From NCBI RefSeq assembly GCF_007744075.1, contig NZ_CP036266.1:4821748-4885747 (forward strand): 64,000 nucleotides of DNA, written 5' to 3'. The notes below the pieces were generated by a model. It worked only from the letters and a program-made list of their open reading frames with translations. It searched no databases and had not been told where the DNA came from. The stretch's first letter is position 1. The number at the start of each line of letters is the position of its first letter. This document shows, piece by piece, positions 1 to 64,000 of this stretch. A program made the translations under genes and the position numbers. Source of the stretch: Gimesia chilikensis. GTDB lineage: Bacteria > Planctomycetota > Planctomycetia > Planctomycetales > Planctomycetaceae.

Positions 1-1232
1 AAGACGATCGTAGTCGAACAGGTTTCGCCTGGCTTGATGACTGTGGGCCAGCGCACGAGAAATGGAACGCGGTGCCCCCCTTCTTCGAGGCCCCCTTTCC
101 AGCCGGTACAGGGACCGTTGCTGTCGTGACCGTAGATCATGGTATCGCCGCGAACCCAGCGCTGGGGATAGCCTTTGGTGCGGTTCACGGGCCCATTGTC
201 GCTGGTGAAGATGACGAGAGTGTTGTCGGCGATGCCCAGGTCGTCCAGCTTCCGGAGCAGCTTGCCAACGTGGTAATCGAGCTCGACGACGAAATCGCCA
301 TAGGTGCCGGCTTTGCTTTTGCCCATGAACTCCTTGTGGGGAACGATCGGGTTATGGGGTGTGGTCATCGCGTAATAGAGGAAGAAGGGCTGGTCGGGTT
401 TCGTGCGGACCGCGGACTCGACGAACTCGCAGGCCTTGTGCGACAGCGTGGGAACGAGTCGATCCATAGTGTAGCCGGCGGCGACAATGTTATCGTCCCG
501 ACCATACCATTCGCCGTGTTGTGCTTTGGCCTGGGCGGAAGTCATGGTGGGAATGACGGTCACACGGTTGTTCTCGATGAAAGCGGCGGGGTTCATCTCT
601 GCAGAACCGGCGGTGCCGAAGGAGTAAGCGAAACCAAAGTCTCGCGGACCTTTCAACGCCGGAGAAGCGAAGTCGATATTTTTAAAGTTCTGATAGTTGG
701 GGTCGACGCGGATCTGTGCCCGTTCGCTTTCGTCGTGCAGCTTCCAGTCGATGCCCTGGTGCCATTTACCGACGAGTCCGGTCCGGTAGCCAGCTTCCTG
801 CATCAGGTTCGCAATGGTTTTGCGGCCCGGTTCGATCAGGGTACCTGCGAAATTCGCGAGGTTCCCCCCCGAACCCAGGCGGGTACGCCACATGTAGCGG
901 CCGGTGAGCAGGCCGTAGCGGGAGGGGACACAATAGGAGCCCGCGGCGTGGGCATCGGTGAAGGTCAGGCTCTGACGGGCGAGTTGATCGAGATGGGGTG
1001 TCGGAATCCGGCTGTCGGCGTTGAGGGCGGTGACGTCACCATAGCCCATATCATCTGCAAGTATAAATACAATATTAGGTACACTCTTCTTTTCAGAGGA
1101 ATATGCTATATTAAGCGAACCAAACACAATGTATAATGTCAGTGTTGTAAGGATGAGTGTAGTAATATTATGTAGTAAATATCTATTTGATGATTTTTCA
1201 TCAAGCCCGGAAATTACTGCTGCAGGTTGCAT
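1..1232 (-). CDS. Sulfatase (formylglycine-dependent), C-terminus beyond left edge
   Basis: The minus strand is open from an ATG at 1232 to the window edge and reads as a type I sulfatase that hydrolyses sulfate esters, probably in the periplasm. The mature domain starts with VPNIVFILADDMGYGDV, whose two Asp residues are metal ligands. It then shows YCVPSRYGLLTGR, which carries the C-x-P-S-R signature whose Cys is oxidised to formylglycine. Further on are GKWHQG and FTSDNGP, both typical of the family. A hydrophobic stretch at residues 26-45 looks like a signal peptide or anchor. The start is chosen because GGAG lies 6 bases upstream. The first 60 codons are AT-rich while the rest is GC-rich, so the 5' end may have been exchanged. 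The C-terminus is not seen. The substrate cannot be told. Confidence 0.9.
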   Translation of the reverse strand, partial: MQPAAVISGLDEKSSNRYLLHNITTLILTTLTLYIVFGSLNIAYSSEKKSVPNIVFILADDMGYGDVTALNADSRIPTPHLDQLARQSLTFTDAHAAGSYCVPSRYGLLTGRYMWRTRLGSGGNLANFAGTLIEPGRKTIANLMQEAGYRTGLVGKWHQGIDWKLHDESERAQIRVDPNYQNFKNIDFASPALKGPRDFGFAYSFGTAGSAEMNPAAFIENNRVTVIPTMTSAQAKAQHGEWYGRDDNIVAAGYTMDRLVPTLSHKACEFVESAVRTKPDQPFFLYYAMTTPHNPIVPHKEFMGKSKAGTYGDFVVELDYHVGKLLRKLDDLGIADNTLVIFTSDNGPVNRTKGYPQRWVRGDTMIYGHDSNGPCTGWKGGLEEGGHRVPFLVRWPTVIKPGETCSTTIV

Positions 1233-1354
1233 AATGGCTCCAATCAAAGTGATTCTTCTCGGGGATTGCAAGTTATTACCTTTTGGTATCAGCCAATGGA
1301 ACCAGCGGGTCAAGCAAATCATTACCCGAATCATTTTTGATGAAGCGGAACAGC

Positions 1355-2602
1355 ATGAAACAAAAACGCACAAAACGACGTCAAACACATGGTTCCGCCT
1401 GGCATTGGAAGCAGACGGACTGCTGGTACTATACCCAGCCAGGTACCAAAAAACGGATTGCGCTGTTCGACGAAAAAGGCGAGCGACTTCGCGGTAAAAA
1501 ACAGAAACGCGAAGCCGAAATCGCACTGGCCAGAGAAAAACTAACCTGGTCTGATGAAACAACTATTCATGCAAATCATGGTCCCTGGTTGGTAGCACGG
1601 GTTTGTTCTGAATATCTGCAGTACTGTGAACGCAGTCTGGAAAAAAACACAATGAGCAAAGGGCATTGTATTAACTCAGTTGCCTGGCTGAATGACCTTT
1701 GTGGCTACTGTGGAGCGCTTCCAGTTTCTGATCTCAAAAAAGGACATGTGCAGGAATGGATTGATAGTCACGAGACTTGGAAGAGCCCGGCCACACGTCG
1801 GAGTGTTATCTCGATTGTGAATGCCGCGTTTAACCGCGCTGAAGAGATGTTCGGAGTAGTCAATCCGATTAAAGGGCTCAAGAAGCCGAAAGAAAATCCA
1901 CGCTTGGCTTCTCTCTCCCCCGAAGAAGAGCAGGCACTATACGATATTTGTGAGCCCTGCTTCAGCAATTTCCTCTTTGCTGCGATTCATACTGGACTTC
2001 GTCCTTTTAGTGAACTGGCCCGTTTGACGGCCGATGATATTGAGGAACACGATCGCGGCATGATGTGGAGGGTGTACGCCAGTAAGACTGATAAGACGCG
2101 GAAAATCCCTGTCCGACCGGAGATAGCAAAGCTCACTCGTCAGTTGATGAAAACTGCCCCTCAGGGATCAGGGAAACCCATCTTCAGAAATACAAGAGGA
2201 AATCCCTGGAAACGCATGAATGGTGTGCTGAGGTTTATCGGATTAAAGAAAAAACTGAAATGGAATGATGATCCAGTCAAAGGCAAGTACTCCTGCTATA
2301 CGTGCCGTCACACGTTCGTACATCGAATGTTGTCCGGGTATTGGACGGATGGAAGAGGTGCCTCAATCGAAACAGTGGCTGAACTCATCGGTGACACACC
2401 CACGACCACCTTTCGGCATTATGGTCGAGAATGGGCTCAGAACTACCAGGACCCCTTATGGAATGCCATTGGTGAAAGTTCTACTGGACCCAAAGACAGT
2501 CAGTCTAAAACAAAACGAAAGCAGACCAAAGCTACTAAGAAAACGAGCAGGTCAGGTAGTACAAACTCGAGACGTAAAGTTGCTTCAACGAAGACAAAAT
2601 AA
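1355..2602 (+). CDS. Tyrosine recombinase (integrase), first of a tandem pair
   Basis: This is a phage-integrase-type tyrosine recombinase of 415 residues, expected to cut and rejoin DNA at attachment sites. An N-terminal basic segment and a SAM-like core-binding region (with CGALPVSDLKKGHVQEW) precede the catalytic domain. The catalytic domain shows HTGLRPFSELARLT with the first Arg, YASKTDKTRKIPV with the Lys turn, YTCRHTFVHRM with the second Arg-His, and RHYGREW with the likely nucleophilic Tyr. The first His of the usual H-x-x-R box is Tyr here, as in the second copy. A Lys/Ser/Thr-rich tail of about 40 residues is absent from the paralogue. The ATG at 1355 is preferred over one at 1283 because the paralogue aligns from there. 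It lies divergent to the sulfatase. Confidence 0.9.
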   Translation: MKQKRTKRRQTHGSAWHWKQTDCWYYTQPGTKKRIALFDEKGERLRGKKQKREAEIALAREKLTWSDETTIHANHGPWLVARVCSEYLQYCERSLEKNTMSKGHCINSVAWLNDLCGYCGALPVSDLKKGHVQEWIDSHETWKSPATRRSVISIVNAAFNRAEEMFGVVNPIKGLKKPKENPRLASLSPEEEQALYDICEPCFSNFLFAAIHTGLRPFSELARLTADDIEEHDRGMMWRVYASKTDKTRKIPVRPEIAKLTRQLMKTAPQGSGKPIFRNTRGNPWKRMNGVLRFIGLKKKLKWNDDPVKGKYSCYTCRHTFVHRMLSGYWTDGRGASIETVAELIGDTPTTTFRHYGREWAQNYQDPLWNAIGESSTGPKDSQSKTKRKQTKATKKTSRSGSTNSRRKVASTKTK

Positions 2603-2617
2603 GGACCATGTTGATCA

Positions 2618-3751
2618 ATGGCAGAAAAATCAAAATCCCGTCAAAGGCGTTCCCGCGGACGTGCCTGGTATTGGGAACAGACGGATTCCTGGTATTTCAC
2701 GCCACCGGGAACGAAAAAACGTTTGCGTCTTGTTGATACCACAGGGCGTCCTGTTCGCGGGAAAGAGAACAGTCAACTTGCAGAACTGGCACTGGCCCGG
2801 GTGAAAGCTGATGGGGACTGGTTGCCGACTCCAGAACAGAAGAGTAAGGTGGTGATACAAGTTGCCATGGTGTGCTCGCGGTATCTTGAACATTGTGAAG
2901 CTCGATTTAAACATGGAAACCTCAGCTCGGATTACCATGCTGAAGTGGCACGGTATCTGAATGAACTGTGCGCCTATTGTGGTGCTTTGGCCGTGGACGA
3001 ATTACAGAAAGGGCACATACAACATTGGGTGGAAAGCCATCCTACTTGGAAGTCGACGGCGACACAGCGGAATGCGATGAGTATCGTGATGGCAGCCTTT
3101 AATTTTTACACAGAGGAAGTCGGCTCCATTCACAATCCCCTGGTGGGAATGCAAAAACCACCGCAGTGCCCACGACTCCATTCTTTCAGTGAAGAAGATG
3201 AGCAATTGCTGTATTCTGCTACCGATGATTATTTTGGCAATTTCCTGTTTGCTGGAATTCATACAGGACTACGTCCTTTTTGTGAACTGGCCCGTGTTAC
3301 TGCCAATGATGTCATTGAATCTGAGCGGGGTATGCAATGGCGGGTCTATGCCAGCAAGACTGGGAAGACACGTACCATTCCTGTGCGGTCTGAGGTCGCT
3401 GAATTGACACGACAAATGATTGAGGAAGTGGGAGCTGATCCCACAACTACTCTTTTTCGGAATTCGCGAGGAGGTGCCTGGACGAAAGTGGCTGGCGTGC
3501 AACGTTTCCGTAAAATACGACAGGACCTAGGATGGCTCAATGATCCTGTCCGCAAGCAGTATTCGACTTATACCTGCCGTCATACATTCGCGCATCGGAT
3601 GCTCGCCGGCTACTGGAATGAGGGACAGGGATGTTCCATTGAAGTTTTAGCAGAGTTGATGGGGGATACTCCCAAAGTGGCCTTTGATCATTATGGCCGT
3701 GAGTGGGGACAGCATTATCAGGAGCCTCTGTGGACGGCAATTGGAATGTAA
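2618..3751 (+). CDS. Tyrosine recombinase (integrase), second of a tandem pair
   Basis: This 377-residue paralogue of the preceding recombinase follows it after 15 bases and was probably made by duplication. The two share the N-terminal pattern W-x-x-W/Q-T-D-x-W-Y and the same spacing of catalytic blocks. Visible are HTGLRPFCELARVT (Arg near residue 219), YASKTGKTRTIPV (Lys), YTCRHTFAHRML (Arg 321, His 322) and FDHYGREW (Tyr near 359). All expected active-site positions are present apart from Tyr in place of the first His of the H-x-x-R box. Tandem integrases in one operon suggest that the two act together, perhaps on different strands or half-sites, but that is inference. Confidence 0.9.
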   Translation: MAEKSKSRQRRSRGRAWYWEQTDSWYFTPPGTKKRLRLVDTTGRPVRGKENSQLAELALARVKADGDWLPTPEQKSKVVIQVAMVCSRYLEHCEARFKHGNLSSDYHAEVARYLNELCAYCGALAVDELQKGHIQHWVESHPTWKSTATQRNAMSIVMAAFNFYTEEVGSIHNPLVGMQKPPQCPRLHSFSEEDEQLLYSATDDYFGNFLFAGIHTGLRPFCELARVTANDVIESERGMQWRVYASKTGKTRTIPVRSEVAELTRQMIEEVGADPTTTLFRNSRGGAWTKVAGVQRFRKIRQDLGWLNDPVRKQYSTYTCRHTFAHRMLAGYWNEGQGCSIEVLAELMGDTPKVAFDHYGREWGQHYQEPLWTAIGM

Positions 3752-3855
3752 ACCACGCTCCAAAATCAGCTTTAGTTTGAATATTACTCAGCTGAAAATA
3801 CTCAGTATCTGCCGCCTCTGTAGACAAGAATAGGACTCAACGTAAGTGTTTTGAG

Positions 3856-4158
3856 CTAATCTGGTCGCCCCAATGGTACCGTAATGCCTGGAAACTGTTT
3901 GGAATTTGTCGCCCTGTGACGGTGTATCCTAGTCTGAGGTTTGACACGCATTTCTTCTTTGATGCGTCCGATTTCACTCTTTTCGATACGAATCCGCCCC
4001 TGTCCTCTCCGGCCTCCCTGAAAGTATTTGATTTCCACAGCGGTTCCGCGTAGTACAAACTCACCACAGTCTGACTGCGCAAGCCAGTCGTAAAACGTCA
4101 GGACTGAGATCCCGAGTTCTTCTGCTGCCTGCTGTGCTGTTAACCAGTCTGTTGCCAT
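3856..4158 (-). CDS. Excisionase-like helix-turn-helix protein
   Basis: This 100-residue protein opens with WLTAQQAAEELGISVLTFY, a helix-turn-helix of the MerR/excisionase (HTH_17) type that binds DNA as a small architectural factor. A short beta-rich middle and a basic tail follow. It converges with the tandem recombinases (its stop is about 100 bases beyond theirs) and is divergent from the regulator at 4534. It could therefore be a recombination directionality factor, although a simple repressor role is equally possible. The start ATG at 4158 is the only one that leaves the HTH intact. The region 4159-4533 between it and the next gene holds the repeat cluster described separately. Confidence 0.7.
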   Translation of the reverse strand: MATDWLTAQQAAEELGISVLTFYDWLAQSDCGEFVLRGTAVEIKYFQGGRRGQGRIRIEKSEIGRIKEEMRVKPQTRIHRHRATNSKQFPGITVPLGRPD

Positions 4159-4222
4159 GTCCGACCCGAATGTCGATACAAAGTGATGATATTGTTGACC
4201 CAGTGGTCATCTCGATCATCAG

Positions 4223-4269
4223 ATTGTCGCAATTGAGGGTCGCACAATTGTCGCATGACGCGACAATTG
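4223..4269. repeat. TGTCGCA repeat cluster A (operator or recombination site)
   Basis: This intergenic site carries several copies of the core TGTCGCA or its complement. TTGTCGCAA is at 4224-4232, GTCGCACAATTGTCGCA at 4239-4255, and a dyad at 4245-4269 has 10-bp arms CAATTGTCGC and GCGACAATTG separated by five bases. The 17-mer at 4239-4255 recurs in exact reverse complement at 6150-6166. It sits between divergent genes for the excisionase-like protein and the winged-helix regulator, as an operator would. A binding site for the large serine recombinase is the alternative. Confidence 0.7.
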
Positions 4270-4533
4270 ACTGCTTGGGGAAGATTTTTGAGAAAAAAGT
4301 TAAATAATTTGCCTGATAAGCGTTCGTGTAGCCGGGCATTAAAAAACTTCCTCACTGTAAATATGAACCCTTGCCTTTCAACAGTGGGCATAGATATCAA
4401 GGAACGAACTAGGTTCGATAGAAAAATATTGCTGTCTAATGATCTCGATTGGACTAATATGCGTTGGAATGGAACCGGATTCTGTTGTAAGTGATCCGTT
4501 TTATCTCGATCTTAATTTTGAGCTGATACTTTG

Positions 4534-5883
4534 ATGAATAAATTATTGTTGGCATTACAGGGGTTTGAGGATTTAGGTCCGCTTCAAGAAATAAATATGA
4601 CGGAGGAGAAATCAGATCTTATTGAAGCGTGGTTAAAAGAGAGTGTTTGTCCTGTTGTAGAAGAGTTGGTCGATTTAACGACTTTTCAGTCAAATACTCT
4701 TTGGTCTGCTTCACACTTAAGTAAAGGTACGGAGACGCGAGAACGCAAACTTGTGGAGTATGTCGATGATTGCTTGGTTAAATTTGCAGTTCAATTGGAA
4801 GCCTGCTTTCCCTACGTTTATCAGGCTAGGATTCCCATACACCACATTAATGATATACGTTTCATTGCTCAGAGACGCTGGTTCGACCTTGTCCATGCAG
4901 AGGATTTTTATCAGCCGACACAGCAATTGTTATTAGAGGATTTCAATAATCAGCACACAAATAATTTTCGAAATTACAAGCAGAATAAAACACCAGCTGA
5001 TCATGTCTGTGACAGCATGTTTGCCCGCATAAAATATTGGAAAGAAATTTTAGATCAAATATATAGACTCTTCTTTGCGAATATACGGATAGATGATGAG
5101 CAAAGTATGAAAGATTTTTCTTCTCTTATGGATTGTGTGACGCAATTAGATTCCTCAGTCAAGGAATTACAAAAAGTATGTCTGAAATCCAAGCAAAAAA
5201 CTCTCCGAGATGCTTGCACAACTTTATCATTAATTTATTTGTCTTACGCGGATCGTCCTGAATTGAATTGGCTCGTGGAAGATTCAAGTGAAGTAGAAGT
5301 GAGATCACGATCTTTTCGAAGATGTGTCGTACGACCTCCCGGAGAAATCCAACATGTTGAGAAGCAGTTAGATGGTACTTTCAAACTTATAAAGAAAGAG
5401 CCTGCTTCATTATGTAATCCTGCAGTAATCCGAAAAGTTGCTCAAGCTTTGATGGACATCAAGCCTATTTATGAAGTTCCGGATAGCCCTGAGGATTTGA
5501 TCGACTGGGCTTGCTCTCAATCCCGTCTGGTTTTAGTTGATCATTCACCGCGACAGGTCTTTTGGGATGGAGAACCTATTGTCCAAAAATGGGACACTGA
5601 AACTGTTCAATGGAATTTGTTATGGATTCTGGCATGCAACCCGGGAAGAACTGTTGATAAAGAGATGCTATATAAGCCTCAGGGTCAGAAAATTAGTTCG
5701 CGACGTACTCGTCTCAAAGAATTGCTCAACGGGTGCGAAGCATTAAACCAACTGATTAAAACTATTCGCGGCCAAGGATATCGTCTGGAATTAGATAGTG
5801 ACAACATTATTTTACTGCAGTCTGATGGACTTGGAGGTTTAAACAGAGTTCCTACCAGAAAATCTAGAAGTATTAATTCTTAA
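4534..5883 (+). CDS. Unknown protein with C-terminal winged-helix (OmpR-type) domain
   Basis: This protein has about 449 residues. The N-terminal 300 residues are mostly helical and resemble no family I recognise. Residues about 330-435 look like an OmpR/PhoB-type winged helix: RQVFWDGEPIV, then LLWILACNPGRTVDKEML, a recognition-helix-like SSRRTRLKELL and the closing hairpin IRGQGYRLEL. It is therefore probably a DNA-binding regulator without a recognisable receiver domain. The gene is clearly more AT-rich than the recombinases on both sides, which suggests separate origin. ATG 4534 is chosen (TTG at 4531 is the alternative). It is bracketed by repeat clusters A and B, so it may bind them. 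Confidence 0.65.
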   Translation: MNKLLLALQGFEDLGPLQEINMTEEKSDLIEAWLKESVCPVVEELVDLTTFQSNTLWSASHLSKGTETRERKLVEYVDDCLVKFAVQLEACFPYVYQARIPIHHINDIRFIAQRRWFDLVHAEDFYQPTQQLLLEDFNNQHTNNFRNYKQNKTPADHVCDSMFARIKYWKEILDQIYRLFFANIRIDDEQSMKDFSSLMDCVTQLDSSVKELQKVCLKSKQKTLRDACTTLSLIYLSYADRPELNWLVEDSSEVEVRSRSFRRCVVRPPGEIQHVEKQLDGTFKLIKKEPASLCNPAVIRKVAQALMDIKPIYEVPDSPEDLIDWACSQSRLVLVDHSPRQVFWDGEPIVQKWDTETVQWNLLWILACNPGRTVDKEMLYKPQGQKISSRRTRLKELLNGCEALNQLIKTIRGQGYRLELDSDNIILLQSDGLGGLNRVPTRKSRSINS

Positions 5884-6137
5884 AGTAAGCTTCAGTCGGC
5901 AGTCTCTCCTCTTGATGTGCTGGCATTAACCGCATCATAGGCTAAATTAATACGCTTTTTGTGTCATAATAAGTAGGGAATATTTAGCATTCAGGACGCT
6001 ATTCTATGGCCATTTCATCGTCCTGACTGCTCGATTACAGGGCGCCCGTTAGCGAAAACCGCTCCCATCGGTGAAGGATAGTACGGGCTTTTTCTGGTTT
6101 TCGAAAAATTTTCTACGGTCCCGCCATTTTTTCTTTC

Positions 6138-6169
6138 AATGTCGCACGCTGCGACAATTGTGCGACATT
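6138..6169. repeat. TGTCGCA repeat cluster B, inverted relative to cluster A
   Basis: AATGTCGCA at 6138-6146 and TGCGACATT at 6161-6169 form an outer dyad, and TGTCGCA/TGCGACA at 6140-6156 form an inner one. The 17-mer TGCGACAATTGTGCGAC (6150-6166) is the exact reverse complement of 4239-4255. The site lies about 110 bases before the serine recombinase start, within the otherwise gene-free stretch 5884-6281, where I see no other feature. It may be an operator for the recombinase gene or its crossover site. Confidence 0.7.
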
Positions 6170-6281
6170 CCATTTTTATGCTCAGCACTCGTACCACCTG
6201 CGACTTGTATTTGAAGTCTTCGACGTTCGAAGAAATATGTCTGTTGGCTGGGTGGCAAAACCTCTTTTAAGGAGTGCTTTC

Positions 6282-8684
6282 ATGTTAAAGCCAAACTACA
6301 AAACTAAGGTAACTCGGACACGTGAGCAGATTGCTCAAGAACGCGAGGATTTAGTACTTAAGACAGCGGGAGAAATTGATGCGATCGTGGCAGAATACCA
6401 CGCCAAACTTCCTCGCAAACAAGCAGAATCGATAGGGGCCGCTTATGCGAGATTTTCTTCCCGCTTTCAGGAATCGATTGCTGATCAGATTCGCGTTATC
6501 TTTGAGGCAGCGATCAAAGCTGGAATTTTCATACCACGCGAAAAAATCTTCTATGATTTGGCTGTGAGCGGCAAGAAAGAACGCCGTTCCGGGTTTAACC
6601 AGCTAAAAGAGGCCATTGAAAATAAAGAGTTCGAAGTTCTCCTGGTATTTACGACGTCCCGGCTGTATCGCAAAAACTACAAATCAATGCAGTTTGTTGA
6701 AGAAGAACTGGTAGAACGCGGGCTTCGTGCCATTTTTGTGAAGTCGGGACTGGACACAGCAGATGGAGATAACTGGAGAATGATGCTCCAGATGTACTCT
6801 TTTCTGGATGAAATCTATGCAGGAATGCATAGCGCTCATATACAGGCAGCACATGAGACTTTGTTTCTGCAAGGGATGGTCTGTACTTCACTTTCGTTGG
6901 GTTATACGGGGCAAGATGTTCCAGGTCAATTTACCAAACAAAAGCGACCGCGACAGAAGATAGTCATAGATCCAGAAACGGCACCCTGGATCAAAAAGAT
7001 CTTTGACTGGTATGTGGCAGGTAAAAGTATGGACCGTATTGCTCAAGACCTGAATGGTGATCCCAATGCACCTGCTCCCAATAAATCCTTAACAGGCATC
7101 TGGACGCATGAGCTGGTACGAAAGCATTTGATGCGTCCAGCCTACCGGGGATTTTGGTGTTATGGTGCAAAAGAGACCGAATGGTTGAGCAAAAAGGATT
7201 ATGCCAAACAGGTCGAACGCGATGAGCCCCTCAAGTCACAGCAGTTTGAATATCTACGGATCATTTCAGACGAGCAGTGGTACCGGGTCCAGGACCTTCT
7301 GGCAAACGAAAAGCAAAAATCCGGTCGAAAGCCCTTGGATAAAGTTCAAGAGGCAAGGCCGCGTTTGTTACGGCAACTTTTTGTTTGCCCTGAGCATGGT
7401 CGTAAGCTCGTCGTAGGGGGCCCATACGGCCGGAGCCTGCTTTGTCCATTATGTCGTGCTACTAAAGCTGAGGATCGCCCCCTATATACGCATCTCAACC
7501 GGGAGCTTGCGTTACAATTAACGTGTGAAAAACTTGTAGAATTGATCCGATCTGATTCTGAGCTGGTGCTGGAAATCATCGTTGCCTGTCAGCAGGCGGC
7601 TGAATCGGTTCAAAAGCCTGATCCAGAACGTTTAAGTCAATTACGCTCTGAAGCGAAAAAGCTGATGAGTAAAATTGAGTTCAATCGTCGTTCTCCAGGT
7701 GAATCGGATGCAGAGCAAAAACAGACAGAGCTGCTTCTGAAAGAGTTACGGGGACAGTACGCTGCCGTTTCAGTAGAACTGACTTCCCTGGAAACTGCAC
7801 AAAGTCAAGGTGTCGTTATACCGACAGCTGAGGAAGTAACTGCTTTACTTGATGAGTTTGGCAATTTAATCGCATCTGCTTCATTTTCTGAAGATGAAAC
7901 TGATTTTCGAATCGCCCGCCGTATCATCGATCTGCTGACTGGGGGTCAAATAGACCTATATCAGATGGGGGAGCGCAGACAGAAAAAAGGGTGGTTACAG
8001 GGCCGGTTCGTTGTGGATGTAGTTTCTGCCGTCTCCAGTCAGCTCACAGGTCTGACTGCCGATGCAGGACAGCGGCAGGGCAAAGAAGTGATTATCGACT
8101 ATAAAGCAGAAAAGCTGATCGATAGACAGGCTGAAGAAGCAAAAGCCCTATCTGATGAGGGGCTGCTCTGTAAGCAGATAGCCAAAGAGATGGGTAAGTC
8201 ACGTAGTTACATTACGGTTCTTATCAAGCACTGGTTTCGGTCTCGCGGACTGCCTGTCCCTGACGGACGTCGACGTCGTAAGCAACTGCCTAATAAACAG
8301 GAATCGTTGCCGCTTTACCGGCAACTGGCCGATGAAGCTGTGCAGTTGGCAGATCAGGGGCTGCCTTACCTTGTGATCGCCAGAAAACTGAAGACGAATG
8401 ATACTATCATCGGTAAAGCGATTTCATGGTGGCATACTTCACGAAACCTTCCCGTTCCCACGGCGGACGACCGTCGTAAAAAAACATTATCAAAAGCAAA
8501 GGAGCTTTATGAACAAGGTATACTTATTAAGGATATGGCACCCGACTTTGATTACGGCCCACGAGGCCTGACACTAGCGCTGAGGAAGTTTTACGCCGAA
8601 TTGGGAGAAACCATGCCAGACGGTCGCTCACGACGCGGTAATGCACGGTCTGGTGAGCCGGTGAATGGCAATTCTAAAAACTGA
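6282..8684 (+). CDS. Large serine recombinase with repeated C-terminal HTH-like units
   Basis: This is a large serine recombinase of 800 residues that catalyses site-specific integration or inversion. The resolvase domain (about 50-190) begins AAYARFSSRFQES with the nucleophilic Ser near residue 59 and has the conserved Arg block TTSRLYRKN. A recombinase domain follows (WIKKIFDWYVAGKSMDRIA), then a zinc ribbon whose ligands are C-P-E-H and C-P-L-C (about 365-400), then a coiled coil. Beyond residue about 620 come three repeated units, each of the form A-x-x-L-x-x-x-G-x-x-x-x-x-I-A followed by a basic G-R-x-R-R-like end (PVPDGRRRRK, PVPTADDRRK, MPDGRSRRG). These look like HTH units and are unusual for the family. 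The start at 6282 is set by AAGGAG seven bases upstream. Confidence 0.9.
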   Translation: MLKPNYKTKVTRTREQIAQEREDLVLKTAGEIDAIVAEYHAKLPRKQAESIGAAYARFSSRFQESIADQIRVIFEAAIKAGIFIPREKIFYDLAVSGKKERRSGFNQLKEAIENKEFEVLLVFTTSRLYRKNYKSMQFVEEELVERGLRAIFVKSGLDTADGDNWRMMLQMYSFLDEIYAGMHSAHIQAAHETLFLQGMVCTSLSLGYTGQDVPGQFTKQKRPRQKIVIDPETAPWIKKIFDWYVAGKSMDRIAQDLNGDPNAPAPNKSLTGIWTHELVRKHLMRPAYRGFWCYGAKETEWLSKKDYAKQVERDEPLKSQQFEYLRIISDEQWYRVQDLLANEKQKSGRKPLDKVQEARPRLLRQLFVCPEHGRKLVVGGPYGRSLLCPLCRATKAEDRPLYTHLNRELALQLTCEKLVELIRSDSELVLEIIVACQQAAESVQKPDPERLSQLRSEAKKLMSKIEFNRRSPGESDAEQKQTELLLKELRGQYAAVSVELTSLETAQSQGVVIPTAEEVTALLDEFGNLIASASFSEDETDFRIARRIIDLLTGGQIDLYQMGERRQKKGWLQGRFVVDVVSAVSSQLTGLTADAGQRQGKEVIIDYKAEKLIDRQAEEAKALSDEGLLCKQIAKEMGKSRSYITVLIKHWFRSRGLPVPDGRRRRKQLPNKQESLPLYRQLADEAVQLADQGLPYLVIARKLKTNDTIIGKAISWWHTSRNLPVPTADDRRKKTLSKAKELYEQGILIKDMAPDFDYGPRGLTLALRKFYAELGETMPDGRSRRGNARSGEPVNGNSKN

Positions 8685-8773
8685 TATGTGCCCAGCTGAT
8701 TCTTAGAAAGGAGAATTTATAGAAAGATGTTTTTGCGGCCGCTGGTCGCACTGTGACATTTCGTGTTGAACTT

Positions 8774-8811
8774 GCCCGATATTGGATTTCATTTCTTATC
8801 GGGCTTTTTTT
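8774..8811 (+). terminator. Intrinsic terminator after the serine recombinase
   Basis: Arms GCCCGAT (8774-8780) and ATCGGGC (8798-8804) form a hairpin that runs directly into a T-tract at 8804-8811. It would end transcription of the serine recombinase gene. Confidence 0.75.
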
Positions 8812-8838
8812 ATGTATTCATGTAAAAAGGAGATGTGA

Positions 8839-9030
8839 ATGAAACAGAAGATACATTCTACATCCCAAGTCAAATCTGCAGAGCCGGGAGTCAAGAATGA
8901 TCTTGTTGACAGGCGTCAAGAACTGGCTCAGTTGATTGGGCACCTGATTGCTCGTATCTGGTTGAAAAACCAACATCCAGCAGATTTTGATGCCAGGGAT
9001 GCCACAGGTTCAGCGGATAAGCCGATCTAA
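8839..9030 (+). CDS. Small hypothetical protein
   Basis: This 63-residue ORF has an excellent Shine-Dalgarno (AAGGAG about eight bases before the ATG) and follows the terminator. The protein is charged, with one amphipathic helix around LAQLIGHLIARIWLKNQ and no signal peptide. I do not recognise the family. Its position beside a second small gene and an XRE regulator suggests mobile-element cargo or control. Function is unknown. Confidence 0.5.
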   Translation: MKQKIHSTSQVKSAEPGVKNDLVDRRQELAQLIGHLIARIWLKNQHPADFDARDATGSADKPI

Positions 9031-9062
9031 AAATAGCAAATCGAAACTAAGGTGTATTGACG

Positions 9063-9296
9063 ATGCAACAAACATGTCAAAACTTAGGGTCAGTGGAAAC
9101 AACTGTAAAATCCAATGCATTGATACCAGCCATCGGCAAATCCGAACTTCATCATTGTGGCAGCCAGCCTCCCAGTTCATTCCAGGGGAAAACACACAAA
9201 TCCTCTTTGATCGAATTGATAAAGTCAAGAAAGGAGATCAATGCTAACGAGACAAGAAATCATGTTGATCAGAGCTGCCCTGCAGTTCTGGTGTGA
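9063..9296 (+). CDS. Doubtful small ORF
   Basis: This 77-residue ORF starts at ATG 9063 with a weak AAGGTG upstream and overlaps the better-supported gene at 9241 by 56 bases in another frame. The Ser/Gln-rich composition shows no domain. It may be spurious. It is listed because the space between 9030 and 9241 otherwise holds nothing. Confidence 0.2.
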   Translation: MQQTCQNLGSVETTVKSNALIPAIGKSELHHCGSQPPSSFQGKTHKSSLIELIKSRKEINANETRNHVDQSCPAVLV

Positions 9297-9555
9297 AGAA
9301 ATGGATCTCGAAGATTCAAATCTGCTCACAATTTATGCCGGTGATCCCGCAGTAAATCAGAAATGGGAGCAGGAAGATATCCAACGGCTGCAGACTCAGC
9401 TTCTGACAGCGCGACTACGGTATGCTGTATGCCAGCATGATGCGACAACGGTAAAGAATCCCCGTCTGTTTGAAAACCCGGCAGATGCAATACTGGAAAA
9501 AAACGACGACTCTGACCAACTGGGAGTCGTCCTGGTTGCTGAACCAGAGGTCTAA
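9241..9555 (+). CDS. Small hypothetical acidic protein
   Basis: This 104-residue protein starts seven bases after AAGGAG. It is helical and acidic (LTRQEIMLIRAALQFWCEEM near the start) and lacks signal or membrane segments. No family is recognised. It converges on the XRE regulator, with the two stops about seven bases apart. It probably belongs to the recombination region, but function is unknown. Confidence 0.55.
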   Translation: MLTRQEIMLIRAALQFWCEEMDLEDSNLLTIYAGDPAVNQKWEQEDIQRLQTQLLTARLRYAVCQHDATTVKNPRLFENPADAILEKNDDSDQLGVVLVAEPEV

Positions 9556-9561
9556 ACTCCC

Positions 9562-9783
9562 TCAAACCCCATCCATCAGTTCTGCCAGGCTGATTTCGAG
9601 TGTATCGGCGATCCGTTCGATATTCCGTAATGAAAGATTTCGTTCCCCCCGTTCGATCCCGCCGACGTAAGTCCGGTCCAGCTCACAGGCATAAGCAAAA
9701 TTCTCTTGAGAGTAGCCTTGCTCTTTGCGCAGTTTGCGGACTCGCTTTCCAAATCTCATCAATATGTCTGCTCGTTTAGTCAT
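9562..9783 (-). CDS. XRE-family transcriptional regulator
   Basis: This 73-residue protein is essentially one Cro/C1-type helix-turn-helix: [20 protein letters not shown], then [17 protein letters not shown] and the closing helix [16 protein letters not shown]. Proteins of this size and pattern act as dimeric repressors or as controller proteins of restriction-modification and mobile elements. The ATG at 9783 is preferred over an upstream one at 9858 because the domain begins directly after it. It is divergent from the lipoprotein gene at 9909, whose promoter it could control. Confidence 0.8.
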
Positions 9784-9908
9784 ACGAGCATTTAACACTT
9801 GACAATGACGATAACACCACGGATTATAAGTATCATTATTGAGTGTAAACTTGGACAATCAGAGTGCAGGTATTCAAAAACATTCGCCATTAAAAGAGGA
9901 GAAAATCA

Positions 9909-11204
9909 ATGTTGCAACTATCAAGGAGAATCAGCTACACCATCGAAAGCATCATTTCGGTGAATCAAATAATTGCATTTGTATACGTGATACCGTTGGC
10001 TCTCACACTTTCGGGATGTGGCGGCGACACAACAGCAAGTAACCTCCCTAAAAACTCAACCCCCTCCAGTAAACCCTTGCCTGAAGAATACCGAGTGCTT
10101 GCTTCACACCTCAGTATGGAGATGAAATCTGATCCAGGCCATTTTCGGGATAATCGCGAGATAGCGGAAATTATGGCGGATGTACAGTCCACCTTATTAG
10201 ACTTACGTGAGATCAAATCGAACGATAAAGAGATTATGTATCTTTCTGATCAAGTCCAAAATGCGAATACCTTATTCTTGAAATGTATTAACAATTTGAA
10301 CGCCCTGCCAAAGCCTGCCGATGAGGGAACACTGTTTGTAGGTTCGATGCTTGATGGATTCTTTGGTAATTTTTTGGGTAGCTATCACCGTGGCCTTGAT
10401 GCAGAGGCGAAGCAGAACGCTTTAAATGTAGAATTACAGTCAGCTATTGCCGCAGTCGATCAACTTGAAGCAGCGCTACTGTTGCTTCCCAAAGTTGCTG
10501 AAAAGTATTCGGCAACCTTAAGTGATTCGGCTGGTCGTATCGTAGTCGATTTTAATGAGTCCTGGGGAGACTCCGGACCAAATGATTGGCTTGTACTTCA
10601 GAACCGTGGGGAAACACTTAAAGATTGTACCATTGTGGTGCAATTGACTGGGGCAAGCGGAAAGGTTCGAAAAAACGTACATTTCCTAGAAACATGGCCA
10701 GCTAATACCAGCATGTGGGGGCGATATCAAAGCGGAGAGGAAGTCTTGGGACGAACAGTGGAAAAGACGACTGTCACACACGTGCAAGAATTGGACATTA
10801 CAATCTATTCACCGCAGTTTGCCACGCAGATTCATTATGTTTATCAGGGAGCGGAAAAAGACAAAGACATTGCTCAAATCTGTAAAGACCTGAGTTTTCA
10901 AGGTTCCTACCAACCGTATCAAGCGGGAATAGTCTGGGACACTCAGCGTGGCGTTCAACTTACCTTAAACGGAGTTTCCTTGCTTCCCCAATGTCGAGTT
11001 GATGTTGCATTTCGAAAAGGTGACCAATCGAAAGTCTGGTTCTGGAATCATGATTCCTGGATGAAAGGAGAAACAAAGAGTTTTAATACACCAAAGGGAG
11101 GACTGGATTTCGATCCAGACAGGATCGACTTCGAAATCTCTTTTCCCCACACTAATTACAAATATAAAACGACGCTCAATGTCGATACGGAATCTGGTAA
11201 ATGA
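9909..11204 (+). CDS. Predicted lipoprotein of unknown function
   Basis: This 431-residue protein begins with a signal sequence ending in the lipobox-like LTLSGCGG, so it is probably a lipid-anchored envelope protein. A helical N-terminal half of about 200 residues is followed by a beta-rich half with many Trp, Asn and Asp residues. GAGGAG lies eight bases before the ATG. I recognise no catalytic motif or named family. It stands alone between the XRE regulator and a terminator, so it may be cargo of the recombination region. Confidence 0.65.
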   Translation: MLQLSRRISYTIESIISVNQIIAFVYVIPLALTLSGCGGDTTASNLPKNSTPSSKPLPEEYRVLASHLSMEMKSDPGHFRDNREIAEIMADVQSTLLDLREIKSNDKEIMYLSDQVQNANTLFLKCINNLNALPKPADEGTLFVGSMLDGFFGNFLGSYHRGLDAEAKQNALNVELQSAIAAVDQLEAALLLLPKVAEKYSATLSDSAGRIVVDFNESWGDSGPNDWLVLQNRGETLKDCTIVVQLTGASGKVRKNVHFLETWPANTSMWGRYQSGEEVLGRTVEKTTVTHVQELDITIYSPQFATQIHYVYQGAEKDKDIAQICKDLSFQGSYQPYQAGIVWDTQRGVQLTLNGVSLLPQCRVDVAFRKGDQSKVWFWNHDSWMKGETKSFNTPKGGLDFDPDRIDFEISFPHTNYKYKTTLNVDTESGK

Positions 11205-11469
11205 ATTCCCCTTCAAAATTTCATTCAATCGCTCAGACAACCTTTAATATGGTCTCTTGAACATAAAGTTCCACGAAAACGTGATCCATTTCAGGTTTAG
11301 GTGGGTTAAGTTCCAGCTACAGAACTTGAAATCTTTTGAGAAAGTTACTTCTGCATAGTGGCTTCACACACTGTATCTAAATTTTGGCTCGAAACGTGTC
11401 ATGATTAATAGGTGCGCAGCTTAGCTATTGTCACTTACCGTCACCCGTAATTCAAAAACATAATCAGTT

Positions 11470-11506
11470 AAAACGCCTCGCATTACTTTGGAATGCGGGG
11501 CGTTTT
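11470..11506 (+). terminator. Terminator-like hairpin after the lipoprotein gene
   Basis: AAAACGCC-t-CGCATT at the left pairs with AATGCG-g-GGCGTTTT at the right around a short loop, and a T-rich stretch follows. Apart from this hairpin I see nothing in the 345-base gap 11205-11549. Confidence 0.75.
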
Positions 11507-11549
11507 GCTTTTCACACAGTTCCCCTTATTAGAAAGAAAGGAGCCTTGC

Positions 11550-11741
11550 TTGGAATACATGGTTTTAACGTTCGTCTCTGTCGCTCTGTTGCTGTCCGTC
11601 GTCGCTTTGATCAAGGAACGGCGGTTGCGGCTGGCGCTACAGGGAATTCTCAGACACCTGATTCAACGCTGGAGGGCACATGGAAAAACAGACTCTGCTA
11701 ATCACGCTGACACTGATCCTACTGATCGGAGTCAGCTGTAG
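11550..11741 (+). CDS. Small single-span membrane protein
   Basis: This protein has about 63 residues, with an N-terminal hydrophobic helix (MVLTFVSVALLLSVVALI) and a basic cytoplasmic tail. AAAGGAG at 11537-11543 places the start at TTG 11550 (ATG 11559 is the alternative). It overlaps the next gene by about 60 bases in another frame. It is the first gene of the long plus-strand cassette that ends at 19364. The family is not recognised. Confidence 0.5.
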   Translation: MEYMVLTFVSVALLLSVVALIKERRLRLALQGILRHLIQRWRAHGKTDSANHADTDPTDRSQL

Positions 11742-12249
11742 CCCTGACGAAAACAGCCGTGTGGCCGAACTGGCCACCCAGCAACTGGAACGACAGGCGG
11801 ATCAAAACCGCCGGATGTCGGAACTGCAGCAGGAAGTCGCCTCGGGGTCACGCGAGCTGGTGGAAGCAGACGCCAACGCCAGACAGGAAATGGTCACTCT
11901 GCAGCGCGAGATGCAAACCGAGCGAAACGAGATCGGTCACCAGCGGGATCAGCTGGAGGCAGAACGCCGCGAAATCGCCGACCGCCGAAACCGAGATCCG
12001 ATCATTGCGGCTGCGATCACCAGGGTGGCGTTTGTCGTGGTCAGTCTGCTGCCCCTGTTGATTTGCTGGCTGTTACTGCAGCAGAAAGTTGAACCCGCAG
12101 ACAAGAATGAGATCACAGAATTACTATTGGACGATTTGGTCTCATCTGAACCACGGCTGATGCCACCTGCGAAAACAGATCCAGCCAAACTCCGGTTAAC
12201 GGATTTACTTCAATCTCCTGATAACTCATCTACAGAAAGGGAAACCTGA
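11680..12249 (+). CDS. Coiled-coil lipoprotein with C-terminal membrane segment
   Basis: This 189-residue protein has an N-terminal signal with lipobox-like LIGVSC. A long heptad-type charged coiled coil covers about residues 30-105, rich in Gln, Glu and Arg. A transmembrane helix lies at about 110-135 (AFVVVSLLPLLICWLLL), and a cytoplasmic Pro/Leu tail follows. Having both a lipobox and a second membrane segment is odd, so the first segment may simply be an anchor. It sits directly before DUF1257, two bases away, which ties a membrane component to the cassette. Function is unknown. Confidence 0.65.
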   Translation: MEKQTLLITLTLILLIGVSCSPDENSRVAELATQQLERQADQNRRMSELQQEVASGSRELVEADANARQEMVTLQREMQTERNEIGHQRDQLEAERREIADRRNRDPIIAAAITRVAFVVVSLLPLLICWLLLQQKVEPADKNEITELLLDDLVSSEPRLMPPAKTDPAKLRLTDLLQSPDNSSTERET

Positions 12250-12250
12250 A

Positions 12251-12619
12251 ATGTCACATATTGTCACCATCCAAACGGAGGTCCGCGACTCTGAGGCATT
12301 GGGCCTGGCCTGCCGCCGACTCGAACTGGGAGAACCCGTTCACGAAACCGTTCCCCTGTTTAGCGGAGAAGCCACCGGATACGCGGTCCGTCTCCCCGAC
12401 TGGCGGTATCCAGTTGTGTTCGATGTCGAACAGGGCCAGGTTCGATTTGACAACTTTGAAGGTCGCTGGGGAGAGCCGGCTCAACTCAACAGACTGCTGC
12501 AATTTTACGGCGTGGAAAAATGCCGTCTGGAAGCGCGCCGGAAGGGTCATTCCGTCCACGAAAACCAGCTCAGCGACGGTTCCATTAAACTCACCATTCA
12601 GATCGGAGCAGACCATTGA
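12251..12619 (+). CDS. DUF1257 protein (Ycf35-like)
   Basis: This 122-residue protein matches the DUF1257/Ycf35 pattern, starting MSHIVTIQTEVRDSEALGLACRRL and continuing with TGYAVRLPDWRYPVVFD, then an alternating basic/hydrophobic C-terminus. In cyanobacteria and algal plastids this family occurs beside DUF2997 and a Ycf46-type AAA ATPase. The same three families occur together here. Biochemical function is not established. AAGGGA precedes the ATG, and its stop overlaps the start of DUF2997 in a TTGA junction. Confidence 0.8.
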   Translation: MSHIVTIQTEVRDSEALGLACRRLELGEPVHETVPLFSGEATGYAVRLPDWRYPVVFDVEQGQVRFDNFEGRWGEPAQLNRLLQFYGVEKCRLEARRKGHSVHENQLSDGSIKLTIQIGADH

Positions 12620-12810
12620 AAACAATCAACATTATTTTTTCAACGGACGGTCAGTCCCGCATCGAAACCCGCGGCTTTACCGGCTCCCGGTGCAAAGACG
12701 CCAGCCGGTTTCTGGAAGCGGCTCTGGGAAAGGTCTCCTCAGAACTGCTGACCTCCGAATACCACCAGGCCGTTCAACATCAATCCAACCAATTAACACA
12801 GGAGAATTAG
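12616..12810 (+). CDS. DUF2997 protein
   Basis: This 64-residue protein reads MKTINIIFSTDGQSRIETRGFTG... and then has a helix with RCKDASRFLEAALGKV, the pattern of DUF2997. It starts at a TTG that shares three bases with the TGA of DUF1257 and has GGAG upstream, so translation is probably coupled. The family accompanies DUF1257 in cyanobacteria and here. Its small beta-beta-alpha fold is of unknown role. Confidence 0.8.
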   Translation: MKTINIIFSTDGQSRIETRGFTGSRCKDASRFLEAALGKVSSELLTSEYHQAVQHQSNQLTQEN

Positions 12811-13475
12811 TTTTCGCAAATCAATACACGCAGGTCTTACCGGACCCGATTCCCGAAGATCCCCACCCGGTACGTATTCTAGTCGTCGTTGAAGGGGCAC
12901 ACGATATTGAATTTCTGACCCGCATCTCGACGCTCCTGCATACGGCACATCCCACACTGCCTGACCTGGCCGCGATGGAACGCGACAAGGAACTCATTTT
13001 CCTGCCCATTGGCGGCCACCCCCGGGCTTGGCTTAGTCGGCTGGCTCCGCTCCAAATTCCCGAATTTTATCTCTTAGACGGAGAGGCATCCCCTGAGAGG
13101 GAACAGCGGGAAGAGCTTGTTGCTCAGATTAATCGACGAATCCCTTGTCGTGCTGTGCTGACACGGAAACGGAGCTTGGAGAACTACCTGCATCCGCAAG
13201 CCATTCAGGCTGTTGCCGATTTCACTGTTGAATTCGGTGACCATGATTGTGTAGCGTCGGAAGTGGCGCAGCGGGTATTCGACAGTCGGCATGATGACTA
13301 TAGCTGGAAACAACTGACTCGTCGAATCCGGGTCCGACTCAGAAACCGGGCCAAGCACTGGCTCAATACCAGCGCGGTCGAACAGATGACAATTTCCCTA
13401 CTGCAGGAACGCGATCCTGACGGGGAAATCATTTCCTGGCTGGAAACGATCGGCCAGCTGGCGGGAACCGCTTAA
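12810..13475 (+). CDS. TOPRIM-like protein (OLD-type), start codon unclear
   Basis: About 220 residues read in one frame up to the stop at 13475. The N-terminus VRILVVVEGAHDIEFLTRIS resembles the first TOPRIM motif (catalytic Glu in EG-x-x-D). It is followed by LPIGGH-P, FYLLDGE with the acidic pair, and TRKRSLENYLHP, as in OLD-family TOPRIM domains that cut or bind DNA. The protein lies between DUF2997 and the Ycf46-like ATPase. No ATG, GTG or TTG is present in frame near the expected N-terminus. The frame is open upstream and lies -1 relative to DUF2997, so a nonstandard start (the codon at 12810 is GTT), a frameshift fusion or a mutation must be considered. The start given is therefore nominal. 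Confidence 0.6.
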   Translation, partial: VFANQYTQVLPDPIPEDPHPVRILVVVEGAHDIEFLTRISTLLHTAHPTLPDLAAMERDKELIFLPIGGHPRAWLSRLAPLQIPEFYLLDGEASPEREQREELVAQINRRIPCRAVLTRKRSLENYLHPQAIQAVADFTVEFGDHDCVASEVAQRVFDSRHDDYSWKQLTRRIRVRLRNRAKHWLNTSAVEQMTISLLQERDPDGEIISWLETIGQLAGTA

Positions 13476-13521
13476 TACACTTCACACCTTCTTTTTACTT
13501 CAAACCATCAAGGAAACTCTT

Positions 13522-15018
13522 ATGTTATTATCCGAAAGACTTGCGGAGAACGTACGCGCCTGCTTTACCGGGATCTGGATTCAGAGCCACGAACATGATG
13601 AGGCATTGCTGGAAATGTCTCGGCTCTGTCACAGCGAAGACTGGCGGCTATTCTCATGGGACATTGACCGGGGCCTGCAGGGAACGGAACTCGCGGAAGG
13701 CCGCGACACGTCGCTCCTCGATCCCCTGGCTGCCATTCACTGTCTGAGCAGTCAGGCCGATCCGGATCATCCCACGCTGCTGGTCCTTAAAAACTTCCAT
13801 TGCTTCATCAATTCGCCGGAGATCATTCAGGCGCTGACACAACAGATCAATCTGGGTAAACAGGCACGGACATTTATTGTCATCCTTTCCAGCCTGGTCC
13901 AGATCCCTACAGAACTGGAAAAACTGTTTGTCTGCCTGGAACATGAACTTCCTGGTCGGGATCAGCTGCTGGAAATTGCCCGCAGTATCGCCACGGAAAC
14001 AGGAGAATTGCCGGAGGGACCTGAACTGCAATGTGTCCTGGACGCTGCCTCGGGTCTGACCCGTTATGAAGCGGAAGGGGCCTTCAGTTTCTCCCTGGTG
14101 CGGCATGGACGCATCGAAGCCTCGGTCGTACTGGAGCTGAAATCCCAGACGCTACTGAAAAGCGGTCTGTTATCGTTGCACCAGGGATCGGAATCGTTTG
14201 CTGGGCTGGGCGGTCTGGAGTCTCTCAAAGCCTTTTGCTTGCGTGCACTCCGCCCCCGTTCCCAGGATGCACCGGTCATTCGTCCAAGAGGCGTGCTGTT
14301 ACTGGGAGTTCCGGGAACCGGTAAAAGCGCATTTGCCAAAGCACTGGGAAAAGAGACGGGGCGTCCCACACTGACACTCGACGTGGGGGCTCTAATGGCT
14401 TCGCTTTTAGGTCAGACCGAGGAGCGAACTCGTAGAGCACTTCGGATCGTGGATGCGATACAGCCGGCCGTCCTGTTCATTGATGAGGTCGAGAAAGGGC
14501 TGAGTGGCTCTGCCTCTTCTGGACAGTCAGACAGCGGCGTTTCGACACGCATGCTGGGTACGCTGCTGGGCTGGCTCAACGACCATACTTCGGACGTGTT
14601 TGTAGTTTGTACCGCCAACGACATTTCCAAACTGCCACCGGAGTTCGTGCGGGCCGAACGCTTTGATGCACTGTTCTTTCTCGATTTACCGGGAGATGAC
14701 CAGAAGCAGGCCATCTGGAGGCTGTACCGTGAACTGTTTGGTCTTACGTCCGATCAACGTTTGCCGGACGACCGGCATTGGACCGGTTCGGAAATCCGGG
14801 CCTGCTGTCGTCTGGCGGCGCTGCTCGAAGTCCCTTTAATCAAGGCCGCTGAAAACGTGGTTCCCGTAGCTGTCACCGCCGCCGAATCGGTGGCCCGTCT
14901 CAGGCGTTGGGCCAGCAGACGCTGTCTGTCTGCAGAACAACCAGGCGTATTTAGCAATGACGAACGTTCTGGTTCGCGTTCACGCCGAAATCTCTCTCGT
15001 GATCCCCACAGAAACTAA
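13522..15018 (+). CDS. Ycf46-like AAA+ ATPase
   Basis: This is a 498-residue AAA+ ATPase of the Ycf46 type. An N-terminal non-ATPase domain of about 210 residues (TGIWIQSHEHDEALLEM, FSWDIDRG) is characteristic of Ycf46. It is followed by the core with Walker A GVPGTGKS (262-269), Walker B VLFIDE (near 317-322), sensor-1 VVCTAND and an Arg-finger region EFVRAERFD. The core uses ATP to remodel a partner, which is unknown. AAGGA precedes the ATG. In cyanobacteria the family is linked to photosynthetic acclimation. Here it stands among ubiquitin-like genes, where an unfoldase or remodelling role for conjugates is a reasonable inference. A basic tail of about 20 residues ends the protein. Confidence 0.85.
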   Translation: MLLSERLAENVRACFTGIWIQSHEHDEALLEMSRLCHSEDWRLFSWDIDRGLQGTELAEGRDTSLLDPLAAIHCLSSQADPDHPTLLVLKNFHCFINSPEIIQALTQQINLGKQARTFIVILSSLVQIPTELEKLFVCLEHELPGRDQLLEIARSIATETGELPEGPELQCVLDAASGLTRYEAEGAFSFSLVRHGRIEASVVLELKSQTLLKSGLLSLHQGSESFAGLGGLESLKAFCLRALRPRSQDAPVIRPRGVLLLGVPGTGKSAFAKALGKETGRPTLTLDVGALMASLLGQTEERTRRALRIVDAIQPAVLFIDEVEKGLSGSASSGQSDSGVSTRMLGTLLGWLNDHTSDVFVVCTANDISKLPPEFVRAERFDALFFLDLPGDDQKQAIWRLYRELFGLTSDQRLPDDRHWTGSEIRACCRLAALLEVPLIKAAENVVPVAVTAAESVARLRRWASRRCLSAEQPGVFSNDERSGSRSRRNLSRDPHRN

Positions 15019-15043
15019 ACCACACTCTATTTAAGGAGCTAAT

Positions 15044-15985
15044 ATGACCATAACTGCTATCGAAGAAGTAAATACCCGCACCGATCCCATCGATCGGCTG
15101 CGATCAACGATGTGTGCTACGCGCATCAGTTTTGAATGGTTTGGTACGCGCAAGTCACTGACACGCGACCAGAAGACTCAGGCCGCTGAATCGTTTGGGG
15201 CAGAAGGGACCTTCCTGAGTGCGGGCAAGAAACTACTGGATACCGGACACCCCCGTTTCCGGGCCGTGAATGCGGTCCGTCAGCGGGTGCGCTCGTACTG
15301 GACTTCCATCAGCCTGCCCTTTCCGGAATCCGGAATACGGTTACTGCGGCAGGATGCTTTGACTGCATTTCAGGACCAGATGCACCAGTTCACGCAAGAG
15401 CTCAACGAGGCTGTCTCACAGCTGGATGAACAATACCTGTCCCTGAAGTCAGCGGCCCGGGAACGCCTGGGGAGTCTCTTCAATGACGACGATTATCCCT
15501 TGACCCTGATAGGTCTGTTCGAAGTGTCCTGGGACTTTCCCAGCGTTGAACCACCGGATTATTTAAGGCAACTCAATCCGGAACTGTATGAGCAGGAGTG
15601 CCAGCGCGTGCAGTTACGCTTCGAAGAAGCAGTCAGGCTGGCGGAAGACGCCTTTCTGGGCGAACTGTCACAACTTGTGTCGCATCTGACGGATCGATTG
15701 AGTGGCCAGGCCGATGGCCGGCCCAAAGTATTTCGTGATTCCGCCATCGGGAACCTGCATGAGTTTTTTGAACGCTTCCGATCCCTGAATGTCCGTTCTA
15801 ACGAGCAGCTGGATGTGCTGGTAGCCCAGTGCCAGGGAATCGTGCAGGGCATTCAGCCCCAGGAATTGCGAAAACGGGGTGAACTCCGTCAGCAGGTCGC
15901 ATCAGAATTGTCTGGCGTCCAGGCAGCCCTGGATGGTCTGTTAATCGATCGACCACGGCGTCAGATTATTCGAACTCCCAAGTGA
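15044..15985 (+). CDS. Cassette protein of unknown function, mostly helical
   Basis: This 313-residue protein starts after GGAGCTAAT and lies 25 bases behind the AAA+ ATPase. It is mostly alpha-helical and has a conserved-looking N-terminal block ATRISFEWFGTRKSL, a Gly/Lys stretch and long amphipathic helices toward the C-terminus. No signal, membrane segment or catalytic motif is visible. Its place beside an AAA+ gene recalls helical partner proteins encoded next to MoxR-type ATPases (DUF3150-like), but I cannot make that assignment firmly. Confidence 0.6.
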   Translation: MTITAIEEVNTRTDPIDRLRSTMCATRISFEWFGTRKSLTRDQKTQAAESFGAEGTFLSAGKKLLDTGHPRFRAVNAVRQRVRSYWTSISLPFPESGIRLLRQDALTAFQDQMHQFTQELNEAVSQLDEQYLSLKSAARERLGSLFNDDDYPLTLIGLFEVSWDFPSVEPPDYLRQLNPELYEQECQRVQLRFEEAVRLAEDAFLGELSQLVSHLTDRLSGQADGRPKVFRDSAIGNLHEFFERFRSLNVRSNEQLDVLVAQCQGIVQGIQPQELRKRGELRQQVASELSGVQAALDGLLIDRPRRQIIRTPK

Positions 15986-15995
15986 GGTAATCCAC

Positions 15996-16247
15996 ATGAA
16001 ACTTTTGATCTCACCACTGGGGACGGTTCACTGCGTTTACTCAGAAGCCTTTAACCTGGCAACTCTCGGTCGACTGACCATTTCACGTGGCTCTTACGTC
16101 GAACCGAATGCAGCTGGTCAATGGCTGGTCGATCTGTCCCCCGTGAATGGGCCCCAGCTGGGCCCGTTTACGCAGCGGAGTGCTGCCCTGGAATCCGAAA
16201 CGGACTGGCTGGAACAGCATTGGTTGTCGCCAGATACCGGTCCTTGA
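15996..16247 (+). CDS. Small hypothetical cassette protein
   Basis: This 83-residue protein begins MKLLISPLGTVHCVYSEAF and is compact and beta-rich, with no membrane segment. GAGG precedes the ATG, and the gene lies 10 bases behind the previous one, so it belongs to the same transcript. The family is not recognised. A terminator-like hairpin follows it. Confidence 0.6.
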   Translation: MKLLISPLGTVHCVYSEAFNLATLGRLTISRGSYVEPNAAGQWLVDLSPVNGPQLGPFTQRSAALESETDWLEQHWLSPDTGP

Positions 16248-16280
16248 GAACTGACAACTTAATTTTATCACTGGTTTGCC

Positions 16281-16321
16281 CCGGTTCCGCAGGTTTGTTG
16301 CCCGCAGGACCGGTTTTTTTT
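16281..16321 (+). terminator. Terminator-like hairpin inside the cassette
   Basis: CCGGTTCCGC pairs imperfectly (two mismatches) with GCAGGACCGG, and eight T residues follow at 16314-16321. It would divide the cassette into an AAA/DUF1257 half and a ubiquitin-like half, or attenuate the latter. Confidence 0.5.
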
Positions 16322-16354
16322 GTTTAAACATTTTCGTTTTGAAGGAGACAACTG

Positions 16355-16570
16355 ATGAGACAGGCAGATTTAAATCGGGCCGTGGCCCTGGCAACCGGCG
16401 AAAGCATGTCGACCGTAAAACGTCTGGGCTTCTTATTAGCGGAGCCCGAGGAAGTCATTGATCCCGAGGCAGAAGAGTCGGGCCCTTACATCATTGACTG
16501 GGATGAACTGGAAGCCAATCGACTAAATTCCGAGCGACAAGGGGCACGCCATGAACCAGTGGTGGGCTGA
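16355..16570 (+). CDS. Small hypothetical cassette protein
   Basis: This 71-residue protein reads MRQADLNRAVALATGES, then a helix TVKRLGFLLAEP and an acidic second half. AAGGAG lies eight bases before the ATG. The N-terminal pattern suggests a short HTH-like fold, yet I recognise no family. It opens the second half of the cassette after the terminator-like hairpin. Confidence 0.6.
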   Translation: MRQADLNRAVALATGESMSTVKRLGFLLAEPEEVIDPEAEESGPYIIDWDELEANRLNSERQGARHEPVVG

Positions 16571-16742
16571 TCTTCAAACGAGCGAATGCTGTCGAACTGT
16601 CCCAAAGATCCTCAGTGTACGATCAAAATCGCAGTCAGTCCTGCTGCAAACGCTGCACGCCGGACGCATCAAGGGACGACGGGGTGTGAAAAGCAATACA
16701 CGCCGCAGGAAACGGCGTCGCAAACGACGGCTGCTCACATAA
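16551..16742 (+). CDS. Possible small basic protein
   Basis: This 63-residue ORF overlaps the end of the preceding gene by 20 bases and has AAGGGG upstream. The C-terminus is strongly basic ([10 protein letters not shown]), and CC occurs near residue 13. A rival ORF in another frame spans 16586-16798. Neither resembles a family I know, so this is offered weakly. Confidence 0.35.
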
Positions 16743-16794
16743 ACAAACATTGTGTGTTTTTAAACATTTTCAAACAACAACTGGAAGGACTTTT

Positions 16795-17019
16795 ATGAAA
16801 CTTTTATTGATCAACAACGATGGCGGTGGGTTCGCTGATTATATCGATGTCCCCGCAGGAACCACGGTAGCACAACTTTTTGAGCAGAAGATGGGAGATG
16901 CGGAAGCCCGCGATTACCTGATTCGCGTGAATCGCCAGCCGTGCCCCCCGGACCAGCAGTTACAGGACGGGGACCGAATTTCGATCACTCCGACGAAGAT
17001 TGAGGGGGCGCGGTCCTAG
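16795..17019 (+). CDS. Ubiquitin-like beta-grasp modifier
   Basis: This 74-residue protein has the MoaD/ThiS/ubiquitin-like pattern. MKLLLINND forms strand 1, [16 protein letters not shown] gives strand 2 and the helix, then YLIRVNRQP, and [16 protein letters not shown] is the typical last-strand motif. In conjugation systems the C-terminal Gly is adenylated by E1 and passed to E2. Here the end is KIEGARS, so there is no terminal Gly-Gly. The JAMM protease encoded downstream might trim it after Gly71 or Ala72. AAGGA precedes the ATG. The next genes are an E2-like protein, a JAMM protease and an E1, which supports the assignment strongly. Confidence 0.8.
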
Positions 17020-17034
17020 TTTTTGTATTTCCAC

Positions 17035-17064
17035 GGACTGTCGGGGTCTCGTCCCCGGCAGTCC
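17035..17064 (+). promoter_or_regulatory. Strong hairpin between modifier and E2 genes
   Basis: GGACTGTCGGGG pairs with CCCCGGCAGTCC (one G-U wobble) around a six-base loop. No T-tract follows, so it is more likely an mRNA-stability or processing element than a terminator. It sits 16 bases after the modifier gene. Confidence 0.5.
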
Positions 17065-17096
17065 GCCCTGGAATCCATTTTTTGAAAGAGGAGACA

Positions 17097-18152
17097 ATGA
17101 AGCATCCACGAAAACGACTCTGGCGGACTGCCAGTCGAATATATCACTGTCTGGTGTCTGAAGAACCCTCGTCGTTATATGAAATGCCATTCCAGACATG
17201 GTGGTACTGTGACCGGTTACTACGGAAACGCCAACAAGCACAACGCAGAGGCTGGGATTCGGCTGCACTAAAACTGGAACGACAACTGAAAACTGGTGTA
17301 ACCCAGTTGATCCAGGAACTGACAACTTTACATGGTGAATTGTCGTCTGATACATCTCCGCAGCAGATTTCTTCCGTCAGGGAACTCTATGCAGAACTGC
17401 GGTCTTTAGAAGAAGAATTCGGTGAGCTGCAGCTGGATCTCCGTGCCCAGACCATCTCTGTCAGTACAGAACCGATTAAACTGGAAGGCGTCTATCTGGG
17501 CCCTTTTGAGATTCGTCTCAATTATGCAAATCTGAAAATGGATAACGGGTCCCCTTATCGCGTGTTCGCCACGGACCCGCATCCGGCGTTTACCAATGAC
17601 TGTGTCACACATCCCCATATTCAATCTGATGTCGTCTGTGAAGGGGATGGACGGCAAGTCATACGCCGGTCGCTGGAACAGGGACGGCTGTTTGATTTTT
17701 TCACGATGGTGGCCAGCCTGTTACAAACTTATAACCGCGACAGTCCCTATGTGGCGCTCAGTGACTGGGACAGTGTTGAATGTACCGAGTGCGCCGATGT
17801 GATCGCAGCCAACCAGCAAACCCGCTGTGATAACTGTGAAATCACACTTTGCACGGGGTGTACTAAGGATTGTTCGGACTGCGATTGTCCGTTTTGCCAT
17901 GAGTGTTTGTCGTACTGTGATGGCTGTCACGGCCACTGCTGTTCGTCCTGTCTGCAACAGTGCATACAGTGTCATGCTGACTGCTGCCAACGCTGTTTAC
18001 TTGAAAATGAAAGGTGCTCTGATTGTGATGCGGAAGAAGAACTCGAAGAAACAGAGGAAGAATTACCGGAAACCCAGGCCTCATCAGCAAACCCGGTTAC
18101 CGCAACTGCGGTTCAGTCCGACTGCCTGGGCGAAACTGTTGTACCTGCGTGA
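17097..18152 (+). CDS. E2-like ubiquitin-conjugating protein fused to RING-like Cys array
   Basis: This protein has 351 residues. The N-terminal 115 are helical. Residues about 125-225 resemble an E2 (UBC) fold: PFEIRLNY, then FATDPHPAF, then THPHI (172-175, in place of the eukaryotic H-P-N), a Cys at 181 within VVCEGDG where E2 enzymes carry the catalytic Cys, and [16 protein letters not shown] as the following helix. From about 229 to 320 there are more than 20 Cys and several His in C-x-x-C pairs ([23 protein letters not shown]), which suggests binuclear zinc sites of RING or treble-clef type. An acidic tail ends the protein. It would take the modifier from E1 and may pass it to a target itself. 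GAGGAG precedes the ATG. The last 125 bases overlap the JAMM gene. Confidence 0.75.
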
Positions 18153-18702
18153 TTACGGAGACACCGAAGTTGGTGGCTTTGGGATTACATCAGAGGAGGA
18201 TCTGCTGCTGGTGCAGGACCTGCAGCTTGTGGAACAGACCTGCTCGGTGGCTCACGTGGCCTTCGACGATGAGGCGGTCGCGAATTTCTTTGACGACCAG
18301 GTGGACGCGGGCCTCCGTCCAGAACAGTTTGGTCGGATCTGGATTCATACGCATCCGGGAGATTGTCCCTTGCCCAGCCAGACCGATGAAAATACTTTTA
18401 ACCGTGTGTTTGGTCGATCCGATTGGGCCGTGATGTTCATTCTGGCGCGGACAGGGCGAACATATGCTCGGTTAAAATTTAATGTGGGTCCGACGGCAGA
18501 ATACGAAATCCCAGTAAAACGGGATTACTCTCAAACATTTGCCGGTAGTGATCCAGAACGTTGGGAGGATGAGTATTTAAGTCATGTGCATCCGCAACAG
18601 AACAGTCGCCTGTTCCAGTCTGCTTTTGATCAGACCGCAGATTTTGACTGGGATGAAGACTGGCTCTTTGCTGATTACGAATTGAAAGGAGAACAGATTT
18701 GA
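18028..18702 (+). CDS. JAMM/JAB-domain isopeptidase
   Basis: This 224-residue protein has a complete JAMM zinc-protease motif. Glu47 in GDTEVGGFG, His107 and His109 in WIHTHPGD, and Ser117 and Asp120 in PLPSQTDEN fit E...H-x-H-P-x(6)-P-S-x-x-D. Such enzymes cut after the C-terminus of ubiquitin-like proteins, either to mature the modifier or to remove it from targets. A Lys/Arg-rich N-terminal 25 residues precede the domain. The ATG at 18028 overlaps the E2 gene by 125 bases, and a later start would remove only the basic leader. Its stop overlaps the TTG of the E1 gene. Confidence 0.85.
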
Positions 18703-19364
18703 ATACATTAAATGTGACTATCGATCGTTTCCAAAGACAAAGTGACCTGATCCCGGCGGAACGGCTTTCTCAGTTGACGGCAACCGTCATCGGAGTGGGG
18801 GCCATTGGTCGTCAGGTGGCGCTGCAACTGGCGGCGATTGGGACACCACGGATTCAGCTGATTGACTTTGATAGTGTGGAGTCGACCAATATCACGACTC
18901 AGGGATACCGAGCTCAGGATCTGGGGCAGCTTAAAGTAGACACGACAGCCAGAGCCATCCAGGAGCTTGACGATTCAATTCAGGTAACGGTGATTATGGA
19001 TCGTTATCGAGTGTCCGTTCCTGTGGGTGAGGCTGTCTTCTGTTGTGTGGACTCGATATCAGCCCGTGCGGTGATCTGGCGATCCGTCAACAGAAAATGC
19101 GATTTCTGGACAGATGGAAGAATGCTGGGAGAAACAATTCGGATACTGACAGCAACTCAGCATCATGGAATGAAACAGTATGCGAAAACACTTTTCCCAC
19201 AAAACGAGGCACAAACCGGAAGCTGTACATCACGCAGTACGATTTATGCAGCCAGCATTGCTGCAGGACTTATGGTTCATCAATTCACTCGCTGGCTGCG
19301 AACTATTCCTGTTGATTTTGATACGACCTTCAATCTTCTCGCTGGTGAAACATACTTAAAATGA
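18699..19364 (+). CDS. E1-like ThiF-family adenylating enzyme
   Basis: This 221-residue protein has an E1/ThiF Rossmann core: [16 protein letters not shown] (nucleotide loop, 31-46), [17 protein letters not shown] with the ATP/Mg ligands, and Lys79. [12 protein letters not shown] is the usual second Asp block. Cys176 in GSCTSRST is a candidate thioester Cys, in the position of the Cys that precedes R-S-T in related bacterial proteins. The enzyme would adenylate the modifier encoded at 16795 and hand it to the E2-like protein. It starts at TTG within the TTGA that contains the JAMM stop, with AAAGGAG upstream. A strong terminator follows, so it is the last gene of the cassette. Confidence 0.85.
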
Positions 19365-19412
19365 AGTTTAAAATGGGCAGACATATTAGAGAAAAGCAAA
19401 AGAAATAACATG

Positions 19413-19455
19413 GGATAACGGGCCACCTGTAGTGGTGGCCCGTTATCCTTATTTT
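19413..19455 (+). terminator. Strong terminator ending the ubiquitin-like cassette
   Basis: Perfect 15-bp arms GGATAACGGGCCACC and GGTGGCCCGTTATCC surround a six-base loop, followed by TTATTTT. Confidence 0.85.
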
Positions 19456-19755
19456 AACGGGTATGATGAAAATCAAGTCGCACTGTCAGCAAATAAGTCG
19501 TTGCCTGAGTCCGCAGAACCGGTTGTAATTAATGGTACCGGGTCACGGGACGAGGTGCGATCTGTTTTCCCAATCTATGGTATGAGTGGGTCATTCACCT
19601 CGGGGGCTGGCCGATGATAGCTATGGGTCTCGAACCCGTTTTTTTAACTGGCCACCCCGCGGCCCACCCGGTTGAGTCACGAACTCGAAGAGGTAGTTGC
19701 CGAATGGCCCATGTTTTCTTGCTACCCACTCATCCAGCATTCGAGGAGGTTGTGT

Positions 19756-21021
19756 ATGATGCGGTATATAGGGCTGGACGTTCACAAACACTTTATTGAG
19801 GTTTGTATAACGGACCGAAAAGGAAAGATTCTGGAACGGGGTAAAGTGAATTGCCAGCGTGATGTCCTGCTGGAATTCGCAACAAAGAAACTCCGGAAAC
19901 ATGATCGAGTGGCCCTGGAAGCAACGACAAATACGTGGGCCGTTGTCGACTTGATCCGTCCCCATGTGAAGCAGGTCGTTGTCGGCAACCCAATGAAGAC
20001 CAGGGCGATCGCAGAAGCAAAAATCAAGACTGATAAAGTAGATGCTGAAGTATTGGCCCATCTTCTGCGTTGTGACTACCTGCCATCTGTCTGGCAACCA
20101 GACGAACCAACTCAAACGCGGCGTGCTCTGTTAACGCACCGTAATGGCCTGATGAGTCGACGAGGACGCCATATGAACCGCGTCCAGTCAATGCTCGCGC
20201 GGTTAATGATCAAGCCTCCCTGCAAGTACCTGTGGTCAAAAACTGGGGTTGCTTGGCTTGAGACACTGGAATTGTCTCCCGTCGACCGACTGATGTTGGA
20301 CAGTCAGCTTCGGCAAATCACCCAGGTCAACCAGGAACTCGAGATTGTCGATCAGCGTCTCGTTGAGATCGCTCGAAATGATTCCAGTGTCCGGCTCCTG
20401 ATGACACTTCCTGGAGTGAGCCATGTCGTTGCTGTGGGACTACTGGCTGCGATCGGTGATATTGAGCGTTTCTGTGATGGCAATCATGCCGCTTCTTATC
20501 TGGGACTCGTGCCATCAACACGACAGTCAGGAAATAAGTGCTATCACGGAAGAATTACAAAGATGGGAAATCCCCACTGCCGCTGGCTGCTGACTCAGGC
20601 CTGCCAGCATGTATCGCGTCACCCAGGTCCACTGGGAGCATTCTATCGCCGGCTGGTGAAACGCAAACCACGTCAGGTAGCAATCATGGCTTTAGCACGA
20701 AAACTGGTAACCATCGCCTGGCAGATGCTCAAACAGAATGAACCTTACCGATATGCCAAACCTATGCTGATGGCAAAAAAGTTCACGGATCTGGATCGTA
20801 AGTATCGGCAGGAGCAACGAAGAACTCCTTCGGCTGCGAGAGCGAAGGCAGGAGATGGCCTGACGGCAGTCTACGACGAAATTGGATTCACGGATTCATT
20901 ATCCCTCAATCAAGTTCCCGATGGAGAACGCCGCATGTTAATTGAAAAGGATGTGATGATGTTTGTTGAAGAGCTGTACCGCCCAGTCAAGAAAGATAAA
21001 TCTAATCAATCAGACAAATAG
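19756..21021 (+). CDS. IS110-family transposase (DEDD)
   Basis: This 421-residue transposase begins MMRYIGLDVHKHFIEV, the RuvC-like first Asp block of IS110. It continues with RVALEATTNTWAVVD (Glu), AIAEAKIKTDKVDAEVLAHL (the Asp pair) and the C-terminal transposase_20 region LLMTLPGVSHVVAVGLLAAIGD, then FLGL/YLGLVPSTRQSG. It carries the conserved Ser region of that domain. The gene is intact and so may be active. GAGGAGG precedes the start. Codon use is more GC-rich than the flanks. Confidence 0.93.
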   Translation: MMRYIGLDVHKHFIEVCITDRKGKILERGKVNCQRDVLLEFATKKLRKHDRVALEATTNTWAVVDLIRPHVKQVVVGNPMKTRAIAEAKIKTDKVDAEVLAHLLRCDYLPSVWQPDEPTQTRRALLTHRNGLMSRRGRHMNRVQSMLARLMIKPPCKYLWSKTGVAWLETLELSPVDRLMLDSQLRQITQVNQELEIVDQRLVEIARNDSSVRLLMTLPGVSHVVAVGLLAAIGDIERFCDGNHAASYLGLVPSTRQSGNKCYHGRITKMGNPHCRWLLTQACQHVSRHPGPLGAFYRRLVKRKPRQVAIMALARKLVTIAWQMLKQNEPYRYAKPMLMAKKFTDLDRKYRQEQRRTPSAARAKAGDGLTAVYDEIGFTDSLSLNQVPDGERRMLIEKDVMMFVEELYRPVKKDKSNQSDK

Positions 21022-21072
21022 CATGAGCCGGGATCGTCCTGACGGACTGATCCCGGCTCATGCATTTTTTTT
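21022..21072 (+). terminator. Terminator behind the IS110 transposase
   Basis: Perfect arms GCATGAGCCGGGATC and GATCCCGGCTCATGC surround a 13-base loop, followed by a T-tract at 21064-21072. Confidence 0.85.
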
Positions 21073-21937
21073 ATCTATCGCAAACCGTAGTACGGAGAAA
21101 GCAAGCTTGGATTTTATGAGGCATCACTCCGATGTCCGAAACGAATCATGATCATCAGGAAAACGGCTTCCGATCAGGAGTGGCCTCATCGGAAACCGTA
21201 CGCGCTTCGGCGCATCGTCGGTCCAGTTATTCCTTGTTCGGTTGCGTCCCCGCAGAGCCGAACTCTGCTTCACTGGACAAAATTATTATACCAAACCAGA
21301 TTTTAAAATTGCGACTAGAATTTCTCAGAGGTAGCTATCAGAGATCATGGATTTTCTAGTTCAGAGCAAATTTTCTGCTGATATTTGAAACAGTATCAGT
21401 TCGACTTATGGCTACAGAATCTTTTTTTTCTCAATCGAAACGCTAACGAATGTAGGACAGTCGAACTAGAAAGGAGATGAAATATTCTCTCGATTCTTGA
21501 AATCAATTTTGAGTAAAGGTCACGCTATTTATTAGTAGTATTAGAAATGGTGATCAGGTCGAATGAATTAGGAACATGCGTCTTCAGCAGGAATTGAACG
21601 CCGTGGACATTTGGGTTTATATTTCGAATACTGTTTTCTCTTGTTATTCTTCCTCAGAATAGTTGACACTCTTTTTAAATCGCCCACTATTTCTGGGAAT
21701 CTTCACATTTTGAAACCGTGCCTATCTCGTAGTTTTAAATGCTGGTCAAGTGCCAATAGATCATTCGAAGTTCAGACTGTATTTTAATCACGATTACCTT
21801 AGATTTATAACGGCCCAACTGGTTCAGAGTTGAGAGCCTGTCATGATCGCGTAATGAATCAAGTTCTCTTGTGCCGCAGACGAAAACAGTTTCTCATATT
21901 GGTCGATGCCAGTTGCTTTAACCTTTTTTTACCGCAG
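21073..21937. other. Gene-free stretch
   Basis: About 865 bases, AT-rich after 21260. A 75-codon ORF at 21132 has no ribosome-binding site and no family resemblance. I see no gene, repeat or RNA I could defend here. Confidence 0.5.
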
Positions 21938-22453
21938 TTAGTGCTCATGGACCGATACATCATGTTGCTCATTATTTCCATGTGAGTGGCCATCACGTAT
22001 TTCCGGAGCAAGGATATTCGGGTTAACTCCCGCACCGTGATGGTAGACTATTAAACCACCGAGATAACCGGTTAGCATCAATAGCACAACTCCACACAAT
22101 GCTACAGTCAATTGCAGCTTAGTGGCTGCTGTTGTTCGCCCTCGCCAGCTTACTGTCGATAGCCAAGTGAAGAGAATGAGCATCGCCAATCCAAATCCCA
22201 AATGCCAGTACATGAGTACGTGGCCTTGTTCGGTATGAGCTGGCACCGTAAAGTATGCCAATCCGCCTGCGGTGGAGGCGAGCCAACCCGAAACCATTCC
22301 GACCAGCAACATTCCTGCGGCCACTCGATGCTGTATCTCGTTCGCTCTCCACCACGCCCACAGTAAGAGTACAACGCCCCCCAGAAGAAATGCAATTGGA
22401 AAGTGGACCAGTGCAGGGTGCAATTCCCATGGTTTTGGGAGAATATTATCCAT
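21938..22453 (-). CDS. DUF2231-like membrane protein with His-rich tail
   Basis: This 171-residue protein has four predicted transmembrane helices and opens with LHPALVHFPIAFLLGG, the signature of the DUF2231 group, in which the two His may bind metal or heme. The tail HSHGNNEQHDVSVHEH is His-rich. It lies 43 bases downstream of the copper ATPase on the same strand, so it is probably co-transcribed and linked to metal handling. The exact function is unknown. Confidence 0.75.
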   Translation of the reverse strand: MDNILPKPWELHPALVHFPIAFLLGGVVLLLWAWWRANEIQHRVAAGMLLVGMVSGWLASTAGGLAYFTVPAHTEQGHVLMYWHLGFGLAMLILFTWLSTVSWRGRTTAATKLQLTVALCGVVLLMLTGYLGGLIVYHHGAGVNPNILAPEIRDGHSHGNNEQHDVSVHEH

Positions 22454-22496
22454 AATGTATTCAACTTTCCGAAGGGTTCATTTTGATCGATACTCA

Positions 22497-24992
22497 TTAC
22501 TTATATAATTGAGCTTGCCGCAAACGTAAAGCGTTGCCGATGACGGAAACTGAGCTAAGACTCATTGCAGCTGCAGCGATCATAGGATTCAACAGAGCCC
22601 CCATTCCAAGAAACGGAACCAGTACTCCACTGGCAACGGGCACGCCAAGAATATTGTAGATAAATGCGAAGAATAAGTTTTGGCGGATATTGCGCATAGT
22701 ACTGCGACTCAATCGGACAGCTTTAACAATGCCACGTAGGTCTCCTTTCACTAACGTCACACCGGCACTTTCGATGGCCACGTCCGTGCCTGTCCCCATC
22801 GCAATACCTACGTCAGCTTCAGCAAGTGCTGGTGCGTCATTAATACCATCGCCAGCCATCGCCACTTTACTACCTTTTGTCTTCAGTGCTCGTACTCTCG
22901 CGTTTTTGTCTTGTGGACTAATGCCTGCTTCCACTTCGTCGATGCCAAGATTCTTGGCCACTGCCAGGGCAGTACGCTTGTTGTCACCGGTGAGCACAAT
23001 AATTCGTAAGCCCAAATCGTGTAGTTCTTGCACAGCGTCGGGGGTTGACGCTTTGATAGGATCAGAGACGGCCAGTAGTCCGGCGAATTGCCCATTAACA
23101 GCAACGAACATCACTGTATGACCATCGTGCTGCAGCGTTTCAGCACGTTCTCGCATTGTCTCAATGTTACGAACTCTTTGATCGACAAGAAAGTCAAGTT
23201 TACCAATCAAAACGCTCTTTCCTTTAACCGTTCCTGATACTCCACCCCCGGTTGTGGAATCAAACTCATCAACTGCTGCCAAGTCAATTCCTTTTTCCCT
23301 GGCAGCATCGATGATGGCACGGCCTAGTGGATGTTCGCTGTTTCGTTCGACCGCTGACGCATATTCCAATAGCTCCTTCTCTGAAATGGACTCTGTAGGA
23401 ATGCATTCAGTGAGTTTGGGCCGTCCCTCCGTCAGTGTACCTGTTTTATCAACGACAATCGTATCCACCTGCTCCAGGACTTCTAAGACTACGGCGTCTT
23501 TGATCAGTACACCTTCCTGTGCTCCACGACCGATGCCAACCATGATTGACATCGGCGTGGCTAGGCCCAACGCACAAGGACAAGCGATAATGAGCACTGC
23601 GACAGCATTGATCAAAGCGAAACCAAGCCGTGGTTCTTCTGGAGATAACCATGCCCAAACAACAAATGTAACTATGGCGATTAAGACTACTGCGGGCACG
23701 AACCAGCTTGCTACCACGTCAACGATACGTTGTATTGGTGCACGGCTGCGTTGAGCGTCAGCAACCATCCGCACAATTTGTGACAATACAGTACCCTCAC
23801 CTACATGTTTTGCTCGCATTTGGAACGAACCAGTCTGATTCACCGTGCCGCCCATCACTAGATCGCCCGTCTGCTTCGAGACCGGAACTGGTTCACCGGT
23901 TAACATTGATTCGTCAATCGAACTCTTGCCGGAAATGATTTCTCCATCAACGGGTATTTTTTCGCCAGGAACTACTTTGAGAATATCGCTCTCGCGAACT
24001 TCTTCTAATGGAAGCTCCTGCTCTTGCCCGTTAACGACAACACGGGCCGTTGGTGGTGCTAGTGATAAAAGTTCACGAACTGCGTTGCCAGTTCGACGAC
24101 GGGCACGTAATTCAAGCACTTGTCCCAATAATACCAAGGCAATGATTACGGCAGCAGCTTCAAAATATACAGCAACGTGACCATTTTCTTTGAAAGAATC
24201 TGGAATCATTCCGGGCACCAGCACCGCGGCTGTGCTATATAAATATGCCGCACCAACACCAAGCGAGACCAATGTGAACATGTTTAAGTTCCAATTGACT
24301 AAGGACCGCCAACCACGTTTAAAGAACGGCCAGCCAGCCCAGAGTACAATCGGTGAACTCAGCGCAAATTGAACCCAAGACGAAACAAACGGTGAAAATT
24401 CCAGTGCCTTATCGAGCATTGGCAACATCGCCAACAGCAGTACCGGTATCCCCAAAACTACAGCGACCCAGAATCGTTGTGTCATGCTCCTAAGTTGGGT
24501 GTCGTCATCTTCCTCAAGCGCGGTTACATACTTCGGTTCCAGTTCCATCCCACACTTTGGACATGTACCTGGTTCATTCTGCTCAACTTCCGGGTGCATC
24601 GGGCACGTATAAACTGTTCGAGACTCTGCAAGTTCTGGTTTGACTAATTCTAAGGCCATTCCACACTTTGGGCACTCGCCGGGTTTATCACTGCCGATTC
24701 CTGCACACATTGGGCAGAAATATTTGTGGGACTTTGCAGCTACTGCATGTTTTGTTGTGGCGTTTTTACCTCCCAGCTCTGATTCAGGATTACAATTTCC
24801 ATGGCTTTTACCAGCACCGGTCTTCATGCTGGAATGCTGATTGTCTGGAGTCAGTAGAGCAGCCAAAGTCTGTTGCCTTTGGAATTTCTCTTTACAATTC
24901 TTACTGCAGAAATAGAATGTTGCTCCACCGAACTCACAATTTAACCCTGTTGCTTCTTCAACTTGCATCCCGCAAATTGGATCAATCGCCAT
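22497..24992 (-). CDS. copA: Copper-type P1B ATPase with YHS and metal-binding ribbons
   Basis: This 831-residue P1B-type ATPase exports Cu+ (or a related soft metal) from the cytoplasm. An N-terminal YHS domain (1-40; DPICGM, C-x-x-x-C) is followed by two short heavy-metal-binding ribbons, CPMCAGIG...CPKCGM (about 91-116) and CPMHPEVE...CPKCGM (about 118-143). No classical HMA domain is present. Then come eight membrane segments, the TGEP actuator loop, the [12 protein letters not shown] metal site, the phosphorylation site DKTGTLTEG and [10 protein letters not shown]. The start at 24992 is chosen because the YHS domain begins there and AGGA lies upstream. The CPC plus multicopper oxidase and Cus neighbours support copper. 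Confidence 0.92.
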
Positions 24993-25335
24993 ATAACACG
25001 TTCCTGCTAGTTCATGTCGTTGTGATGTGTAAAGAGAGGGGCGCACATTCCCGGCTTCTTCGATATTGGATGCAACCTACTCGTGCTTTCTTCATGTCAA
25101 ATGACATTATTTTGAGGTTCTCACTACTTTTTTTTCGATTCTCAATATAGTCATGGTATGGGGGGATAGGTTGTTTTCTATTCTATATTTAAATCGCAAC
25201 CAGAATTATTCTATGAGTACGTTATCTGACGAACAGATTGCTTTATCTTGATGCTGAACACAGCATACGTCTTTATCATGGAGAATAATTCACAAGCTCA
25301 ACGATTAAATCCCTGAACTCTTTTCATCAACAAAA
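24993..25335. other. Gene-free stretch upstream of copA
   Basis: About 340 bases, AT-rich. It must hold the copA promoter, but no clear operator dyad like those of the two MerR genes could be picked out. Confidence 0.4.
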
Positions 25336-25992
25336 TTAGCGATTCAATCTGGAGTGTTCCAGACTTTTATTTGAATAAAGAAAGATTTGATTTCCCCATT
25401 CATCAGGATATTCTTTGACCTTCGAGAACGCTCCAAAACTAATGATTGAGTCATGATAAACTGGGTTGTTGTATATAATTAGTATTTCTTTATCGCTTCC
25501 TCGGGCAGACTCATCTATCTTGCAAATCACTTCTGACATAATATCAGCCGGAAATGGGTTATAGAAATAAAACATATTATAGTGGCCATAATTCTGAAAT
25601 GCCGTTGCATCGCAACTAAACACATGACATCTATTCGCCCTTAGTTTTTTGAAATTATTTATTGCTATTGCAGCGATCTGTTCTGACAACTCAATTCCAG
25701 CAATTTCTGCAAAGGGAAACTTTAGCATTGATCGCATTGCGCTACCTTTTCCGGAGCCAATATCGATAATAGAGTCAGCGTTTGTAACACTAATATCTTT
25801 TAGTAATTGTATTAAATATTTATTTCCAGAAGGAGAAGACCGATACACAACATGAGGGTCATATCCAATTTCTTCAGGTTGTATTACAGTTAAAAAATCA
25901 ACTCCTTTGAATCGTTCTAACATTAGTTTTGTTTTACGCGAAAACGTTTTGATAGTTAATTTTCGACACAATCTTGATATAGCTGCTTTCAT
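25336..25992 (-). CDS. Class I SAM-dependent methyltransferase-like protein
   Basis: This protein has about 218 residues. SIIDIGSGKGSAMRSML is the SAM-binding motif I, IAGIELSEQIAAIA the acidic motif II, and CDATAF and MFYFYNPFP resemble the later methyltransferase motifs. The substrate cannot be deduced. An upstream in-frame ATG at 26091 would include a perfect hairpin at 26041-26075, so the start at 25992 is preferred. The gene is AT-rich and lies alone between copA and a Gly/Tyr/His-rich secreted protein, which suggests separate acquisition. Confidence 0.7.
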   Translation of the reverse strand: MKAAISRLCRKLTIKTFSRKTKLMLERFKGVDFLTVIQPEEIGYDPHVVYRSSPSGNKYLIQLLKDISVTNADSIIDIGSGKGSAMRSMLKFPFAEIAGIELSEQIAAIAINNFKKLRANRCHVFSCDATAFQNYGHYNMFYFYNPFPADIMSEVICKIDESARGSDKEILIIYNNPVYHDSIISFGAFSKVKEYPDEWGNQIFLYSNKSLEHSRLNR

Positions 25993-26040
25993 GCTTTTCT
26001 CTAACTGAATATGTTTGGAACATCTAACTAGAAATAGAAA

Positions 26041-26075
26041 CCCCTCGACTGCAAAGCAATTTTGCAGTCGAGGGG
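26041..26075 (-). terminator. Perfect hairpin upstream of the methyltransferase gene
   Basis: CCCCTCGACTGCAAA and TTTGCAGTCGAGGGG form a 15-bp stem with a tiny loop. On the minus strand a T-rich run follows, so it may be a terminator or attenuator just ahead of the gene. The remaining gap 25993-26357 shows nothing else. Confidence 0.5.
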
Positions 26076-26357
26076 TTAGATGCAGAACCATTCCAGATTA
26101 TTCATTGGAATTTGAAGATAAATTCAAAAGATAGTTCGTATTTCAAATAGATTTCGGTGACTTTCGCTAACTCAAAATGACAGTGAGACTTAAAAGTGTT
26201 CGACTTGCTATCAATTCCACTCAGGGTTTGCAGGAATTGAAAAAAGTATCTTTTCATGAATCCTTTTCGAGAATTTTGAGAGTGAGAAGTCTAAGGGACA
26301 GTGCTAACCCTTTCTTGGTAGAAGCTATTCACTTCGGCACTGACTAAGCTAACCCGT

Positions 26358-26690
26358 TTAGTGACCTAACCGAAAATCTAGATGCGGTGTCATAATCTGG
26401 ACTGCACCGCGGTGACTATAGGATGGGTAATTGTAATAGCCGCGGTCGATGTGGCTTTGCCGGAAGGAACCGTGTCCATACTCACGTGCAGAATACCCGT
26501 GGTTGACATAACCGTGTTGGAGACGCTGCCTGTAAGTCGAGTGACCATATCCGGACGAAAGGTATCCGTGCCCCGACAAGGTGTGGCCAAGATATCCATG
26601 TACATAAGAGTTATCTGCTGCCTTTGCCGGATTGGTCGTGAATGCTGTCAAGGCAGCGAGAATACCGAGAAACAGTGCGAAACGTATCAT
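26358..26690 (-). CDS. Secreted Gly/Tyr/His-rich repeat protein
   Basis: This 110-residue protein has a clean signal peptide (MIRFALFLGILAALTAFTTN, cleavage near AKA-AD). The mature part is made of repeated G-Y, G-H and H-G-Y units. More than ten His residues suggest metal binding in the periplasm, which fits the copper island, but no family is recognised. GGAGATCC lies directly upstream of the ATG. Confidence 0.6.
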   Translation of the reverse strand: MIRFALFLGILAALTAFTTNPAKAADNSYVHGYLGHTLSGHGYLSSGYGHSTYRQRLQHGYVNHGYSAREYGHGSFRQSHIDRGYYNYPSYSHRGAVQIMTPHLDFRLGH

Positions 26691-27572
26691 AATAGGATCT
26701 CCTTTTCATTTCGTGAGTATGATTACCTCAATAGCTTTAAGGCTTTTCTTTGTTTGTTGATGACTCGACACAAAAGGCATTATTTATGCCAACCATTAAA
26801 ATTAAGACATAACAAACTGTCACACGGTGTTTTATAACAAACAAAGCTAAGCTCTCGTTGTCAATGTGTTGTTGTCATGACGACGGCACGTTGAGTCAAA
26901 ACGATCACGCATCCTCCTCGAACCACTGTGCGTTCACCAAATTCGGAAACTGGTATTGCTCAAATTTGCTGTTAATGAAGGCAATCCCAGCTGATCAAAT
27001 CCGGAATTAATTTCGGGGCAACGTCCCTCACTGCCTGCGCTTCCGCTACGGACAGTAGAAGATTTGCCACCCAACAAAGTCACTGGTGACGAATTCCTCG
27101 CAAATGCTGAAGTCAATCGAGCAATTGAATACGGCGGTGTTTTGCTTCAACTTACCCAACATCTTCGACAAGGACTCGTTGAATGGCTGGCCAAGGTTCG
27201 TGAACTGCGTGACGACCATTAGAGACTCCGAATTGAGTGAGTTCTGCCGACTTTATTAGTTCAAATGTGGCAGTCTCCTCTATTCACACGCTGAATCAGC
27301 TGCATCACAAACCAACGTGGAGCGCGATCAACTCGTACTTAAATGCTCTCGACATGGTAGATTTGGCGTTTTTCTTCTTCGGGATGAGAAAAGAATATTA
27401 TCGTAACCATCATTGGACATGATGTTTAGATGCCACCATCATTCTATTCTACAGAAAACCGTTACAATCGATATATTGCAATAACACAATAGTACAGATC
27501 CCGCCGATAACTATACGTTAAGGGAATCGCGCGTGAAGAATTTGCGCGGCTAGTTCTAGACTTCGGGGGGCC
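26691..27572. other. Intergenic region with a possible gene remnant
   Basis: About 880 bases hold no intact gene. A start-less plus-strand reading frame at 26995-27222 has protein-like composition: LPPNKVTGDEFLANAE, then AIEYGGVLLQLTQHLRQGLVEWLAKV and a stop. It may be the end of a decayed gene. I do not recognise it. The stretch before 27573 must contain the promoter of the TolC-like gene. Confidence 0.3.
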
Positions 27573-29078
27573 GTGGTGAATTCAAAGAATCTAATTTCTA
27601 TCTTACTGGCAATCGTATTAATTAGTGGATGTGCAACCAGCACGAAAAGGGATGTTGCTAATCAAATAGGTAAAAAACCTGTACCAGCAGAAAATGAAAC
27701 TTCGCAAGTCATTGTGCGCGATGATGCGGAAGCAGAATATGATGCAACCTCGGAGACTGAAACACGACTCGTATCGCATCAAGAGTCAATTGAGTTACCA
27801 GTAGAGAAATACGATCCACTTCTTCTCCCCATGCCGGGTGATGTTTTAGCAAGCCAAAGTACTGCGATATCACTGGATGAGCTAGAAGCTTTGGCACAAG
27901 CCAATAATCCGACGCTGGTCCAGGCGGCAGCGCAAGTCGAAGCATCACGAGGCGCAGCCTATCAGGCGGGACTCTACCCAAACCCGGTTGTAGGGTATGC
28001 CAGCGATCAAATTGGCATCAATGGCACGGCTGGTGAATTACAGGGGGCATTCGTCTCACAGGAATTTGTCACAGGTGGTAAGCTGAAGCTCAGTCGCGCG
28101 AAATGGACAAAGCAGGTCGCTGTTGCGGAAACCATCTTGTCGGCCCAGTACACGCGTGTCTTGAATGACGTGCGGATTCATTTCTACCGGACACTGGCAG
28201 CGCAGCAGTTACTCGCAGTCCAAGGTAAACTTCTGGAGAATGCGAAAGATAATTTACAAACACATAAAGAGATGCTTAATCTAGGACAGACGAATCAGTC
28301 CGGCCTGTTGCAGGCGGAAGTCGACTTGCATCGCGCACAATTGAAACAGCAGGCGGCTGAGAACGACTTGGAACAGGAGTGGCGAAATCTGGTGGCGATG
28401 GTGGGTACTCCTGAATTACAATGTACAACTCTTAGAGGGAGGCTTGAGCCTCCTCAGGAATTTTATGACTGGAATTCGGCGCTCAATCAGTTATTAGAAA
28501 GCAGTCCTGAAATCGTTGCTGCCTGGGAACGTGTGCAACATGACGAAATAACCGTAGAACGTGAACGCGTCCAACCGATACCTAATATCCTGGTCGATGT
28601 CAATTTCGGTCATAATTTCGAGACCGATAACTCAGTAGCAGGGGTCACCGTCGGGTTACCTATTCCTATCTTCGACAAAAACCAAGGCACCGTGGATCAG
28701 GCCTTAGCCGATCTCAACCGATCTCGGGCGGATGTGAAACGGTTGGAATTATCATTGATGAGCAGACTTTCAACAGAATTTAGAAATTATCAGACCGCGT
28801 GTCAGCATGTAGAAACTTACAGAGATGAAATGTTACCTAAGGGTAAGCAAGCCTACGATCTGTTACATCATAGTTATAAGGAGCGGCGCGCTCCCTGGCC
28901 TGATGTGTTGATGGCACAGCAGATCTATCTCAATTTGCAGGCAGACTATATCATGAGTCAATTAAAGTATCATGAAAGTGAGATTGCCATTAGCGGTATG
29001 CTATTGACAGGTGGACTGGCCGAGCCTCCTGCGCCAGTGGGTGGCGGACATATCAATGCCGTTCCCAAACCCCGGTAA
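27573..29078 (+). CDS. TolC/CusC-type outer-membrane efflux lipoprotein
   Basis: This 501-residue protein is an outer-membrane efflux channel with a lipobox (VLISGCATS). The family's duplicated helical hairpins are visible: LDELEALAQANNPTLVQAAAQVEASRG, GLYPNPVVGY and the second-half counterpart LADLNRSRADVKRLELSL. FVSQEFVTGGKLKLSR is typical of heavy-metal (CusC/CzcC) members. It would form the outer exit for the CusBA pump encoded at 45.6-52 kb. It starts at GTG (27573 or 27576). The multicopper oxidase follows within 66 bases, so the two are probably co-transcribed. Confidence 0.88.
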   Translation: MVNSKNLISILLAIVLISGCATSTKRDVANQIGKKPVPAENETSQVIVRDDAEAEYDATSETETRLVSHQESIELPVEKYDPLLLPMPGDVLASQSTAISLDELEALAQANNPTLVQAAAQVEASRGAAYQAGLYPNPVVGYASDQIGINGTAGELQGAFVSQEFVTGGKLKLSRAKWTKQVAVAETILSAQYTRVLNDVRIHFYRTLAAQQLLAVQGKLLENAKDNLQTHKEMLNLGQTNQSGLLQAEVDLHRAQLKQQAAENDLEQEWRNLVAMVGTPELQCTTLRGRLEPPQEFYDWNSALNQLLESSPEIVAAWERVQHDEITVERERVQPIPNILVDVNFGHNFETDNSVAGVTVGLPIPIFDKNQGTVDQALADLNRSRADVKRLELSLMSRLSTEFRNYQTACQHVETYRDEMLPKGKQAYDLLHHSYKERRAPWPDVLMAQQIYLNLQADYIMSQLKYHESEIAISGMLLTGGLAEPPAPVGGGHINAVPKPR

Positions 29079-29143
29079 TCGTAAGAGACGATGAACAACG
29101 ATCATTTAGCAAAACGAAATAAAACAAAATGAAAGGCCTATCA

Positions 29144-30553
29144 ATGGGTACTCAAAATGACCGCAGGGACTTTCTAAAGCAGGGTGCGGCAGCCACGGCC
29201 GGATTGTTTGCTGCGGGGACCGCTATGGGGCAGTCATCGGAAAGCGGAGCTTCTTCCGATAAATATCAAGGTCAGGGAGGCACATATCCTCGTATGCATC
29301 CAGGCACTGGTGGCCCAGTTGGTAGTCCGACTGACCGAGGGAAACTCGTGCCCGGATTGCGAAAAGCGGGGGAGCCACCAGTCAATGTGATTGCACCTGA
29401 TTTGAAAACATTGAGCGGGAAAATTGTAAATGGTGCGCGCGAGTTCCATTTGCAGGCGACCCCCACCCGTAGAGAAGTGCTCCCGGGGATCTGGATGGAC
29501 GCGTATGGATTTAACGGCCAGTTTCCCGGTCCTGTATTAGAAATGTATCAAGGAGAACGAGTACGTATTGTTTTTCGCAATGATTTGCCAGAGCCGACGA
29601 CTCTGCATTCACATGGCTTGGAACTCCCCATTAGCATGGACGGAATACCTGCCGTTACACAAGACTTGATTCAACCGGGCAAGACCTTTGTCTATGAATA
29701 TGACGTGCATCAGGAAGGTAGTTTTTTCTTACATCCGCATGTGGCGATGCAGGAAGCCATCGGAATGGTGGTGCCTTTCATTGTTCATCCCAAAGTGGCT
29801 TTTGAACCTGCCGTGGATCGTGACTTCGTGTTAATGACTCAGCAGTTTTCGATGTTACCCAACGCGCACATTCCCAATACGATCTCCATGGACTGGAACT
29901 TTCTTACAATCAACGGGCGGTGTGGCCCTTACACGACACCACTGGTTTGTAAGTTAGGCGAACGGGTCCGCATTCGATTTCTAAACTTCAGTACGCTGCA
30001 TCAGCATCCAATGCATTTGCACGGGCACACTTTTTGGGTGACAGGAACCGAGGGGGGCCGCATTCCGGAAACAGCGTGGATTCCGGGAAATACGGTGATC
30101 GTGGGGGTAGCGCAATCGCGGGATGTAGAGTTCGTGGCTAATAATCCCGGAGATTGGGTACTCCATTGTCACATGTTTCACCACATGATGAACCATATGG
30201 TATCTCAAGTCGGGCCCATCATTCGCCAGAAAAAGAACGATCCGGGTTTCGAGGTTCCTGGCTATCCACAAATCATGAAGGGGATGTCGGATATGAAAAT
30301 GGAAGGTAAGCACGCTGGCAAGATGCAGATGGAAAAGGCGAATGACTATAGCATGCCGATGACAATGGAAGACATGAAAAAATTAACCGATCGTCGCGAA
30401 ACTCAGGGGATGCGCGAAGGTTGGTATAAAGGTGTCAAAGGGCTATTTACTGTGATGCGAGTACTGCCACCGGATCTATACGATAAGTTGATGACAACCG
30501 ACGATCCCATCCCGCCGAATTCGAGTACGCCGTTGAATCCACATCATGCCTAA
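29144..30553 (+). CDS. Multicopper oxidase with Tat signal and Met-rich tail
   Basis: This 469-residue protein oxidises Cu+ (or phenolic substrates) in the periplasm. The Tat signal NDRRDFLKQG is followed by three cupredoxin-like parts with all copper-ligand blocks: HSHGLE, FLHPHVAMQ, HQHPMHLHGHTFWV and HCHMFHHMMNHM. A Met/His-rich C-terminal segment (MKGMSDMKMEGKHAGKMQM) resembles the methionine-rich inserts of CueO-type cuprous oxidases. The ATG at 29144 has AAAGG eight bases upstream and is preferred over 29129. Its neighbour is the TolC-like gene, so export and detoxification of copper go together. Confidence 0.9.
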   Translation: MGTQNDRRDFLKQGAAATAGLFAAGTAMGQSSESGASSDKYQGQGGTYPRMHPGTGGPVGSPTDRGKLVPGLRKAGEPPVNVIAPDLKTLSGKIVNGAREFHLQATPTRREVLPGIWMDAYGFNGQFPGPVLEMYQGERVRIVFRNDLPEPTTLHSHGLELPISMDGIPAVTQDLIQPGKTFVYEYDVHQEGSFFLHPHVAMQEAIGMVVPFIVHPKVAFEPAVDRDFVLMTQQFSMLPNAHIPNTISMDWNFLTINGRCGPYTTPLVCKLGERVRIRFLNFSTLHQHPMHLHGHTFWVTGTEGGRIPETAWIPGNTVIVGVAQSRDVEFVANNPGDWVLHCHMFHHMMNHMVSQVGPIIRQKKNDPGFEVPGYPQIMKGMSDMKMEGKHAGKMQMEKANDYSMPMTMEDMKKLTDRRETQGMREGWYKGVKGLFTVMRVLPPDLYDKLMTTDDPIPPNSSTPLNPHHA

Positions 30554-31291
30554 CATCCAATATAGCACTGATGTGATCCTTTTTTGAAATACGAGTTACC
30601 TGTTTGCCAAATTCATTAAAATGTGTGATAGGCATCTACATTGTGATTCACACAAATACGCACATTCATTCAAGTCGTGTTGCAGACTTTGTCGACGCAC
30701 AATGACTGGAATCGATAGCGTTGACGTTATACTCAATCACGAATTAACCAATCTGTAAACCAATAAGTCTCAGACAGTCGCAATGCAGAATTGTATGACC
30801 TGCGTAAAAACATTCGCACAGCAATACGTCATTGATACGTAATTTCATTCAGTCCTTGCAACCAACAAATGGGCTGATTCCGAAACGTCATCAACTTGCT
30901 CTTTCATCCAGATACGAACGACTTGTATTGCAATCTCCGTTTTGAATCTCCGATTACTCGACCTTGAGACAGTTCTAATCTTCACTGGGGCCTATCCACT
31001 GTTCTGTCAGAGTCGGTGGAAAATCGCTCAAAGTGATTGCTGGCCGACCAGATCCATGCCGGAACTGATCTCCTATCTGGCTTAGGGCCGGAAAATCGTA
31101 GTTCTGGAGACTGGCACAATAGATCTGCATAGTGGCACGCGGATTGCTTTTGAAAGTGAAGTTATGTGTACTCTGCTCCAAAACAGAGCAGTACAGAAAT
31201 CAATGAAAGTGGAGAAGTCGAACTCAATACCACAATCAACTTCACCACACAATACTCCAAAGCCGTAGATGCGGCGTTAACGGGTCACAGC
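30554..31291. other. Gene-free stretch
   Basis: About 740 bases between the oxidase and the permease. An in-frame extension of the permease ORF covers 31166-31291, but no ribosome-binding site supports it. I see no other feature. Confidence 0.4.
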
Positions 31292-32608
31292 ATGGAACAT
31301 TCCGACGAGAACTCATCCGAGTATAAAGAGAACAGTCTGACTTTGACTGGTGCTGTTGCGATGGGCACGGGCGTGATGATCGGTGCCGGTATTTTTGCCC
31401 TGACCGGACAAGTTGCTGAGCTAGCGAAACAATGGTTCCCGCTCGCATTTCTGGCAGCAGCAATCGTGGCATCTTTCAGTGCTTATTCTTATGTAAAAAT
31501 GGCACACGCCTATCCATCCGCGGGTGGCATCGCCATGTTTCTTGAGAAGGCTTACGGTAAAACAGCGCTAACAGGTGCATTTGCGCTGCTGATGTACTTT
31601 TCCATGATCATCAATGAGAGCCTGGTCGCGAAGACCTTTGGTACGTACACACTGCAACTCTTCAACGTCGGCGAAAATGAATGGTTAGTGGTCGCTCTCG
31701 GAGTCGGTTTGCTTGCATTCACTTTTTTCGTGAATATCTTGAGTAACGAATTCATAGAAAAGCTATCCTTTTTCACTGCATTTATCAAAATTGGCGGGAT
31801 TGCTCTCTTTGCAATCGGGGGATTGTGGGCTTCCGGTTTTTCATTCGAAAATACTTCGTCTAATCAAACCGGTGCGGGACCGGGAGAGTTTCTCGGAGCT
31901 GTGGCGCTCGCAATTCTGGCCTACAAAGGCTTTACTACGATTACAAATAGCGGTGGCGAACTTAAAAATCCTCATAAAAATGTAGGACGAGCCATCATCA
32001 TCTCGATTGCCCTCTGTCTGGTTCTATATATGCTTGTGACGCTGGCTGTGGGAGGAAGTCTGACGGTCGATGAAATCATTAAAGCGAAAGACTATTCTCT
32101 TGCAGAAGCTGCTCGGCCTGCTTTTGGAGATTATGGTGTATGGTTTACTGTATTGTTTGCGATTGTCGCCACCGTTTCCGGTGTGATTGCCAGCGTCTTT
32201 GCGGTTTCTCGTATGCTGGCTATGCTCACAGACATGAAGTTAGTACCGCACTCACATTTTGGAATGCCAGGTAGCATCCAAAAACACACATTGGTGTATA
32301 CCGTTGTCATGGCGATGTTATTAACGGTTTTTTTTGATTTAAGTCGTATCGCCTCGCTCGGTGCCATCTTTTATCTCATCATGGATATCGCCATCCATTG
32401 GGGAGTATTTTATCACCTCCGCAAAGAGGTGAAGGCCAGTAGTCTTGTCTTAATCACGGCAATGATATTGGACGTTGTCATTTTAGGAGCGTTTCTGGTA
32501 GTTAAAGCCCAGGCGGATATGCTGGTAATCTATGTTTCTCTTGCCGGTTTAATCTTAATTTTCCTGGGTGAGTGGCTATTTCTTCACAAAAACCAAACAG
32601 GCGACTAA
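31292..32608 (+). CDS. APC-family amino-acid permease-like transporter
   Basis: This protein has about 438 residues and 11-12 membrane helices. GTGVMIGAGIFALTGQVAELA is the glycine-rich unwound helix 1 of APC transporters, and YPSAGGIAMFLEKAYG follows as expected. GELKNPHKNVGRAI is the usual loop after helix 6. It would exchange or import an amino acid or polyamine across the inner membrane. The start is uncertain, because the frame is open to GTG 31166. ATG 31292 is chosen as the nearest to the conserved region. Its link to the metal genes on both sides is unclear. Confidence 0.85.
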   Translation: MEHSDENSSEYKENSLTLTGAVAMGTGVMIGAGIFALTGQVAELAKQWFPLAFLAAAIVASFSAYSYVKMAHAYPSAGGIAMFLEKAYGKTALTGAFALLMYFSMIINESLVAKTFGTYTLQLFNVGENEWLVVALGVGLLAFTFFVNILSNEFIEKLSFFTAFIKIGGIALFAIGGLWASGFSFENTSSNQTGAGPGEFLGAVALAILAYKGFTTITNSGGELKNPHKNVGRAIIISIALCLVLYMLVTLAVGGSLTVDEIIKAKDYSLAEAARPAFGDYGVWFTVLFAIVATVSGVIASVFAVSRMLAMLTDMKLVPHSHFGMPGSIQKHTLVYTVVMAMLLTVFFDLSRIASLGAIFYLIMDIAIHWGVFYHLRKEVKASSLVLITAMILDVVILGAFLVVKAQADMLVIYVSLAGLILIFLGEWLFLHKNQTGD

Positions 32609-32684
32609 CGACGCCATGCGCAGCCGAAAAGCTTGATAATTTCCAGCATTTCTCCTGGTTTGTTCTCTACATAGAAATTACCCC

Positions 32685-32716
32685 TTGACTCCGTACCATA
32701 GTACGGAGTTTATAAT
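32685..32716 (+). promoter_or_regulatory. MerR-type promoter with 20-bp spacer
   Basis: The -35 TTGACT (32685-32690) and the -10 TATAAT (32711-32716) are 20 bases apart. Between them a dyad with arms ACTCCGTAC and GTACGGAGT marks the operator. This overlong spacer with a central dyad is the hallmark of promoters untwisted by MerR activators. It drives the adjacent merR-like gene. Confidence 0.9.
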
Positions 32717-32733
32717 GTTTCCAGGAGATGCAT

Positions 32734-33183
32734 ATGAGCAAGTTGACAATAGGACGAGTCGCACAGTCATCGGGAGTTGGTGTTGAGACGGTGCGTTTTT
32801 ATGAAAGAAAGGGGCTGATCGAACAGCCGATAGCACAGTCCTCTTATCGGGAGTATCCGCCGGAGGTCATAGAACGAATCCAGTTTATCAAACGAGCACA
32901 GGAGCTTGGGTTCACTCTCGCAGAAGTTGGACAGTTGCTGGGTTTTGCAGACCAGCCTTCTACATCAAAGAAAGAGGTCAAGCAGCTGGCCGGCCGTAAA
33001 TTGATTGAAATTAGACATAAAATAGAAGATCTGCAACGTCTCGAATCAACCCTGGCTTCGCTGCATAAGAAGTGCAGTGGCCATGGTACTCTATCAGGCT
33101 GCCCTATTATCGAATCAATTATCTCCCCTGATAAAAAAACTGTCACACATAGAATGCGGAGAATTAAAAATGACTATAGTTAA
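32734..33183 (+). CDS. MerR-family metal-responsive regulator
   Basis: This 149-residue regulator has the winged helix LTIGRVAQSSGVGVETVRFY-ERKGLIEQP and a dimerisation helix. The C-terminal metal loop contains KKCSGHGTLSGCPII. Two of the three Cys of mercury MerR are present, and the one near residue 82 is missing (DQPSTSKK), so it may sense Cu, Pb, Zn or Cd instead of Hg. AGGAG lies six bases before ATG 32734. It is autoregulated from the dyad promoter just upstream and overlaps the HMA-MauE gene by 14 bases. Confidence 0.9.
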   Translation: MSKLTIGRVAQSSGVGVETVRFYERKGLIEQPIAQSSYREYPPEVIERIQFIKRAQELGFTLAEVGQLLGFADQPSTSKKEVKQLAGRKLIEIRHKIEDLQRLESTLASLHKKCSGHGTLSGCPIIESIISPDKKTVTHRMRRIKNDYS

Positions 33184-33961
33184 GCAAGTAGATCAACTTC
33201 AAGAGGTGACTGTTTCCACAAACATGAAGTGTAATTCCTGCTTAGAAAAATTACGGCCAGTCCTGGATCAGAACTCTGAGATTGTTGAGTGGGAAGCAGA
33301 CCTGTCAAATGAACTCAAAACTGTAACAGCAAAAATGCACGGCACTACCCCTCGTGAGAAACTAGTCGAGGCTGTGAAGGGAGCTGGATTCGAAGCAAAG
33401 ATAACTGAAAATCAGGAGGACACTAAGGGTATTACCGAAGAACGGCAGAGTCATTTAACCAATGAGAAACAGGGGTTAAAAATCAGCACTTATAAGCCCT
33501 TGCTTCTCGTTATCTTTTACGTCTGTGGTGCGGCAGTGATTTTGACAGCTGCACAAGAAGCGGGATGGGTTTGGGAAAACTTCATGCGTTTCTTTATGGG
33601 TTTCTTCTTTTTAGGTTTTGCCTTCTTTAAGCTGCTTGATGTAAGTAAGTTTGCCGACGCCTTCGCGACTTATGATATTGTGGCAAAACGGTCACGTCTC
33701 TACGCGTTGCTATACCCGTTTCTTGAATTTTCGCTTGGGATGGCATTTATAATGGGTTGGTTACCGGCTTTAGTAAATACTGTCACACTTGTCGTGATGG
33801 GAGTCGGATTAATTGGCGTCATTAAAGCTGTAAGAAAACGCCAGGTGATTCAATGCGCCTGTCTGGGAACAGTGTTTAATCTGCCAATGTCTGCGGTTAC
33901 CATCATCGAAAATAGTACGATGATCCTCATGGCTCTTTTTATGCTTTTTAGAGATTTGTAA
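33170..33961 (+). CDS. HMA domain fused to a MauE/DoxX-like membrane domain
   Basis: This 263-residue protein has an N-terminal heavy-metal-associated domain of about 75 residues (STNMKCNSCLEKLRPVL, the C-x-x-C metal site). A linker and four transmembrane helices follow, ending in CACLGTVFNLPMSAVTIIEN, a motif of MauE/DoxX-related proteins with a C-x-C pair. It may carry metal ions or thiol redox equivalents through the membrane. Its start lies inside the 3' end of the MerR gene, so it is the regulated target of that protein. The resistance spectrum is not deducible. Confidence 0.8.
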   Translation: MTIVKQVDQLQEVTVSTNMKCNSCLEKLRPVLDQNSEIVEWEADLSNELKTVTAKMHGTTPREKLVEAVKGAGFEAKITENQEDTKGITEERQSHLTNEKQGLKISTYKPLLLVIFYVCGAAVILTAAQEAGWVWENFMRFFMGFFFLGFAFFKLLDVSKFADAFATYDIVAKRSRLYALLYPFLEFSLGMAFIMGWLPALVNTVTLVVMGVGLIGVIKAVRKRQVIQCACLGTVFNLPMSAVTIIENSTMILMALFMLFRDL

Positions 33962-34390
33962 AATGAAAGTTCAGACTGTAGTTAGCGATGATCGAAGTTT
34001 TTGTCGGGATCACAGTTAAGCAGAAAATTAATCCCCTCTATCTATTCCCAACAAGAATTTGGCTAAAATGCCATATACCGCCGTAACTTAAATCAACTTT
34101 GTGCTCTTGGTTTTGCTGCGAGATTTTCAACCTATGAGATCATCTTCCGTTCCCTAGCAAGATATTCAGACTGCTTACGACAGTTGTATATTATTGATTG
34201 ACGGAATGAGTTTTTTACATATGTCTCATTTCTCCTAAAAGTGAAAGTTTCGGTGAAGTACTGAGGTCGGTATGGCATCAAAAGGATATGGAACGCGGTT
34301 AAATAGCGATCAACGCGGTTAAACAGTGATCGCTATTTAACCTGTGAATATCTCCATTTATTACAGTTCATTAGCTACGAGGAGAATGTC
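33962..34390. other. Intergenic region with a long perfect hairpin
   Basis: The only clear structure is at 34297-34342, where GGTTAAATAGCGATC and GATCGCTATTTAACC form a 15-bp stem around a 16-base loop. The loop repeats the left sequence ACGCGGTTAAA. No T-tract follows. It lies 48 bases before the small Cys-rich peptide gene. Confidence 0.55.
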
Positions 34391-34597
34391 ATGTTGCTCA
34401 AATCACTTTCTGCTAGCATACTTGTCCTTGGTCTGCTGAGTCCGCCTCCCTCGTCTGGGTTACCGGAATCATTGATCCAGCCAGTGTCGAATACAGCTCA
34501 AGTTGAAGTCCAGACCGAAGAAACGGCCAGCCCAATCTGTTGTTTAAAGCGTGCCTACTGCTGCAGCATTCGCAGAAGCTGCTGCCGTGGAAGGTAG
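34391..34597 (+). CDS. Small exported Cys-rich peptide
   Basis: This 68-residue ORF has GAGGAG eight bases before the ATG. A signal peptide (LLKSLSASILVLGLLSPP) is followed by a short acidic stretch and a C-terminus ICCLKRAYCCSIRRSCCRG with three Cys-Cys pairs. The spacing suggests binding of soft metals in the periplasm, in line with the neighbours. No family is recognised. Confidence 0.6.
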   Translation: MLLKSLSASILVLGLLSPPPSSGLPESLIQPVSNTAQVEVQTEETASPICCLKRAYCCSIRRSCCRGR

Positions 34598-34664
34598 GCT
34601 ATATCAAGCGACAGGTAGTCAATGACCGTATTCGAGGGATTATGTTTTCAAGAGAGGAAACTCA

Positions 34665-35042
34665 GTGAATATTTCGGTATCTCCAATGCGACGGCTAGCC
34701 ACTTGTGGCCGGTATCGACAAGAAACGACACAGGGTTGCTCAAGTATGCTTAAAGAGAAAACTGAAATGAACCATGATTCTAATCAGTTCGATACGACGC
34801 ATTCGCTGGACGAGTCGTCTAACTCGTCAAATTGCTGCCTCGCCACCATTGCGAGGCAGCGATTGCATTCAAGTAGGTATGCCTTGCTCAAATTAGTTCA
34901 GTGCGAGCAAAAAAACGGCGTTATTGTAATTCGAGGGACTGTTTCGAGCTATTTTCTGAAGCAAATCGCTCAGGAACAGCTTCGTTCGATACAGGGTATG
35001 ACTCATATTGTCAACGAGCTTGTAGTGCAGAAGGAGTTATAG
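34665..35042 (+). CDS. BON-domain protein
   Basis: The protein has up to 125 residues. The C-terminal 65 read as a BON domain (RYALLKLVQCEQKNGVIVI-RGTVSSYFLKQIA, ending GMTHIVNELVV), which binds membranes or ligands in OsmY-like proteins. The N-terminal 60 residues are disordered and Ser/Asn-rich. GTG 34665 has AGAGAGGAAA upstream, and ATG 34767 is the alternative. No signal peptide is seen. It lies just before the glucan phosphorylase gene. Confidence 0.65.
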   Translation: MNISVSPMRRLATCGRYRQETTQGCSSMLKEKTEMNHDSNQFDTTHSLDESSNSSNCCLATIARQRLHSSRYALLKLVQCEQKNGVIVIRGTVSSYFLKQIAQEQLRSIQGMTHIVNELVVQKEL

Positions 35043-35101
35043 CAACAGTCTGCATTCATGATAATACGGTAAAACAGTCTTTCTACCGGGTGAATTGATA
35101 G

Positions 35102-36822
35102 ATGAATAAAATAAATCGACCAGCTGTTGCTTACTTTTCGATGGAGATTGCGCTTCACCCAGACATACCGACATACAGTGGCGGTCTTGGAATGCTGGCA
35201 GGCGATACGCTCCGAGCCGCTGCTGATCTCGGCATCTCAATGATCGCCGTTACGCTGATGCATCGCCAGGGGTACTTTTCACAGAGCTTAGATGCGTCCG
35301 GGTGGCAGCATGAAGATCCAATTCCATGGAATATTGAGCGATATTGTCACGAGCTACCAATACGAACCGACGTGACCATCGAAGGTCGTTACGTGCAACT
35401 GCGCGCCTGGAAGTACGAGGTGACCGGATGCGGCAGACATGTGATTCCGGTTCTCTTGCTGGATACTGATTTGGATGAAAACTCGGACTGGGATCGTACC
35501 TTGACTAACAATCTTTATGGTGGCGACAGTCATTACCGACTTTGCCAAGAAGTCGTGCTGGGAGTAGGTGGCGTACGTGTGTTACGTGCGCTCGGCTACA
35601 ATGATGTCGCACGTTTTCATATGAACGAAGGGCACGCGGCCCTGCTGGGGCTTGAATTACTCGATGAAAGCGCAAAATCGTCTGATCGTAGCCCTTTAAC
35701 ACCGAAGATGTGCAAACGGTTCGCCGTAGCTGCATTTTCACGACTCATACTCCGGTTCCTGCGGGGCATGACAGGTTCCCAATTGATCAAGTCCAGCGTA
35801 CGCTTTCTCGATCTGATCTCTTTGATAATCACGAAGTGTTTTGCTGTGCCGGCGAATTGAACATGACCTATCTTGCACTCAATCTCAGCCATTATGTCAA
35901 CGGCGTCGCGAAGAAGCACGGCGAGGTTTCAAGAAAACTGCTTGTGCCACGTGACACTGACCATCACTACACGATCGACCATATCACTAATGGAATCCAT
36001 TTAGAAACGTGGGCCGCACCTTCATTCGCAAAGCTTTTTGATCGCTTTCTGCCAGGTTGGCGCGCAGACAATGCCAGCCTTCGTGGTGCGCTGTCGATTC
36101 CGGCTACTGAATTTTGGGAGGCGCATCAAACAGCCAAGCAGGATCTCATTGATGAGATCAATGTACGTACAGAAGCCTCTTTCGATGCCGAAATCTTCAC
36201 GCTCGGTTTTGCGCGTCGTGCTACGGCCTACAAAAGAGCGAATTTGTTGCTGCAGAATCGGGTTCGACTGAAGAGTTTAGCGGAGCAGGCAGGGAATTTG
36301 CAAATTGTTTTTGCTGGGAAAGCCCACCCACAAGATGAGCAGGGTAAGCAATTGATTCAAGAGATCGTCCGGCTGAAGGACACGATGCTTCCCGAAGTGA
36401 AGATTGTATACATGGAAAATTATGATTGGGACTTGGCACGGTTCATCACCTCTGGCGTCGACGTCTGGCTCAATACGCCACAGCCACCGTTGGAAGCTTC
36501 GGGTACCAGTGGTATGAAAGCAGCCCTGAATGGTGTCCCAAGCCTAAGTATACTTGACGGATGGTGGCTTGAGGATCGTATTGAAGACGTAACTGGTTGG
36601 GCTATTGGTGATGCCAAATCCTCAGATATGGGAGAGGCCGATTGCTCCGATCAAGATGCAGAATTACTTTATGAAAAGCTCCAAAATATCGTGTTACCGC
36701 GGTATTATGAACAAAGAGACTCTTGGTTGAGAATTATGTCTCATGCGATTGCATTGAATGCATCCTACTTCAACACACAGCGAATGATACAGCAATACGT
36801 CTTGAAGGCTTACTACGAGTAG
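35102..36822 (+). pseudogene. glgP: Alpha-glucan phosphorylase, broken by one-base frameshift
   Basis: Glucan phosphorylase releases glucose 1-phosphate from storage glucans with pyridoxal phosphate. The first part (35102 to about 35706) shows [23 protein letters not shown] and [15 protein letters not shown]. The second part (from about 35710) continues in the next frame with [32 protein letters not shown] and the PLP-lysine block EASGTSGMKAALNGVPSLS. Joining needs one extra base near 35707, where AAGATGTG probably stood as AAGGATGTG (Asp-Val-Gln-Thr). The repaired protein would have about 573 residues, the short GlgP type. It could be a true inactivating deletion or a sequence error. It heads the glucan and phosphoketolase genes. 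Confidence 0.85.
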
Positions 36823-36972
36823 AAATTATCTGGACTATCCATGGTTGATTGCCAGCTTAACCTTATTGTGTATCAATTTTTATGGGTTGAGTTGGGTGAA
36901 GAATCGGTGTCAGAGAAGTATCAACGCTGGAATCAGAAATTGTTACTAACACGAATCTGAAAGGAAATAGTC

Positions 36973-37581
36973 ATGACAAAAACTGGTACTTTGATCCAAA
37001 CGATTCTAGTTTTCACCAAAACTCGTCGACGTATTTTAGTCTCCGTTTTGATACTAACTTTCATATTTGCGATAACGCAAGTTCCGTTTGCCATGTCACT
37101 AGATACAGCACCTTCCACTGGGAGTGTCGATGTTCGATACTTCCAAAAGAAGTTGGAACTTGCTAAGCATGACTTGCAGAGGGCGGTGAAAGCCAATCAA
37201 CGAGTTCCTAATCTGACTTCAAAGCTGATGATGATTCGGTTGCAGAATCAGGTCGACTATACGGAAACGCTGCTCAAACGCGCAATGACTAAAACAGACC
37301 ATGACTTGCATACTACCCATCTTCAAAACGTGAAGAATGATGTGACACTTGCAGAACAGCAATTGGTGTGGGCCAAAGACGTCAACCAACGCCAAGCCGG
37401 ACTTGTAAGTGATGACGAGGTACAACGTCTGCAACTTTCGGTAGACCTCGCTCGATTGGCTTTGGAGCGAGCAAAGCAACCCAAGATCAAAGCGGATCCT
37501 CTACATCACCTGCAGTGGCAAATTGATCGTTTGCGATCAGAACTGCTTAATCTTCAAGTTGAATTCGAGCGAGTTCGGTAG
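36973..37581 (+). CDS. Membrane-anchored coiled-coil protein
   Basis: This 202-residue protein has one N-terminal membrane segment (RRRILVSVLILTFIFAITQVPFAM), followed by about 150 residues of charged heptad repeats rich in Leu, Gln and Lys. It resembles the alpha-hairpin of periplasmic adaptor proteins without their lipoyl or barrel domains. AAAGGAAA precedes the ATG. It lies between the phosphorylase and the debranching enzyme and so may be part of that operon. Function is unknown. Confidence 0.6.
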   Translation: MTKTGTLIQTILVFTKTRRRILVSVLILTFIFAITQVPFAMSLDTAPSTGSVDVRYFQKKLELAKHDLQRAVKANQRVPNLTSKLMMIRLQNQVDYTETLLKRAMTKTDHDLHTTHLQNVKNDVTLAEQQLVWAKDVNQRQAGLVSDDEVQRLQLSVDLARLALERAKQPKIKADPLHHLQWQIDRLRSELLNLQVEFERVR

Positions 37582-37603
37582 GGACACTAAAAAAGGATTG
37601 CCA

Positions 37604-39784
37604 ATGTTACACAGCACTATTCAAGCAATCTGCCGACATTGCGGAACTTCAGTCGTGAATGTTTTTGACTCAAGTGCCTCAATTAGGGGGCCGGAATGGG
37701 AAACGTCTGAAGGAACACCCTCTCCCCTTGGCGTTACATGGTTAGAGTCAGAGCAGGCATATAACTTTGCAATTGATACTGTTAACGCCTCAAAAGTTAC
37801 TCTGCTGTTGTACCTAGGAAATGAATTACGTGTTCCATGTTACTCACTTCAGCTTGATCCATTCAAAAACAAGTCTGGACCAGTCTGGCATTGTCGCGTG
37901 CCCATCTCAGAAGCTGGCGATGCGGTATACTATGCATACCAAATTGACGGACCGGCGGCCAAAGTGACCGACACATGGCATGCGTTTGATCCCGAGAAGG
38001 TATTGCTCGATCCCTACGCACGAAGCGTCTTCTTCCCGGCGAAATTCAAGCGTGATGCGGCCAGGCTTCCCGGACCCAATGGAGGTTCTGCACCGCTGGG
38101 CCGTCTTGACGTTTGCCGATGTCCGTTTGATTGGGGAAATGAACAACGGCTACGTCATGGAACCGATTTAGTGATCTATGAAATGCATGTTCGTGGCTTC
38201 ACACAACATCCAAGCTCCGGCATAACTGATGACGCTCGGGGAACCTTTGCAGGAGTCATCGAGAAAATCCCCTATCTTAAAGAGCTTGGGATAACCGCCA
38301 TCGAATTGATGCCGGTTTTTCAATTCGACCCATCAGATGAAAACTATTGGGGCTACATGCCCCTGAATTTCTTCTCACCTCACCATGAATATTCAACGAA
38401 CCAATCTTCATGCGAGCAGCACAGCCAGTTTCGTGAGATGGTCCGTGAGTTACATAAGGCTGGAATTGAAGTGATTCTGGATGTGGTCTATAACCATACT
38501 TGCGAGGGAGACGATCAAGGACCAACTTACAGTTATCGCGGAATTGACAACGCAACTTACTATATTGCATCGGCTAACTTGAAATCACCCTATGCAAATT
38601 TTAGTGGCACAGGCAATACTTTAAACACATCATCTCCTACGGTCCGTCGTTTGATCGTGGATAGCTTGCGCTATTGGGCAAAGGAGATGCATGTCGATGG
38701 TTTTCGATTTGATCTGGCCTCAGTATTTTCACGAACATCGGATGGAAGTATCGATTTAAGTCAACCACCTCTTTTTGACCAGATCGCCGGCGATCCGGAT
38801 TTAGCCAACGTTCGCTTAATCGCTGAACCATGGGATGCTTCGGGTTTGTATCAACTTGGCGCATCCTTTCCAGGGCGTACCTGGATGCAGTGGAATGCTC
38901 GGTTTCGTGATACAGTGCAGCAGTTTATACGAGGAGATTGTGGACTGGTTCCCGATCTGATGACGCGTTTATATGGAAGTAGCGACTTATTTCCTGATGA
39001 TACAGTCCATGCATTTCGTCCCTTTCAAAGTGTGAACTATGTTGCATCGCATGATGGTTTTACGATGTATGACCTCGTTTCGTATAATCATAAACACAAC
39101 CATGTAAACAGCCAAAACAATCACGATGGGCCGAACGAGTTTAGCTGGAATAGCGGCTGGGAAGGCGTTGAACAAGTGCCTCAAGAGGTCGTCAACTTAC
39201 GCAAACGACAGACCAAAAACTTTTGCTGTTTGCTCATGCTGGCGAATGGCAGCCCCATGTTTCGTATGGGTGATGAGTTTATGCAAACGCAAAGTGGTAA
39301 CAACAATCCTTACAATCAAGATAACGAAATAAGTTGGCTCGATTGGCGGCGATTTGAAGAAAACCAAGAGGTGTTCTGCTTTTTCAAACGAATGATTGCG
39401 TTCCGTAAATCGCATTCTTTGCTTGGACGCTCCACCTTTTGGCGTGACGATATTCAATGGTTTGGCGCAGAACTACCAGAAGTCAATATGTCAGCTGATT
39501 CTCAAGTCCTGGCTTATTGCTTACGTGGTACGTCCACTAATGACCGTGATCTTTATGTGATGATCAACGGCTCAACTAAGCCACGGTTATTTTCTATTCA
39601 CGCAGAAACAGAGAGTGTCTGGAACCGTGTTATTGACACTTCACTCCCCTGTCCGATTGATATTGTGGATCCCGAGGCAGAAATCCCTTTTGAAAAGGAT
39701 TCTTATCGGGTCAATCAGCGTAGCATTGTTGTGTTAGCACAATCGACTGTGGCGATATCATCAAACTCCGTGCAAATTTTGTAA
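37604..39784 (+). CDS. glgX: Glycogen debranching enzyme (GlgX/isoamylase type)
   Basis: This 726-residue protein hydrolyses alpha-1,6 branches of phosphorylase-trimmed glycogen. An N-terminal carbohydrate-binding module is followed by the GH13 barrel with [31 protein letters not shown] (region I), [11 protein letters not shown] (nucleophile Asp), [11 protein letters not shown] (acid/base Glu) and [17 protein letters not shown] (His-Asp). These are the full catalytic set. The ATG at 37604 has AAAAGGA upstream and overlaps nothing, while the longer frame from 37523 runs into the previous gene. The first 20 residues contain C-R-H-C-G, which is unusual. It is co-oriented with xfp and ackA. Confidence 0.92.
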
Positions 39785-39807
39785 CAACATTTATCTGTGA
39801 GAAGTAC

Positions 39808-42177
39808 ATGTCGAATCCCCTGTCTCCAAAAGAACTGGACCTCATCAATGCTTATTGGCGGGCAGCGAATTATCTATCAATCGGTCAGATTTATCTTTTT
39901 AAAAATCCGCTGTTGAAGGAACCATTACACAAAGAACATATCAAACCGCGCTTGCTCGGCCATTGGGGAACGACACCGGGGTTGAATTTTATCTATGCTC
40001 ATCTCAATCGAATCATCAAGCAGCATAATCTCAGTATGATGTTCATCACCGGGCCTGGACACGGGGGACCAGGGCTTGTAGCGAATACGTATTTAGAAGG
40101 AACTTATACCGAACATTATCCGAACATCACCCGAGATGAAGTGGGAATGAAGCGACTGTTTAAACAGTTCAGTTTTCCAGGTGGTATCCCAAGCCATGTG
40201 GCCCCCGAGACGCCCGGAAGTATCCATGAAGGTGGTGAATTGGGTTATGCATTATCGCACGCTTATGGTGCAGCATTCGATAATCCAGACCTGATCGTGG
40301 CCTGTGTGATTGGTGATGGCGAGGCAGAAACAGGTCCTCTCGCCACAAGCTGGCATTCTAACAAGTTCCTGAATCCGCAGCGCGACGGAGTTGTTTTGCC
40401 GATCCTGCATTTGAACAGATACAAAATCGCGAATCCGACTGTATTGGCCCGTATCAGTCATGAGGAACTAGATCATCTTTTGCGAGGTTACGGATACAAT
40501 CCGTATTATGTCGAAGGTCACGATCCCCAGGAGATGCACCAGCTTATGGCTGCGACAATGGATCAAGTCACTCAAGAGATTCAACATATTCTATCCAATG
40601 CGCGACAGGACCAGGATTCCACTCGTCCCCTCTGGCCGATGATTGTACTGCGAACGCCCAAAGGTTGGACCTGCCCCAAGGAAGTAGATGGTTTACCGAT
40701 CGAAGGCAGTTGGCGTAGTCATCAGGTGCCATTGGGGCAAATACATGAGAACCCAGATCACTTACAGTTGCTGGAGCAATGGATGCAGAGTTACAAGCCC
40801 GATGAGCTGTTTGACGAGAATGGTCGTCTCAGAACGGAGATCGCAGATCTTGCGCCGAGAGGCGAGCGGCGGATGGGAGCAAACCCACATGCAAATGGCG
40901 GGGCACTGTTGAAGAGCTTGCGACTACCTGACTTTAGAGACTATGCAGTTGAGGTCCCGCATCCGGGAAGTGTCACAGCCGAAGCAACGCGCGTGCAAGG
41001 CAAGTTTATCCGTGATGTGATGAATCTCAACCTTGAGTCACAAAACTTTCGCATCTTCAGTCCAGATGAGAACGCCTCAAATCGCTGGGCGGACGTATTT
41101 GATGTCGCGGAACGTAGTTTTATGGGCGAGATATTGCCCACTGATGATCACCTTTCTCCGAACGGCCGTGTGATGGAAATGCTTTCCGAGCACCAGTGCC
41201 AAGGTTGGCTAGAAGGTTATCTATTAACAGGGCGGCATGGCTTTTTCAATTGTTACGAAGCGTTCATACATATCATTGATTCGATGTTCAATCAGCATGC
41301 CAAATGGATTAAGATCTCTAAAGACATTCCCTGGCGACGGCCTATTGCTTCACTGAATTATTTGTTGTCATCACATGTCTGGCGTCAAGACCATAACGGC
41401 TTCAGCCATCAAGATCCCGGCTTCATCGACCATGTAGTCAACAAGAAAGCCGAGATCATCCGTGTCTATCTGCCACCAGACGCGAACTGTCTGCTTTCCG
41501 TTACTGACCATTGCCTGCGCAGTCGCGATTATGTAAACGTTATTGTGGCTGGCAAACAACCCTCGCAACAGTGGCTCACGATGGATCAAGCCATTAAGCA
41601 TACGACGGCGGGAATCAGTATTTGGGAGTGGGCGAGTAGTGACCAGGGAAGCGAACCCGATGTTGTTTTAGGGTGTTGTGGCGATGTACCCACACTCGAA
41701 ACGTTGGCCGCCGTCGAGATCATTCGTCAAGAATTGCCTGAGTTGAAGGTACGCGTGATTAACGTTGTCAACTTGATGAAGCTCCAATCTCCTCAGGAAC
41801 ACCCACATGGACTGTCGGATAAAGACTTCGACAGCCTGTTCACGAATGATAAGCCGATTATCTTTGCGTTCCACGGCTATCCCTGGTTGATCCACAGGTT
41901 AACGTATCGCAGAACGAATCACAAGAATTTACACGTACGCGGTTACAAAGAAGAAGGGACAACAACCACGCCGTTTGACATGGTTGTTCTGAATGATCTT
42001 GATCGTTTTCATCTTGTTCAAGATGTGATCGACCGCGTGCCAAATCTCGGCGCCAAAGCAGCCTACTTAAAACAAGCCGTTCGAGACAAACTGATCGAAC
42101 ACAAACATTACATCTCCGAATACGGTGAAGACATGCCGGAAGTTCAAAACTGGACTTGGCCGGGAGGGGGACAGTGA
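39808..42177 (+). CDS. xfp: Phosphoketolase (xylulose 5-P/fructose 6-P)
   Basis: This 789-residue thiamine-diphosphate enzyme cleaves xylulose 5-phosphate or fructose 6-phosphate with phosphate to give acetyl phosphate. [20 protein letters not shown] opens the XFP N-domain. [18 protein letters not shown] and [19 protein letters not shown] form the ThDP/Mg site, and [11 protein letters not shown] starts the pyrimidine domain. The length matches the family. The acetate kinase gene begins 10 bases after its stop, so acetyl phosphate is turned directly into acetate and ATP. Confidence 0.95.
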
Positions 42178-42187
42178 GGTTGATTCG

Positions 42188-43387
42188 ATGTCGATTCTCG
42201 TTCTGAATGCCGGATCTAGTACGCTCAAATATGCTCTGTTCGATGAATTGGCTCACGAACAACTTGCCAGAGGTGTGATAGATTGGCAAACTCAATCTGA
42301 AAAAGTCAGATTAGAATTACAAACTCAGTCAGCGAGTCAAACACAATCTCGTTCGGATATTTCAAATAATCGTGATGCCGTTAAATGGATTCTGCATGTG
42401 TTGGCAGACATCAACCTGGGCGAATCGATTCGAGCTGTCGGTCATCGCATCGTTCACGGCGGTACATATTTCTGCCAGCCAACGCTCATTAACGAACAGG
42501 TTCTTCAATCGTTAGAACAAGTCTCCAAACTCGCCCCGCTACACAATCCACCAGCATTGATGACGATTAAAGCAGCACAAAAATATCTTCCAGAAGCTAT
42601 GCATGTCGCTGTGTTTGATACTGCTTTTTTTGCTGATTTGCCGCCGAGTGCTTATGTTTATCCAATCCCTTACGAATGGTATGAACAATACGGTATTCGT
42701 CGATTTGGCTTTCACGGGATCAGCCATCAATACTGTTCGACACGTGCCGCAGAAGTGCTTGGTCGGCAATACGACGATTCTCTTCGATTGGTAATATGTC
42801 ATCTAGGCAACGGCTGCTCTGCGACTGCCGTGCATGGCGGACGCCCTTTGGCTACAACGATGGGGTTCACACCGCTGGAAGGGTTAATGATGGGTACCCG
42901 CAGCGGCTCGATCGATCCTGGAATCTTGATTTACTTGATGAAACAAAAAGACTTCGATCCTGAGCAGCTCGATCAAAGTTTGAATCATCAATCTGGTTTG
43001 CTTGGAGTGTCGGGAATTTCCTCTGACTTTCGCCAAATTGAACAGGCATCCCAAGCCAAAAACGAACGCGCTCAACTGGCGATGAAATTGTTTACAGAGC
43101 GAATCCAGTCAACCATTGGTTCTCTTGCGGTTTTGCTGGGAGGCATCGATGGCTTAGTCTTTACTGCCGGTATCGGTGAACATTCTCCGCTGTTGCGAAG
43201 CTGCGTATGTGACAAACTACCATTTCTTGGGCTGAAACTTGACGAGGTCAAAAATCAAAGTGCTCATGCGGATTGTGATCTCGCAACAATCCAGTCAGCA
43301 GGTCGCATTTTACTCATTCAAACTCGCGAAGAACACATGATCGCACGCGAAACAGAACGACTCTTAGAATTATCTCAGTCCAGATAG
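42188..43387 (+). CDS. ackA: Acetate kinase
   Basis: This 399-residue ASKHA-fold enzyme makes ATP from acetyl phosphate. The motifs are LVLNAGSSTLKYALFD, GHRIVHGG, AVFDTAFF (catalytic Asp), RFGFHGISHQY (His), CHLGNGCSATAVHGG, TMGFTPLEGLMMGTRSG and FTAGIGEHSP, with a Q-T-R-E-E end close to the usual N-T-N-E-E. ATG 42188 is set by the first strand. It is coupled to xfp and is the last gene of the carbon module before a hairpin at 43481. Confidence 0.95.
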   Translation: MSILVLNAGSSTLKYALFDELAHEQLARGVIDWQTQSEKVRLELQTQSASQTQSRSDISNNRDAVKWILHVLADINLGESIRAVGHRIVHGGTYFCQPTLINEQVLQSLEQVSKLAPLHNPPALMTIKAAQKYLPEAMHVAVFDTAFFADLPPSAYVYPIPYEWYEQYGIRRFGFHGISHQYCSTRAAEVLGRQYDDSLRLVICHLGNGCSATAVHGGRPLATTMGFTPLEGLMMGTRSGSIDPGILIYLMKQKDFDPEQLDQSLNHQSGLLGVSGISSDFRQIEQASQAKNERAQLAMKLFTERIQSTIGSLAVLLGGIDGLVFTAGIGEHSPLLRSCVCDKLPFLGLKLDEVKNQSAHADCDLATIQSAGRILLIQTREEHMIARETERLLELSQSR

Positions 43388-43480
43388 GCAGATGAACATG
43401 ATCGTATTAAAGGGTTCTAATATAAATGAACATTTTGAGGTAGTTTGTCACTGGATATAGCGAGTTATGAAACGACAGCA

Positions 43481-43519
43481 AGCGATTCCCGATGATTCAT
43501 TACATCGGGAATCGCTTTT
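43481..43519 (+). terminator. Hairpin terminator between ackA and a convergent gene
   Basis: AGCGATTCCCGATG and CATCGGGAATCGCT form a perfect 14-bp stem with an eight-base loop, followed by TTTT on the plus strand. It can serve the ackA transcript and perhaps also the convergent minus-strand genes. Confidence 0.75.
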
Positions 43520-43538
43520 GCCGACGATCTTTCCTCAC

Positions 43539-43709
43539 TCAATTGAGTGGACAACACTTGGGGCAAGGAAGTTCCTCACCCGTGATTGGGCAGACAAAAT
43601 CGGCACTGTTGCTTTGAGTGTCAGCGTTGGCGCGCACATCAGTATAGACTAAACCACCAACCCCCAAAGGTAATGCAATTAACGCCGCCCACAACCATTT
43701 ATTTCTCAT
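43539..43709 (-). CDS. Small exported Cys-rich protein
   Basis: This 56-residue ORF begins eight bases after GGAGG. It has a signal peptide (NKWLWAALIALPLGVGGLVY) and a C-terminus FVCPITGEELPCPKCCPLN with four Cys in C-P-x-C-C spacing, a likely metal site. It follows the CopZ-MerT-MerP gene by about 70 bases on the same strand, so it is probably expressed with it. No family is recognised. Confidence 0.65.
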   Translation of the reverse strand: MRNKWLWAALIALPLGVGGLVYTDVRANADTQSNSADFVCPITGEELPCPKCCPLN

Positions 43710-43777
43710 GACAACCTCCATTTTACAAAGCGTTCGACCATCTGGCAGGCTACATACCTGCAAACAGACGAACAGAG

Positions 43778-44890
43778 TTAATTGTTTTCAACTGCTTTTG
43801 GAATTTTGCCGGTATAACCGGCGGTTTGTATTGCATTCAGGATGTCTTCATTTGGAAAACTACAGCATGATTCTGTAGCGATGTTTGCATATTTCCCGGT
43901 ATAGTCCACTTTTACTGCTAACACTCCCGGCACATCCATAATCGACTTCTCAGCAATCGCAGCACAACCTTCGCAGTGCATTCCTTCGATGGCTACGAAG
44001 GTCGTTTTGATGAGTGGGTTACTTGATGTGATTACCTCGTCGCTTTCTCTCCTGGCCAAGATGAAACCTATGTAATTTGGGAACAACATAAACACAACGG
44101 CAACAACCGTCACGGCCCACAACATGATTTTGTTCATGGACATCATATTAAATCGATTACGTTTCGAGGTGCCGGAGTTAGAGCAACAATCGGTGATACA
44201 ATAGACGCCACCCGTGACCGTCTGCCTGGGCCAGTAAGTAAAATAAAATGCTGCCGTCAAAAAAACGATTGTCAAAGTGCTGAACACTGGCCTGTATGAT
44301 TCTAAAATGCCAGCAATCCCCGCACCTGAAATACCAAACAGAATCAATAGCAAAGGCAACCAACAACAACTGGATGCCATAATCGCAGATAGAATCGTTC
44401 CTACTTTTGTAATGGTTTCCGCTCTATTCGACTGGCTGGATGATTTGTCTAATTCTGATGTGGCAATAGCGATACCTTTAGTAACACTGCTAAGACAGCA
44501 TGCGCCCGCTGGATTCTCAGTTTTACATCGGCAACCAGGATTTTTCATCTTCTTCCGAATGTCGTCTAGAGCATCCGACCGGCCTTTTGTTTCAAGTTCC
44601 TTTTTGATCGTGGCTATAGAATATCCAAAGCAGTAGCACAAAGGCCGTGCGCCGCGCGTCTCTTTCACTCCCACTGGTACTTTGAGCTGATCTTTTGCGA
44701 AAGTCTGGCTGTCAGAGAAATAAACAACACTGCACCCAGTGGCATTACAAAATTTGTATTCCACGTCATCAATGTTGCTCACGAATTCATTCTTGAGCAA
44801 AGCCCTAAGTGTGAGTGGTTTTACTCCTTTGCTTTTGCCGCCACATTCTGGGCAAGTGGCTGTCCTGGACATAGTGAGTTCCATAGTCAT
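43778..44890 (-). CDS. CopZ-like/MerT/MerP triple fusion
   Basis: This 370-residue protein has three parts. Residues 1-145 resemble the Cys-rich N-domain of CopZ chaperones (TCPECGGKSKGV, YKFCNATGCSVVYFS, RPLCYCFGYS), which may bind zinc and an Fe-S cluster. Residues about 165-235 are MerT-like membrane helices starting SSCCWLPLLLILFGISGAG, with the vicinal Cys pair. After another membrane helix, residues about 295-365 are MerP/HMA-like with EGMHCEGCAAIAEKS. It would capture and pass a soft metal through the membrane within one chain. The start codon overlaps the MerR stop (ATGA), so both are translated together. Confidence 0.85.
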   Translation of the reverse strand: MTMELTMSRTATCPECGGKSKGVKPLTLRALLKNEFVSNIDDVEYKFCNATGCSVVYFSDSQTFAKDQLKVPVGVKETRGARPLCYCFGYSIATIKKELETKGRSDALDDIRKKMKNPGCRCKTENPAGACCLSSVTKGIAIATSELDKSSSQSNRAETITKVGTILSAIMASSCCWLPLLLILFGISGAGIAGILESYRPVFSTLTIVFLTAAFYFTYWPRQTVTGGVYCITDCCSNSGTSKRNRFNMMSMNKIMLWAVTVVAVVFMLFPNYIGFILARRESDEVITSSNPLIKTTFVAIEGMHCEGCAAIAEKSIMDVPGVLAVKVDYTGKYANIATESCCSFPNEDILNAIQTAGYTGKIPKAVENN

Positions 44891-45312
44891 TCTTTTCGAG
44901 TTAGTGTTGACTTTCTACCGTCAAGTGCTTCTAAAATGGGGCATTCGGCTGTCTGCTTTCTCTTTCCACACGCCGTGGAAAGTCGAACCAGGGCCTGCTT
45001 GATCTTGCGGAGAGTAGCAACTTTACTTTCTATGTCGGCTATCTTCACGCCAACTTTGGCCTTTACATCCTCGCAACAAAATTCTGAATCCACTCGCAAC
45101 GATAGGAGTTCCTTGATTTCTTTCAACGTAAATCCAAGTTCCTTGGCCCGGCTAATAAACGTGAGTCGTTTGACAACATCAACATTGAACTGTCGGTAGC
45201 CCGATGCAGAGCGGGTTGGTTTCTCTAACAAACCTTCGCGCTCGTAGAATCTGACGGTTTCAATGCCGACTCCTGCTTGCTCGGCTACCTTTCCGATTGT
45301 TAGTAGTTTCAT
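44887..45312 (-). CDS. MerR-family regulator with three Cys (mercury type)
   Basis: This 141-residue protein has the winged helix LTIGKVAEQAGVGIETVRFY and the metal-binding Cys pattern of mercury MerR: CCEDV near residue 80, then ACGKRKQTAECPILEAL. It probably represses, and on metal binding activates, the dyad promoter upstream, which drives itself and the CopZ-MerT-MerP fusion. AAGGAAA lies nine bases before the ATG at 45312. No mercuric reductase is present in the window, so mercury is not proven as the ligand. Confidence 0.9.
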   Translation of the reverse strand: MKLLTIGKVAEQAGVGIETVRFYEREGLLEKPTRSASGYRQFNVDVVKRLTFISRAKELGFTLKEIKELLSLRVDSEFCCEDVKAKVGVKIADIESKVATLRKIKQALVRLSTACGKRKQTAECPILEALDGRKSTLTRKE

Positions 45313-45335
45313 GGCTGTTTCCTTCATCTATAGAT

Positions 45336-45367
45336 ATTATCGAGCCTGTACCATACTACAGAGTCAA
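45336..45367 (-). promoter_or_regulatory. MerR-type promoter with 20-bp spacer
   Basis: On the minus strand TTGACT (45362-45367) and GATAAT (45336-45341) are 20 bases apart and enclose a dyad, ACTCTGTA on one side and TACAGGCT on the other. The architecture matches the promoter at 32685. Confidence 0.85.
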
Positions 45368-45561
45368 GACTAAATCGAATAATTTGCTATATTCACACTC
45401 TGAAAAAGGAGAGTGCTATTCAAATTTCGGCGAAAAACAAAGGGGACATTCCACGATTAGTGGGACTACAACTCGACAAAAATAGAATTTCGTCTGAGTA
45501 TAAACCGCATAATAGAAAAGAACGGATAAGCAAATACTGTTTTAAACAGCTTCGTCGAAGA

Positions 45562-48500
45562 TTACGTTTTTGCGTCTTCGGCAAAACGCGGGTCTTCGAT
45601 TCCCAGCTTAAGCTTCCATTCCATCACACTGCAATAGAGCACGGGCACGACCAGCATCGTCATGACTTCGATCAGCATGCCACCAAAGCTGGGTATCGCC
45701 ATCGGAACCATAATGTCAGAGCCACGGCCCGTGGATGTAAGTACGGGAATCAGGGCCAGGATCGTTGTCGCGGTTGTCATCAAGCACGGTCGAACTCGAC
45801 GCACCCCAGCTGCGAGAGTTGCATCACGCGCTTCTTTGACGGAACTGATGCGTCGTTTTCGAAAACTTTGATCGAGATAGGATGTGATTACCACGCCATC
45901 GTCGGAAGCAATTCCAAATAATGCTAAGAAGCCGACCCAGACTGCGACGCTTAGATTGATTTGGTGAACTTGGAATAGAGTCCGCATATTGGTGTCAAAT
46001 AGACTGAAATCTAAAAACCATGATTGGCCATATAGCCAAAGCATGATAAACCCACCAGACCAGGCGATCATGATGCCGCTGAATACAAGTGAAGTGGTGA
46101 TGACCGACCGAAATTGAAAATATAAGATCAAAAAGATGACAAACAGAGCTAAAGGCAAGACGACCATCAGGGTTTTTTGCGAGCGAATTTGATTTTCATA
46201 GCTACCCGCAAAAGTGTAACTGACGCCAGGCGGAAGAACCAATGTACCATCATCAATCTTTTGTTTTAAGAAGCGTTGGCATTCTTCAACTACATCTACT
46301 TCGGCATTGCCAGGCTTCATGTCGAACAACACATAACCTAACAAAAATGTGTCTTCGCTCTTGATGGTCTGTGGACCGCGCGTGTAACGAATTTTGGCGA
46401 GTTGTTCGAGTGGAATTTGCTGTCCTGCCGGTGTAGGTACGAGTATACGGTCAAGTGTCTCGATCTCGTCGCGTAGCTCGCGTGCGTAACGTACTCTCAC
46501 TGGGTAACGTTCGCGGCCCTCCACTGTCGTCGTGATTTTCTGCCCACCGATGGCAACTTCAATCACATCCTGTACAGTGCGGATGTGCAAACCATATCGT
46601 TTTATAGCATCACGGTCGATATCGATTTCCAGGTATGGTTTGCCAACAATTCGATCTGCAATTACAGCTGATGCCTCTACAGAGGGTACTTTTTTCAGAA
46701 GTTGTTCGATGTCCAGCGCCACACGCTCGATGGTTTCCAAATCAGGGCCTTTCACCTTGAGACCCATCGGCGCTCTCATACCACTCTGCAGCATCACAAT
46801 TCGCGCGGCGATCGGCTGCAGCTTCGGCGCAGATGTTGTGCCAGGTAAATCTGCCGCAGCGGTGATTTCTTTCCAGATATCATTGGGCGTGCGAATGTGG
46901 TCACGCCATTGGCGGAATGCTCGTCCGTTGGAGTCTTCAATAAGATTCCCTTTTTCGTCCCGTATGAAATCGCTCTTAGTATCATCGTAACGGAATTTGA
47001 GACGATGCCCATCCTTATTTGTTATATACTCAGACTTATAAGCGATAACTGTTTCGATCATCGAGATGGGAGCGGGATCAAGCGGACTGTCCACACGGCC
47101 TACCTTGCCAACAACAGATTCCACTTCCGGGATCGAGATCAACAGGCGGTCTTGAAGTTGAAGCACGTCCATTGCCTCGCCGATCGATGCGTGTGGCATC
47201 GTGGTTGGCATGTAAAGGAACGATCCTTCGTCTAGAGGGGGCATAAATTCTTTGCCTAGCCCCGGCAATGTATTGGCGATCGCTTTCCAAGGAGTTGAGT
47301 TACGAATTGGCGCGGGGAAAAATCCAAAAACACGATCAAATCCCAACCAGACGCAACTTCCCAGCATTAGTATCACAATGGGAATCATTAGAAAGAGTCC
47401 CTTGTTTCTTAGGCACCAGCGCAGCAGCGGTTCGTAGATGAATCGCTGAAAGATTTGGAAGAACGCCAGCAAACCACCAATTAACAGGACAACGAATAAT
47501 AGATTCCGAACAAAGCCCTTGTCCGGTCCTAATGGAAGCCAGTGATCGGTCAAAATCAGCCCCACTACCACCACAGCAACGCCATTCGCGGACCAGGGGC
47601 CATACTGATTCAGACTTTTAGGTATCCGGGATTCCAGCAGTTTGTACGTGCCTAATGCCATTACAATAGCTCCGACCCACCACGGAATAGAAAAGTAAGT
47701 TATCGAGCTGTCTGAACTCATAGGCATAGCGGCTAGAATAGCGAGCAAAAGGGTAATCATGCCAACGAAGATCACACTCCAGTGGAGATATCGCCTGAGT
47801 GCTTCAGAACGTAAGCGCCCCGTAAACAATACGTGAGCGACTGGTGGAATAATCGTTAAGGCTACAATGACTGATGCAATCAAAGCAAACGTCTTAGTAA
47901 ACGCCAATGGTTTGAATAGTTTGCCTTCAGCACCGATCATCGTAAATACCGGCAAGAAGCTGATAATGGTCGTGGAGACAGCCGTCAACACTGCGCCTGC
48001 CACTTCGCGCGACGCATTAAAAATGACTTTCAATCGGTCTTCGTCTGGATCAGCTTCTTCCAGATGTTTGAGAATATTCTCACAGAGAATAATCCCCATA
48101 TCGACCATTGTGCCGATGGCGATGGCAATACCAGAAAGCGCTACAATATTCGCGTCTACGCCGAAGGTTTTCATCCCGATGAAACACATCAGCACGGCGA
48201 GTGGTAACAGAGCACTGATTAACACAGAACTTCGCAGGTGCATGACGCTGATCAGAATGACGATGATTGTTACTAGAATTTCTTCAGTGAGCGCAGTATT
48301 CAGTGTCCCAAGCGTCTCATAGATCAATCCAGTGCGGTCATAGAAAGGGACAACAGTGATCTGACTGATCGTAGCCCACTCGGGTCGCTTGTTGCGGTCC
48401 AAGGATCGTAAATGCTGAACCCATGCGCTGTTGTTAAGTAAATCGTTTTCATAGGCATCGAAGCCATGTGCCTTTGCGTACTGTGTGATCTCCTTTCGCG

Positions 48501-49593
48501 TTGTTTTCTTGAAGTCGATCAATACCTTAGTTGGCAGCCCCGGTGATACCTCGCCGATCATTCTCTTGACGTTCTTGATCGCCGCTAGAGGGTTGTAACC
48601 ATAGCGGACAACGCATACGCCGCCAACAACTTCTGCACCTTCTTTATCGAGCGCACCACGCCGAAGCGCGGGCCCCAAAGTCACTTTCGCAACGTCCTTG
48701 ATCGTGATGGGGACGTTGTCATGAACTTTGAGAACCGTTTTTTCAAGGTCTTCAACTTGCTTAATAAAACCCAAGCCACGAACGACGTATTCCGCTTTAT
48801 TCAACTCGATCGTACGTGCGCCGACATCTACGTTCGTCATACGAACGGCATTAAATACTTCTCCCAGGCTTACTTTATTTGCTCGCATGGCGTCGGGGTC
48901 AACGTCAATTTGATATTCCTGGACAAATCCACCAATCGAAGCGACTTCACTGATACCTTCCGCTGAATTCAGTGCGTAACGAACATACCAATCTTGTGTG
49001 GTTCTCAACTCGTGCAGGTCCCAGCCTCCTACAACGTTTCCATCCGGATCGTATCCTTCGAGCGTATACCAAAAAATCTGACCGAGGGCGGTTGCGTCAG
49101 GTCCTAGTGTTGGTTGAACGCCTTCAGGGAGCGTCCCTGTGGGTAAACTGTTGAGCTTCTCCAGTACTCGCGTACGAGACCAATAGAACTCGGCTTTTTC
49201 GTTGAAGATCACATAGATCGTGGAGAAACCAAACATCGAGTAACTACGGATCGTCTTGACCTCGGGGAGGCCGAGCAAGGCAACTGTGAGCGGATACCCA
49301 ATTTGGTCTTCGACATCTTGAGGTGAACGCCCCATCCACTGCGTGAAAACGATTTGCTGGTTCTCGCCAATGTCAGGAATTGCATCTACCGGCACTGGAT
49401 CGCGTGGTAGGCTACCCAAGTCCCAATCGAATGGAGCCACCATCGCGCCCCAGACGAGGATTACAATCACCATCAACAAGACAACCAGTTTATTATTCAG
49501 GCAGAACCAGATAGTCTTGTCGAGCAAAGAATGCGGCTCAGGTACTAGATTGGGATTTTCGGAATCAGTTACCATCATTTTTCCTGTTGACAT
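45562..49593 (-). CDS. cusA: Heavy-metal RND efflux pump (CusA type), enlarged
   Basis: This protein has about 1,343 residues, roughly 280 more than usual for CusA/CzcA. It uses the proton gradient to expel Cu+/Ag+ (or divalent metals) through the cell envelope. Seen are VDAIPDIGENQQIVFTQW, the typical start, VKTIRSYSMFGFSTIYVIF, the helix-4 region GIAIAIGTMVDMGIILCENI with the charged proton-relay residues, and the C-terminal LFGIASDDGVVITSYL. Extra hydrophobic sequence (about four helices) lies in the middle at about 47440-47815. The start may be 49593, 49578 or 49575, and AGGA best fits the last. It lies 26 bases behind cusB. Confidence 0.92.
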   Translation of the reverse strand: MSTGKMMVTDSENPNLVPEPHSLLDKTIWFCLNNKLVVLLMVIVILVWGAMVAPFDWDLGSLPRDPVPVDAIPDIGENQQIVFTQWMGRSPQDVEDQIGYPLTVALLGLPEVKTIRSYSMFGFSTIYVIFNEKAEFYWSRTRVLEKLNSLPTGTLPEGVQPTLGPDATALGQIFWYTLEGYDPDGNVVGGWDLHELRTTQDWYVRYALNSAEGISEVASIGGFVQEYQIDVDPDAMRANKVSLGEVFNAVRMTNVDVGARTIELNKAEYVVRGLGFIKQVEDLEKTVLKVHDNVPITIKDVAKVTLGPALRRGALDKEGAEVVGGVCVVRYGYNPLAAIKNVKRMIGEVSPGLPTKVLIDFKKTTRKEITQYAKAHGFDAYENDLLNNSAWVQHLRSLDRNKRPEWATISQITVVPFYDRTGLIYETLGTLNTALTEEILVTIIVILISVMHLRSSVLISALLPLAVLMCFIGMKTFGVDANIVALSGIAIAIGTMVDMGIILCENILKHLEEADPDEDRLKVIFNASREVAGAVLTAVSTTIISFLPVFTMIGAEGKLFKPLAFTKTFALIASVIVALTIIPPVAHVLFTGRLRSEALRRYLHWSVIFVGMITLLLAILAAMPMSSDSSITYFSIPWWVGAIVMALGTYKLLESRIPKSLNQYGPWSANGVAVVVVGLILTDHWLPLGPDKGFVRNLLFVVLLIGGLLAFFQIFQRFIYEPLLRWCLRNKGLFLMIPIVILMLGSCVWLGFDRVFGFFPAPIRNSTPWKAIANTLPGLGKEFMPPLDEGSFLYMPTTMPHASIGEAMDVLQLQDRLLISIPEVESVVGKVGRVDSPLDPAPISMIETVIAYKSEYITNKDGHRLKFRYDDTKSDFIRDEKGNLIEDSNGRAFRQWRDHIRTPNDIWKEITAAADLPGTTSAPKLQPIAARIVMLQSGMRAPMGLKVKGPDLETIERVALDIEQLLKKVPSVEASAVIADRIVGKPYLEIDIDRDAIKRYGLHIRTVQDVIEVAIGGQKITTTVEGRERYPVRVRYARELRDEIETLDRILVPTPAGQQIPLEQLAKIRYTRGPQTIKSEDTFLLGYVLFDMKPGNAEVDVVEECQRFLKQKIDDGTLVLPPGVSYTFAGSYENQIRSQKTLMVVLPLALFVIFLILYFQFRSVITTSLVFSGIMIAWSGGFIMLWLYGQSWFLDFSLFDTNMRTLFQVHQINLSVAVWVGFLALFGIASDDGVVITSYLDQSFRKRRISSVKEARDATLAAGVRRVRPCLMTTATTILALIPVLTSTGRGSDIMVPMAIPSFGGMLIEVMTMLVVPVLYCSVMEWKLKLGIEDPRFAEDAKT

Positions 49594-49619
49594 TCATGGA
49601 CAGGGATGCCCTACGGTTT

Positions 49620-52028
49620 TTAGTGACTATGTCCCTTATGGTTGGTGTGAGCTCCCTGTTTTTCCTTGTCGAACGAAATCAAGTTGACTCGATCCGCACA
49701 CTTGAGCATTGTGGCTCCGAAATAGGGATTTCTGATCTGGTCATTATTCTGGAGCCAAATCGCTCCACGCCCCTTGAATGCCATCGGACAATGCAGTTCG
49801 TAGAGAGGCCGATTATTTCCTACTTCAAACGTCTTTATAACGACCAAGATTTCTTCTGAAAGTAAAGTGAACGCTTCTCTCATCGATTTAATGTCTTTAG
49901 CCTCGATGACTTGATCTGTAATCTTGCTGAGATTGCCAAATTCTTTCTGCCAAACTGTTAATGCTTTCTCATTCAGATGCGATGTTTGGATCGTACCGAG
50001 TACCTGACGCAACTTAGGACCTGTTGCCAATGCAAGTTTTTCGTTATCCGATGCCAGGGAATTCGCTAGTGCAAAGTAAGTGTCTAACAATGGCAACAAT
50101 TGATTCTGAAACTCGATAGGCACGTCGATCTTGATGATCGCTTGCTGATGGTTGCTGTGGGTCAGACCAAATTGCTCGCGAGCTCGCTGAATGTGTCGTT
50201 TTAGTTGAAGATAAATCCGATCAGAATCTTGCAACGACGCGACATCACGTCCTTCAACTACGTCATTTGATAGTAACATTGAAAATTCACGCCAAAGCAT
50301 TTCTACATGGCCTGTCAGTTGTTTTTTGTTGACTTGACTCAACTTCACTCCCAACTGATCAAAGGCTGCACGGATTTTTGCCAAATCGGCTTCTTCAACA
50401 GCCGTTGTGACACTATTGAACGCATTTAATACTGCGTCAAGTTGTGAACGGAACTGGGAAGGCAACGTCATTTGCTGGCCTGCTGTTTCACCCTGCTGCG
50501 TTTTTTTCTCGCTCTTTGCGCCACCATGATCATGTCCGCCGCCGCCACCGCCGCCACCTCCTTCGGGTGTCATCATTGACGGCTTGGCGGAAATTTGCAG
50601 AGCGCTGTCTAGCTTAAAGTTACCGTTGGTGACGACAAGGTCTCCTTCCTTTAGTCCGTTTCTTACAAGGTAGTACGCACCTGCACGCGGGCCTAACACA
50701 ATTTCACGGCCTTCAAATGTAGGTTCTTTCGCAGTAGGAATTTCAACATATACAATTGCTCGTGTACCAGTGAGGAGTGCAGCCGATACTGGAATGACAA
50801 GTGGTTTCGGTTTGTTTTCAGGATTGCCCATAACGTCACCTAATGTCTCGGCCCGAACTAATGGCATGCCACAGATATCGCAGTTTCCAGGTTCGTCCTT
50901 GACAATTTCAGGATGCATAGGACTAATCCACTTACCCGTAAGATCTTCATCTATCACGCGTCCTCCCGAAGCGAGTTGTGAACGTACTACGGCACGTACA
51001 AACATTTCTGGTTTGAGCTTGCCATCCTTGTTAGGCACATTGACTCGTACTTTGACGGTTCGGGTATCCTTGTTTAATACAGGGTCAATAAACGCAATGC
51101 GGCCCGTAAAAGTCTCGCCTGGGTATGCTTCAGTTGTGAATTCCACTTTTTGCCCGTAGTGGAGCCAAACCAAATCAGATTCATAGGCATCGAGTTTAAC
51201 CCACACCTGATTCAAGTCAGCAACAGTATAGATTCGATCTCCAGTGCGCACGCGGTCTCCTTCTTGCCGCAGCTTTTCGATTATGACGCCGCCAATCGGC
51301 GAGAAAATGGTGATATGATCAGTCGGGGCACCACGCTGTTCAATGTCTTTGATCTGTGAAGCTGACAAGCCAAGAAGCCGTAGTTTTTCACGTGCGGATG
51401 CGACAAGATCAATTGGTTGTACGAGTTTTGTGGAAGAGGAAGTGCGATCACGTTGGTATTTTAATGCCTGAATTAACTCCTCTTGAGCAGCATATAACTC
51501 TTCGCTATAAATGTAGACTAGATGATCACCTTTCTTGACTTCGATACCAGTAAAATCGACATACAGCCGGTCGAGGCGGCCGGAAACCCATGCCGTGATA
51601 TATGAGAGTTTTGTTTCGTCATATTCGACTTTTCCGACCATACGTATTTCTGCTGTAACATAACGTCGCTCGACAGGTGTAGTCTCGATTCTCATCAACT
51701 TCCGCGCAGTGGGGCTGATTTTAATCGTCCGTATGCCGCCTGCTGATGTCGTGACAGGCACCAATTCCATACCGCAGATAGGACACTTACCTGGACCATC
51801 ACGGCGAATCTGGGGGTGCATCGAACATGTCCAGATTTGAGACACATTTTTGTGCTCTGTATGAGTCTCACTGGATTTGGCTGAATTGACCGTCGATGAA
51901 CTATCTTTCATTGACCATGCAATGCTGAAGCCGATTATTAGTAGAACGGCTGCCTGCCCTATCCATAACTTGCCAGTATGTTTGCCATAGATGCGACTCC
52001 ACCAATTTCCTTGAAATGAATCATTCAT
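49620..52028 (-). CDS. cusB: Heavy-metal efflux adaptor (CusB type) with two metal ribbons
   Basis: This 802-residue periplasmic adaptor links CusA to the outer-membrane channel. One N-terminal membrane anchor is followed by a metal-binding ribbon (WTCSMHPQIRRDGPGKC-PIC). Barrel, lipoyl and hairpin domains come next (GRLDRLYVDFTGIEVKKGDH, SEELYAAQEELIQALK). A second ribbon (SPMHPEIVKDEPGNC-DIC) sits unusually inside the adaptor. A poly-Gly run with HDHGG and a C-terminal pair of DUF3347-like helical domains complete it. AAAGG precedes the ATG. Confidence 0.9.
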   Translation of the reverse strand: MNDSFQGNWWSRIYGKHTGKLWIGQAAVLLIIGFSIAWSMKDSSSTVNSAKSSETHTEHKNVSQIWTCSMHPQIRRDGPGKCPICGMELVPVTTSAGGIRTIKISPTARKLMRIETTPVERRYVTAEIRMVGKVEYDETKLSYITAWVSGRLDRLYVDFTGIEVKKGDHLVYIYSEELYAAQEELIQALKYQRDRTSSSTKLVQPIDLVASAREKLRLLGLSASQIKDIEQRGAPTDHITIFSPIGGVIIEKLRQEGDRVRTGDRIYTVADLNQVWVKLDAYESDLVWLHYGQKVEFTTEAYPGETFTGRIAFIDPVLNKDTRTVKVRVNVPNKDGKLKPEMFVRAVVRSQLASGGRVIDEDLTGKWISPMHPEIVKDEPGNCDICGMPLVRAETLGDVMGNPENKPKPLVIPVSAALLTGTRAIVYVEIPTAKEPTFEGREIVLGPRAGAYYLVRNGLKEGDLVVTNGNFKLDSALQISAKPSMMTPEGGGGGGGGGHDHGGAKSEKKTQQGETAGQQMTLPSQFRSQLDAVLNAFNSVTTAVEEADLAKIRAAFDQLGVKLSQVNKKQLTGHVEMLWREFSMLLSNDVVEGRDVASLQDSDRIYLQLKRHIQRAREQFGLTHSNHQQAIIKIDVPIEFQNQLLPLLDTYFALANSLASDNEKLALATGPKLRQVLGTIQTSHLNEKALTVWQKEFGNLSKITDQVIEAKDIKSMREAFTLLSEEILVVIKTFEVGNNRPLYELHCPMAFKGRGAIWLQNNDQIRNPYFGATMLKCADRVNLISFDKEKQGAHTNHKGHSH

Positions 52029-52198
52029 AATCGGCCTTTATTCATCATGACAAACGGGTATTTTCTGTTCAAACATAGTATAGCCAATAAGATATAGGCT
52101 TTCTTTCGCTTGAGATTTGACCATCGAAACTTATACATTCACAAGTCTGTTTGTGTTTCTCTTTGTTTGTCTTTTAAGAAATATACGAATTTGATTCA

Positions 52199-53056
52199 TC
52201 AATTCAGAACGGGCTGTTTTTTCTCATTCAACCATGAAATGATTTCGTTGACTTCAGCAACGTCCTGTACCCCAATCAATGTGATGTGACGCGACCCTTG
52301 TTTCCAACTGGCAGCGATTTGTTTATCTAATTCAACCAGACAGCATTGCTTATCTTTACAATAGACTGAAATATTGGGCCTGTCCCCGAACCATTCTTTA
52401 GTTTCTTTATCGTCATGCTCAAAAATAGCCAATTTGCTGCCATCGTTTCGTTTACAGATAGATTGTACACAAGTGCAACACGGCATCTTGATGACATGAG
52501 TTGATTCAAGGGTATATTCGGCGGGCAGACCGTTGGCAACGGATGGCCGGTAGCCTACTTGCTCGACCGCTCGATTAGGGTCAATGAGCTTGTTCTCGTA
52601 CTTCTCAAGTAGAATCTGTTGAGCCACATCAGGATCGCGGACAAATTCGTCAAGATAATGACCGAACTCTACTGTGAAATGATCATGATTACCATGAGTA
52701 AACCATGACTGATAAGTGAACCAGCTGATTCCAACAGCAGTGAGGATTGTTGCTGCCAAAACAAACAACTTAGGAACCGAGAACGAAAGCCGATGATCAT
52801 TATGAACTGGTTTGAGAATGGGATTTTCGCAGATAGACTGCTCGTCTAATTTCTGATTGATTTGACTCCAAATTTGTTGAGTTGGCACAGGCTCGCTGAG
52901 AACGCTGGCCATTCGCGAGAGTTTTTCGAACCCAGTAAGTTCTCCTGCACATTTTGTGCAAGTGCCGATGTGTGCCGACACGCGGTCCCTTTGGTCATCT
53001 GCTAACTCGCCATCATAGTAGGCGGAAAGTAATTCTTGAACTTCGGAACAATTCAT
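52199..53056 (-). CDS. Membrane anti-sigma factor with zinc-finger domain
   Basis: This 285-residue protein has an N-terminal ZAS-type anti-sigma domain: CSEVQELLSAYYDGEL, then RVSAHIGTCTKCAGEL with the H-x3-C-x2-C zinc site. One transmembrane helix lies near residue 100 (LFVLAATILTAVGISWFTY). A periplasmic domain with several Cys (PCCTCVQSIC, CKDKQCCLVE) could sense metals or redox state. It starts one base after the sigma-factor stop and would hold that sigma factor inactive until a signal arrives. Confidence 0.88.
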   Translation of the reverse strand: MNCSEVQELLSAYYDGELADDQRDRVSAHIGTCTKCAGELTGFEKLSRMASVLSEPVPTQQIWSQINQKLDEQSICENPILKPVHNDHRLSFSVPKLFVLAATILTAVGISWFTYQSWFTHGNHDHFTVEFGHYLDEFVRDPDVAQQILLEKYENKLIDPNRAVEQVGYRPSVANGLPAEYTLESTHVIKMPCCTCVQSICKRNDGSKLAIFEHDDKETKEWFGDRPNISVYCKDKQCCLVELDKQIAASWKQGSRHITLIGVQDVAEVNEIISWLNEKKQPVLN

Positions 53057-53057
53057 G

Positions 53058-53633
53058 TTACGGCTCCCAACCCAGATCAGCAAGTTGCTGCTGTAATTCG
53101 CGTCGTGCGCGATTCAGCCGTGATCCAACGGTTCCTTCTGGAATTTCCATGACTTCAGCGATTTCGCGATATGACAGACCTTGAACTTCACGGAGTACGA
53201 AGATTGAAAGTAACTCTGGCTCGATTCTTGACAGAGCTACTTCCAATAGTTCCTTATGATCTATACGTTCAAATTCGGGATTATGTTGGCTCATCGGTTC
53301 GTGTGAGAGATTTTGAAAATTCCAACGACGTCCTTTTCTAAGGTGTTGAAGTCCTTCATTTATGGCAAGTCGATAAAGCCAAGTTTCGAACTTCGATTGA
53401 GATTCAAACTGGTCAATCTTACGAAATAATTGTAGAAAAACTTGTTGAGTTACATCTCCCGCATCTTGTAATCCAACGGTGCGAACCATGAGCCGGTAAA
53501 CTTGCCGATGACACAACTCGTAGAGGCACTGTTGTGCACTACGTTTTTTTGAACGACATCTTTCTAATAGGCCAGCGTCAATTTCAGTCGCATCGCTAAC
53601 ATACTTCGATGTTGTTGTGTTTTTAGATGCCAC
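53058..53633 (-). CDS. ECF RNA polymerase sigma factor
   Basis: This 191-residue sigma-70 family protein has only regions 2 and 4. Region 2 contains DAGDVTQQVFLQLFRKIDQF and FETWLYRLAINEGLQHLRK, and region 4 contains LSIFVLREVQGLSYREIAEVM and IPEGTVGSRLNRARREL. It starts at GTG 53633 and is co-transcribed with the anti-sigma gene. The neighbouring Cus genes and the Cys-bearing sensor domain suggest that it controls the envelope response to metals (inference). Confidence 0.92.
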   Translation of the reverse strand: MASKNTTTSKYVSDATEIDAGLLERCRSKKRSAQQCLYELCHRQVYRLMVRTVGLQDAGDVTQQVFLQLFRKIDQFESQSKFETWLYRLAINEGLQHLRKGRRWNFQNLSHEPMSQHNPEFERIDHKELLEVALSRIEPELLSIFVLREVQGLSYREIAEVMEIPEGTVGSRLNRARRELQQQLADLGWEP

Positions 53634-54035
53634 GGCAAGTAAGTTTCTTCATGGGATTTCAAAAAATGAGCATGAAACAAAAGGTTGCATCTTTGACTTA
53701 CCCTGATTCTAAGCAAATTCACGATAATGCCTGATCATTAATGATGAGATGTATTTTCTCTAGAGCAGCGTAGCATACCATTTGGCTCAGAACAACTACG
53801 AGTATTGATGTACTGTTTCATATTATTCGTCAAATTAATATGAGGCTAAGGAGACTTCCGATCTTTGCTGATAAGTCAGGTCCGTTGATCTGACAGAAAT
53901 TCCATTCGTAAATCATCTCGAAAAAGAATTTCATTTTCATGAAGAAACTGTAGTGATTGTGCATCTAAAACAAGGTGCTGCAAAGTCGTTATGTGGACAT
54001 GGTGGTTTTTGTTTCTTAGATATACGAGGATTTTG
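53634..54035. other. Intergenic region between divergent genes
   Basis: About 400 AT-rich bases. Promoters of the sigma gene and of the lipoprotein must lie here. No dyad or repeat stands out. Confidence 0.4.
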
Positions 54036-54419
54036 ATGAAATACATGGTTCCTTTTAGTCTCTTGTCAGTCATATTTATTTCAATTTTCCTATTTGGTTG
54101 TGGTTCTGATCGTACTCAACCAACTGACTCAAGCTCTCCTTCTACAAGCGATGGCCACGTCGACCACAGCCACCAGGGTATGAACGGACAAACTGACATG
54201 GAAAAAATGAACGTCGCACTTTCGAAATTGTCTACTGAAGACGCAGCTTCAGCAGAGAAACAGCATGTTTGTCCTGTCTCAGGTAAGATGCTCGGTGTGA
54301 TGGGACCACCTCAAAAAGTCGATGCTAACGGTCAGCCAGTATGGATTTGCTGCGATGGCTGCAAAGGTAAGCTGCTCAGCAATCTCGATGAATATCTCGC
54401 TAAGTTGAAAAAAGAGTAG
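54036..54419 (+). CDS. YHS-like lipoprotein
   Basis: This 127-residue protein has a lipobox (FLFGCGS), a His-rich linker (GHVDHSHQG) and a C-terminal metal-site segment, HVCPVSGKMLGVMG followed by WICCDGCKGKLLSN. The segment resembles a YHS domain such as that in the copper ATPase. It is probably a periplasmic copper-binding lipoprotein. AGGA precedes ATG 54036. Confidence 0.75.
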   Translation: MKYMVPFSLLSVIFISIFLFGCGSDRTQPTDSSSPSTSDGHVDHSHQGMNGQTDMEKMNVALSKLSTEDAASAEKQHVCPVSGKMLGVMGPPQKVDANGQPVWICCDGCKGKLLSNLDEYLAKLKKE

Positions 54420-54506
54420 CCGAGACATAAGTACTATTTTAATCACCCCTATAGCGCGGCTGCGCTTGTAAGATTCAGCAAGAATGACCGACGAGGGGGA
54501 GGTATT

Positions 54507-54695
54507 GTGAAACATTTTGTCCACATGCTGATAGGCTGTGTGCTGCCGTTCTTGCTGATTTTAATTCTAACTTTGTTCGGCGTCGGCGAAGGTGTGACGA
54601 TGTTTGTCTTTGTTGTTCTTATGTTCTCGTGCCATTTATTCATGATGCGCGGACACCGGCACGGTGAAGATGGACACCTCAAGCAGCAAGACTGA
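54507..54695 (+). CDS. Small membrane protein with His/Met-rich loop
   Basis: This 62-residue protein has two transmembrane helices (LIGCVLPFLLILILTLFGV and FVFVVLMFSCHLFMM) and a tail RGHRHGEDGH. It resembles DUF2933-like small proteins found in copper loci. It starts at GTG after GGGGGAGG. Confidence 0.65.
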   Translation: MKHFVHMLIGCVLPFLLILILTLFGVGEGVTMFVFVVLMFSCHLFMMRGHRHGEDGHLKQQD

Positions 54696-54708
54696 GCGGG
54701 AGAAAATC

Positions 54709-54963
54709 ATGCGTTGGGAAATGATAGTGGGTGCGCTGGAAATCTTTATTCTGGGCTGGTTGTTCGGGGCCACCACCGTGTTCTACAACGTTAGTGTGAG
54801 CGAAGCCCGCTATCAAACTGCTACCCATCTTGCATTGGCTATGGAAGGAGCAGGCAATGGTGGAGAAATTGCAATCGACAGGGAGGGCGAACCTTTAATT
54901 CAAAGGGAGCTTGGCTGCGTTTATGTATTCCGCACACTAAATCAACTCAGCGTGATCTCATGA
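54709..54963 (+). CDS. Small membrane-anchored protein
   Basis: This 84-residue protein has one N-terminal membrane helix (MIVGALEIFILGWLFGATTVFY) and a short hydrophilic domain. GGGAG precedes ATG 54709, 13 bases after the previous gene. Its ATGA junction with the following gene indicates coupled translation. No family is recognised. Confidence 0.5.
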   Translation: MRWEMIVGALEIFILGWLFGATTVFYNVSVSEARYQTATHLALAMEGAGNGGEIAIDREGEPLIQRELGCVYVFRTLNQLSVIS

Positions 54964-56060
54964 GCGGCTGTTCTTCACTACTGCGAACTATTGTTACAAT
55001 ACTCGGTACCGACTCGCAGTGCGAACACACCGACAGCCTGCAGGCCATGCTGCACGGTCATGTGGCCGGCTTTGGAAATCTACCGGATTCCCAAAGTGCC
55101 ACGAAGAACCGGAGAAATTGGAGATCGAAAATTTCTCGACTGACAGATCAGATATGGGGAACCAGTGACTCCGCATATCTGAATTCCGTACTGTCCACGC
55201 TTGACGAAACTCAATCAAAAATTGTCATCGGCTACTGGGGAACACTGCCACTGCCTGATTTGCTGGCGATAAAAAAGGCCCGTCCAGATGTCAAAGTGGT
55301 ATTACTGCTGCTGTGTTACCCTCTGGCCTTGTCACATGGTGGAATTCTCCGGCAGGACTTTTATCTGCGAAGGGCCGCCCGATTTCTGGATGGAATCGTG
55401 TTTCCGTCGGACCTGACCGAGGGGTATGTGCGTGGCCGAGTCTTTCGCACCGGCTTTCCACCATCGGTCGTCATCCCTCCCTGCTGGCCTCGAAGCTTTC
55501 AGGCGACTTGCGAACTGCGTCGCACGGCGGCGAGTCCGAGTTTGATTTTCGTCGGGCGAACAGACATGAGCAGTCCCACAGCCACTACGGCCGACGACGT
55601 GCGTCCGTTAATGAACAGCATCCTCGGTACGGGCATTGATTTACACCATGCCCGGTCGCCCGAGACGGATGATGGTCACCCGCATCGCCGCCATTTCTCA
55701 CCACTTCCGATGCGAGAATTGATCGACAAAATTGGTGAATTTGATGCGAGTCTGATCGCGTATAACACTCAGGGATGTGCACGCGACGACCGTTTCTACC
55801 TGACAATTCCCGACCGATTAATCACCAGCGTGGCTGCGGGGGTTCCCGTGGCAATTCCGAGGCAGGGTTATGGTGCCATCAAGAGCTACCTGAGGGATTA
55901 CCCCCTGTTAGAGTTCGACACGGCAGACGAACTCGCACAGACGCTTGCTGACCGTTCGCTGGTTGCGAAATTGCGCGAAGCGGCGTGGAATTCGCGATCA
56001 AATTACGATGCGGCACTCTACAGTCCGGCGCTCGCTCAGTTCCTGAATCGGTTACTTTAA
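54960..56060 (+). CDS. Glycosyltransferase-like protein (GT-B type, tentative)
   Basis: This 366-residue protein has a two-domain Rossmann pattern. Strands IVIGYWGTLPLPDLLAI and VKVVLLLLCYPLALSHGG belong to the first half. LIFVGRTDM opens the second, followed by DASLIAYNTQGCARDD, RLITSVAAGVPVAIPRQGYGAI and a helical C-terminus, as in GT-B glycosyltransferases. The sugar and acceptor are unknown. Its start overlaps the stop of the preceding small membrane gene. Base composition is more GC-rich than the metal genes. Confidence 0.6.
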   Translation: MSGCSSLLRTIVTILGTDSQCEHTDSLQAMLHGHVAGFGNLPDSQSATKNRRNWRSKISRLTDQIWGTSDSAYLNSVLSTLDETQSKIVIGYWGTLPLPDLLAIKKARPDVKVVLLLLCYPLALSHGGILRQDFYLRRAARFLDGIVFPSDLTEGYVRGRVFRTGFPPSVVIPPCWPRSFQATCELRRTAASPSLIFVGRTDMSSPTATTADDVRPLMNSILGTGIDLHHARSPETDDGHPHRRHFSPLPMRELIDKIGEFDASLIAYNTQGCARDDRFYLTIPDRLITSVAAGVPVAIPRQGYGAIKSYLRDYPLLEFDTADELAQTLADRSLVAKLREAAWNSRSNYDAALYSPALAQFLNRLL

Positions 56061-56093
56061 TAGCAACGACCAATTATCAGGTGTCCGGTCGAA

Positions 56094-56612
56094 TTAAGAT
56101 GCGAGTAGAAGGGCTCTGGGGCATCGGAATTTGTGTCGGTTCGCGTTCCAGGTTCGCTGGTTTCCGGTCACCGCTTGTGCGGCGTTTGATGTAGCGGTAT
56201 CGTCATCCCCTGCAGCCAAGCCTGTTTTAGTTGTCTCTTGTATAAGTCGCTGCTCGAATTGATCGAGAGCAGAGAAGACGTGAAAGATCAGTTCTCCTGA
56301 AGGTGTTGTTGTATCGATGATACCGACAATAATCGAACGAAATCCGATTTCTCGTTCCTTCAGCTCTTCGATCATAGTTGCGAGATAACGTAGTGGTCGT
56401 CTCAGACAGCCTAGCTTCCAAACAAGGAGAGTATTTCCACTTCGCAAATTTACTTGTCAAAGCAATAAAAACGGTCGATCAGTTTTAGTGCCCGAGAGTT
56501 TGTCACAGAAGATGTGCTCCTGTTTGACCCCATGTTCCAGTTGATTTCTACCGTCTAAATTGAAAGCCAACTTCAAAGAGAGAAATAGTATGCAAACTAG
56601 ACCAGAAATCAT
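56094..56612 (-). pseudogene. Decayed serine resolvase (Tn3 type)
   Basis: Fragments in two frames match resolvase: HGVKQEHIFCDKLSGTKTDRP (part) within 56457-56612, then LVWKLGCLRRPLRYLATMIE and IDTTTPSGELIFHVFSALDQFEQRL within 56094-56447. Frameshifts separate them, and the catalytic start with Tyr-Arg-Ser is unrecognisable. It marks a past transposon next to the glycosyltransferase-like gene. Confidence 0.8.
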
Positions 56613-56717
56613 CTTGATCAGAGCTAATTTGACTTTATGTCCCCGAGACCTAGACTTCACCAACGACTGTCTAAGGAATAATTGCACTTTTCATTTCCAG
56701 AAACGAGCTGAAATAAC

Positions 56718-57776
56718 ATGGGCTACTCTATCACCCAGGCCAAACCGAGTGACGATCAGAAAGAACTGATTTCCTTGATCAATCGGAATTTTCAGAAAAA
56801 CGACCCCCAGTGGTTTAACTGGTCTCAACGGCAGAATCCATTTGGTGAAAACCTCTGCTGGCTGGCCCGGGAAGAATCAGTCGGTAAACTTATTGGTTCT
56901 ACTGGCCTGTTGCGAAGGCGCATGAACTATGGCGGCCAGTCCTTTGTAGTCGGTCAGGCTGAAGCAATCAACATCGATGAAGCACACAGATCGGCTCAGG
57001 CAGCGCTCAAACTGCAACGCGCCTTAATCTCTCACCTGCCCGAAACGGACTTTCACTTTGTGTATGGCATGACGGAAACTGCGGCGGCGGTCTTTAAACG
57101 ATGTCGCTACAAACAAATCGGCACCTTCCAGCATTGGGTCAAACCGCTGCGCAGTGAATACAAGCTTAAGAATAAAATCTCGAACAGATTTGTCAGAAAA
57201 GGAGCGACAGTACTCATTGATCTGGCACTTAATCTCTACTCTCTCGAATCCAGAACATTCAAGTCGCATCGTCTTAAAGTAAATAATGACGCACCGATTG
57301 ATGAACGGTTTCATCGACTTTTTGAAAAGCATGCTCACAATCTTATCATGGTCGAGCGCACGCGCGAATTTCTGGAATGGCGTTTTTGTCATGAGCCGTC
57401 GACTCGCTTCCAGATCATGACTTTGGAGAACCGTGAGCAGGAGCTACTGGGCTATCTGGTTTATGTGATTGGGGAAACCGGCCGAAATGGTGACCATGCA
57501 GCGGGAATTCAGGACTTTTTCTATCGCGACCAGAAATCATTCCAACAGTTACTGGTGGCTTTCATCCAGCACTGCCGTCAGATCAGAATGGAAACGATCG
57601 TCATGAATTATTTTGGTCGAAAAGAAATCGCAAACATGCTTTCGCGATTCGGGTTCTTTCAACGTAAGTCGTCGACCCAGGTCTTTGTGCATGACAATCC
57701 CCAGTTTAAAGACTTTCAAATGGAAGTCCTGCACGACTCCAATTGCTGGCACCTGACAAACGCCGAACTGCTGTAA
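56718..57776 (+). CDS. GNAT-like N-acyltransferase
   Basis: This 352-residue protein has two acyltransferase-like halves. The first contains LIGSTGLLRRRMNYGGQSFV and AQAALKLQRALISHLPETDF, in the place of the acetyl-CoA loop. The second contains LGYLVYVIGETG, then LVAFIQHCRQIRMETIVMNY and MLSRFGFFQRKSS. Such proteins acylate sugars, peptides or amino acids. The target is unknown. It stands between a decayed resolvase and an IS630 remnant, so it may be transposon cargo. Confidence 0.7.
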   Translation: MGYSITQAKPSDDQKELISLINRNFQKNDPQWFNWSQRQNPFGENLCWLAREESVGKLIGSTGLLRRRMNYGGQSFVVGQAEAINIDEAHRSAQAALKLQRALISHLPETDFHFVYGMTETAAAVFKRCRYKQIGTFQHWVKPLRSEYKLKNKISNRFVRKGATVLIDLALNLYSLESRTFKSHRLKVNNDAPIDERFHRLFEKHAHNLIMVERTREFLEWRFCHEPSTRFQIMTLENREQELLGYLVYVIGETGRNGDHAAGIQDFFYRDQKSFQQLLVAFIQHCRQIRMETIVMNYFGRKEIANMLSRFGFFQRKSSTQVFVHDNPQFKDFQMEVLHDSNCWHLTNAELL

Positions 57777-57904
57777 CTGTCTCAGAAAATAAACGGTCTA
57801 TCAACGGGTAACCGAGACCATGCCACTGATACCACATCAGTTTTATCGGTAGCTCGAGGTGTGGCTATCCAGAGCAGCCAGCACGATCGTTATATCATCG
57901 TGCT

Positions 57905-58750
57905 GCACCAGCGACCGCGCCTTCTCTGCGGGGAATGCTTCATAAAATGCCCCCTTGGTGTGCGTGTTCAAATTGTCGCAGATGACGACACTTTTCTGGT
58001 AGAACGGTAGCGCGTTGTCAGCAGCCGTTCCATTTCAATCGCCCAGTCGGCTTTGGTCCTGTGATCGCGGACACGGACTTCACGCCAACCCGACAGAGGT
58101 TCCGTAAACAGGAATACGCTGGCGGTTCCACACCGCTCATATTCATAGTCGACTCGACGTGCCTGTTTTCTGGTTGCCGGTATGGGCTGGCGAACTTCTT
58201 TGCGAAGCTGAACGGGTTGCTCATCCATGCACAGCACGGGATATTCACTGTTGTAAAGGGCTTCATAGGTGTCTAGAACCTCTTCCATCGACGCAATAAA
58301 TTCGGCGTCGGCTTCTGGTGAAATCACCCAGTACTGAATTTTGCGCTGTGTTATACCGTTTTTTTAAGCGTTTGACGAATTGTTTCGTGACTGATCGATT
58401 CGACCAGTCCCAGTTCCACTACCCGTTCTGCCAGCAGCCGAAGCGACCAGTTTACATATCCTTTTGACGGTTTCCCCAGACGCATGGCAATCACCCGCGC
58501 TTCCTGTTTGCCGACAAGAACTTTCTGTCTCGGTGGTGACTCCCGAGTCTTGCCATTTAAGGCAATCTCAAATCCATCGACGACGAGCCGTTTGCGGAGA
58601 TTTTCAATGGTCTGAACGCGACATGAAAACGCTTCAGCAATCTTCTTGTCTGTCCAGTTTGGTCCCCGCACATCTGCCTTCAGCAGAATTTCTGCGCGTC
58701 TTACTTTCTGAGGCGAACCTTTCAGTCGCTTGCGGACATCCGTAAGTTCC
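57905..58750 (-). pseudogene. IS630-family transposase remnant
   Basis: From 58750 downward the sequence reads as an IS630 transposase: LTDVRKRLKGSPQKVRRAEI, the HTH WTDKKIAEAFSCRVQTIENL and SISHETIRQTLKK. A shift at an A7 run near 58360 leads into QYWVISPEADAEF, VLCMDEQPVQL (first catalytic Asp) and SGWREVRV. A second shift near 57990 precedes VVICDNLNTHTKG (second Asp). The third catalytic residue and the N-terminal start are gone, so the element is dead. Confidence 0.85.
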
Positions 58751-58983
58751 GGATGAAATTCGAAACAATAGATGACCATTGTCACGGGATGCAAAATCAA
58801 AATTCCCAGAATAACACCGCTCAGTGTATGAACCGGCACGATACACTTCAGCCGATCATGATGCCGTTCTGTTAATTTTCCTTGGTTGTCAGGTTTCTCA
58901 TTATGCGATAGCGCTTCTTCTCTTCGAGCGGTTATCTCGGTAACCATTTTGGTTGATGGATCTCGGTCGAATGTATGATTCAT
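58351..58983 (-). CDS. Truncated membrane protein fused in frame to the IS630 remnant
   Basis: AAGGAAGG precedes an ATG at 58983, and the first 79 residues are a genuine-looking protein: a charged start (MNHTFDRDPSTKMVTEI), then one membrane helix VHTLSGVILGILILHPVTMV. At about residue 80 it changes into IS630 transposase without a frame break and stops at 58351. It is the last gene of the redox operon, so the insertion probably removed most of a cytochrome-associated membrane subunit. The original function cannot be told. Confidence 0.6.
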   Translation of the reverse strand: MNHTFDRDPSTKMVTEITARREEALSHNEKPDNQGKLTERHHDRLKCIVPVHTLSGVILGILILHPVTMVIYCFEFHPELTDVRKRLKGSPQKVRRAEILLKADVRGPNWTDKKIAEAFSCRVQTIENLRKRLVVDGFEIALNGKTRESPPRQKVLVGKQEARVIAMRLGKPSKGYVNWSLRLLAERVVELGLVESISHETIRQTLKKTV

Positions 58984-59020
58984 TTGATTTTGCCTTCCTT
59001 GCCGATAAACCATTACGATG

Positions 59021-59776
59021 CTAATGGTGTTTGTACCAGCCAGCCCCAAGGATGTCGTTCCAAGATGTTGTCTGGTGGCACTGGAAACATTGATCAACAC
59101 GAGCGTGTGGCCGACCAGCAACGCGGGCTGAAATCATTTTGAAGTGCATCATGTAGTGACTGGGCGGTGCCTGGTGACATTGCGCGCAGTCCATTGAATT
59201 GGGGGATGGGTGTCGGAATTCGGCAATCATCCACTTGTCCGTAGCGTGGCATTGAGCACAGTCTTGGCCGAAGAGTTGGAAATGGCGGTCATCGTTTGAG
59301 TGGCAGGTGGCACAATTGAGGGCCACTTCGTCTGGCGTTATGTTGGCGTGCGGTGGCACCCATAACTTCGACCAAGTCAGCAATTTGTTGTTTACATCAT
59401 CATCCTTCAATTGGCGCATACCTATCTTGGCCAGCATCACGTGGTCCATACTTGTCGCACGTTTTCCTCGGCCTTGATGTTCCAAGTGGCACTCTTTGCA
59501 GCTACTGATACTGCCATGGAACGACGTCGGTTGCCGTTGCAAAAGAGACTCGTTGTTGGCATGGCAGACGATGCATTTCGACGTCTCGATGCCGGTGACC
59601 GATGTGTGGCATGCGGCGCAATTGTTTTCCAAATGCGCATGAGCGGCCGACAATTGGCCGGGTTCGGCCAAGCGTTGCCAGGTTGCGGGTTGTTTCAGCG
59701 CAGATTCGCTCGACGTCATGATCCACAGAACGACGAACAAAATGCTTGCAACAATGTAGATCCATTTGCTTTTCAT
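59021..59776 (-). CDS. Multiheme c-type cytochrome (seven CxxCH)
   Basis: This 251-residue protein is anchored or exported by an N-terminal helix (WIYIVASILFVVLWIM). It has seven heme-binding motifs: CAACH, CIVCH, CKECH, CATCH, CAQCH twice and CFQCH. Several further His could be distal ligands. It would carry electrons in the periplasm between the reductase and cytochrome b-like proteins encoded upstream and an unknown acceptor. It lies eight bases after the coiled-coil gene. Confidence 0.9.
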   Translation of the reverse strand: MKSKWIYIVASILFVVLWIMTSSESALKQPATWQRLAEPGQLSAAHAHLENNCAACHTSVTGIETSKCIVCHANNESLLQRQPTSFHGSISSCKECHLEHQGRGKRATSMDHVMLAKIGMRQLKDDDVNNKLLTWSKLWVPPHANITPDEVALNCATCHSNDDRHFQLFGQDCAQCHATDKWMIAEFRHPSPNSMDCAQCHQAPPSHYMMHFKMISARVAGRPHARVDQCFQCHQTTSWNDILGAGWYKHH

Positions 59777-59784
59777 GTGTCATT

Positions 59785-60234
59785 TCAGCCCTGCTTTTTC
59801 TTCTGTCGCTCACGTACGAGTCTGATTTCCACTTTCAGGCGATCTGACTGACTGCTCAGAATATCTGCCGCGGAACCATTCCCGGATTTATGTTTCGCCT
59901 CGGCAAGTTTCTCCAACTCACTCGCCAACTTAATAGATCTCTCCAGCAGCTTGATCCGCTCTTCATGACTAGTGGCGAGTTCGAGTTTCACCAGCAGAAG
60001 TTGCTGACGCGCCTGTACAACAGACTCTATACCAGTTTCTCCGTTGCGATAAGCTTCTGTTTGTACTCTTACAAGTTGCGAAAGTACGAGTTGACGCTTC
60101 TGCAAAAGTTCAACGATGGACTCCGCGGTTACAGCCGTCGGTTCTTTACCGAATGAACCAGCGGACCCCACGGTCAGAATCGTCGCAATAAAGAAGCCGG
60201 TCACAAATTGATTAAGTCGAAGTGTCGTGTTCAT
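59785..60234 (-). CDS. Periplasmic helical protein, TolC-hairpin-like
   Basis: This 149-residue protein has a signal peptide followed by one long helical region. AESIVELLQKRQLVLSQLVRVQ and ETGIESVVQARQQLLLVKLE resemble a single hairpin of outer-membrane efflux proteins, too short to form a channel. It lies between the cytochrome b-like and cytochrome c genes. It may be a structural or assembly factor of that complex, but function is unknown. Confidence 0.6.
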   Translation of the reverse strand: MNTTLRLNQFVTGFFIATILTVGSAGSFGKEPTAVTAESIVELLQKRQLVLSQLVRVQTEAYRNGETGIESVVQARQQLLLVKLELATSHEERIKLLERSIKLASELEKLAEAKHKSGNGSAADILSSQSDRLKVEIRLVRERQKKKQG

Positions 60235-60271
60235 GGTTTTTCTCCTGGGACATGTCAGTTAAAGATGATGC

Positions 60272-61042
60272 TTACCTAAACCACCTCAGACCAAAATAGA
60301 TCGCGAAGTACACGTGTAGAGCCAACAGTCCGTACAAAATGAACGAGATTATGATGTGCAACTTGAGCCACTTTCCAAACCACTTTTTAAAATTCTCATG
60401 GGTTGCAATGGCGTACTCGACATCGGCAATGGCCTCGGCCAAGCGAACCATTTCGCGAGGGGACGAAGCAAAGGCATCATTTGTTTGCGGCAAGGATTTC
60501 TCTGTAAGGAAGAATCTCGCAGCCTGTCTGGAAAAGAAGCCAGTGAAGTTACGGACTATGTGGGTTTCCTGAGGACGATTCGCCAGTTCTTTCTTAGTGT
60601 GATCATAAATTATTTCCAATTTACCAAGCTGGGCATTCTTCTCGCGGATTTCTGTAGAGATCTGGTTCATCAGGTATCGTCCCACAAAGCCGCTGACCAC
60701 AACCAGCAACGTCATCGCTGTCAGAGCGATACCAAGTGGGCTTTCGTACTTGTGGCCGCTATGGATCACTACCAGGATTGGTCCAGTGACTCCCGCATAA
60801 ATGTGCCACGCCAGCAGTGTCCGCATGGAGACGTACTTTGTCACAACTTTCTTGAGTCGTTTTACGCGTTTGACGATCATATAAGCAAGTGGCACGAGCA
60901 TCAGCAGCGCACCAGTCACACCGAACATTCCGCCCCATAAACTGCCTGCGAACCGTGGTGATTCGTGAAACGGGAAACCTAGCCAGGTGATGAGCATCAA
61001 CACCACCAAACCAGTCACTACGATTTTTTCACGCTCTTTCAT
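60272..61042 (-). CDS. Cytochrome b-like membrane protein
   Basis: This 256-residue protein has about five transmembrane helices. His residues occur in pairs at helix ends (LLAWHIYAGVTGPILVVIHSGH in the middle and KLHIIISFILYGLLALHVYF at the end), which suggests two b-type hemes bridging the membrane, as in ferric reductase or cytochrome b561 relatives. A cytoplasmic helical loop of about 70 residues separates them. It starts five bases after the reductase stop and so forms an operon with it. Confidence 0.75.
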   Translation of the reverse strand: MKEREKIVVTGLVVLMLITWLGFPFHESPRFAGSLWGGMFGVTGALLMLVPLAYMIVKRVKRLKKVVTKYVSMRTLLAWHIYAGVTGPILVVIHSGHKYESPLGIALTAMTLLVVVSGFVGRYLMNQISTEIREKNAQLGKLEIIYDHTKKELANRPQETHIVRNFTGFFSRQAARFFLTEKSLPQTNDAFASSPREMVRLAEAIADVEYAIATHENFKKWFGKWLKLHIIISFILYGLLALHVYFAIYFGLRWFR

Positions 61043-61046
61043 CTTC

Positions 61047-63065
61047 TTACGCTTCTACACTTACATTGCCGGATGATTTTGCTTGACAGGCAAGAATCAT
61101 TCCTGTCTCTTTGTCTTCCGGTTCCAAGCCATCTTCAACTTCCATGGAAACTTTTCCTGACAGGAGTTTGACTACGCACACCCCACACGAGCCAACCCGG
61201 CAGGAATAGTCGATGTCAACGTCCACCCGCTCGGAAGCCTCCAAAACGGTCTCGTCCACCTGAAATTGTGTTGACTTGGCTGACTTACTGAAGGTCACCG
61301 TTCCGCCAGTCTCAGCAATGTCCGTCCCAGCCGCCTTCGCTCGTTCTTTGGCTCGTACTTGTGGTTTCTGTTCGCCTCCAAAATTCTCGGTGTGTATGCT
61401 CTCCATAGGCACTTTGAGTTTGAGCAGCATTTTCTTGGCTGCATCCATCATCGCAACCGGACCACAGATGTGAATCCGTCTGGAAGCAATTTCTGGCACC
61501 CACTCAGCTAATAAGTCTCGCGATAGCCTACCCTTCCGATAGCCATCCCTTTCCTCTTCGATGCGACTCATCGCAACGAAAACATGCAAATTCTCATGTT
61601 GCTCCTGAAGCCGCTTAAGTTCGGACTCGAAGATGAAATGCTCAGGGTCATGACAGGCCACGATAAAGTAGATGTCACCATTCCAGACCATGTCCGTCAG
61701 AGCGCGGGTGACACTCATCATCGGCGTGATCCCCACGCCACCAGCTATCAACACAATGCTGTCTGCCTCTTTGCCTGTGAATATGAATTTGCCACTAGGG
61801 GCCTGCACTTCGATTGTGTCGCCAACTTTTAATTCGTCGTGAAGATATCGAGAGCCCGCGCCATATTCTTCCCGCTTGACTGAGATCTCACAGTAGTATC
61901 CCTGGGTTGGCGATGAGGAGATCGTGTAACTTCGCCTGATCGGTTTTTCGCCGACCGGCAACGTGAGCGTGAGAAACTGACCTGGCAAATAATTAAAAGG
62001 GATGCCGCTCCCATGGCAGGCGACCAGCCGAAAAGTTTTTACGTCGGGTGTTTCCTGGTTGATGCGGGCCACCCGCAACCGGCATAGCTTCTTCTTACGA
62101 ATCGGCAGGAGACCTGCTGAGATATCTGGCCGATCAGTTAATTCCTCGTCACTGGGGCAAGTCTCTTCCGAATCATTGCAACAATCGGCAACGGTTGCCG
62201 ACTTATTGGAATCCTTCGAGGTTGCAGGATGCTCAGGTTCAGTCAGTGAATCTGATGGCAGACTGGTCGAGGGAGAAACCTTCGTCGTACTGGCACCTTC
62301 GTTAGCCGACTCGTCTGTGATAAGTTTATCAAGCAGCGCCGATGCACGACGCATCTTAAAGAAGTACATGGCAATCATAGCGGCAGCGAAGACACTCAGT
62401 AAAACCATCACTCCTGTGTGAAAGGGCGTCATGCCCCAGAGCCGCACTCCCGTCGGTTTCGCACCTGCAGGTGGCAGCAGGTGCATCTCGCGCTTAAACC
62501 ATTGTAAAGCGACGTTGCGGGGAGCTTTACCCTCGTCGATTGCACGGTGAGCAGCCAAACCACTTTCAAATTGCGCTAAACCCTCTCGCATCTTGGCCGT
62601 GGCCACTTGCATCGCAGCGAAATCGTCGGTAGGTACGGTGTTGGTCAGTTCGTCAAGCCCAGTGGCTAGCAGTTTCGCGCCTTCCATCATCCGCTGGTGG
62701 GCTTCCTGTACGATCACAGCCCGCTCTTCCATGGGTAGGTCGGGCAGGTCCATCAGCTTGGGGTACAGTTCTTTGGGCTTGGGCGCGCCCATTCTCTCCA
62801 TCATGACATCCATGCCGCTATCCTTCCCGCCTCCCATCATTCCGCCCATGCCACCACCTTTGCCGCCCCCCATCATGCCAGGGTTTTTGCCCGCCGGTCC
62901 TGCGTTACCTGTTCCAGCCTGTCCCGGGTGATGTTTTTTGTGCTCTTCGGGAGACACCTGCCCATAGGTGAGCGACGTTACCATGAACGCAAGGCCGAGC
63001 ACAGCAAGGAACGGTACACTGGTCCAAGGGATTGCCCTAAAGTTCAGAATCAAGTCTTTACGCAT
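61047..63065 (-). CDS. Membrane-bound NAD(P)H reductase with FAD and 2Fe-2S domains
   Basis: This 672-residue protein is built of several parts. It has a signal peptide, a Gly/Met-rich segment with repeated M-M-G-G-G-K, a helical domain, a transmembrane helix (MVLLSVFAAAMIAMYFF), then an FNR-like unit with RRSYTISSSPTQG (FAD) and AGGVGITPMMSVTRAL (NAD(P)H). The C-terminal plant-type ferredoxin has CRVGSCGVCVVK plus a later Cys (ILACQAK). It would pass electrons from NAD(P)H to the cytochrome b-like protein encoded next. ATG 63065 follows GGAGAC. Confidence 0.88.
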   Translation of the reverse strand: MRKDLILNFRAIPWTSVPFLAVLGLAFMVTSLTYGQVSPEEHKKHHPGQAGTGNAGPAGKNPGMMGGGKGGGMGGMMGGGKDSGMDVMMERMGAPKPKELYPKLMDLPDLPMEERAVIVQEAHQRMMEGAKLLATGLDELTNTVPTDDFAAMQVATAKMREGLAQFESGLAAHRAIDEGKAPRNVALQWFKREMHLLPPAGAKPTGVRLWGMTPFHTGVMVLLSVFAAAMIAMYFFKMRRASALLDKLITDESANEGASTTKVSPSTSLPSDSLTEPEHPATSKDSNKSATVADCCNDSEETCPSDEELTDRPDISAGLLPIRKKKLCRLRVARINQETPDVKTFRLVACHGSGIPFNYLPGQFLTLTLPVGEKPIRRSYTISSSPTQGYYCEISVKREEYGAGSRYLHDELKVGDTIEVQAPSGKFIFTGKEADSIVLIAGGVGITPMMSVTRALTDMVWNGDIYFIVACHDPEHFIFESELKRLQEQHENLHVFVAMSRIEEERDGYRKGRLSRDLLAEWVPEIASRRIHICGPVAMMDAAKKMLLKLKVPMESIHTENFGGEQKPQVRAKERAKAAGTDIAETGGTVTFSKSAKSTQFQVDETVLEASERVDVDIDYSCRVGSCGVCVVKLLSGKVSMEVEDGLEPEDKETGMILACQAKSSGNVSVEA

Positions 63066-63134
63066 GCTGTCTCCAGTCACTCTCACATCAGCTTTCATTG
63101 CGGCGATTAACTTACGCTGGTCTCGCTCTCATTT

Positions 63135-64000
63135 TTAATTTGAGACGATGCCGTTCGAGAAATATTGGTGGGTGCCTTGTGACTCAATCGCTTCGCTGAT
63201 TCGGTTCAATCCATGAGCATAGGCTGCCGTTCGCATATTGATTGCGAGATTTGTCATCAGTTCGTATATCGCGTTGAACTCCCGAGCCATAATGCGCTGC
63301 AAGCGATCTTGTACTTCATCTTGCGTCCAATAATATCCCGCACGGTTCTGAGCCCACTCAAAGTAGCTTACTGTAACGCCCCCCGCATTAGCCAGAATAT
63401 CCGGAACCACGAACGTGTTTCGTTTGTCCAAAATTTCTTCAGCAGCGCTTGTTGTGGGGCCATTGGCGACCTCGACAATCATTGGCGCCTTGATTCGGCT
63501 GGCGTTGTCAGCGGTTAATTGATTCTCCAGCGCGGCGGGAATCAGAATATCCACGCCCAATTCCAGCAGATCGGCATTGCTGATTGATTCACCCGTAGCT
63601 GGGTCATTTGTGGTACATTTGCACTTGGACTCAGCGTCTCCACAAACGGGACAATCACATACTGATCTTTCACTATAGACGCCACCAATCATCTGGCCTT
63701 CTTGTTTCAACTTGATGGCCCTTGGAATATCAAGTCCTTCGGCTCGATAGATACCACCTCGCGAATCACTGATGGCGACGATACGGTAACCGTCAGCATG
63801 TAGCAGTCGTGAGACGTGTTGTCCCGCATTTCCGAATCCCTGAACGGCAACACGAATGTCGGTTGGTTGCCAATCCTTCAGCTTCTCCAATTCCTTAATA
63901 CAATAGTATGCTCCACGGCCCGTCGCGTCGTCACGCCCTAGACTACCGCCCAAAGGAATTGGTTTGCCGGTGATCACAGCCGGTATACGTTGGCGATGAA
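63135..64000 (-). CDS. Glutamate dehydrogenase, C-terminal part (right edge)
   Basis: The minus strand is open to the right edge and reads the C-terminal half of a Glu/Leu/Phe/Val dehydrogenase, which deaminates glutamate. PAVITGKPIPLGGSLGRDDATGRG leads (in pieces) to the NAD(P) fold VAVQGFGNAGQHVSRLL, then VDILIPAALENQL, VEVANGPTTSAAEEIL and LANAGGVTVSYFEW. An unusual Cys-rich stretch (CDCPVCGDAESKCKC) at about 63610-63665 replaces a normal loop and may bind a metal. The N-terminal catalytic domain lies outside the window. Confidence 0.9.
   Translation of the reverse strand, partial: HRQRIPAVITGKPIPLGGSLGRDDATGRGAYYCIKELEKLKDWQPTDIRVAVQGFGNAGQHVSRLLHADGYRIVAISDSRGGIYRAEGLDIPRAIKLKQEGQMIGGVYSERSVCDCPVCGDAESKCKCTTNDPATGESISNADLLELGVDILIPAALENQLTADNASRIKAPMIVEVANGPTTSAAEEILDKRNTFVVPDILANAGGVTVSYFEWAQNRAGYYWTQDEVQDRLQRIMAREFNAIYELMTNLAINMRTAAYAHGLNRISEAIESQGTHQYFSNGIVSN

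Follow-up and report, generated by a model that had tools for sequence, protein, structure and literature searches.

A probable ubiquitin-like conjugation cassette on mobile DNA, common to planctomycete chromosomes and phages

Do four small genes standing side by side on a planctomycete chromosome make up a working ubiquitin-like conjugation system, and, where bacteria and their genetic parasites clash, on which side would such a system act? Bacterial ubiquitin-like conjugation has so far been discussed mainly as host defence. The genes span about 2.6 kb (16795-19364) of the window, the whole stretch of 64,000 nucleotides of Gimesia chilikensis DNA that was analysed here. We conclude that they probably form a working cassette on mobile DNA, common to planctomycete chromosomes and phages.

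Results

The four-gene cassette

An earlier note on this DNA had read the locus as four consecutive genes, overlapping or close, for a ubiquitin-like modifier (Ubl), an E2, a JAMM peptidase and an E1. All four open reading frames are there (Table 1), and the assignments are upheld by profile matches, conserved residues and, for the E2, a structure model with weak fold scores. The JAMM residues and the E1 cysteine that it singled out are also present in the numbering it used. With an ATG chosen as its start, the JAMM frame shares 125 bases with the E2 frame; the E1 starts at a TTG and overlaps the JAMM gene by 4 bases.

Table 1. Genes of the cassette and of the AAA+ operon before it, in window coordinates
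Feature	Position	Strand	Basis
p189, 189 aa, head of core operon	11680..12249	+	lipoprotein-like start by reading
DUF1257-like	12251..12619	+	PF06868, E 0.016; 15.9 bits against a cut-off of 22.2
DUF2997	12616..12810	+	PF11211, E 1.1e-13, above cut-off
TOPRIM-like by motif, optional	12813..13475	+	conserved; frame coordinates, start codon not fixed
AAA+ ATPase, 498 aa, ATPase domain aa 258-388	13522..15018	+	PF00004, E 1.4e-25
p313, conserved 313-aa core-operon protein	15044..15985	+	conservation; belongs to no known family
p83, small core-operon protein	15996..16247	+	conserved gene neighbourhood
p71, small protein beside Ubl cassette and beside AAA core	16355..16570	+	conserved gene neighbourhood
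Ubl modifier, 74 aa, beta-grasp, ThiS-like	16795..17019	+	PF02597 match, alignment; C-terminus ...[10 protein letters not shown]
E2-like/array protein, 351 aa	17097..18152	+	alignment, structure model, fold matches
JAMM metallopeptidase	18028..18702	+	Pfam and PADLOC profiles; E47, H107, H109, S117, D120
Minimal E1, ThiF/MoeB core, 221 aa	18699..19364	+	ThiF models, adenylation residues, Cys176

The four genes occur together and in the same order at 23 loci in 13 genomes, the window included, which argues that they are not there by chance. Twenty-five stretches were fetched around E2 matches; L050-L052 among them hold no cassette, and L050, which matched through the cysteine array only, was left out of the alignments. 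The frame is apparently broken at three of the 23 loci (E2 in L039, JAMM in L047 and L049). Among 46 loci from named organisms whose sequence reaches 3.5 kb or more upstream of the E1, 43 hold Ubl, E2, JAMM and E1, the exceptions being L113, L121 and L129; the relatives search kept 80 of 233 relatives, and its loci are partly shared with the earlier set through the same contigs. Across the phylum the distribution is patchy, with matches in 16 of 392 genomes, three of which (G007, G342 and G386) gave partial matches only and no cassette in the fetched stretch; copy counts from this search are lower bounds, at most five candidates having been scored per genome. A stop lies inside 8 of its 26 E2 matches; among these, L028-L030 and L033 simply have a shorter E2 frame of 338 aa.

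Purifying selection acts on the genes: among five close copies dN/dS ranges over 0.02-0.31 in every computable comparison, except for one 64-codon pair of DUF2997 (1.22, with a dS of 0.02). Conservation and selection together rule out chance open reading frames. Arms-race evolution was considered for the window's E2, which is 50% identical to the other four close copies where the Ubl is 82-86% identical; since dS is saturated for these E2 pairs, we make no such claim.

The Ubl matches ThiS (PF02597) with an E-value of 8e-6, above the Pfam cut-off, and a search of the PDB with its profile gave nothing useful, or weak matches. It lacks a diglycine C-terminus and has KIEG-A in its place. The motif [K/R][I/V][E/Q]G is found in all 62 distinct relatives, followed by alanine in 61 and glycine in one; in the alignment Gly71 is kept in 63/63 rows and Ala72 in 62/63. 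Between 1 and 49 residues follow the motif glycine (n=62), and this tail is variable. An invariant glycine before a variable tail suggests that the JAMM peptidase probably trims the Ubl precursor. As seven of the 62 relatives stop at Ala72, the mature end could also be this residue.

The JAMM protein matches Prok-JAB under the Pfam cut-off (E 8e-4) and a PADLOC JAB profile at 4e-6. Its alignment carries the E...HxH...S..D signature of JAMM/MPN+ peptidases: E47 is kept in 83/83 rows and H107, S117 and D120 in 87/87 (5-9 of 92 rows do not cover these positions), as is H109 in 86/87, the exception being one unread letter. The nearest PDB entries to its profile, weakly, are Rpn11 (E about 0.02) and an N11-like protein.

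The E1 matches ThiF models (best E 9e-17) and the PADLOC E1-E2 profiles (E 8e-15), and its GxGxxG and adenylation residues are intact. The MoeB-like protein of the host genome shares G32, G34, G37, D56, D58, N64, Q68, K79 and D118 with it; the gene for that protein and a MoaD-like one, both recognised by reading, are separate from the cassette. Cys176 is kept in all 95 covering rows (three of 98 do not cover it) and in an automatic MAFFT alignment is not aligned with the MoeB cysteine.

The E2 protein and its cysteine array

The E2 protein consists of N-terminal helices (aa 5-84), an E2 core (about aa 94-225) with the predicted catalytic residues HPH172-174 and Cys181, and a cysteine-knuckle array (about aa 229-310). 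H172, H174 and C181 are invariant in the 71 of 81 rows that cover them; 70 of the 71 have HPH..C and the remaining one HSH. The protein has no match at E <=1 among Pfam, NCBIfam and PADLOC families, and a profile of the core found none among PDB sequences at E up to 10.

Structure prediction, proposed in the earlier note as a check on all four proteins, was applied to the E2. The AlphaFold model (pLDDT 80.6) has its elements in E2 order and resembles eukaryotic E2s. The listing of 50 PDB fold matches includes about 27 whose title names an E2, though the Foldseek E-values are weak (best 0.065, none below 0.001), so that the fold match gives the E2-core assignment support that is weak. A fold search with this model among viral models gave four matches below 0.001, with uninformative function names.

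The array, which had been described as RING-like, is indeed present on the E2 but is not a canonical RING. It holds eight to ten CxxC knuckles, and in 19 of 22 sequences the gaps run 11-4-3-4-3-4; the parse of the window's own array is offset by an extra cysteine, and its aligned cysteine positions give the same gaps. No conserved histidine was found among the aligned relatives. A canonical RING is given as C-x2-C-x(9-39)-C-x(1-3)-H-x(2-3)-C-x2-C-x(4-48)-C-x2-C in the part of PMC11354881 available to us, and the spacing and the missing histidine rule this identity out. The best profile matches, both weak, are to Midline-1 (E 0.002) and a FYVE domain (E 0.004), and judged from its sequence the predicted zinc array is nearer to FYVE, B-box and treble-clef domains than to RING.

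The AAA+ operon

The earlier note had seen the set as joined to AAA+/DUF1257/DUF2997 genes. They do adjoin it here, but they make up a separable core operon, which is also found without the set and to which the Ubl cassette is often an add-on in chromosomes. An AAA or p313 gene is present at 17 of the 29 cassette loci with 9 kb upstream and the AAA core is missing from 12. As the core operon occurs without the Ubl set, it is ruled out as an obligatory part of the cassette. The 31 AAA-core loci that we collected were picked as sites of p313 apart from the known cassettes, and hence have no Ubl cassette by choice. We take the TOPRIM label from a reading of motifs (VVVEG..D, LLDGE, SLENYL); the protein has no match in PDB or Pfam. 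p313 has a distant relative on viral contig L212 (E 2.5e-7), and its structure model (pLDDT 69) gave no significant fold match.

A beta-clamp-like protein, assigned through a PDB profile match and with no useful match in Pfam, is paired with the AAA core operon at 11 of the 31 AAA-core loci. In a search of 105 Ubl-side loci its gene also came after the E1 at five: immediately in L066, L072 and L074, behind p71 in L063 and about 1 kb past the E1 in L107. It was not found at the others of the 105, the window included.

Copies in the host genome and on viral contigs

The host genome holds six copies of the cassette. Integrases lie near five of them and none within 20 kb of the other. Of the 13 integrases in the genome, nine lie no more than 20 kb from one of the six cassettes, which with their flanks make up 3.5% of the genome, a clustering matched in 0 of 20,000 placements. 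The two DrmD matches above 1000 bits (of eight listed) are similarly close, as in 25 of 20,000 placements; cassette coordinates and match positions for these tests were compiled by hand. So is the only full-length CD-NTase among the genome's two matches, which lies about 14 kb from one copy. DISARM genes lie about 3-16 kb from two copies, and a third has CBASS at 14 kb and SIR2 at 3 kb; this defence scan covered 19 ORFs, picked by hand in six of the ten flank stretches; L133-L135, L137 and the flanks of the window itself lay outside it. No Terminase_6N was found in the host genome, which argues against reading the six copies as ordinary prophages. Neither E2 nor E1 has a plasmid match, which speaks against plasmid carriage. 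The islands carry many kinds of cargo.

A homologous complete cassette is found on IMG/VR viral contigs (hhalign E 4e-34 to 5e-110); the 16 mismatched control pairs, which set viral against crAss-like and not planctomycete against viral alignments, gave E-values of 0.13-0.99. The JAMM motif HTHP...S..D is present at nine of the ten viral loci listed, L219 having HTHGG...S..D with a longer gap, and both E2 copies at L213 have HPN instead of HPH. Seven of ten tested neighbours, hand-picked from six loci, match phage families in PHROG such as exonuclease, SSB, primase and helicase. PHROG families occur in bacteria too. The viral status of L209-L219 rests on the IMG/VR classing, these neighbours and terminase matches, the last found in 4 of the 11 cassette-bearing viral records (above cut-off in 2) and in 5 of all 13 viral records (above cut-off in 3). 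The records that hold L212, L214 and L216 are large, at 168-185 kb.

CrAss-like, Flavobacterium and jumbo phages also carry relatives of the E1. In the crAss-like phages the E1 alone is demonstrably homologous by hhalign; the Ubl is weak (E 0.018), and E2 and JAMM find no hhalign support there, their putative identity resting on motifs, gene order and deposited 'metalloprotease domain' notes. The tree label test compares viral with crAss-like rows and says nothing on viral against chromosomal rows. The E2 of L041 had no match among cultured phages.

Discussion

We infer that the machine would work as follows. The JAMM peptidase would cut the Ubl precursor at the KIEG-A site, with Gly71 the most likely new C-terminus, and may also free targets of their tag. 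Once trimmed, the Ubl would be adenylated at its carboxylate by the minimal E1, perhaps via Cys176, and would then pass to Cys181 of the E2, whose fused cysteine array could serve as a built-in substrate- or E3-like module. The chromosomal cassette is a frequent add-on to the AAA+ operon, in the host genome mostly within integrase-rich islands, and the viral one stands among genes of DNA metabolism. When host and mobile element are in conflict, the tag would most likely go to DNA-replication proteins or to those of phage development. A more specific version seems to us rather doubtful as a whole: that a complete phage or element machine, with a zinc ligase module built into its E2 and housed in a DNA-replication module and tagging host or rival replication proteins such as sliding clamps, was captured repeatedly by planctomycete chromosomes beside the AAA+/clamp operon and has distant versions in human-gut crAss-like phages.

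That the cassette defends the host is a real possibility, if short of a probable one. It would then tag phage proteins, as Bil reportedly does, or activate a host sensor, as tagging does in CBASS, and the phage copies would be decoys or serve to exclude rivals. The DISARM, CBASS and SIR2 neighbours, the six copies in one genome and the patchy distribution fit this, but the islands' varied cargo and the phage-type genes adjoining the viral cassettes do not, and no PADLOC system model covers the whole cassette. Those same viral neighbours, together with the clamp-like protein and the integrases near five of six copies, favour instead a tool of the mobile element that modifies element or host replication machinery, for example the sliding clamp, with the chromosomal copies as cargo of integrative elements. 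We regard this as possible but doubtful, as the clamp protein is missing at the other Ubl loci, the window included, and the host genome has no Terminase_6N.

Routine quality control, in which the tag would mark proteins for AAA+-driven unfolding or degradation, could draw on the 17 of 29 loci with AAA or p313 and on the likeness to Rpn11; it is improbable given the 12 loci without an AAA core, the accessory and multi-copy nature of the cassette and the lack of any recognised protease but JAMM in the operon. A sulfur carrier of the ThiS/MoaD type for a cofactor or small molecule, with another role for the E2-like protein, would suit the ThiS-like Ubl and ThiF-like E1. The invariant HPH...C of the E2, the JAMM peptidase and the variable Ubl tail make it highly improbable, as do the genome's separate MoeB-like and MoaD-like genes and the fact that neither a rhodanese nor a biosynthetic gene could be recognised in the operon.

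The full cassette on viral contigs, with chromosomal homologues near defence genes, suggests that tagging is traded between both sides, and the same machine in mobile regions and on viral contigs would draw tagging into the fight between bacteria and their genetic parasites. As the cassette is small, its predicted active sites are clear and its conjugates should leave a signature in mass spectrometry, phage tagging is directly testable. In tryptic peptides this signature would be a lysine remnant of I-E-G (+299.148 Da) or I-E-G-A (+370.185 Da), both masses being computed by hand.

The set had been likened to Bil, Bub and Cap2/Cap3; with Cap2/Cap3 it shares its predicted E1/E2/JAMM chemistry, but membership in Bil or Cap2/Cap3 falls away. 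Type II CBASS has a fused E2-E1 in Cap2/Cap3 and a CD-NTase in its operon. The PADLOC E1-E2 profiles match the E1 here, but our cassette has no such fusion, a dedicated Ubl and no CD-NTase in the operon, which rules this assignment out. As in BilABCD, Ubl, E2, E1 and JAMM are separate genes (PMC11354881). That source, as far as it was available, has the Bil JAMM maturing the Ubl, two Ubl domains in BilA, a CEHH motif in BilB and, in BilD, inactive (IAD) and active (AAD) adenylation domains with a Cys domain; one 74-aa Ubl, a 221-aa E1 and an HPH...C E2 are found here, and the single Ubl and short E1 exclude Bil. The E1 domain is related to Citrobacter BubCD (PDB 9ea4, E 4e-10), a chain of 458 aa whereas ours is a separate protein of 221 aa. 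Type 6d of Iyer 2006, according to the part of PMC1779556 at hand, has an E2 without the HPN-position histidine and a JAB with an extra N-terminal domain, and is ruled out by the histidine of the E2 here. The FtsH-ternary conflict systems, in the portion of PMC7159879 accessible to us, share the separate JAB, E1 and RING-type parts and a proposed release of the Ubl by JAB, but place Ubl and E2 in one protein where ours are separate; the EAD1, vWA/MoxR and caspase-like genes found there were not recognised here. A related Ubl system in a planctomycete lineage is mentioned in the same portion.

Planctomycete operons of this general kind are already cited in print: the excerpts of PMC4197634 available to us, citing Burroughs 2011 (PMC5938088), describe Ub-E1-E2-RING-Rpn11 operons of the Caldiarchaeum type, with related ones in Actinobacteria, Planctomycetes and Acidobacteria. 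A literature search covering neither Burroughs 2011 nor the 2024 Bil and Bub papers found no account of an E2 fused to such an array, of the link to AAA and clamp genes or of the occurrence in phages, and a fuller description of planctomycete operons in those papers may lower the novelty. Like the Caldiarchaeum type, as those excerpts describe it, the cassette has a single Ubl, separate E1, E2 and JAMM in one operon and a predicted zinc-binding, E3-like part; its JAMM profile, too, is nearest, weakly, to Rpn11 in the PDB. It differs in its E1, which is a bare ThiF core, in its link to the AAA+/DUF1257/DUF2997 operon and to viral contigs, and in having the cysteine array fused to the E2 in place of a small RING. 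An E2 fused to such a repeated array would be an unusual one-chain E2-E3 candidate.

A complete cassette for predicted ubiquitin-like conjugation

The cassette consists of genes for a 74-residue ubiquitin-like modifier (Ubl), a 351-residue E2/array protein, a JAMM peptidase and a minimal E1 of 221 residues; the E2 and JAMM reading frames share 125 bases, and the JAMM and E1 frames share four. In family searches the Ubl hit ThiS (E 8e-6) and the E1 many ThiF/MoeB models; JAMM, in which all five motif residues are present, matches JAB families weakly. A family search with the E2/array protein gave no match. Where alignment rows cover them, the residues predicted to be catalytic do not vary: His172, His174 and Cys181 of the E2 in 71 of 81 rows, the JAMM motif in 83-87 of 92 (with one unread letter in a further row) and Cys176 of the E1 in 95 of 98. 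The E1 has the same active-site residues as a MoeB-like protein of the same genome, but the cysteine of that protein and Cys176 do not align (MAFFT). Comparison of five close copies indicated purifying selection on eight genes, with one short DUF2997 pair uninformative and the window E2 too distant from the other four copies for dS. The complete set claimed in the earlier note is confirmed, and ubiquitin-like conjugation chemistry is likely.

The E2/array protein as modelled by AlphaFold (22 sequences, mean pLDDT 80.6, pTM 0.56) has the E2 order of elements, with a helix, a strand meander, the active-site stretch and two helices. In a Foldseek search of the PDB, titles naming E2 accounted for about 27 of the 50 matches listed, all with weak E-values (best 0.065); others were PHD, FYVE, LIM or RING domains, likewise weak. 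The E2-core profile alone found nothing among PDB sequences.

In all 62 distinct Ubls the core ends [K/R]-[I/V]-[E/Q]-G; the next residue is Ala in 61 and Gly in one, and after it comes a variable tail of 0 to 48 residues; the first Gly is never terminal and the Ala is so in seven. This pattern fits a precursor that JAMM would trim, most simply at the bond following Gly71; the mature form may instead end in Ala. The long tails (29-36 residues past the Gly; L031, L032, L042-L045, L049, L067 and L105) have a recurring WEPDN or WA[HQ]DN.

The tail of the E2 protein carries eight to ten CxxC knuckles. Simple parsing gives gaps of 11-4-3-4-3-4 for 19 of the 22 sequences, and the window protein shows them too at aligned positions. 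The 4/3 alternation gives a 15-residue unit. This differs from the spacing that PMC11354881 gives for canonical RING domains, and the label "RING-like" used previously needs correcting. The array profile matches Midline-1 with E 0.002 and a FYVE domain with E 0.004, to be read with caution as these are themselves cysteine-rich. We describe the array as treble-clef-like, and infer that it may bind zinc and act as an E3.

The AAA core operon is separable from the cassette

Upstream of the window cassette lie p71, p83, p313 (numbers giving protein length), an AAA+ ATPase, an optional TOPRIM-like gene, DUF2997, a DUF1257-like gene and p189. The earlier note had the conjugation set joined to the AAA+/DUF1257/DUF2997 genes, which has to be revised. 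The p313 family is present in 27 of 392 phylum genomes, and 31 p313 loci were examined outside known cassettes (30 fetched, one in the window's own genome, L143). AAA and p313 are found together in 29 of these, the prevailing order being DUF1257-DUF2997-(TOPRIM-like)-AAA-p313-p83-p71. Conversely, of 29 Ubl loci whose upstream sequence extends 9 kb or more, 12 lack AAA/p313. The AAA operon and the Ubl cassette are separable. In other planctomycete groups, cassettes without AAA have a protein of about 290 residues upstream, similar between loci as judged by sequence reading (Table).

In 11 of the 31 p313 loci the next protein is clamp-like: its profile finds the DNA polymerase III beta clamp in the PDB (E 6e-7). 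Among 105 loci searched, five have the same clamp-like protein downstream of the E1; two weaker matches lie elsewhere.

Copies near integrases and defence genes

The window forms part of an 8.29 Mb one-contig genome (G000:C1:4821748-4885747). Six E2 matches lie in this genome, and a cassette accompanies every one. An E2 match occurs in 16 of 392 phylum genomes, being partial and without a cassette in the fetched stretch in three (G007, G342, G386). Scanning genome contigs gave 233 E1 relatives; the record titles of the 80 kept name 76 planctomycetes, two just "bacterium", one Emcibacter and one Hydrogenedentota. The nearest relative of the window E1, at 80% identity, comes from a Gimesia MAG, which makes the host a planctomycete, probably within or close to Gimesia.

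Integrases and a recombinase lie upstream of the window copy and a transposase-like gene downstream. Nine of the genome's 13 integrases are no more than 20 kb from one of the six cassettes; cassettes and flanks together make up 3.5% of the genome. None of 20,000 random placements equalled this, though recombinases cluster and so are not independent. Both DrmD matches above 1000 bits and the single full-length CD-NTase also lie within 20 kb, a count that leaves out weaker matches of both families. A PADLOC scan of 19 hand-picked flanking ORFs placed defence genes at distances of 3 to 16 kb from three of the copies; they include two sets of DISARM genes, a CBASS cyclase accompanied by a SAVED-HNH effector, and a SIR2 protein. 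The cassette most likely has its function in the conflict of host with mobile element, and either side may be the one that profits. The genome also holds other E2-E1-JAB genes (Table).

Coordinates of features in the window and in related loci
Feature	Position	Remarks
Basic ORF, 63 aa	window 16551-16742	short, very basic; between p71 and Ubl
Ubl-E2/array-JAMM-E1 cassette	window 16795-19364	all one direction
IS110-type transposase	window 19756-21021	sequence reading; immediately downstream of cassette
Heavy-metal P-type ATPase	window 22497-25046	- strand; sequence reading; adjoins island
Split DUF1257 gene of one copy	L029:1113-4444	~3 kb insert with second DUF1257-like frame and resolvase
Another E2-E1-JAB set	G000:C1:7067.9-7070.2 kb (L146:2447-4748)	Prok-E2_B 2e-9, ThiF, Prok-JAB; E2 preceded by 69-aa Pro/Gly-rich ORF
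Second copy of that set	G000:C1:5.383-5.386 Mb (L145:912-3432)	transposase-like frame runs into the E2's end, replacing E2 start
JAB-ThiF fusion, 593 aa	G000:C1 ~5.4357-5.4375 Mb (L144:1210-2991)	- strand; close to one of the six cassettes
~290-aa protein	L041:5731-6600; L130:5524-6417; L132:124-762
Clamp-like protein after E1	L066, L072, L074; L063; L107	directly; after p71; ~1 kb on
Two viral E2/array genes	L213:2636-3826; 5908-7257	flank JAMM-E1
JAMM-like frame, Flavobacterium phage Fpv1	L224:2668-4960	deposited as two pieces, endonuclease gene between

Viral contigs and cultured phages

The E1 profile found 13 loci in IMG/VR. Nine (L209-L216, L219) have Ubl-E2-JAMM-E1 in the same order, with L214 and L215 looking alike and the L219 E2 reaching just 9e-5; L217 and L218 have E2-JAMM-E1 with no Ubl detected, and L220 and L221 are distant. 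Aligned with hhalign, the viral and planctomycete proteins gave E 4e-34 (Ubl), 2e-38 (E2), 4e-82 (JAMM) and 5e-110 (E1), and by these profiles we firmly consider them homologous. The viral E2 proteins have 4 to 21 CxxC motifs, the HPN motif in each of the two E2s of L213 is eukaryote-like, and one L214 protein can be read as a tandem array of three Ubl units with KGA at the end. Ten neighbours were picked by hand from six loci, and seven of them match phage families (exonucleases, SSB, primase, helicase, Cas4-type nuclease, ATPase). Terminase_6N matches four of 11 cassette-bearing records, two over the cut-off (five and three for all 13), and the terminase-bearing contig of L209 has the order AAA-p313-p83-p71-Ubl-E2-JAMM-E1. 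In the E1 tree, where many forks lack resolution, viral and chromosomal rows are interspersed, with L210 pairing with chromosomal L041 (100/86) and L216 with L121 (98/82, long branch), which suggests that cassettes may have been exchanged, in either direction.

Among 50,697 phage records the L211 E1 found relatives in 82 and the window E1 in 39, about 27-31% identical among the matches listed. Three crAss-like records, including phiCrAss001, have a DNA primase followed by a metalloprotease-domain gene (deposited product/note), the E1 and a uracil-DNA glycosylase; a fourth has a hypothetical protein in the metalloprotease place before the E1. For these phages hhalign supported only the E1 (E 6e-28 and 7e-38); the Ubl match was weak (0.018), and E2 and JAMM were not supported. 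In Xanthomonas phage PhiXhv-12 a 140-residue protein ending GG and a large cysteine-rich HPH...C protein lie upstream of the E1, with no JAMM in between; by these motifs the set is suggestive of a Ubl/E2-E1 arrangement.

Comparison with known systems

Among the best-ranked papers of a literature search we found no description of an E2-array fusion with an AAA/DUF1257/DUF2997 operon, nor of a complete Ubl cassette in phages. In the portions available, PMC1779556 (Iyer 2006) describes other operon types, PMC7159879 a Ubl system of different make-up in a planctomycete lineage, and PMC4197634, citing Burroughs 2011, operons related to the archaeal one in bacteria including Planctomycetes. The kind of system is therefore already known and this cassette is a variant of it, the surprising parts being its occurrence in phages and the clamp/AAA linkage.
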